The notes under the pieces: generated by a model
Databases searched by the model: none
Seen by the model: the letters and a program-made list of their open reading frames with translations, nothing else
What the model was told of the DNA's origin: nothing
Translations under genes and position numbers: made by a program
Shown: in pieces, positions 1-24,469 of the stretch
Position numbering within the stretch: the first letter of the stretch is position 1
Layout of the letters: each line of letters starts with the position of its first letter
From: a virus
Strand: one strand, 5' to 3'
Length of the DNA: 24,469 nucleotides
IMG/VR virus record: IMGVR_UViG_3300017917_002393
Location: 1-24,469 of that record

Positions 1-594
1 AATATAAGCATTACCAATTGCTTGTAAATCAGTGTAAACTTTTTCCATTGTTTTTGTAAATGAATCTTCATCATTTAATGATTCAAGCCAATCACGAACC
101 TCAATCTTTGCTCGTTCAATTCTTCGTCTAGCATTCTCTGCAGTCTTTGCTTCTGCTGCTTCTAATTTAATCATTGTTCTTGGAGATATTTCAAAATCAT
201 ATCCAAGACCTACAATGTTTTCTACCTTAGCATTAATAGCAGAATGATTTGCAAATGATGTATCATACAAACTTGCTAATTCATAAACATTCCATGGTGG
301 TGTGATAACATCAAACAATCCATAACCGTTTCTGTATACACTACCTGGATTAATTTCTTTTGACTTTGCTCCACCAATACCGTTGCTTTCTGCCTTTGCA
401 TTATCCATGTAGGTTTGTGAAACATCTACCTTAGACATGCGTGAAGCACGACGCTTAAAATTATTGTCTAGACCAGTTAAAACTTTTAGTTCATCCCAAG
501 ACTTGTTAAATGGGTCTGCCTTTTTAAATGTATCATCTGGTGTAGGAAGATCGTCTGTTCTTGCTCTTAAAATATATTCATTCTCTTCTGACAT
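1..594 (-). CDS. Phage portal protein, N-terminal part (gene continues past the left edge)
   Basis: This 198-codon open frame starts at ATG 594 and leaves the window. Portal proteins form the dodecameric ring at one capsid vertex through which DNA enters and leaves and to which the tail attaches. The N-terminus is charged and polar. It is followed by an Asn/Gly-rich stretch and then a segment reading roughly 'NHSAINAKVENIVGLGYDFE' (about residues 112-131), which resembles the PBSX/SPP1-like portal region just before the wing domain. A long charged helix and 'FTKTMEKVYTDLQAIGNAY' follow, also typical of portals. Its ATG overlaps the stop of the upstream gene (TAATG), so the two are translationally coupled. 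Only the N-terminal third to half is visible. The assignment rests on remembered family patterns, without an alignment. Confidence 0.75.
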   Translation of the reverse strand, partial: MSEENEYILRARTDDLPTPDDTFKKADPFNKSWDELKVLTGLDNNFKRRASRMSKVDVSQTYMDNAKAESNGIGGAKSKEINPGSVYRNGYGLFDVITPPWNVYELASLYDTSFANHSAINAKVENIVGLGYDFEISPRTMIKLEAAEAKTAENARRRIERAKIEVRDWLESLNDEDSFTKTMEKVYTDLQAIGNAYI

Positions 595-998
595 TATTCT
601 TCACTTCCATACTTGTTGTGGGTTTGTTGAGCAGCATGCCAAGCACCTAGATCATTCATAGATGGGATTAGACCTTCTTGTAGTCTTTGCTTTTGCTCTG
701 AATATTCTTCTTCTGAGATTCTAGTAAGACCAGGAACAAAGATGCATTGCCCATCTCCGTCATCACCATAATAAATTGCTGCTTCTTTAAGTTTTGCGAT
801 CTGTCCAATATCGCCCTTCATAGATTCTATGTTCAGAACAGAACCATTTCCATCAGTGAACCACTTACCGTTAGCCTTTTTATAAACATATAAACCCCAA
901 TCATAGTGTTTATCGATTACTTTGATTCGAGATTCCCCGACCTGCCCTTTCATTTTTGGCAGGTTTTTACGCTTTTTCTTTTGATTTGACAGATCCAT
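594..998 (-). CDS. Small phage protein of unknown function, upstream of portal
   Basis: A 134-residue protein with a very basic N-terminus (KKKRK near residues 7-11), an aromatic 'YDWGLYVYKKANGKWF' stretch, an acidic 'YYGDDGDG' patch and a Gln/Glu-rich helix near the end. I do not recognise a family. Position directly before the portal gene and a TAATG overlap with it suggest a head- or packaging-related role, but that is inference. No Shine-Dalgarno sequence precedes ATG 998. Instead an extended -10 element (TGG TATACT, 1014-1006) ends 7 nt before the ATG, so the message is predicted to be leaderless. Confidence 0.7.
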   Translation of the reverse strand: MDLSNQKKKRKNLPKMKGQVGESRIKVIDKHYDWGLYVYKKANGKWFTDGNGSVLNIESMKGDIGQIAKLKEAAIYYGDDGDGQCIFVPGLTRISEEEYSEQKQRLQEGLIPSMNDLGAWHAAQQTHNKYGSEE

Positions 999-1005
999 AA
1001 CTATT

Positions 1006-1014
1006 AGTATACCA
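1006..1014 (-). promoter_or_regulatory. Extended -10 promoter for the 594-998/portal unit
   Basis: Minus strand reads TGG TATACT, an extended -10 element (TGN plus hexamer). The last T is at 1006, so a start 7 nt downstream falls at about 999, one base before ATG 998. No clear -35 and no ribosome site are present. It lies in the only gap (999-1016) between this gene and the large upstream gene. Confidence 0.55.
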
Positions 1015-1016
1015 TA

Positions 1017-4000
1017 TTAAACAGCATTTTGGACTTTAGATTGCCACAATACCTCAGTTAAAACCTGATATTGGTAGTTTTGAAACCTTAATGGTCTAGT
1101 ATCATCAATAATAATTTTATTTGTTCCTGTATAACTCTTATATATGTCTGATGGTTTTACGCCATAATAGGATGTACTTGATAATATAAGTACTCCCTGC
1201 CAGATATATGCGTTGTCCCAAAAATCCCAATCTAGCGTTAATGGACCAGAATATTTAACTTTAAACCACGGTCTTTCTGTTATATTTTGAACTTCTTGTA
1301 AGTTTGTAGACTTATAGTGTGAAACTAAATTAATAAGAATTGGTCCATTTATTTTTATTGATCCAACATAGTTACCAAAGTTTAATAAACTTGAAAAAGA
1401 AATACCAAGCATAGACCACTCTCTAATGGTAATAGTTGGCTCTTTTACTATATTTCCATTTAAATAAAATCCTATACCATTTTCAATTCTACCAGTTTTA
1501 CCATTAACTGCATATATTTTTGCACGTTTTCCACTAGGATGATTTGCAACCATAAAAAACTTAATAAGATTATCTTTACTTTCAATTTCAAAAATTTGTG
1601 TAGGTGCATATGGGAAAAAATCTTCATCATATCTTATGGCTGTTTGCATTGCCATAACTTTATAATTACTTGCTTTTTCAGAATTGATAGGAATTAGCAA
1701 CCCTCTATTAATTGCTGGATCATAGTCTCCTCTAATCTGAACTCCAGAATATCTTGTTAAATAAAGATATGGAGAACTGCCCTTATAAATTGTATATGGA
1801 TTAGCATTCTTATAATCATAATATAATCCTGATTTACGATATGAGTAAAGTGGAATTCCAAATCTAGTTCCAATTGGATTTGGCGTTGCTTCATTAAATG
1901 CTTGCGATGCTAATTGTAATTTTTTTATTTTTGTTTTATATTGAGTAATTCCTTTTAATTCAAATCTTAAAGAAATAACAACAGAAAGATCATTGAAGTC
2001 AGCACCTTTTGGTGGATATATTAGCATGTTATCTACTAGTTCATATCTAGTGTTAATCCAATCAGATCCTGGCTCAATTACTCCATTTTTGGGAGCCTTT
2101 TGTGTTTTTACAAAAAATGACCAAGGTTCTGATGCTCCAGTATTTGTATATTGAAAAGTAATATAAGATTTTACCAATGAGTTACTTGTATCATACTTAT
2201 AAGTTTTTACTGCTTTATTTTTAAGATCTTCATAATCAATATACCCTGTATATAAATGATTATCTAGCATATTATAGTTTCTTTGTATTGGACTTTGGTA
2301 TGCCGATCTTAACTCATTATAAGACCATGAACCTGTAGTTTCTTCTTCTATAAAGTTTGATGGTGCTGGATAGTTTAGGTTAAACTGAATAAAATCTAAA
2401 TCGTAGTATTGATTCCCTTTTTTATCTGTAACATATTGTGCAAAATATGACAATGGAATATTGTCTTCCCAGGAACCACTAATATCAATATCTAGTTGAA
2501 ATTTTTCAAAATATATCTTAGGAACAAGGTTATAACTTGCTAAATAATCTTTAGCAAATGTTGATGCAAAAGATGATGGTGTTCCACCACTAATTACATA
2601 ACTCCAAAAAGCACCCTGATTTAAAATAAAAGTATCAACATTTATATCATATTCAGATCCGTCATTTCCAAAATATGTTTCACCAGAATCGTAATCTACA
2701 TATTGACTATATTTGTCAAATATATTTTCATAATCTACTGGAACCCCATATTCATTAAAAAGATTATCCATTTCTGAAAAATTCTTTGGTGTTGAAAAAG
2801 CAACCTTATAAATATTTCCGTTAAATGTATTTGTAAAATCTTTAAAACCACCTACATATAATTTTAATGATCCAAGATCTCCAAAAAATGACATTACATT
2901 TGATCCGTTTTGATTTGCAAACTCATCTATATTTATTCCAGCAAGAAACTCTTCTCCAGGCATTACGCCACCAGAATAATAAACCACTGATTCCTGTCCA
3001 TTAAATTTTAAAACATAATTAATTTTATCCTCAAATAACTCAATTGTAAAAGTATTGTTTGTTACTGGATTTTCTATTTTAAATAATGTTCGTTTATTTG
3101 AAGTCAATGATGGAACTTTAAATATACCATAAAAACATTTTGTTCCATTTGCTAATACATTTAATGAATTAAACAATAAATATCCACCAACATTTGACCA
3201 TGCAGATGTGGGTTTTAAATTTAAAAAGAAAGAGTCCTCAGACTGAATATTTTTACAATCATTATATAGTTCACTAACTGATTTTAAATTTAAAATAATT
3301 TCAGGCAATTGATGATCTGGTGATGTAAGCATATTATCGACAACACTTAAATTATCAATGGATGCTTGAGACCATGTACCTAAGTCTGGATAATTATAGT
3401 TATTTGTATAATCAGCAAAAGCATAATCTATAAAAGTTGATGTTCCACTATATGATGCATTAATATTTTCTGGTATTTCTACGCCTTGACCATAAACAAA
3501 TCTTCGTTTTGCAACCGTAGTGGAAACTGCATATCCATATAAAGAAATACAATCAAGTTCGACTGGAGAAATATCATCATACGAATAAAATCCTAGCCAG
3601 TCTTGATCCTTACCTAAACTATTTAATTTATCTGGAAAGGTTAGATTTGCTGTAATAAAATCTAAAACAATTACTTCTTCGCCATTAATTAATAAACTTG
3701 CTGAGTTATTACTAATTCTAAGATGAACAAGCATTGGCCTTGCCCATTCTCCAATATAGTGAGAGTCAAAGTGGTCATTAATTTTTAATGTAATAAAAGG
3801 GCCTTTAATATATATACCGTCGGTAGATCCTATTGGTCCAAAAAATCTTTTATTATTATATGAATCTGAATTAATTCGTAACCACATTTCAAATGTATAT
3901 TCATTAAATTTACCAGATTCATTTAAAAATCCATTGCCTGGAACTATAACAGATGGCAAATCATTTGGGGATAAAATAGTAACATTGTTGGCTCCATATA

Positions 4001-4748
4001 CCATTGGAATTCCAGAATTTTTAGCCATTAGTGCATTATCTTTAACTAAATAATATCCAGTAGATTCTTGTAATCCATATGCATCTGCTGTAATACCGTA
4101 TGATTGATCTATAGCAATAGTAGATGGAATTAAAACTTTTTCAGAGCCTAAAGAAAATGAATTAAATTCTTCCGACCACTGACCTAATGTTATTCCATTA
4201 ACTAAGAAATGGTAATCATCAGTAGTTTCTGATGATCCAATATAATTAACTTTTAAAATAATTTGTAGATCTGTATCTTTATTTGGAATGTCAAAAGTTT
4301 CAGAAACAAAAAACCATTGATTATATATAGATGTGCTATATGTTTTTGTTTTTTCAACAATATTTCCCATTGTTGGGTTATAGTATTGATATCCAATTTC
4401 AATACTTGAGATATATGGACTTAGCGAATAGATGTATGCACCTACTGAAAAGGTAGCCATATCCGTATTAAGAGATGTAAAAGATACTAATTCATCACTT
4501 ACACACTTTATTGTGCCATAGTCTCCTACAACTAATTCTCCAACTAATTCATTGACTATGCTCTCTGGAAAAGGCTGATCTAATGCACTACCTACTTGTG
4601 CAGTACCACCAGTAATGGACCAAGATGTTAAATCTCTATCTGCTTCAGAAATTAAAGAAATATAATCTGCTTTGTCATCTAATGCCCATAATGCAATAGG
4701 ATGCTCTGAGAATACCTTTTCTGCATAAATATTTGATGGGCTTGACAT
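1017..4748 (-). CDS. Large virion structural protein with LamG/concanavalin-like domains (minor tail or fibre protein)
   Basis: A 1243-residue protein. The N-terminus contains 'EHPIALWALDD', a motif typical of the first strand of LamG-like jelly-roll domains. Residues about 265-415 form a recognisable LamG_3-like unit: 'YTFEMWLRI', a central 'HIGEW..P.LVHLRISNNSASLLINGEEV' pattern (the usual LamG 'ST..LYVNG' equivalent) and a closing 'LDCISLYGYAVS'. Further similar beta-rich stretches occur near 545-675 ('TKCFYGIFKVPS', 'GNIYKVAFSTP') and 1055-1180 ('GIGFYLNGNIV'), suggesting three or more lectin-like folds. These domains bind glycans in many proteins, so a receptor-binding or baseplate-associated minor tail role is likely. 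No signal peptide or membrane segment is seen. The ATG at 4748 lacks a ribosome site but sits 9 nt after an extended -10. Confidence 0.7.
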   Translation of the reverse strand: MSSPSNIYAEKVFSEHPIALWALDDKADYISLISEADRDLTSWSITGGTAQVGSALDQPFPESIVNELVGELVVGDYGTIKCVSDELVSFTSLNTDMATFSVGAYIYSLSPYISSIEIGYQYYNPTMGNIVEKTKTYSTSIYNQWFFVSETFDIPNKDTDLQIILKVNYIGSSETTDDYHFLVNGITLGQWSEEFNSFSLGSEKVLIPSTIAIDQSYGITADAYGLQESTGYYLVKDNALMAKNSGIPMVYGANNVTILSPNDLPSVIVPGNGFLNESGKFNEYTFEMWLRINSDSYNNKRFFGPIGSTDGIYIKGPFITLKINDHFDSHYIGEWARPMLVHLRISNNSASLLINGEEVIVLDFITANLTFPDKLNSLGKDQDWLGFYSYDDISPVELDCISLYGYAVSTTVAKRRFVYGQGVEIPENINASYSGTSTFIDYAFADYTNNYNYPDLGTWSQASIDNLSVVDNMLTSPDHQLPEIILNLKSVSELYNDCKNIQSEDSFFLNLKPTSAWSNVGGYLLFNSLNVLANGTKCFYGIFKVPSLTSNKRTLFKIENPVTNNTFTIELFEDKINYVLKFNGQESVVYYSGGVMPGEEFLAGINIDEFANQNGSNVMSFFGDLGSLKLYVGGFKDFTNTFNGNIYKVAFSTPKNFSEMDNLFNEYGVPVDYENIFDKYSQYVDYDSGETYFGNDGSEYDINVDTFILNQGAFWSYVISGGTPSSFASTFAKDYLASYNLVPKIYFEKFQLDIDISGSWEDNIPLSYFAQYVTDKKGNQYYDLDFIQFNLNYPAPSNFIEEETTGSWSYNELRSAYQSPIQRNYNMLDNHLYTGYIDYEDLKNKAVKTYKYDTSNSLVKSYITFQYTNTGASEPWSFFVKTQKAPKNGVIEPGSDWINTRYELVDNMLIYPPKGADFNDLSVVISLRFELKGITQYKTKIKKLQLASQAFNEATPNPIGTRFGIPLYSYRKSGLYYDYKNANPYTIYKGSSPYLYLTRYSGVQIRGDYDPAINRGLLIPINSEKASNYKVMAMQTAIRYDEDFFPYAPTQIFEIESKDNLIKFFMVANHPSGKRAKIYAVNGKTGRIENGIGFYLNGNIVKEPTITIREWSMLGISFSSLLNFGNYVGSIKINGPILINLVSHYKSTNLQEVQNITERPWFKVKYSGPLTLDWDFWDNAYIWQGVLILSSTSYYGVKPSDIYKSYTGTNKIIIDDTRPLRFQNYQYQVLTEVLWQSKVQNAV

Positions 4749-4757
4749 AATGAATCT

Positions 4758-4766
4758 ATTTTATCA
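4758..4766 (-). promoter_or_regulatory. Extended -10 promoter for the LamG structural gene
   Basis: Minus strand reads TGA TAAAAT, with the last T at 4758. Initiation would fall near 4751, giving a leader of only about 3 nt before ATG 4748. It lies within the 26-nt gap after the reductase stop codon. A TTGACA lies 5 bases upstream of the hexamer, too close to act as its -35. Confidence 0.45.
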
Positions 4767-4774
4767 CATGTCAA

Positions 4775-6811
4775 TTACTTTATTGGTAGCATGCAGGAAT
4801 CTGTTGTGCAGTAAGCCTCTCCTTCAGCCTCTAGGTTGTCTGCGCTATCATAAATAGCAGACCAATCAATTTTTTTGATTTTTCCAATATAAGAATTATA
4901 TTCTTCTTTAGAAATTTCAGTATACGGTTGTTGAGGATATACTTGATTACCCATTGGGAGGAAGGATACTGCTTTTAATTGTCCTTCATACATATGCAGT
5001 GCTGGTGCAATATTTTGTTTTTCTGTTTCTTTATCAAAGGATAATGTTACAGAAACACCATTATCTGACCAATACTTCTGCGTAGTAGCAGCAAGACCAA
5101 TCTTTTCAAATAGTGTTACATCTTTTTCTGAACGTTTATGTTCTGATGCCATTGGGAAATAGACTACTTCTGTATTGTCTGATTGAATATCTTTTTCGAT
5201 ATGATACCCCGCTGCTTTAAATAAATGCATCATTGGATCTGTTGAACCAAACCTTACAGCACGAAGATAATATTTCCCTCCTGGTGTCCAGTGAACTCCT
5301 GGAGACGCACCAGAAAGAAGTGACACTGATCCAGATGGCTTAACTGTCGTTACACGAATTGATTCACGAACACATAACCATTCTGAGTACTGGTGATCAT
5401 ATTTACGAATTGTTTTATATCCCTCGTCCATCCAATCACGAGTGGTTGGTAAACCATGCTTATCTGAGAATGATGCAATGCCTGTAAGAGAAGTACCAAT
5501 ACGACGATTACGTTGCATAATACCATTTGTTTGTTGCCAATGTGTTGGAACAAGAGTTACAGTCTTACCATAAAGATATGCAAATTTTAATGTGCGTAAA
5601 AAGTCTTCCTTAGATTCATGGCGATTTAAATGTACTTCAACTAGAGTACAAAGTTCGTATGATTCTAATGGCTGCTCTGCACATGGATTGAATCCCATAA
5701 CACGATAGTCTTTTCCATCTGCTGGATCTGCAAGACGACCATAATTACGAGCCACATCTAACCAAATAAATCCTGGCTCTCCATTATTTGCAATTAGATC
5801 AACATAATCTTCATAGTTAGTTCCTACCTCTGCTGAAATAGAGTTATTAGACATCCAGGCCCAACCAGAATTTTCTCCTGTTGGATCATAATTGTTTCTT
5901 TCTGGGAATGCTTCCCAATTTTTTAAATTAATAAAATCTGTGTCATCTGGTTTGCCCAATGCAAGAGTTGCAGAACGACGAACATTACCAGAGACTACGC
6001 AAGTACCAATAAGATTAATAATATCTACAATAGCACGAGAATCAAGGCTCTCTCCTGCCCTACCGCCAATAACTTTACGGATGGTGTTATGTAACTTAAT
6101 GAGTGGTGCTGGACCACTAGCAACCCCTCCAAAGCCCTTAATTGGTGCTCCTAGCGGACGGATAAGGTCATAGTTAAATTCTTGAATATTTTGATTAGGA
6201 CGAAGGAAAGAATTTAACAATAAACGAACTGATTCAACCCATCCTTCACGAGTATCTGGAATTTCATATGTGACTGTTGGCTCAGATGGGGAGTAGATCT
6301 GAAAATTCTTTTCTTGTCCAACAGTATCAAATCCAACTCCGACACCAAGCATCAAAGCATCCATAACCCAAGCAAATAGTGCACCTGGATCGTTCTTATC
6401 TAAATCCTTTGTAGAAACCATTGCACAGTTCTGTAGTGCTGCTGAATTTCTTTTTTCCATAGTCATAGGTGTTCCAAATGCCCACATACCACGACCTGGT
6501 GGAGTCCACTTTAATTCAAACATACGTTGAAATGCTTCTTGAGCAGATTTCTGTGCTTTATAGTCATTCCATGGTAGGCGATTTTCTTTGGCCCAGTTTT
6601 TCTGAACTGAATACATGCCTTCAATTACACGACGACATACATCTGACCATCGTTCTTTAGTTCCGTCCTCTTTCATTCTAGAGTAGGTTCGAATAAACGT
6701 AATCTCTCCTAATGAATTACCACCAGCGTCTACAAAACCAAAGGGCGATTCCTTTGTTTTATACTCATTAATGAACTCATCTGGTAAACGAAAACTAAAA
6801 AAATCTGACAT
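4775..6811 (-). CDS. nrdJ: Adenosylcobalamin-dependent (class II) ribonucleoside-triphosphate reductase
   Basis: A 678-residue cytoplasmic enzyme that reduces ribonucleotides to deoxyribonucleotides, supplying DNA precursors for replication. The pattern matches the monomeric Lactobacillus leichmannii type (739 aa). C129 in 'LQNCAMV' and C388 in 'SYELC' form the reducible pair. 'FNPCAEQ' carries N375, thiyl-radical C377 and E379; C377 and C388 are 11 residues apart, as in C408/C419 of that enzyme. C668 and C673 near the end form the C-x4-C shuttle pair. 'SGNVRRSA' lies near 274-281. All known catalytic residues are present, so activity is expected provided the host supplies or imports B12. ATG 6811 has a strong AGGAG six bases upstream. 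It is the only clear nucleotide-metabolism gene in the window and has its own promoter. Confidence 0.95.
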   Translation of the reverse strand: MSDFFSFRLPDEFINEYKTKESPFGFVDAGGNSLGEITFIRTYSRMKEDGTKERWSDVCRRVIEGMYSVQKNWAKENRLPWNDYKAQKSAQEAFQRMFELKWTPPGRGMWAFGTPMTMEKRNSAALQNCAMVSTKDLDKNDPGALFAWVMDALMLGVGVGFDTVGQEKNFQIYSPSEPTVTYEIPDTREGWVESVRLLLNSFLRPNQNIQEFNYDLIRPLGAPIKGFGGVASGPAPLIKLHNTIRKVIGGRAGESLDSRAIVDIINLIGTCVVSGNVRRSATLALGKPDDTDFINLKNWEAFPERNNYDPTGENSGWAWMSNNSISAEVGTNYEDYVDLIANNGEPGFIWLDVARNYGRLADPADGKDYRVMGFNPCAEQPLESYELCTLVEVHLNRHESKEDFLRTLKFAYLYGKTVTLVPTHWQQTNGIMQRNRRIGTSLTGIASFSDKHGLPTTRDWMDEGYKTIRKYDHQYSEWLCVRESIRVTTVKPSGSVSLLSGASPGVHWTPGGKYYLRAVRFGSTDPMMHLFKAAGYHIEKDIQSDNTEVVYFPMASEHKRSEKDVTLFEKIGLAATTQKYWSDNGVSVTLSFDKETEKQNIAPALHMYEGQLKAVSFLPMGNQVYPQQPYTEISKEEYNSYIGKIKKIDWSAIYDSADNLEAEGEAYCTTDSCMLPIK

Positions 6812-6843
6812 GTGTTTCTCCTAATTAAAAACTGTTATTGACT

Positions 6844-6883
6844 AAGTATAGCAGAGTTTTATAAAAAGTAAAACTCTATACTT
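6844..6883. repeat. Long imperfect hairpin in the gap between the accessory operon and nrdJ
   Basis: AGAGTTTTA (6853-6861) and TAAAACTCT (6869-6877) form a perfect 9-bp inverted repeat around a 7-nt loop. After a 3-nt bulge the stem is extended by AAGTAT (6844-6849) pairing with ATACTT (6878-6883). It is the only notable secondary structure in the 90-base gap 6812-6901. It could terminate the operon ending at 6902, although the T-run lies about 10 nt beyond the stem. It could also be an operator, since the -10 of the nrdJ promoter overlaps the distal arm. Confidence 0.55.
6845..6853 (-). promoter_or_regulatory. Extended -10 promoter for nrdJ
   Basis: Minus strand reads TGC TATACT. A weak -35-like TTTTAC lies 17 nt upstream. 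Predicted start is near 6838, giving a 27-nt leader that contains AGGAG before ATG 6811. The hexamer lies inside the arm of the 6844-6883 hairpin. Confidence 0.55.
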
Positions 6884-6901
6884 GTTCTATAGATTTAGAC
6901 T

Positions 6902-7516
6902 TTATAAAACTTGCCAATCTAAATATTCCCTAAAATCTCCATGGCTAATAACTGTTGAATCAACCCACCAATCTTCATGATAGGATCTTTGAACTAAAGC
7001 ATAACCAAGAGAATCTAGAATTTCTCTTTGTGCATCTCTAATAGCAATATTTCTCCAATACATATTTGCATCATGTTCGAATGTAATAAGAGTAAATCTA
7101 TATGTATTTAGTGGAACTGCAATTAATCCTTGTAATGTTAAATGACTATTACCTCTTGGTCTTCCAAGATGATCATATCCAGCATCTATATCTAACTGTA
7201 AATAGTCAATTTGCTTTGGAAAATTATTCTTTTCAAAATAATCAATATAATTAAAAGAAAGAGCATCTCCCATACATGGATTTTTTCTATTACTATTAAA
7301 GCCATCTCTTAAATAATCTTCAATCTCAAAAGAAACTCCAGTCCAGTCATACTCTGTTTCTAGTAAGTAGGTATTATTACCATTATTATAATGTGCTGCA
7401 CCTAATTCTACATAGTACCCGTTTGTTTTTTTATTTAAAATATTAATAATAAACTGTTCTTGTTGTGTCATTTGATGTGGAGCAGGTTCGTTATTTGTAG
7501 AATAAATATCTATCAT
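6902..7516 (-). CDS. FkbM-like SAM-dependent methyltransferase
   Basis: A 204-residue class I methyltransferase. Motif I is 'YYVELGAAHYNNGNNT' (about 34-49), followed by an acidic strand end 'VSFEIE' (61-66) that should bind the SAM ribose. 'IDYLQLDIDAG' (103-113) corresponds to the 'DxLKIDVEG' strand of the FkbM family. That family mostly O-methylates sugars and polyketides, so a glycan or other small hydroxylated substrate is plausible. The ATG overlaps the stop of the upstream oxygenase (ATGA). It is the last gene of the long accessory operon, followed by the 6844-6883 hairpin. Substrate unknown. Confidence 0.75.
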   Translation of the reverse strand: MIDIYSTNNEPAPHQMTQQEQFIINILNKKTNGYYVELGAAHYNNGNNTYLLETEYDWTGVSFEIEDYLRDGFNSNRKNPCMGDALSFNYIDYFEKNNFPKQIDYLQLDIDAGYDHLGRPRGNSHLTLQGLIAVPLNTYRFTLITFEHDANMYWRNIAIRDAQREILDSLGYALVQRSYHEDWWVDSTVISHGDFREYLDWQVL

Positions 7517-8097
7517 TTAAATAAATCTCCTTTTAATCTAGTAGGTTCTTCTTCTGTTCCACGTATAAAAACAGTAGAGAAGTATCTTATTGTATCATCT
7601 AAAACTGGAAGAGATCCATGAAGAATATTTCCGCCATGAATATATAAAGTATTAGCCTTTGGTTTAACTATAATTCCTATTTCTGGATATTCTAATTCTC
7701 CACCTTCATAGTCATCATTATAATATAAACAAAATCCATAGCCTATATAATAGGATAAATCAGGTATCCATTGATCTCTGTGACTTTGTATGTAGTCTCC
7801 CTTTTTATATCTTTGTAGAATTAATTTTGGTGGATAGTCATAGTATGACTCAAATAAATTTTTCATTTTATCATTTATAGAATCAAAAATATTTATATCT
7901 TTAAAATATAAATTTTTACCATACCAAAAATCTGTAGTATCGTATTCTTTTTTATCTGTTGGATTAGATTTAATAGAATCATTAAACCAATCTTCTTCTT
8001 TAGAATTTTCTATTATTTTATATACTTCGGCTAACTCATTACTAGTTAAAAAATCACTTACTTCATAAACATTATCATGTAATTTATTTATCTTCAT
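7513..8097 (-). CDS. 2OG-Fe(II) oxygenase, prolyl-4-hydroxylase-like (no. 1)
   Basis: About 194 residues, a double-stranded beta-helix dioxygenase that couples oxidation of 2-oxoglutarate to hydroxylation of a substrate. The iron triad is 'SHRDQ' (H106, D108) and 'LHGS' (H160); R171 of 'IRYFS' is the expected 2-oxoglutarate anchor. 'YYNDDYEGGELEYP' is the family hallmark between them. I chose ATG 8097 rather than the in-frame ATG at 8127. The longer form would overlap the upstream SDR by 23 nt, while 8097 lies just after that gene's stop, begins 'MKINKLHDNVYEV', and has a weak GTAGG upstream. The 3' end overlaps the methyltransferase start. Substrate unknown. Confidence 0.9.
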   Translation of the reverse strand: MKINKLHDNVYEVSDFLTSNELAEVYKIIENSKEEDWFNDSIKSNPTDKKEYDTTDFWYGKNLYFKDINIFDSINDKMKNLFESYYDYPPKLILQRYKKGDYIQSHRDQWIPDLSYYIGYGFCLYYNDDYEGGELEYPEIGIIVKPKANTLYIHGGNILHGSLPVLDDTIRYFSTVFIRGTEEEPTRLKGDLFK

Positions 8098-8104
8098 TTT
8101 ATAC

Positions 8105-8773
8105 CTACATATACTTGCTATTTGCAATATGACTTATTTCTAAGTGATTAATATTTACATATTTAGGTAATGATGCTACCCACCTAATTGATTCAGCCAT
8201 GTCCTCTGCTGATAAAGCATTGTCTTTTTTTTCTACCTGAGTGTCTATAGTACCAGGACATATTTCTGTAACCTTGATTCCATATTCTGGAAATTCCATC
8301 CTCATAGTGTCAATCAATGCCATCTCTCCTCTTTTAGCATTGCTATAATTACCGCCACCTCTAAATGGTATTTTTCCACATAAAGATGTTATAAAAATAA
8401 TTGTAGGTGATTCTGATTTTTTCATACATGGAACTAATAATTGTGAGAGATACATTGGTCCAGAAACATTTATATCATATGCTCTTCTAAAATTGTCCAT
8501 TGTTTCATTAATAATAAATGTTGGACCTGAGCCACCACCTGCATTATTTACAAGTAAATCCAATGTAATATCTTTATATTTTTCAAAGAATTTCTTTATG
8601 TCTTCTTCTACTGTTATATCTAATTGATATACTTCTACATTATCAGAAACTAACTCAGAAACTTTTCGAAGATCTCTTGACACAGCAATAACTTTATATC
8701 CATTTTCAGACAGCAGTTTTACTGTTGCATAACCAACACCCTTGCTTGCTCCAGTCACTATTGCTGTTTTCAT
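8105..8773 (-). CDS. Short-chain dehydrogenase/reductase (SDR)
   Basis: A 222-residue classical SDR. The Rossmann glycine motif 'TGASKGVG' spans 7-14 and 'NNAG' 76-79. The catalytic tetrad is complete: N102, S130 ('ITSLCG'), Y143 and K147 ('YSNAK'). 'CPGTIDT' follows at about 172. No Arg stands directly after the second glycine position, and cofactor preference cannot be decided by eye. It should interconvert a hydroxyl and a carbonyl, and it sits between two oxygenases with 4-base ATGA coupling upstream. It might further oxidise a hydroxylated product, which is inference. It is slightly shorter than the usual 250 residues at the C-terminus. Confidence 0.9.
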   Translation of the reverse strand: MKTAIVTGASKGVGYATVKLLSENGYKVIAVSRDLRKVSELVSDNVEVYQLDITVEEDIKKFFEKYKDITLDLLVNNAGGGSGPTFIINETMDNFRRAYDINVSGPMYLSQLLVPCMKKSESPTIIFITSLCGKIPFRGGGNYSNAKRGEMALIDTMRMEFPEYGIKVTEICPGTIDTQVEKKDNALSAEDMAESIRWVASLPKYVNINHLEISHIANSKYM

Positions 8774-9609
8774 AAATTTAATTCTGATATTTCTTTCTTA
8801 TAATAGTCTTCAAATGGCATATAAAATTGAATATTATTTATTATTGTCAAATTCTTAGGATCTCTATTAAATGACATTCTTTCTTTTTCCATTTTGTTCC
8901 AAATGTCTTCTCCATATTTTTCTTTTAATTTAATCCAAAGATGGTGTCCTTCATAATTATATTTCCAATAGGTTCTGATTATATACTTTTCACCTTTAGT
9001 AACTGCACGTACACCATGATAATGTGGATGCCCAGACATAAAAACAACAATATCTCCAGCATTTGGTTTATAGATATAATCTTCTTTAACTATGTTTACA
9101 TCATTATCATCTAAAAATCTAAACATAACCTCTCCACCATCATAGTTATCATTTAAATAAAAAACAGCAGTAATACCAAATTTTTCCCCTGGTTCATAGG
9201 CAATGTCTCTTTGAAAATCAGTATGATGCATCATTGCATATTCGTCATCTGGATGCTCTGTATATTTTGCTACATTCCATCCTCGATATATCCAATTGTT
9301 TAAAGATATATTATTTTCTTCGGCATAAAGTTTTGTAGTTTTATAAAATAAATTATTAATTTTATTTTCTAAACTGTTATCTAAAATATTTGAACCATTA
9401 ACATCTATTTTATTTGCCCATTCAATTTCTGTAGGAAAACTATTAAATTCATATTTAAAAAAAGTTGCTGATGCCATTGTTCCAAAAGTGTACCAATCTG
9501 TCCACTCTTTATTATTTACTAAATAGTTAATAACATCTTGATTTTCTTTTAAAGCATTTTTAAAAACCCATACTGTTTTATGAATTTTTTCTACTTCAAA
9601 TTGATTCAT
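8770..9609 (-). CDS. 2OG-Fe(II) oxygenase, prolyl-4-hydroxylase-like (no. 2)
   Basis: A 279-residue oxygenase. Iron ligands are H129 and D131 in 'HHTDF' and H198 in 'HYHGV'; K208 in 'EKYIIRTYW' occupies the 2-oxoglutarate-binding position. The core carries 'YLNDNYDGGEVMF'. It has an N-terminal extension of about 110 residues and a C-terminal tail of about 60 residues, like oxygenase no. 6 (11741-12646), with which it shares 'MM(H/Y)H(T/S)D' and 'KF(G/T)IT'. The two are likely paralogues. Its start overlaps the upstream stop (TAATG) and its end overlaps the SDR start. Confidence 0.9.
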   Translation of the reverse strand: MNQFEVEKIHKTVWVFKNALKENQDVINYLVNNKEWTDWYTFGTMASATFFKYEFNSFPTEIEWANKIDVNGSNILDNSLENKINNLFYKTTKLYAEENNISLNNWIYRGWNVAKYTEHPDDEYAMMHHTDFQRDIAYEPGEKFGITAVFYLNDNYDGGEVMFRFLDDNDVNIVKEDYIYKPNAGDIVVFMSGHPHYHGVRAVTKGEKYIIRTYWKYNYEGHHLWIKLKEKYGEDIWNKMEKERMSFNRDPKNLTIINNIQFYMPFEDYYKKEISELNL

Positions 9610-10337
9610 TACATACCACTATTATTTAAATTCATATTGTTATGAATCCAATGACCTGGAATCATATACTTTACACCAGATTTAACTGTATGTGCAGTAT
9701 GAAAGTATGGAGCAGATGCAGGAAAGATAATAACACTATTTGCTTTTGGCTTTACTCCAAAATCAATTGCATTATTTGCAACAGCATCACTATAATCTAG
9801 ATTAACTGGTGGTGCTCCATGAACCCAACCATCTTTACTGTTCCAACCACCGTTATAGTCTTTTAACTGAAAAGATATTTCTCCGCCTTCGCAATCATCA
9901 TTTAAATACATGACAAGCGAATACCTTAAAGTCTGGTCTCCATCTAATTGATCGAAGTGTGCACCCATTGCCATTCCAGTATAATATTTTTTAATATTAA
10001 ATACTGGAAATAATCTTGGTTCATCAAAATCTCCCATTGCTTCTGCATAATCTTTACAAACATTATAAAAAGTAGTCATTACTGCATCGTAAATATAATT
10101 ACTTTTTTCTGCTACATCTTCATAAAACTTTGAGATTGCGCTAGGGTCAAATGTCTTTGTTTCTCCGTATATAAAATCTTGATCATTTGACGATGTCCAT
10201 TTTTGCCAAACATTTACATTTGAAATAGGATCTGATTTCATTGACTCTAAATCATTTAAAGTTGACATAAAAATATCAAAGTTTTCTATAGCATCTGTGT
10301 AATAATAAACTTTTGGATCTAGTATTTCTCTATTCAT
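9609..10337 (-). CDS. 2OG-Fe(II) oxygenase, prolyl-4-hydroxylase-like (no. 3)
   Basis: A 242-residue oxygenase with H127 and D129 in 'AHFDQ', distal H213 in 'YFHTAH' and K223 in 'VKYMIPGHW' as 2-oxoglutarate anchor. 'YLNDDCEGGEISF' is the usual core signature, with Cys in place of the common Tyr. Between strands it has a roughly 30-residue insertion rich in Gly, Trp and Asn (about 160-190, 'YNGGWNSKDGWVHG') not seen in its neighbours, which could shape a larger substrate pocket. The start codon overlaps the upstream stop (TAATG), with AAGGA about 10 bases upstream. Confidence 0.88.
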   Translation of the reverse strand: MNREILDPKVYYYTDAIENFDIFMSTLNDLESMKSDPISNVNVWQKWTSSNDQDFIYGETKTFDPSAISKFYEDVAEKSNYIYDAVMTTFYNVCKDYAEAMGDFDEPRLFPVFNIKKYYTGMAMGAHFDQLDGDQTLRYSLVMYLNDDCEGGEISFQLKDYNGGWNSKDGWVHGAPPVNLDYSDAVANNAIDFGVKPKANSVIIFPASAPYFHTAHTVKSGVKYMIPGHWIHNNMNLNNSGM

Positions 10338-10996
10338 TAATATTTATTCCTTTCATAGTGGCCTCTCTCTTTAACAAAACCAACAACTACATATCTTATT
10401 GGACCGTCTCCAACATGTCTTACTCCATGAGTATGCTTTTCATCTCCTGGAAAAAATAACAAATCTCCTGGTTTTGGACGTAAAGAAATATCTAAATTAC
10501 TAAAAAATAATTCACCGTCAACATAGTCATCATTAATATATATTATTGTTGCATATTGAATTGATGGATCAGTATGTTGGTCAGTATGTGCTTTTAACTC
10601 TACACCACTTTGCATTCTTTGAATAGTAGCAAGACCACTAAGCATAAGACCTGGAAAACTACTTTCTACAATTTTAGATAATCTATTATAAAAAACTCTT
10701 TGTTCTTTATGTTCTTTTACATTTAAATTTTTATCTTTCCAGTTTTGAGTAATTTCAAATTTACCTTCAGCAACAAGATTTTCTACATCGTCTCTACCAA
10801 ATTTTTCCATACAAAAGTTTTTTAGATTACTAGTATATTCTATTTCCCAGTCTTCTTGAGATGCACTATTGATAACTCTTAATAAAAAGTCCATATCTTC
10901 TTTTGTTAAAAAATCTTTAATCCAAAGAATTTCATCAGTTACTTCTTCAAACACAAGATTATTTTCTTTTAGTTGTTGCTTAAATAAATCAATCAT
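10337..10996 (-). CDS. 2OG-Fe(II) oxygenase, prolyl-4-hydroxylase-like (no. 4)
   Basis: About 219 residues. H137 and D139 in 'AHTDQ', H190 in 'THGV' and R201 in 'IRYVVVGF' complete the active site; 'YINDDYVDGELFF' is the core. The frame extends to a GTG at 11008, but the ATG at 10996 is preferred. AGGTG lies nine bases before it, while the GTG has only a badly placed AAGG. It overlaps the last codons of the upstream oxygenase by 8 nt. It is one of the more compact members, with a short C-terminus. Confidence 0.88.
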   Translation of the reverse strand: MIDLFKQQLKENNLVFEEVTDEILWIKDFLTKEDMDFLLRVINSASQEDWEIEYTSNLKNFCMEKFGRDDVENLVAEGKFEITQNWKDKNLNVKEHKEQRVFYNRLSKIVESSFPGLMLSGLATIQRMQSGVELKAHTDQHTDPSIQYATIIYINDDYVDGELFFSNLDISLRPKPGDLLFFPGDEKHTHGVRHVGDGPIRYVVVGFVKERGHYERNKY

Positions 10997-11744
10997 GTGG
11001 AATTTCACCTACCTTGTATCTATTTCCGTCAATATCTATCTTATATCCTTCTTTTAATAAATCTTGCCATTCTGCTTTTTCTTTTGCTTGATATGCTCTT
11101 GTTTCTTCCATTTCTTTGGCCCAAGCATCTCTTAGTTCTTGTGGATATGCATCTTCTTCTCTATCATCCCAAAAAGAACCAATGGTATATCTAACACCTT
11201 TAGTAATTAATGTTACTTCATGCATGTTGTTAAATCCCCCGTCAAATGCTGCAAGCATACCTACTTCTGGAGATATTGAGATATCATTTGATGGGAATTG
11301 CAAAAGCCCTCCGTCAAAATCATCATTTAAATATAAAAATGCAGCATATCTACTTCTTGTAAATGCGCCAGACTTTCCTTTTTCATCAGTGTTATCTGAA
11401 TGAAGTCTAGCAAATGCTCCTGGTTCCCATTTTTGAGTATGATAGCCTATTTGACTAACTATCGCTGGATCTATATCGTGTACAGATGCTACAGCATTGA
11501 TAATTGCATTTTTTATATCTGAAAAAATTGTTGGAGATAGTCCTTCTTCAATGACAATTTCATCGTCATCCTGTGGCAAGACTGATGAATAAGATTCATA
11601 AAAAGATATGGGTGTCCAAGTTAGTTTGCCCTCATCTGCATGTCTATCTAAAACCTTAATTAATTTTTTTGCAGTATCCGCATCTATAAAATTTTTATAC
11701 AACACTATATCTTTTGTTAATCTATTTTTGTTTTCTAGGTTCAT
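10989..11744 (-). CDS. 2OG-Fe(II) oxygenase, prolyl-4-hydroxylase-like (no. 5)
   Basis: A 251-residue oxygenase: H115 and D117 in 'LHSDN', H175 in 'NMHEV', R185 in 'VRYTIGSFW'. The core 'YLNDDFDGGLLQFP' replaces the usual Glu after GG with Leu. The C-terminal tail of about 55 residues is charged and helical (Lys/Glu/Ala-rich). The start overlaps the upstream stop (ATGA), with GGAG 10 bases before it. Order and overlap place it in the middle of the nine-gene operon running from 13401 down to 6902. Confidence 0.88.
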   Translation of the reverse strand: MNLENKNRLTKDIVLYKNFIDADTAKKLIKVLDRHADEGKLTWTPISFYESYSSVLPQDDDEIVIEEGLSPTIFSDIKNAIINAVASVHDIDPAIVSQIGYHTQKWEPGAFARLHSDNTDEKGKSGAFTRSRYAAFLYLNDDFDGGLLQFPSNDISISPEVGMLAAFDGGFNNMHEVTLITKGVRYTIGSFWDDREEDAYPQELRDAWAKEMEETRAYQAKEKAEWQDLLKEGYKIDIDGNRYKVGEIPHD

Positions 11745-12646
11745 GATATTCTAACTCCATTCTCTATTTCAAGTCTTTGTGGATAATCTTTTCTAAAATT
11801 TTCCATAATTTCATCTTGCATAGAAAGCCAAGTATCTTTGCCAAATTCATTTTCTTTGTCAAACCATTCCTGATCACCTTCACTATATCTTTGCCAATAC
11901 ATTCTGGCAAAATACTTATGTTCATTTTTTGGTTCAACTACTGAATGCAAATATACATCTCCATCACTTGTTAGTACTTCTGGATGTCCAGATGGAAATA
12001 CTAGAAAATCACCAGCCTTTGGCTTATACTTAAAAAGTTTACCATTTACTGCAAAATCAATTTCTCCATTTTCATAGTCATCATTGATGTAGGCTAAAAC
12101 CGTTATTGTAAATTTATAGCCTGGACTTACAAGAGGTTCTCTTATATAGTCTGAATGGTACATCATTGCTCTTTTATGTTGATCTATATTTGGATCTATT
12201 AATTTAGTATCTTTATGATATCTACAAATTGAAACCCCATGCGGTCTCCACCTTAATAGTTTTTGTCCTTTTTCATCTCTAACTTCTGTTTGTTCATTAA
12301 TATCAAATTTAAGTTCATCGGACATTCTTTTTACATAATCTTCACTTACTTCATAGAATCCAGTTATAAGTTCCTTTAAGAAATCTTTTTGAATTTGTTG
12401 TAGTGGAGTTTTTGCATCTATTTCTTCTAATTCTCTTAAATCAAGACTTGATGTAAGATGTGGTGCTGCTGGATTTAAATAATCTCCAAATCTAGACCAT
12501 TGTGTCCATTCAGTAAAAAATCTATCTTCATTATTAGTTGTTGATTCTTTTAATATTTCATAATTTTTTTGTGGATCTGCAAAGAAGTTTCTGTACACAA
12601 AAATCCTTGGATATATCTCTATTACTTCAACTGAATCATTAATCAT
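11741..12646 (-). CDS. 2OG-Fe(II) oxygenase, prolyl-4-hydroxylase-like (no. 6)
   Basis: About 301 residues, the longest of the group. H164 and D166 in 'YHSDY', H234 in 'YLHSV' and K244 in 'HKYFARMYW' are the active-site residues; 'YINDDYENGEIDF' is the core. A roughly 12-residue insertion ('EVLTSDGDVY') precedes the distal His. Paralogue of no. 2 by architecture and by the 'MMYHSD...KFTIT' pattern. The frame is open to a TTG at 12676, but ATG 12646, two bases after the upstream stop, is the natural start ('MINDSVEVIEIYPRIFVY' aligns with the N-termini of relatives). Confidence 0.88.
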   Translation of the reverse strand: MINDSVEVIEIYPRIFVYRNFFADPQKNYEILKESTTNNEDRFFTEWTQWSRFGDYLNPAAPHLTSSLDLRELEEIDAKTPLQQIQKDFLKELITGFYEVSEDYVKRMSDELKFDINEQTEVRDEKGQKLLRWRPHGVSICRYHKDTKLIDPNIDQHKRAMMYHSDYIREPLVSPGYKFTITVLAYINDDYENGEIDFAVNGKLFKYKPKAGDFLVFPSGHPEVLTSDGDVYLHSVVEPKNEHKYFARMYWQRYSEGDQEWFDKENEFGKDTWLSMQDEIMENFRKDYPQRLEIENGVRIS

Positions 12647-12648
12647 TT

Positions 12649-13401
12649 TTATTTTATCCCCCTTTTTGGATCCCAAGTACTAATCTCTTCTTGAGTTAAA
12701 AAAATTCTATGATATTCTTTATTTGGATCTGGTTTAATTTCTCCAGTATGTTCTAATATTTCCCAAAAAAATGGACATGTAAATCTAGTAGAATTTTGAA
12801 TTTCTGTCACACCATGAACATAATTCATATCACCTGGGAAAAAATATGCAGCACCTTTCTTAGGTTTAAACTGTATTCCTTGATTTGGAAAGTACAATTC
12901 TCCACCCTCATAGTCTTCATTAATATAAAACAAACTTGCAATATCATAATTAGGAAAATCATTTGGCAATCCAGCATCTGGTCCGTCATGTAGTTCTTTA
13001 TCTGCATGTGGACTTTGATATTGCCCTGGATTCCATTTTACAATTGTCTGGCCTGTTGGTCTAACCTTAACCTTAAAAAAGTCTTCAATAATAGGCTGTA
13101 ATTTATTAACCAACCCAACTATTACAGGAACAATTCTAGGATCATTTTGATTTAAAGATGGAGCACTACAAACTCTGTCTTTCCAATAGTCTGCATCATA
13201 CACCACTGTTCCATTTTCATTAACATGGCTTTGTGTTACATCCCAAATTTTAAGATTTCTTGCTGCATTATCTAAAAAATTTAATTCTTCTTCGCTCATA
13301 AAATTTTCTAGTTCAACAATGTTTTCTGATCCACTGCCAAAAAATCCAGACGGAGTAATAGATGGATGTCTAATTACCTCAATTGCGTCTTCTGGTATCA
13401 T
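12649..13401 (-). CDS. 2OG-Fe(II) oxygenase, prolyl-4-hydroxylase-like (no. 7)
   Basis: A 250-residue oxygenase: H132 and D134 in 'PHADK', H196 in 'VHGV', R206 in 'TRFTCPFFW'; core 'YINEDYEGGELYFP'. The N-terminus includes 'FMSEEELNFL', the helix that opens many P4H domains. It is the first gene of the long operon. No ribosome site precedes the ATG. An extended -10 ends six bases before it, so the transcript should start at or next to the A of the ATG (leaderless). Confidence 0.9.
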   Translation of the reverse strand: MIPEDAIEVIRHPSITPSGFFGSGSENIVELENFMSEEELNFLDNAARNLKIWDVTQSHVNENGTVVYDADYWKDRVCSAPSLNQNDPRIVPVIVGLVNKLQPIIEDFFKVKVRPTGQTIVKWNPGQYQSPHADKELHDGPDAGLPNDFPNYDIASLFYINEDYEGGELYFPNQGIQFKPKKGAAYFFPGDMNYVHGVTEIQNSTRFTCPFFWEILEHTGEIKPDPNKEYHRIFLTQEEISTWDPKRGIK

Positions 13402-13407
13402 ATTAAT

Positions 13408-13416
13408 ATTATATCA
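13408..13416 (-). promoter_or_regulatory. Extended -10 promoter for the nine-gene oxygenase operon (leaderless)
   Basis: Minus strand reads TGA TATAAT. The TGA is also the stop codon of the upstream gene (13414-13416). The last T is at 13408, so initiation 7 nt downstream falls exactly on the A of ATG 13401. No ribosome site and no good -35 are present. Confidence 0.6.
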
Positions 13417-14121
13417 CTTTCCTGTATTATCATTTACAAATAATTTAAGAGTTTTGACCTCATGAGAACCTCGAGATTCATTCTTTTCATTTACTGCATC
13501 TCTGTACCAGTCTGTCCATTTTCCAGCAGAATTAATAACTTGCGCTGCTTCTCCATATGACTTATTTGCTTCTTGCCTCAAACCCATATTATCTTTATAA
13601 TCAAATATTTCTATAGATGTATTATTGAGATTAGTTAAAGAAATAGGAAATATGGTTGCCACTGGAGTTCCAGCCTCAATTATTATTGTCTTATTTGCTT
13701 TTTTTGCTTTAAGGGCTAATGGCAAAGGATTGTCATAAAATGATGTACTAATCAAACTTGCCATTGTTTCAAATTCATCACTAAAATAATTAACTGGATT
13801 AATTGTCAAAAGACTTACATCTTTATCTGTTCTAAAGATTAATCCAGTATGAAAACTAATGGAAGACTGACCTCTACCAGAATATGATCCTGGTGGGCTA
13901 GAGATTTTTACATGTGTATCTGTTTGATCATTTACTCCATCCCATATAAATTCAATGTCTTGGGTACAGGACAGATTCCATCCAATAACATTTGCTTGCG
14001 TTACTGGAAAACATCTATATGCATGGTTTTCAGATGTTTCGTCCATCCAATCTCTTTTTATAGACATAGGACTGATAGTAAAAAGAGATCCCTGCATTTT
14101 TTCAACAGATATATTAAACAT
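13414..14121 (-). CDS. DUF6065-like protein
   Basis: A 235-residue protein resembling the DUF6065 family as I recall it: 'RDWMD' (23-27), 'AYRCFPVTQANVIGWNL' (34-50), a 'WDG' (60-62), 'FRTDKDVSLLTINPVNYF' around 96-113, and 'EAGTPVATIFPI' around 149-160. Function is unknown to me; the beta-rich pattern suggests a cupin-like or jelly-roll fold, which is inference. It is probably a distant relative of 14812-15591, which has the parallel blocks 'NPMNRFDLPF' and 'PAGTPYLQILPF'. ATG 14121 overlaps the stop of the preceding oxygenase (TAATG), pointing to coupled expression and a shared pathway. Confidence 0.6.
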   Translation of the reverse strand: MFNISVEKMQGSLFTISPMSIKRDWMDETSENHAYRCFPVTQANVIGWNLSCTQDIEFIWDGVNDQTDTHVKISSPPGSYSGRGQSSISFHTGLIFRTDKDVSLLTINPVNYFSDEFETMASLISTSFYDNPLPLALKAKKANKTIIIEAGTPVATIFPISLTNLNNTSIEIFDYKDNMGLRQEANKSYGEAAQVINSAGKWTDWYRDAVNEKNESRGSHEVKTLKLFVNDNTGK

Positions 14122-14804
14122 TATTCATTTTCCCACTTTGGATCATACATTTCTTGTGTATGAAACTTTTTACTATAATCTAGCATAGTAACAATTGAAT
14201 ATTTTGTACCAGAATGAACTGGCATTGCTTGATGAGGATACATATAATTTGATGGAAATACATATAGATCTCCTGCCTTTGGCTTTATATTTAGATCCTG
14301 AAGTCTAAAATATAGTTCTCCACCATCATAGTCATCATTAACATATGCTACTAAAGAAACTGTACAGTTGTAAGAATATCCATGATCGTGATGCTCCATA
14401 AAGTGTTGACCTGGACCATACTTAATAAAATTAAAGGCTTCCCAGTATTTTAAATTCATAATATTAAAGTCTCGTCTATAGTCTTCAACTGCTGGAAATT
14501 GTGCATCGTATACATCTTGCCAAATTCCTTGCAGCAGCACTGAATCTTCAGACTTATCTGCTTCAATGTCCGTCTTTTTAAACTTAAAGTCATAGCAATC
14601 ACGATAATCTGGCATTAGTTGTTGATAACCAACATATGCTGGATACCAGTGATACCTTTTACCATCAGGTGATGCTTCTCCATACCCTGCTGGCTCTCCT
14701 AGAATATTTTCTAATCTTTCTATAATATTTAATTCTGGCTTAATAACATTTCTGTAACAAACAATACCGTTACCAAGATTTTCTTTTTCTGTCCAAGTAT
14801 TCAT
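14121..14804 (-). CDS. 2OG-Fe(II) oxygenase, prolyl-4-hydroxylase-like (no. 8)
   Basis: A 227-residue oxygenase. H138 and D140 in 'EHHDHG', H191 in 'YPHQA' and K201 in 'TKYSIVTM' form the active site; core 'YVNDDYDGGELYF'. 'WEAFNFIKYGPGQHF' just before the HxD and 'GDLYVFPSNYMYPH' are almost the same in oxygenase no. 9 (15588-16307), so the two are close paralogues. The residue at the anchor position is Lys in both. AGGA lies five bases before ATG 14804, in the 7-nt gap after the upstream stop. Confidence 0.9.
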   Translation of the reverse strand: MNTWTEKENLGNGIVCYRNVIKPELNIIERLENILGEPAGYGEASPDGKRYHWYPAYVGYQQLMPDYRDCYDFKFKKTDIEADKSEDSVLLQGIWQDVYDAQFPAVEDYRRDFNIMNLKYWEAFNFIKYGPGQHFMEHHDHGYSYNCTVSLVAYVNDDYDGGELYFRLQDLNIKPKAGDLYVFPSNYMYPHQAMPVHSGTKYSIVTMLDYSKKFHTQEMYDPKWENE

Positions 14805-14811
14805 TTATATC

Positions 14812-15591
14812 CTATCTGTATTCTCTTCTAGTCCAAACTTTACTCTTATAAACTCCACCATCTGGTTGTCTATAAAAATTTGCGTTCTTTACTATATTAT
14901 CATATATTTTAGATTGATCTAAAATATCAATATTGTGTTCCCAATTTTCTCTTTTGAATGGAAGAATTTGTAGATATGGCGTTCCAGCAGGGATAGTTCC
15001 CTCCCAACCTTCAGCAATAAAAAATGGAAAACTTCCAAGCAAATGAACCTTATCTGAATCAACAATTCCAGTTGTATTCATAAACGGAAGATCAAAGCGA
15101 TTCATGGGGTTCATAAAAAGTGCACTATAGCCTTCTGGTAATGCCATACCCCAATCTGGCATCCATGCAAAATGATCTTTATAGAATCCTTTTGGATGTT
15201 CAAATTGTGGCATTGCTGGTCTTGCAGTACAAAAATCCTTATACATTGAATCATTTATTTTTAAATCTAGTGATCCCCTACTATTCTTAGTAAAGGTAAT
15301 ATCACATGGTGTCTTAAATAAATATCCAGTTATAAAGGCATCCAATATTGCTGGACATGCTTTCCATGTTGGAATCATTCCATAATCATCAGTTGTTCCT
15401 TCTTTAGGAAAAGGACAAATTTCTCTTGTTGCTTTATAATATTCTCCAGTTACTGGATTTTTGGCAAATCTATCTGCCTCCTTATACCATTGAGGCATTG
15501 ATGATTGTGTTGGAACTGGAACAGATATACTTTTAAGATTTAGCCATGGCCTATTTGATTTAAAAGATATGACATTATACTCTTCACTCAT
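14812..15591 (-). CDS. Uncharacterised protein, probable relative of the DUF6065-like family
   Basis: A 259-residue protein without a familiar catalytic motif. It has 'MPQWYKEADRF' (33-43), 'CPAILDAFITGYLFKTPCDI' (79-98), 'PEGYSALFMNPMNRFDLPF' near 152-170, 'GIVDSD' and 'IPAGTPYLQILPFKRENW' near 201-218. The same block order (C..A...GY.F.TP, then NP.N..., then AGTP...IPF) occurs in weaker form in 13414-14121. I recall similar proteins in marine phages, always uncharacterised. Its start overlaps the stop of oxygenase no. 9 (ATGA). The alternation with oxygenases suggests that it acts on or carries the same substrate, but no activity can be read from the sequence. Confidence 0.6.
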   Translation of the reverse strand: MSEEYNVISFKSNRPWLNLKSISVPVPTQSSMPQWYKEADRFAKNPVTGEYYKATREICPFPKEGTTDDYGMIPTWKACPAILDAFITGYLFKTPCDITFTKNSRGSLDLKINDSMYKDFCTARPAMPQFEHPKGFYKDHFAWMPDWGMALPEGYSALFMNPMNRFDLPFMNTTGIVDSDKVHLLGSFPFFIAEGWEGTIPAGTPYLQILPFKRENWEHNIDILDQSKIYDNIVKNANFYRQPDGGVYKSKVWTRREYR

Positions 15592-16307
15592 TGTTTATGA
15601 CCTAATTCGTTAATATCTGTCATAATAACTACGCAATATTTTGTACCGCTTTTCATTGGAAGAGATGCATGTTCATAAATATAATTAGATGGGAAGATTG
15701 CAATATCTCCAACTCTAGGCTTATGAACATATCCATCTAATCTTGGGAATTGTATCTCTCCACCTTCATAATCATCATTAATATAAATAACTGCTGACAC
15801 TGTTGTATTGTATGCTGGACCATGATCTGCGTGAATATTAAAGTGTTTTCCTTCACCTTCATATTTTACAAAATTAAAAGCCTCATAATAAACTACATGA
15901 ATTCCCCAGTATCTTGCATAATCATCTATACAAAATTTTAATTTTTGATAAATCTCTTCATGTAAATCAATAAGTTCGGCATTAGTCTCATTTCTTGGGC
16001 CAAGATTTTCTTGTTTATATTTAAAATCAACACAATCTCTTGCCTTTTTAATTGGAGATTCAGAGTTTGTAACTTTAGCCTCAGACCACTTATAACGCTT
16101 AGTACCATCTAAATTTGACTCTAATATATTAATATATCTATTAGCATCTTCTAGTGAAAAAACATTTCTGTAAATATTCAATCCTAGTCCTGGATTTTCT
16201 ACTATGATATTATTTTGAATTTCTTTTGGTTGCATTCTATTTAATGCTGTTTCTGAACGATCTTTATATAGCCAAGCATCTTGTGGATCTTGATATAGAT
16301 TTTCCAT
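15588..16307 (-). CDS. 2OG-Fe(II) oxygenase, prolyl-4-hydroxylase-like (no. 9)
   Basis: About 239 residues. H159 and D161 in 'IHADHG', H213 in 'YEHASL', K223 in 'TKYCVVIM'; core 'YINDDYEGGEIQFP'. Close paralogue of no. 8. The frame continues upstream to an ATG at 16454, which would add a hydrophobic segment resembling a membrane anchor. That part overlaps the divergent promoter and the opposite-strand monooxygenase gene. The ATG at 16307 has a good AGGAG five bases upstream and an extended -10 behind it, so I take 16307. First gene of the four-gene 2OG-DUF-2OG-DUF operon. Confidence 0.9.
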   Translation of the reverse strand: MENLYQDPQDAWLYKDRSETALNRMQPKEIQNNIIVENPGLGLNIYRNVFSLEDANRYINILESNLDGTKRYKWSEAKVTNSESPIKKARDCVDFKYKQENLGPRNETNAELIDLHEEIYQKLKFCIDDYARYWGIHVVYYEAFNFVKYEGEGKHFNIHADHGPAYNTTVSAVIYINDDYEGGEIQFPRLDGYVHKPRVGDIAIFPSNYIYEHASLPMKSGTKYCVVIMTDINELGHKQ

Positions 16308-16331
16308 GTTATCTCCTAAACACTCCCTTCC

Positions 16332-16340
16332 ATTATAGCA
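16332..16340 (-). promoter_or_regulatory. Extended -10 promoter, leftward, for the 16307 to 13414 operon
   Basis: Minus strand reads TGC TATAAT (16340-16332), a consensus extended -10. Predicted start is near 16325, giving an 18-nt leader with AGGAG. It lies four bases from the rightward promoter. Confidence 0.65.
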
Positions 16341-16344
16341 TAGA

Positions 16345-16353
16345 TGATATAAT
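16345..16353 (+). promoter_or_regulatory. Extended -10 promoter, rightward, for the monooxygenase-sulfotransferase cassette
   Basis: Plus strand reads TGA TATAAT. Predicted start is near 16360, about 16 nt before ATG 16376. Divergent and back to back with the leftward element at 16332-16340, so one polymerase should exclude the other. Confidence 0.6.
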
Positions 16354-16375
16354 AATAGTAGGTTATAAAAATTAA

Positions 16376-17383
16376 ATGATAGCAATGAGAAAAATGAAAA
16401 AACTACAAATAGAGTGGATGTTCGAAAGAAGTCACAAGTTTCCTGAAGATGCAAAATTATTGCAAATACTAGACAATAACTTTACATCTATCCTAATACG
16501 AACTGCATCATTTTTCCCTGATCCATGGACAATTGCTCAGGACTATTTATCTATTACAAAAAATTTAAAGTTTATTATTGCTGTAAATCCCGCTAGTATT
16601 CATCCTGTTTTTTGTGCAATTAAAATATCTACCCTACAAAAAAAATATGGAGATAGAATATCTATTAATTTAGTTTCTGGTGCAAGCACTGTTGAACAAT
16701 CTATATATAGCGATAATATAAAAATAGAATCTAGATATCGTAGAACAGCAGAGTATGCTGAAATTATAAAAAAATTAGTTATAGATGGAAGAATAGATAG
16801 TTTTAATGGAGAGTTTTATAATTTAAATGATGTAGATATTTTACAGGGAATGGACTTTGAATTAGTTTTTGCTGGTTCTTCTGATGATACAATAAATCTT
16901 GCAAATAATTTTGGATCATGCCACTACTATTCAATGGAAACTTTAGAACAATATCAAAAAAATAGAGATAAAATTATAGTAGAATCTGCTATTAAAACTA
17001 CTATTATTGTAGATAAGGATAGTCAAAAAGCATGGGGCTTTGCGGATAGTTTATTAGAAAATGTTACAGAATTATCTTTATTAGAATTAAAAAAAGATTT
17101 ATCTAGTCATGAGTCTCAAAATCAAAAACGTCAGCAACGACTGCATAACTTCTCTAAAGAAAATTTAAAAGTAGATAAAAATATTTGGTCTGGAATGGGG
17201 CTATTAAGAGGTGGTGGAATTACAGCAATGGTTGGAGATTTTAATGAAGTTGCAAATCTTATAGAAGAGTTTTATAATTCTGGACTTAATAGAATTTTGA
17301 TTGGTGGAAGTCCAGAACATATTTATATTGAAAATTTTGTAAATGGTGTTATTCCTATACTTCAGGATAAAAATATATTATGA
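16376..17383 (+). CDS. LLM-class flavin-dependent monooxygenase, SsuD (alkanesulfonate monooxygenase)-like
   Basis: About 335 residues with the bacterial luciferase-like TIM-barrel pattern. The SsuD-like features are 'LKFIIAVNPASIHPVF' (64-79), 'GDRISINLVSGAS' (92-104), 'ESRYRRTAEYAEIIKKL' (118-134) and, near the end, 'GMGLLRGGGITAMVGDF' (273-289) with R278 at the position of the SsuD loop Arg. SsuD uses FMNH2 and O2 to cleave alkanesulfonates to an aldehyde and sulfite; related LLM enzymes act on other substrates, so the substrate is open. A reduced flavin must come from a host reductase, as no reductase gene is adjacent. Several in-frame ATGs (16376, 16385, 16394) are possible starts; none has a strong ribosome site. 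The stop overlaps the next ATG (ATGA). Confidence 0.8.
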   Translation: MIAMRKMKKLQIEWMFERSHKFPEDAKLLQILDNNFTSILIRTASFFPDPWTIAQDYLSITKNLKFIIAVNPASIHPVFCAIKISTLQKKYGDRISINLVSGASTVEQSIYSDNIKIESRYRRTAEYAEIIKKLVIDGRIDSFNGEFYNLNDVDILQGMDFELVFAGSSDDTINLANNFGSCHYYSMETLEQYQKNRDKIIVESAIKTTIIVDKDSQKAWGFADSLLENVTELSLLELKKDLSSHESQNQKRQQRLHNFSKENLKVDKNIWSGMGLLRGGGITAMVGDFNEVANLIEEFYNSGLNRILIGGSPEHIYIENFVNGVIPILQDKNIL

Positions 17384-18144
17384 TGTATAACTCTTTTTTT
17401 TATTTGCATATTCCCAGAACAGGTGGAACTCATTTTAGAGAAAATGTTTTAGAAAATATTAAACCACTACTAATAAATAAAAATATTTCAATATACGATA
17501 CATCCGACGATAAAACTGCACATTGGTGTTGGTACAAACCTTATATTACTGATTCTTCTTATATTTATGCATCTTTAAGAGATCCAGTTTCTAGACTTAT
17601 TAGTCAGTTTTGTCATCAAGCATCTAATGCTATCAAATATACAAATACACCATACAATATATCTGATATTAATAAAGATATGTTTTATAAATGGATTGAA
17701 GACGGATATTTAAAATATAAAAATGTACAATCTAAGAGTTTTGTTTATTACAATCAAAACCATAACATATATAAATCAGCCAAAAATTTAAGATGGAATA
17801 CCTCAGATGTGCCAAAACTTGATCATTTTATGTTTGACCAGGATTTTATTAATTATAATTTTGATATAAAAGATGTATTTAAAAATATTAATAAAATTAA
17901 TTTTATATCAAAATCTGAAGATATGAAAGATGGAGCAATCCAAGAAAAAATTATAAACTATATCATTAAAGATTTAGGAATTAATTACCAATATAGTATA
18001 AGTTTAAACAAAAACAATAATTATAATCTAGAAATTACATCTAAATTAATAGATACCTTTTCTAAAAAAGAACTTCAGAGCCTATATGAATATCAAAACA
18101 TAGACTCTGAAGTTTACTTTTCTAATATATTTACAAAGTATTAA
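17380..18144 (+). CDS. PAPS-dependent sulfotransferase-like protein
   Basis: A 254-residue protein. 'LHIPRTGGTHF' (9-19) is the 5'-phosphosulfate-binding loop, and 'ASLRDPVSRLISQF' (64-77), with R67 and S71, is the 3'-phosphate-binding motif of the sulfotransferase family that includes heparan-sulfate 2-O-type enzymes. These enzymes transfer sulfate from PAPS to sugar or other hydroxyls. The C-terminal half is Lys/Asn/Ile-rich and the gene is noticeably more AT-rich than its neighbours. It is coupled to the monooxygenase by an ATGA overlap and meets the opposing methyltransferase gene tail to tail, sharing four bases. Confidence 0.75.
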   Translation: MMYNSFFYLHIPRTGGTHFRENVLENIKPLLINKNISIYDTSDDKTAHWCWYKPYITDSSYIYASLRDPVSRLISQFCHQASNAIKYTNTPYNISDINKDMFYKWIEDGYLKYKNVQSKSFVYYNQNHNIYKSAKNLRWNTSDVPKLDHFMFDQDFINYNFDIKDVFKNINKINFISKSEDMKDGAIQEKIINYIIKDLGINYQYSISLNKNNNYNLEITSKLIDTFSKKELQSLYEYQNIDSEVYFSNIFTKY

Positions 18145-18800
18145 TCGTGTACCTTATATATTACAAGTTCTGCATAATCATATATTGGTGCTTTGTCTAA
18201 ATATCTTCTTACATCATAGGTATCTTCAAATAAAAATACTAAATATGAATTAGTGTTTCTAATTATTTCCCAATTTTTATTCATAAATTGATCAAATATT
18301 GTTTTTTGAAATGGAAAATAAAAATAATAAACACAATCTTTATTTTCTACAACATAATCTAATGCATTTACATTTATAAAATTAACATCTTTTGTTATAG
18401 GCAAATTAAATGTAGATAAATTTTTAACTGCTATATCATGAAAAACAGGATCTGCTTCAACTCCAGCATAGTCTTTGTATGGTGCATCTTTTATTAAATT
18501 ATAAAATAATACTCTTCCTTTTCCACTTCCAATATCTATAAATGTGCAATTTTCAATACCAGGTTGTTTTGATAATTCTTCATTAACCATGTCTACATAC
18601 TCTAATGCTGATGCTTCATATTCATTTGATCCAACAATAGGAATTGAGTTAGCAATTCCTCCAGGTCTCATAGCACCACTACCATCGGCTGTTGGTGCAA
18701 GAGTACCCTTTGTGTCTATGTTGTACTTACTATCAAATTCATCATACTGAAGACAGTCTGCTCGTCTTATTCTTCTAATTACGTCTGGATTTTTTAACAT
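18141..18800 (-). CDS. Class I SAM-dependent methyltransferase
   Basis: A 219-residue protein. Motif I 'FIDIGSGKGRVLFY' (87-100) and 'YAGVEADP' (111-118), with E115 as ribose-binding acid, define a Rossmann methyltransferase. 'VNALDY' follows and 'YFYFPF' stands at the motif IV position. The layout ('GSGKGRV' then 'GVE.DP..H..A..NL') resembles DOT1-like and small-molecule methyltransferases; no substrate can be named. A strong AGGAGG is five bases before ATG 18800 and an extended -10 lies just upstream. It is transcribed towards the convergent plus-strand cassette. Confidence 0.8.
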   Translation of the reverse strand: MLKNPDVIRRIRRADCLQYDEFDSKYNIDTKGTLAPTADGSGAMRPGGIANSIPIVGSNEYEASALEYVDMVNEELSKQPGIENCTFIDIGSGKGRVLFYNLIKDAPYKDYAGVEADPVFHDIAVKNLSTFNLPITKDVNFINVNALDYVVENKDCVYYFYFPFQKTIFDQFMNKNWEIIRNTNSYLVFLFEDTYDVRRYLDKAPIYDYAELVIYKVHD

Positions 18801-18818
18801 AATATCCTCCTATGGTAT

Positions 18819-18827
18819 ATTCTATCA
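18819..18827 (-). promoter_or_regulatory. Extended -10 promoter for the methyltransferase gene
   Basis: Minus strand reads TGA TAGAAT in the 30-base gap 18801-18830. The predicted start near 18812 gives a 12-nt leader made almost entirely of the ribosome site AGGAGG plus spacer. Confidence 0.5.
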
Positions 18828-18830
18828 CGT

Positions 18831-19424
18831 CTATTTAGGATTATTTTCTAATAAATTATTAAATATTAAGTCTATAATAATGTGAACTCTTTCTGTATCT
18901 GTAGGATTATCTACAGAATGTGGAAGGGAGTTATTAATATCATACCACTTTCCTACTTCCATATTTAATGAATGATTTAATACTGTAAACATAATATCTT
19001 TATTAGTTATTAATGGCACATGTATTCTTCTTCCTAAATATAAAAATTCTCCACTATCTATATGTGGTGGTATATGACTATTCGCATGCATCTTAACAAT
19101 TTCGCATCTTACCACTTTTGCATCGTAAATATACTCTAGGTGTTTATATAAATTATTCATAACTAGTTGCGACTCTGGATCCTTTAAAGAGTTAATATCT
19201 TCTGATAGATTACCCTGTCCAACTTCCCACCAATAGTCCATAAACCTTAATTGAAACATTTCGGTATCTTTATGAGTTGCAAGTTTGTCTTGTCTAGATG
19301 TGTCTAGTTTCCATTCTTCATCAAAATTAACAACTTCATCGATTAATTTATCTAAAGAAAATGGTATATCTCCTACAACAAATTGCCAAGTAGTGTCTTT
19401 ACTTTTTACTTCTGACGTAATCAT
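18831..19424 (-). CDS. Aspartyl/asparaginyl beta-hydroxylase-like 2OG-Fe(II) oxygenase (no. 10)
   Basis: A 197-residue protein from a different oxygenase subgroup. 'HIPPHIDSGEF' (117-127) holds H121 and D123, 'LPHSVDN' (167-173) holds H169, and R179 in 'ERVHIIIDL' is the 2-oxoglutarate anchor. 'GRRIHVPL' (131-138) and 'GKWYDINNSLPH' are typical of the AspH-like family, which hydroxylates Asp/Asn side chains in proteins or small peptidyl substrates. Its start lies 26 nt inside the upstream sulfotransferase gene, so the two are probably translated together. Confidence 0.85.
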   Translation of the reverse strand: MITSEVKSKDTTWQFVVGDIPFSLDKLIDEVVNFDEEWKLDTSRQDKLATHKDTEMFQLRFMDYWWEVGQGNLSEDINSLKDPESQLVMNNLYKHLEYIYDAKVVRCEIVKMHANSHIPPHIDSGEFLYLGRRIHVPLITNKDIMFTVLNHSLNMEVGKWYDINNSLPHSVDNPTDTERVHIIIDLIFNNLLENNPK

Positions 19425-20085
19425 ATATTTCCATATCTAAACTATTTAATTCTTCAATCTTGTTTTTTATTCTATCTGGAATAGCCATTTTTCTAAAATT
19501 TTCATTTAACTGATTTCTATTTGAAAATGAGTAAAATCCATAAGTTTTATAAACAAGTTCATTTAAATTACTAATAAACTTGTCATGATTTTCTAAAGTA
19601 TCTAGTAAATACATAGAGTCAAGTAGTGACTTGACCTCTGACATATTAATATCTCCGTCTTCTAAACACCAACCATCTAGTGCTCTTAGTGTTCCATGAT
19701 CTTTAGAATTATATAATTGTTCATTTAATGGCTTATTGAGACTTCTTGCTTGTAAATTATGCTGTACTGGATTTTCCATCCACTGCTCTAATTGTGCATC
19801 TAAGTGAGCACCTTTATAAGATCTATGCATATAAATAAAATTACTAATAAATCTATCTACAGGATCACGAACTAAACATATTGTAATTAAATCATTTCTA
19901 TATTTTAATGGAGTAGTTCCAAAGTGCCCTGATATAAATTTTTTATCAGTAAAAGTTTCTGGAAATACCTCGCCATGATTTGTAGCAAAGAATGGTATTT
20001 TCTTTGCTCTCAAATCATTAACAATGTGCGACTTTATATATATTCCAGAACATCTTGGAATATGTAAGTGGTTTATAGTGTCCAA
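19399..20085 (-). CDS. PAPS-dependent sulfotransferase-like protein (second copy)
   Basis: A 228-residue protein. 'LHIPRCSG' (7-14) matches the 5'-PAPS loop and 'CLVRDPVDRFISNF' (70-83) the 3'-phosphate motif. It is a distant relative of the plus-strand enzyme at 17380-18144. The start codon appears to be TTG at 20085, placed directly after the stop of the Hint protein. No ATG precedes the essential binding loop, so TTG is needed. AAGGGA lies about 10 bases upstream. Translation may depend on ribosomes finishing the upstream gene. Confidence 0.72.
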   Translation of the reverse strand: MDTINHLHIPRCSGIYIKSHIVNDLRAKKIPFFATNHGEVFPETFTDKKFISGHFGTTPLKYRNDLITICLVRDPVDRFISNFIYMHRSYKGAHLDAQLEQWMENPVQHNLQARSLNKPLNEQLYNSKDHGTLRALDGWCLEDGDINMSEVKSLLDSMYLLDTLENHDKFISNLNELVYKTYGFYSFSNRNQLNENFRKMAIPDRIKNKIEELNSLDMEIYDYVRSKK

Positions 20086-20094
20086 CTAGTTGGA
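20081..20094. repeat. 14-bp perfect palindrome at a stop/start junction, with a 9-bp direct repeat
   Basis: TCCAACTAGTTGGA is its own reverse complement and covers the stop of the Hint protein and the TTG start of the sulfotransferase. CTAGTTGGA recurs at 20102-20110, 16 bases away. It could be an operator or hairpin, or it may be chance. Confidence 0.5.
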
Positions 20095-21438
20095 ATCCCT
20101 TCTAGTTGGACCCTGGAACGCACCTTTCTTATTGTGAGAAATAATATCTCCAGCGATGAACAAGTCGTAAGGTGTAACTGAGAAGTCGTACACATCTACA
20201 CTTTCATCTAGGTATCCAATACTTTCTACTTCAACATCAGTCATTCTATTTTCAATATCGTAGACTAGGAAGTCTCCAATCTTAATAGTTCCTGCTTGAA
20301 TGAACATGTAAGTATTATCACGTCGAGCCAAGATCATGTGCTCTAGAGAGAATCTTCTTGTCTTAGATTCATTAAACATTACTGTTACTGCGACCTGACG
20401 AACCTTAATAGATTCTACAGTAGTCTCAACAACCTTGTCGTCTGTTACTGATTCTGAAGCCCAAGTTTCAACATCGTACTGGTTTCTATCTAGTGGTAGT
20501 TCGTTGAATGTATAAGACATCAATGTCTGTCCTACCTGGATATCTTTAGCCTTGATAGAGCCATTTGGTGTACGCAATTCTGTATCTCCATGTACACAGA
20601 ATGATGGGAAGAATGGGAAGAATGGTGGGAAGAACGGACCAAACGCTGGTGGGAAGAATGGACCGAATCTAGGTGGGAAGAATGGTGGGAAGAACGGGAA
20701 GAATGGTGGGAAGAACGGGAAGAATGGGAAGAATGGGAAAAACGGAGGGAAGAATGGTGGGAAGAATGGGAAAAATGGAGGGAAAAATGGAGGGAAGAAT
20801 GGAAAGAATGGAGGTGTAGTAGTAACAGTACCTGTTGTAGCACCTGCAGATGTTCCATTGGCATTAATTGCAACTATTGTATATGTCTGCGATCCTGGTG
20901 TTGTACCAGGGTCATTAGCGTCATAGGATGTTGCAGCAGCAGAAATACCAGTATAACTTGATCCATCTGAGCCAGTAATTGTATATGAAGATATAGCCTT
21001 ACCACCAGTTGCTGGTGTTGTCCAAGTTATTCTATTTGTGTTTGCAGACAAAGCAGAACCAGATGGATTTTGTGGTGCCTGCGGAACTGTTGTTACAGCA
21101 ATGCTTGCTGTTGTATCAGTTGCTGGATTTGAGTTTGCTGTACCAGCAGCATTAGTTCCACGAACAGTAAAAGTATATGAACCTGCTGCTAGTCCAGTAA
21201 ATGTATAAGATGTATTTGAGTTACCTGTAGTAATTGTACTTGTTGCAGGAGTTGTAGTAATGGTATAAGATGTTGCTGCAGGAGATGTAGCAGGTAAAGT
21301 CCAAGATAAGTTAACAGCACCATTGCCATATGCTCGACTTGTTCCAACATCTGTTCCAGTCAAACCTGTTACTGGATCTGGTTGTAAGAAGTTATCCTGT
21401 GCTGAAGACTTAATACCTCTTTTTTTACTTGTTGCCAT
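20086..21438 (-). CDS. FN3 - Phe/Pro repeat - Hint (intein-like) protein, tail-associated
   Basis: A 450-residue mosaic. A basic N-terminus is followed by two fibronectin III domains (about 22-112 and 118-208, each ending in 'YTF(T)V' or 'YTIVAIN' strands and a Gly/Thr loop). Next comes a low-complexity 'FFPPFFPF' segment (209-280). A Hint domain occupies 281-436: C281 opens block A ('CVHGDTELRT'), 'SLEHMILARR' holds the block B His (H367), and 'VDVYDFSVTPYDLFIAGD' leads to the C-terminal H435-N436. The next residue is Lys, not Cys/Ser/Thr, so normal intein splicing is not expected. N- or C-terminal cleavage, as in bacterial intein-like domains, is possible. AGGAG lies six bases before ATG 21438. 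Location among fibre genes suggests a virion or adhesion role. Confidence 0.8.
   Translation of the reverse strand: MATSKKRGIKSSAQDNFLQPDPVTGLTGTDVGTSRAYGNGAVNLSWTLPATSPAATSYTITTTPATSTITTGNSNTSYTFTGLAAGSYTFTVRGTNAAGTANSNPATDTTASIAVTTVPQAPQNPSGSALSANTNRITWTTPATGGKAISSYTITGSDGSSYTGISAAATSYDANDPGTTPGSQTYTIVAINANGTSAGATTGTVTTTPPFFPFFPPFFPPFFPFFPPFFPPFFPFFPFFPFFPPFFPFFPPFFPPRFGPFFPPAFGPFFPPFFPFFPSFCVHGDTELRTPNGSIKAKDIQVGQTLMSYTFNELPLDRNQYDVETWASESVTDDKVVETTVESIKVRQVAVTVMFNESKTRRFSLEHMILARRDNTYMFIQAGTIKIGDFLVYDIENRMTDVEVESIGYLDESVDVYDFSVTPYDLFIAGDIISHNKKGAFQGPTRRDSN
20599..20814 (-). repeat. Codon-phased tandem repeat encoding (F)FP units
   Basis: About 216 bases of imperfect 6-, 9- and 12-base units (plus strand GGGAAGAAT and variants), encoding Phe-Phe-Pro and Phe-Phe-Pro-Pro units. 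All units are multiples of three, so slippage would change linker length without a frameshift. Two interruptions, 'RFG' and 'AFG', occur near residues 257-268. Confidence 0.9.
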
Positions 21439-21468
21439 GCTATTCTCCTTTTATTTTGGTAATCTCTA

Positions 21469-23118
21469 TTATGCTGACAAATCGCCCATTACTACCCAAG
21501 TGTCGGTTGCTCTCTTGAAAAGAGTTGCAGATGACCATTGAGCACGTAGGTTTAACCCTGGTGTAGCATTTACAGTTACACCTGATGCTCCAGCAATTGT
21601 TACTCCACCAGTATTTGTGCGAAGAATATCGATTGATGTTCCTACTGGATAAGCGACTGCTGAGTTTGCAGGGATTGTAATTGTTACTGCTGAACCACCT
21701 GTATGAGATACTTCAATTAAAGAATCTCTTTCAGTTAGTGAAGACAGAGTATATCCTGCTGTCTTTTGAATAATTGCAGTGCGTGAAGGAACACCTTCTT
21801 TTGTTTGTGTACCATCTGAGAAAACTACACCAGATGATGGGGTAACTGTGGTTGCTTCAAATGCGCCAACCTTAAGATCATCCATTGAACCTTGTGAAAA
21901 GTTAACGGTAGTTGTTGGTTCATCTGTTACACCCTTGAAAAGTTTCCATTTTCCATCTGATGAATCTTTTACAAGACCTTGGTGAGCATATGTTCCATCA
22001 TTATATGAACCAACGAAACCAAGATCTACAAGGTTTGCATTGTTTCCTTCACCAAGATAGATAAGTGGGTCAGATACAACAAGGTCTTGTGCAGAAACTG
22101 TAGTTGTTGTTCCTTGTACTGTAAGGTTTCCAGTTACTGTAAGTGCTGCTGCGGTTGTTGTACCTGTAAATGTTGGTCCAGCAAGATTTGCCTTAAGATC
22201 AAGTGCTGTTTGTGTAGCAGTTGAAACTGGCTTATCTGCATCAGATGTATTATCTACGTTACCAAGTCCGACCATTGACTTTGTAATGCCTGAAACAGTA
22301 CCTGTAAATGTTGGATCTGCAAGAGGAGCCTTCAAAGCAAGGTCTGAACCTAAATCTTTAATTTTTGATTGAGCAATATCTGCTATTGCACTAATATCAG
22401 AATCAACAATAGTTCCGTCTTCAATTTTGGCAGAAGTTACTGCACCATCTAGAATCTTTGCTGTTGTTACAGCATCTCCAGCAATCTTATCTGCAGTTAC
22501 AGCAGAGTTAACGATCTTTTCTGTTGATACTGTGTTATCTGTTGGTGTTCTTGTATCAGATAAACGTGAGTCGTCTGTAAGAACAAGATCTCCTGTATCA
22601 GAAATTCCATGAACATTGGTTGTAGCACTATTATGTGTTCCTACAGCAGTATCTGCATATCCTTCTGCATATGACTTTGTAGAAAGTAATGATGTATCAG
22701 CAATACCATGAACACCTGTTGTATCATTGCTATGTGAAAGCACTGCAGCATCTGCATAATCTTTTGTTGCTAATGCTGCTGTATTAGCAATTCCATGAAC
22801 ATCGGTTGTAGCATTAGCGTGATCATCAATTTGATCAATAACATTTTGAACCTGTCCAGCAGGTACCATTCCATCTTGATCAAGTGTTGCGACACCATCT
22901 GGTTGTCCCTTTGTGCTTAAAAGAATATAATCATCTAAGTTTCCACCTAGATCTTCTATGTTTTTGAAATAAGATAGTACTGACCATGCACTAGCACCGT
23001 CACCAATTTTGAATTGACCAGTATCGGTTTCAAATCCGATTTCTCCTGCTGCCAAAGTTGGGTCTGCATCAGTCCATTGCTGTGCTGTACCTCTGCGCTG
23101 TTGCATTCTAATTGCCAT
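21469..23118 (-). CDS. Tail fibre/collar-type protein
   Basis: A 549-residue repetitive protein. The N-terminal domain (1-51), beginning 'MAIRMQQRRGTA' and containing 'AAGEIGFETDTGQFKIGDG', is a common attachment domain of phage fibres. Three 'VHGI(A/S)(N/D)T' repeats follow (about 107-175), then decapeptide repeats with 'AVT.AKI' (198-240), and 'LALKAPLADPTFTGT' and 'LDLKANLAGPTFTGT' units around 'VGLGNVDNTSDADKPVST'. The C-terminal part ends 'ATDTWVVMGDLSA'. This is a trimeric-fibre style of sequence; the C-terminal region probably forms the exposed tip. AAGGAG precedes ATG 23118 by seven bases. Shares its N-terminal domain with the next gene. Confidence 0.82.
   Translation of the reverse strand: MAIRMQQRRGTAQQWTDADPTLAAGEIGFETDTGQFKIGDGASAWSVLSYFKNIEDLGGNLDDYILLSTKGQPDGVATLDQDGMVPAGQVQNVIDQIDDHANATTDVHGIANTAALATKDYADAAVLSHSNDTTGVHGIADTSLLSTKSYAEGYADTAVGTHNSATTNVHGISDTGDLVLTDDSRLSDTRTPTDNTVSTEKIVNSAVTADKIAGDAVTTAKILDGAVTSAKIEDGTIVDSDISAIADIAQSKIKDLGSDLALKAPLADPTFTGTVSGITKSMVGLGNVDNTSDADKPVSTATQTALDLKANLAGPTFTGTTTAAALTVTGNLTVQGTTTTVSAQDLVVSDPLIYLGEGNNANLVDLGFVGSYNDGTYAHQGLVKDSSDGKWKLFKGVTDEPTTTVNFSQGSMDDLKVGAFEATTVTPSSGVVFSDGTQTKEGVPSRTAIIQKTAGYTLSSLTERDSLIEVSHTGGSAVTITIPANSAVAYPVGTSIDILRTNTGGVTIAGASGVTVNATPGLNLRAQWSSATLFKRATDTWVVMGDLSA
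22600..22830 (-). repeat. Three tandem VHGI repeats in the fibre gene
   Basis: Units of roughly 29-33 residues ending in 'TTDVHGIANT', 'TTGVHGIADT' and 'TTNVHGISDT'. The DNA copies are similar but diverged. Confidence 0.75.
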
Positions 23119-23146
23119 TATTTATCTCCTTAGTACACTTAAGTAC

Positions 23147-23152
23147 ATTATA
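23147..23152 (-). promoter_or_regulatory. Probable -10 element for the fibre-Hint-sulfotransferase-hydroxylase unit
   Basis: Minus strand reads TATAAT, without the TGN found at other promoters here. The predicted start near 23140 gives a 22-nt leader with AAGGAG. A near-palindrome (GTACTTAAGTGTAC) lies just downstream. The genes down to 18831 follow with little or no space and no further promoter that I can see. Confidence 0.4.
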
Positions 23153-23163
23153 TTTCATTTTTT

Positions 23164-23604
23164 TTATACTCCGCCACCGTCAAGTACTAGGGATCTACTT
23201 GCCAATGCCTCTATTGCAGCATCAACAAAGGCTGTTGTTGCTACTTGTGTTGTGTTTGTACCTAATGCTGCAGTTGGAGCAGTAGGAATACCAGTTAAAT
23301 CTGGAGATGCCAAAGGTGCCTTCAATGCAAGGGCATTTGTAATAGTAGATGCATAGTTTGCATCATCTCCGATGGCTGCTGCTAGTTCATTCAATGTGTC
23401 AAGTAGTCCAGGAGCACCATCAATTAAATCTGTTAGGGCTTCGTTATCTGAGAAATATGAAAGATTTGCCCAACGATTGCTACCATCACCAATTTTAAAT
23501 TTATTTGTATCTATTTCAAAACCAATTTCACCTGCTGCGAGTATTGGGTTAGCAGATGTCCATGTTGAGGCAGTTCCTCTGCGTTGTTGCATTCTTGTTG
23601 CCAT
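23164..23604 (-). CDS. Short tail fibre-type protein sharing the N-terminal domain of the longer fibre
   Basis: A 146-residue protein. Residues 1-51 ('MATRMQQRRGTAS', 'LAAGEIGFEIDTNKFKIGDG', 'LSYF') closely match those of the 549-residue fibre. The rest contains 'APGLLDTLNELAAAIGDDANY' and 'TQVATTAFVDAAI', phrases widely found in phage fibre shafts. It lacks the long repeats and tip, so it may be a connector, or a fibre gene shortened by recombination. It ends 'LVLDGGGV'. AAGGAG precedes ATG 23604 by six bases. Confidence 0.8.
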   Translation of the reverse strand: MATRMQQRRGTASTWTSANPILAAGEIGFEIDTNKFKIGDGSNRWANLSYFSDNEALTDLIDGAPGLLDTLNELAAAIGDDANYASTITNALALKAPLASPDLTGIPTAPTAALGTNTTQVATTAFVDAAIEALASRSLVLDGGGV

Positions 23605-23649
23605 TTATTTCTCCTTGTGGTATTTCTACCGTTTTATTTTATAGGCTTA

Positions 23650-23658
23650 ATTATAACA
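23650..23658 (-). promoter_or_regulatory. Extended -10 promoter for the short fibre gene
   Basis: Minus strand reads TGT TATAAT in the gap 23605-23665. The predicted start near 23643 gives a 39-nt leader. The leader contains a small hairpin, GGTA-GAAA-TACC (23618-23629), just before AAGGAG. Confidence 0.55.
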
Positions 23659-23665
23659 TCAATTT

Positions 23666-24121
23666 TTAATTGAAGTTATCTGTTGCTACTCCACCATCAT
23701 AAAATACATTCCATGAAGAAGTATTTGGATCTCCAGCATCCTGCCCAGGGGCCTGTGGATCATATGATGTTCCAGCATCAACAAAGGTAGTAACAATTAA
23801 TCCATTTCCATCAATAGATGTATCGTGGATATGGTCTGGAAGAGTAAGTGTATCTTCTATTGTAGCCACAGTTACCCAGGCATTGTTATAATATACATTT
23901 ACTCTTTCTGTTATTGTGTCAAACCATTGATCACCGTTACTTGGTGATTCAGGAGCGGTAGATCCAACAACCATACCTCCAACTAAAGAATCTACATATC
24001 CTTTAGTAGCAGCATGTGTGCTTATTGTAGGTTCTCCTACAACTACAGATCCTCCGAAACTACCGCCATTTACGACTTGTAGTCCATTTTTGACCTTGAA
24101 ATCTTTATCTACTGTTGCCAA
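23666..24121 (-). CDS. Small fibre/virion protein
   Basis: A 151-residue protein starting 'MATVDKDFKVKNGLQVVNG', a phrase found at the start of many phage fibre proteins. It also has 'THAATKGYVDSLV' (35-47) and 'ESPSNGDQWFDT...VNVYYNNAWV', the latter a common short beta module in fibres. The start is read as TTG at 24121, with GGGAG nine bases upstream. No suitable ATG precedes the conserved N-terminus. Confidence 0.72.
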   Translation of the reverse strand: MATVDKDFKVKNGLQVVNGGSFGGSVVVGEPTISTHAATKGYVDSLVGGMVVGSTAPESPSNGDQWFDTITERVNVYYNNAWVTVATIEDTLTLPDHIHDTSIDGNGLIVTTFVDAGTSYDPQAPGQDAGDPNTSSWNVFYDGGVATDNFN

Positions 24122-24150
24122 GATCTACCACTCCCTCTTTTAATTTTTTA

Positions 24151-24469
24151 TTATGCTAACAATGTACCTACAACAGTAACTGTTGAGTTATTATTAACAG
24201 TTAAGACACGAAGTCTTACATCAGAACCACTAACATCTGCAGAGATTGTCATTGCAGATCCGTTAGTTCCAACCATTGCGTATTCTGTGATAGCAATATT
24301 ATCTGATGTATCAAGAGTTAATAGAACTTCTGCTACATCTGTATGTGTTCCATAAGCAGTCTTAACTAAGAACTTTGCAGTTCTATAATCAGCCTTTGCC
24401 CATGAATATGCTGTAATTTCTGAAGCAGTTGCAACTTCTGTAGTTGATGCAACTTGCTTTGCAACTGAA
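24151..24469 (-). CDS. Virion/fibre-associated beta-rich protein, C-terminal part (gene continues past the right edge)
   Basis: An open frame of 105 residues enters from the right edge and ends at TAA 24153-24151, followed directly by a second TAA. It reads 'WAKADYRTAKFLVKTAYG', 'VAEVLLTLD', 'IAITEYAMVG' and 'ISADVSGSDVRLRVLTVN'. This resembles a repeated beta-sandwich module known from phage neck and fibre proteins ('YR.AKFLV...T.EVLL.HD....TEY....ADISGG.VRL'). Only the C-terminus is visible. The 29-base gap to the next gene holds the ribosome site GGGAG but no clear promoter, so the two are probably cotranscribed. Confidence 0.65.
   Translation of the reverse strand, partial: SVAKQVASTTEVATASEITAYSWAKADYRTAKFLVKTAYGTHTDVAEVLLTLDTSDNIAITEYAMVGTNGSAMTISADVSGSDVRLRVLTVNNNSTVTVVGTLLA

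Follow-up and report, generated by a model that had tools for sequence, protein, structure and literature searches.

A 24,469-nucleotide stretch of viral DNA (the window) carries nine prolyl 4-hydroxylase (P4H)-like 2OG-Fe(II) oxygenases next to a gene for a protein with a phenylalanine/proline repeat, and this block is likely to be a phage-encoded system that hydroxylates prolines in its own tail-repeat protein. The number of enzymes is not what sets it apart; that is the tie between a single ordered block and a single repeat protein. The features, in window positions, are as follows.

4775..6811, minus: nrdJ, class II ribonucleotide reductase; the cassette's downstream border in relatives
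6902..7516, minus: FkbM-like methyltransferase (motif reading), optional cassette member; orthologues adjoin the cassette
7513..8127, minus: ox1, P4H-like (PF13640), rare in relatives
8105..8773, minus: SDR oxidoreductase (PF00106, E 9e-42), frequent cassette member
8770..9609, minus: ox2, P4H-like (PF13640), rare in relatives
9609..10337, minus: ox3, P4H-like (PF13640)
10337..11008, minus: ox4, P4H-like (PF13640)
10989..11744, minus: ox5, P4H-like (PF13640)
11741..12676, minus: ox6, P4H-like (PF13640), optional in relatives, sister of ox2
12649..13401, minus: ox7, P4H-like 2OG oxygenase (PF13640), predicted prolyl-hydroxylase fold
13414..14121, minus: D65a, DUF6065 protein (PF19541, E 9e-32)
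14121..14804, minus: ox8, P4H-like 2OG oxygenase (PF13640), sister of ox9
14812..15591, minus: D65b, DUF6065/phrog_7084 (family match), predicted dUTPase-like fold (model)
15588..16454 as listed, minus: ox9, P4H-like 2OG oxygenase; first enzyme after the repeat gene in most relatives
16376..17383, plus: luciferase-like monooxygenase (PF00296, E 1e-28), variable insert; same insert in locus L152
17380..18144, plus: putative sulfotransferase (motif only; no family match)
18141..18800, minus: putative methyltransferase (weak PF02390)
18831..19424, minus: AspH-like 2OG oxygenase (PF05118), variable insert
19399..20085, minus: sulfotransferase ST2 (PF03567, E 6e-6), adjoins the repeat gene
20086..21438, minus: FnIII / (FFP,FFPP)n / putative Hint protein, proposed substrate (fn3, phrog matches, position)
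20605..20814, minus: F/P repeat tract, residues 209-278, PPFFPFFPPFFPPFFP...
20131..20598, minus: putative Hint (intein-like) C-terminal domain, C281 to SHN436 (PF14890 below cut-off, and motif reading)

An ordered block of intact oxygenases

The minus strand of the window holds ten intact oxygenase ORFs. As the first-pass annotation had proposed from the letters of the DNA, nine are prolyl-4-hydroxylase-like and one is AspH-like: nine match PF13640 in the Pfam protein scan (E 5.1e-05 to 3.3e-15), seven of them passing the Pfam cut-off and ox1 and ox6 falling slightly below it (ox1 reaches it in a DNA search), and the tenth, at 18831-19424, matches PF05118 (E 1.6e-12; 48 bits versus a cut-off of 22.6). 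All nine ox genes belong to phrog_61, "2OG-Fe(II) oxygenase", or to related PHROG families. The iron triad HxD...H and the basic 2OG anchor (K/R), both noticed at first reading, are present in all nine ox enzymes and in 100% of their aligned orthologues (3-22 sequences per family). The same reading had held that these are not decaying copies, and decay is indeed ruled out by the intact catalytic residues and by dN/dS values of 0.025-0.17, which indicate strong purifying selection. Pairwise identity among the ox enzymes is mostly 17-31%, with ox8/ox9 (44%) as the exception; in a tree with cyanophage enzymes each of the nine families forms its own clade, with ox8/ox9 and ox2/ox6 as sisters. The deeper branches of this tree are poorly resolved and would fit either one expansion or several captures. 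For ox1, ox6 and ox9, translation probably begins downstream of the TTG codon given in the ORF list; for ox9, a start near 16307 is more likely.

The nearest solved proteins to the ox enzymes are protein prolyl and lysyl hydroxylases. Fold modelling covered one oxygenase, ox7 (pLDDT 89.7), and the predicted structure is the double-stranded beta-helix fold of protein prolyl hydroxylases, with best matches to PBCV-1 vCPH (E 5e-11), algal P4H, P3H1 (Z 16.4) and PHD2 (Z 16.8, rmsd 2.9 over 163).

The nine-enzyme module is collinear in many related actinophage contigs, and the independent scattering that the first-pass annotation had considered was not seen. Since gene order and catalytic residues are kept in many independent contigs, the block is not a product of chance. 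Its constant core in relatives is ox9-D65b-ox8-D65a-ox7, with ox5, ox4 and ox3 as further members; ox6, ox2 and ox1 are optional, as are the SDR, methyltransferase and sulfotransferase genes. No close named relative emerged, a megablast search with the whole window having given no hits among phage records; Actinomycetia phage DSL-LC01 shares nrdJ (62.7%) and has no PF13640 gene.

Two DUF6065/phrog_7084 genes, at 13414-14121 and 14812-15591, had been missed within the block; DUF6065 genes are always interleaved with ox genes. The D65b model gave a moderate match to a dUTPase-like fold (Z 9.8, rmsd 2.6 over 120/259 residues), which assigns no function; a sequence search of the PDB with D65b returned no matches, and a literature search on DUF6065 found nothing relevant. 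Among the other companions named initially, Pfam confirms the SDR and identifies the flavin monooxygenase as luciferase-like. One of the two proposed sulfotransferases (19399-20085) is supported by PF03567 and extends past the end first given for the locus (19424), but the other (17380-18144) is a motif reading. Neither of the two proposed methyltransferases reaches a Pfam cut-off, and the FkbM-like one (6902-7516) matches nothing in Pfam or PHROGs. The AspH-like gene and ST2 recur beside the repeat gene in loci L152, L181, L194 and L284.

The repeat protein and its pairing with the enzymes

The repeat gene (20086-21438) sits between tail-fibre genes and the oxygenase cassette. Its product has an fn3 match (E 7e-11, Pfam), matches the virion proteins phrog_31 and phrog_38766, and shows similarity to Intein_splicing (E 4e-6, 27.1 bits versus a cut-off of 35.8) with Cys281 and SHN436 present; in several relatives the putative Hint domain is swapped for a Cys-rich tail. 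We infer that it is a tail-region protein present in the virion. The tract is built of FFP and FFPP, with proline codons varying among CCA, CCT and CCG, and the protein has no Gly-X-Y collagen-like repeats.

We searched 2.9 million viral contigs for the FFPPFFPFFP DNA pattern, blind to enzyme information. Where at least 1 kb of downstream sequence was available, 2OG genes lay downstream in 83 of 94 loci. Among the 79 loci with 3 kb or more, 75 have a 2OG gene within 4 kb. Eight records of 18 kb or more lacked such a gene near the tract; seven of these have 6-13 PF13640 genes at other positions, and one FFPP record, the 38 kb fragment G048, has no 2OG enzymes at all. A single genuine long FFPP tract could be recognised across 257 Gb of cellular genomes (L300); the enzymes accompany it as well.

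Among unique NrdJ loci, the cassette is found in 20/21 with the FFP repeat versus 0/51 with other repeats (Fisher p 7e-17), the repeat classes having been defined after inspection of the data; part of this association could be linkage, because the loci share ancestry and the repeat gene adjoins the cassette. On the NrdJ tree the FFP state changes at least six times on supported branches, and the cassette follows in 5.5/6, never in the opposite direction; joint switches of the two number at least five or six. When restricted to well-supported branches, this test gives by itself a borderline result (median p 0.03-0.06). An FSPF-repeat version of the gene pairs with a distinct 2OG clade of ~170 aa, encoded beyond nrdJ and absent from FFP loci (24/26 versus 2/16, p 2e-7; 5.4/6 concordant pairs on the tree). 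Loci with proline-free GGFYH repeats carry no enzymes, GAF (F-rich, proline-poor) and GGFYH repeats together being mostly without them. Exceptions to the pairing are the FTPYS-repeat loci L019 and L063, which have no local enzyme. The link between repeat and enzymes is statistical, drawn from sequence comparisons.

Proposed modification and alternatives

These observations suggest that the FFP/FFPP repeat is the direct substrate of the enzymes and that proline is the residue modified. The first-pass proposal, one polymer modified by a diversified enzyme set, agrees well with this, although that polymer is most likely a protein, the neighbouring F/P repeat, which had gone unnoticed. The nine P4H-like enzymes, with ox9, ox8 and ox7 plus ox5, ox4 and ox3 as the core set and ox6, ox2 and ox1 as optional members, would hydroxylate prolines in the tract with 2-oxoglutarate, O2 and Fe(II), either ahead of assembly or while it proceeds. 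Several enzymes would be needed because the prolines sit in different contexts (FFP followed by F, FFP followed by P, and PP followed by F). Our guess is that they could hydroxylate different positions (C3, C4) or add a second hydroxyl, that hydroxylation could make this strongly hydrophobic tract soluble and extended, as a polyproline-II-like fibre or an adhesive segment, and that the SDR, sulfotransferase and AspH-like genes may modify the tract further. More tentatively, the system may represent a new type of fibre, a tail Phe-Pro polymer with a nine-enzyme line in which each enzyme reads a different proline context, repeat and enzymes co-evolving as a code and being replaceable, as a single unit, by other repeat types.

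Several points speak against proline hydroxylation: nine enzymes exceed the needs of a simple version of that reaction; PF13640 enzymes have other substrates too, free amino acids among them; the scheme does not account for the DUF6065 genes; and no P4H acting on F-F-P contexts was documented in this analysis. The enzymes might instead act on phenylalanine or other residues of the repeat protein, or on both F and P, by beta-hydroxylation, dihydroxylation or crosslinking. Nine divergent families for a two-letter repeat, the AspH-like and DUF6065 genes that accompany the modules, and the capacity of 2OG enzymes for ring closure, desaturation and beta-hydroxylation speak for this. It is nevertheless quite improbable, with nearest relatives that hydroxylate protein proline or lysine and with enzymes mostly lacking beside GAF and GGFYH repeats. 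Since most loci have the repeat gene next to the cassette, and since phage tail regions recombine as blocks, the two could travel together in a modular tail-region island without functional coupling; we think this very unlikely, as the FSPF-linked enzyme tracks its repeat from the far side of nrdJ, several records hold both tract and cassette in non-adjacent positions, and the NrdJ tree shows about ten changes of the joint repeat/enzyme state.

Two further readings place the substrate outside the repeat protein. Cyanophage 2OG-enzyme clusters have been interpreted as making or decorating a glycan or small molecule (PMC7824862), and the SDR, methyltransferases and sulfotransferase of the window are typical of such pathways; here the product would be a host envelope polysaccharide or secondary metabolite, with repeat type marking the phages that meet that host or receptor. 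This is unlikely: profile searches of the scanned window genes found no glycosyltransferase or sugar-nucleotide gene, the typical pathway genes are optional whereas the ox9-to-ox7 core is constant, and both the pairing of FSPF with another 2OG clade and the lack of enzymes at proline-free repeats would go unaccounted for. TET/JBP- or AlkB-like modification of nucleotides or phage DNA, with nrdJ and the dUTPase-fold DUF6065 proteins serving nucleotide metabolism, would agree with the position of nrdJ at the cassette border, with the predicted D65b fold and the DUF6065 homologues near class II RNR in haloviruses, and with the weak Tet_JBP similarity of ox7 (E 7e-5). However, TET/JBP matches stay below cut-off in every case (PF12851, best 22.5 bits versus 34.9), fold and sequence neighbours are protein hydroxylases, many relatives keep nrdJ without the cassette, and coupling to a proline repeat finds no reason here; we regard this as the remotest of the readings.

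Relation to known hydroxylases and significance

Few auxiliary genes are as common in aquatic phages as those for 2OG-Fe(II) oxygenases, whose substrates are obscure. The density stressed by the first-pass annotation stands, with ten intact genes in the block, but sheer number argues less and was dropped as a novelty, because cyanophage S-SCSM1 has been reported with 24 2OG oxygenase genes (PMC9602691) and several cyanophages have 7-13 PF13640 matches per genome. Cyanophage repertoires likewise comprise many divergent PF13640 genes per phage, but these are scattered over the genome, and no connection with a virion repeat protein has been described for them.

The PBCV-1 enzyme vCPH acts on proline-rich repeats. 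This virus-encoded protein with a P4H fold (Eriksson et al. 1999, PDB 5C5T), which ranked first in the structural comparison with ox7, is a single enzyme of a eukaryotic virus with no dedicated cassette, whereas here nine enzymes of a bacteriophage face a different repeat. Judging from the title of Eriksson et al. as cited in PMC9301287 and PMC7019647, vCPH was characterised with peptide substrates, and an analysis cited in PMC7019647 did not detect hydroxyproline in PBCV-1 particles. Algal and plant extensin P4Hs and animal collagen P4H/P3H also have the P4H fold and process long proline repeats of a structural protein, but they are secretory-pathway enzymes working on Ser-Pro or Gly-X-Y repeats, unlike the F/P-only tract. 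The Bacillus anthracis P4H (5HV0/3ITQ), near the ox enzymes in sequence and fold, is a single cellular enzyme with collagen-like or EF-Tu substrates.

Viral use of prolyl 4-hydroxylase "remains cryptic" (PMC9301287), and the functions of phage 2OG oxygenases lack specific investigation (PMC9602691). High 2OG counts per phage were already known, but the repeat-enzyme pairing appears to be new, our literature searches having found no paper reporting it or hydroxylated phage tail proteins. The pairing points to a specific candidate substrate: instead of acting on host metabolism, the enzymes would modify the repeat protein that the phage itself encodes in its tail region. Should this hold, the bacteriophage would have hydroxyproline in one of its structural proteins, together with an unusual repeat polymer, and the cassette would provide a large natural set of prolyl hydroxylases, possibly differing in site preference, for materials and enzyme work.

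Layout of the region and its enzymes

At the high-coordinate end of this 24,469-base linear IMG/VR virus record, three tail-fibre-like genes precede a gene for a fibronectin-III/repeat/Hint protein (the repeat gene). Next come a variable insert, a block of nine prolyl-4-hydroxylase-like (PF13640) 2OG-Fe(II) oxygenase genes (ox1 to ox9; the cassette) and nrdJ, beyond which, at low coordinates, lies a 1243-aa protein weakly similar to lectins.

21469-23118 and 23164-23604: two of the three tail-fibre-like proteins, with N-terminal Mtd_N (major tropism determinant) domains
20086-21438, minus strand: repeat gene; its Hint/intein-like C-terminal domain (20131-20598) has a Cys-rich tail in its place in several relatives (e.g. 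L032, L051, L067)
Variable insert: sulfotransferase, AspH-like enzyme and methyltransferase, with a putative sulfotransferase and a luciferase-like enzyme encoded on the plus strand
18831-20085: sulfotransferase and AspH-like pair of that insert, which recurs adjoining the repeat gene, mainly Hint-type-like ones (L152, L181, L194)
6902-16454, minus strand: cassette; in descending coordinates ox9, D65b, ox8, D65a, ox7, ox6, ox5, ox4, ox3, ox2, SDR, ox1, followed by a methyltransferase and nrdJ
14812-15591 and 13414-14121: D65b and D65a, DUF6065 genes

All ten 2OG oxygenases of the first-pass annotation are real and intact; it had overlooked the two DUF6065 genes within the block. By sequence, the closest solved proteins are Bacillus anthracis P4H, PBCV-1 vCPH, algal P4H, collagen P4H and P3H, and lysyl hydroxylase LH3. 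Ox7, the sole oxygenase modelled, gave a confident model with vCPH and algal P4H as top Foldseek matches, and PHD2, P3H1, Pseudomonas putida P4H and vCPH at Z ~16. The D65b model, also confident, has a dUTPase-like fold (Z 9.8), and haloarchaeal tailed viruses carry DUF6065 homologues between a class II RNR and tail genes. PHROGs 2297, 274 and 3531 match plain 2OG oxygenase domains of the window; their labels (DNA endonuclease, endonuclease V, ferrochelatase) look wrong or derived from fused or mixed members.

The nrdJ product shares 62.7% identity with its counterpart in Actinomycetia phage DSL-LC01, which comes from a Chinese lake. WhiB, an actinobacterial marker, is present in each of the seven related contigs tested that reach 85 kb or more. 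The hosts are therefore probably Actinobacteria, and the habitat perhaps fresh water.

The cassette as a conserved unit

The cassette is a unit. Among 80 related loci from an nrdJ scan (84-97% identical), about 20 share its genes and order, ox9-D65b-ox8-D65a-ox7-(ox6)-ox5-ox4-ox3-(ox2)-SDR-(ox1)-(methyltransferase)-nrdJ. HxD...H and K/R are kept in all aligned oxygenase orthologues, the median dN/dS of every gene lies within 0.025-0.17, and the nine enzymes form nine separate orthologue clades, with ox8/ox9 and ox2/ox6 as sister pairs.

Repeat type and enzyme complement

The tract of the repeat gene is built almost solely of FFP and FFPP units. Cassette-bearing relatives have a tract of like kind (16-17% proline in longer copies), whereas homologues in relatives without the cassette have FSPFGVFG, GAFGAF, GGFYHG or FTPYS repeats instead. 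These low-complexity repeats are exchangeable in one tail-region gene (L011, L022, L039, L063), whose repeat part is a rapidly swapped module.

With repeat classes defined post hoc, 6-9 oxygenase genes separate the repeat gene from nrdJ at 20 of 21 FFP loci and at 0 of 71 others, among 92 loci having both genes; counting unique NrdJ only, the cassette occurs at 20/21 versus 0/51 (Fisher p 7e-17). FSPF loci carry one or two small (~170-200 aa) oxygenases between nrdJ and the next gene (40/42 where visible), the 170-aa type forming its own clade; by unique NrdJ these occur at 24/26 FSPF loci versus 2/16 other non-FFP loci (p 2e-7). That position holds none in FFP loci (0/12), and the compared GGFYH loci have no oxygenases whatever. 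Exceptions to the pairing are two FTPYS loci (L019, L063) and one FFPP record (G048). A further ~205-aa 2OG family adjoins a second FSPF-repeat protein in L210, L212, L253, L277 and L280, possibly a third pairing; L211 and L243 have that protein without the family.

Supported branches of the NrdJ tree show at least six switches of the FFP state, and the best tree shows ten. The cassette shifts along with it in 5.5 of 6 pairs and in none goes in the opposite direction, and FSPF and the small enzyme are concordant in 5.4 of 6. Few branches being well supported, these tests by themselves give p ~0.03-0.06; what they show is that repeat and enzymes switched together several times, not one shared origin.

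IMG/VR was also scanned by a degenerate DNA pattern for FFPPFFPFFP, with enzyme information unused, yielding at least 120 stretches. Among the matches listed, 94 loci have 1 kb or more of sequence beyond the tract, and in 83 of these a 2OG gene lies downstream; where 3 kb or more is available (79 loci), 75 have one within 4 kb, usually ox9 first. A local 2OG gene is absent at 11 listed loci, eight of them in records of at least 18 kb; seven of these eight have 6-13 PF13640 genes elsewhere, and G048 has none anywhere in the record. A 114-kb record (G050) combines 13 PF13640 genes with a gene for a 1561-aa protein that contains several FFPP blocks. Across 84,980 bacterial and archaeal genomes there are 7 occurrences of the pattern, one recognisable as a long tract: a 5.3-kb contig of a Chitinophagaceae bin (L300) with the tract, ox9, ox8, DUF6065, ox7 and ox6, probably a viral fragment despite its binning.

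Possible role of the cassette

Pure linkage of repeat gene and cassette would leave the two without a functional tie, and with repeated joint switching on the tree we consider it improbable. A glycan pathway is the least unlikely of the alternatives, though still an unlikely one; the nearby SDR, sulfotransferase and methyltransferase genes would suit it, but it leaves the pairing of enzyme type with repeat type unexplained. DNA modification seems the most improbable role: a DUF6065 protein with a dUTPase-like fold would suit it, but the resemblance of the enzymes to protein hydroxylases speaks against it. It is also rather unlikely that the enzymes act on the repeat protein at phenylalanine or other residues, with or without proline, although nine enzymes seem to exceed what simple hydroxylation needs.

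Viral P4Hs and large phage 2OG repertoires are already known (PMC9301287, PMC7019647, PMC9602691, PMC7824862); no report turned up, in the literature searched, of a module of several enzymes tied to a virion repeat, with repeat and enzyme types exchanged jointly. In the simplest reading, the enzymes would hydroxylate prolines within the F/P tract, which would be their direct substrate in a protein presumably carried in the virion. Linkage could account for some of the repeat-enzyme association, and the exceptions and post hoc classes named above, like the size of the enzyme set, weigh against this reading. Speculatively, each enzyme might serve one proline context, and the modified tract, perhaps sulfated or otherwise decorated afterwards, might form a polyproline-like hydrated fibre.
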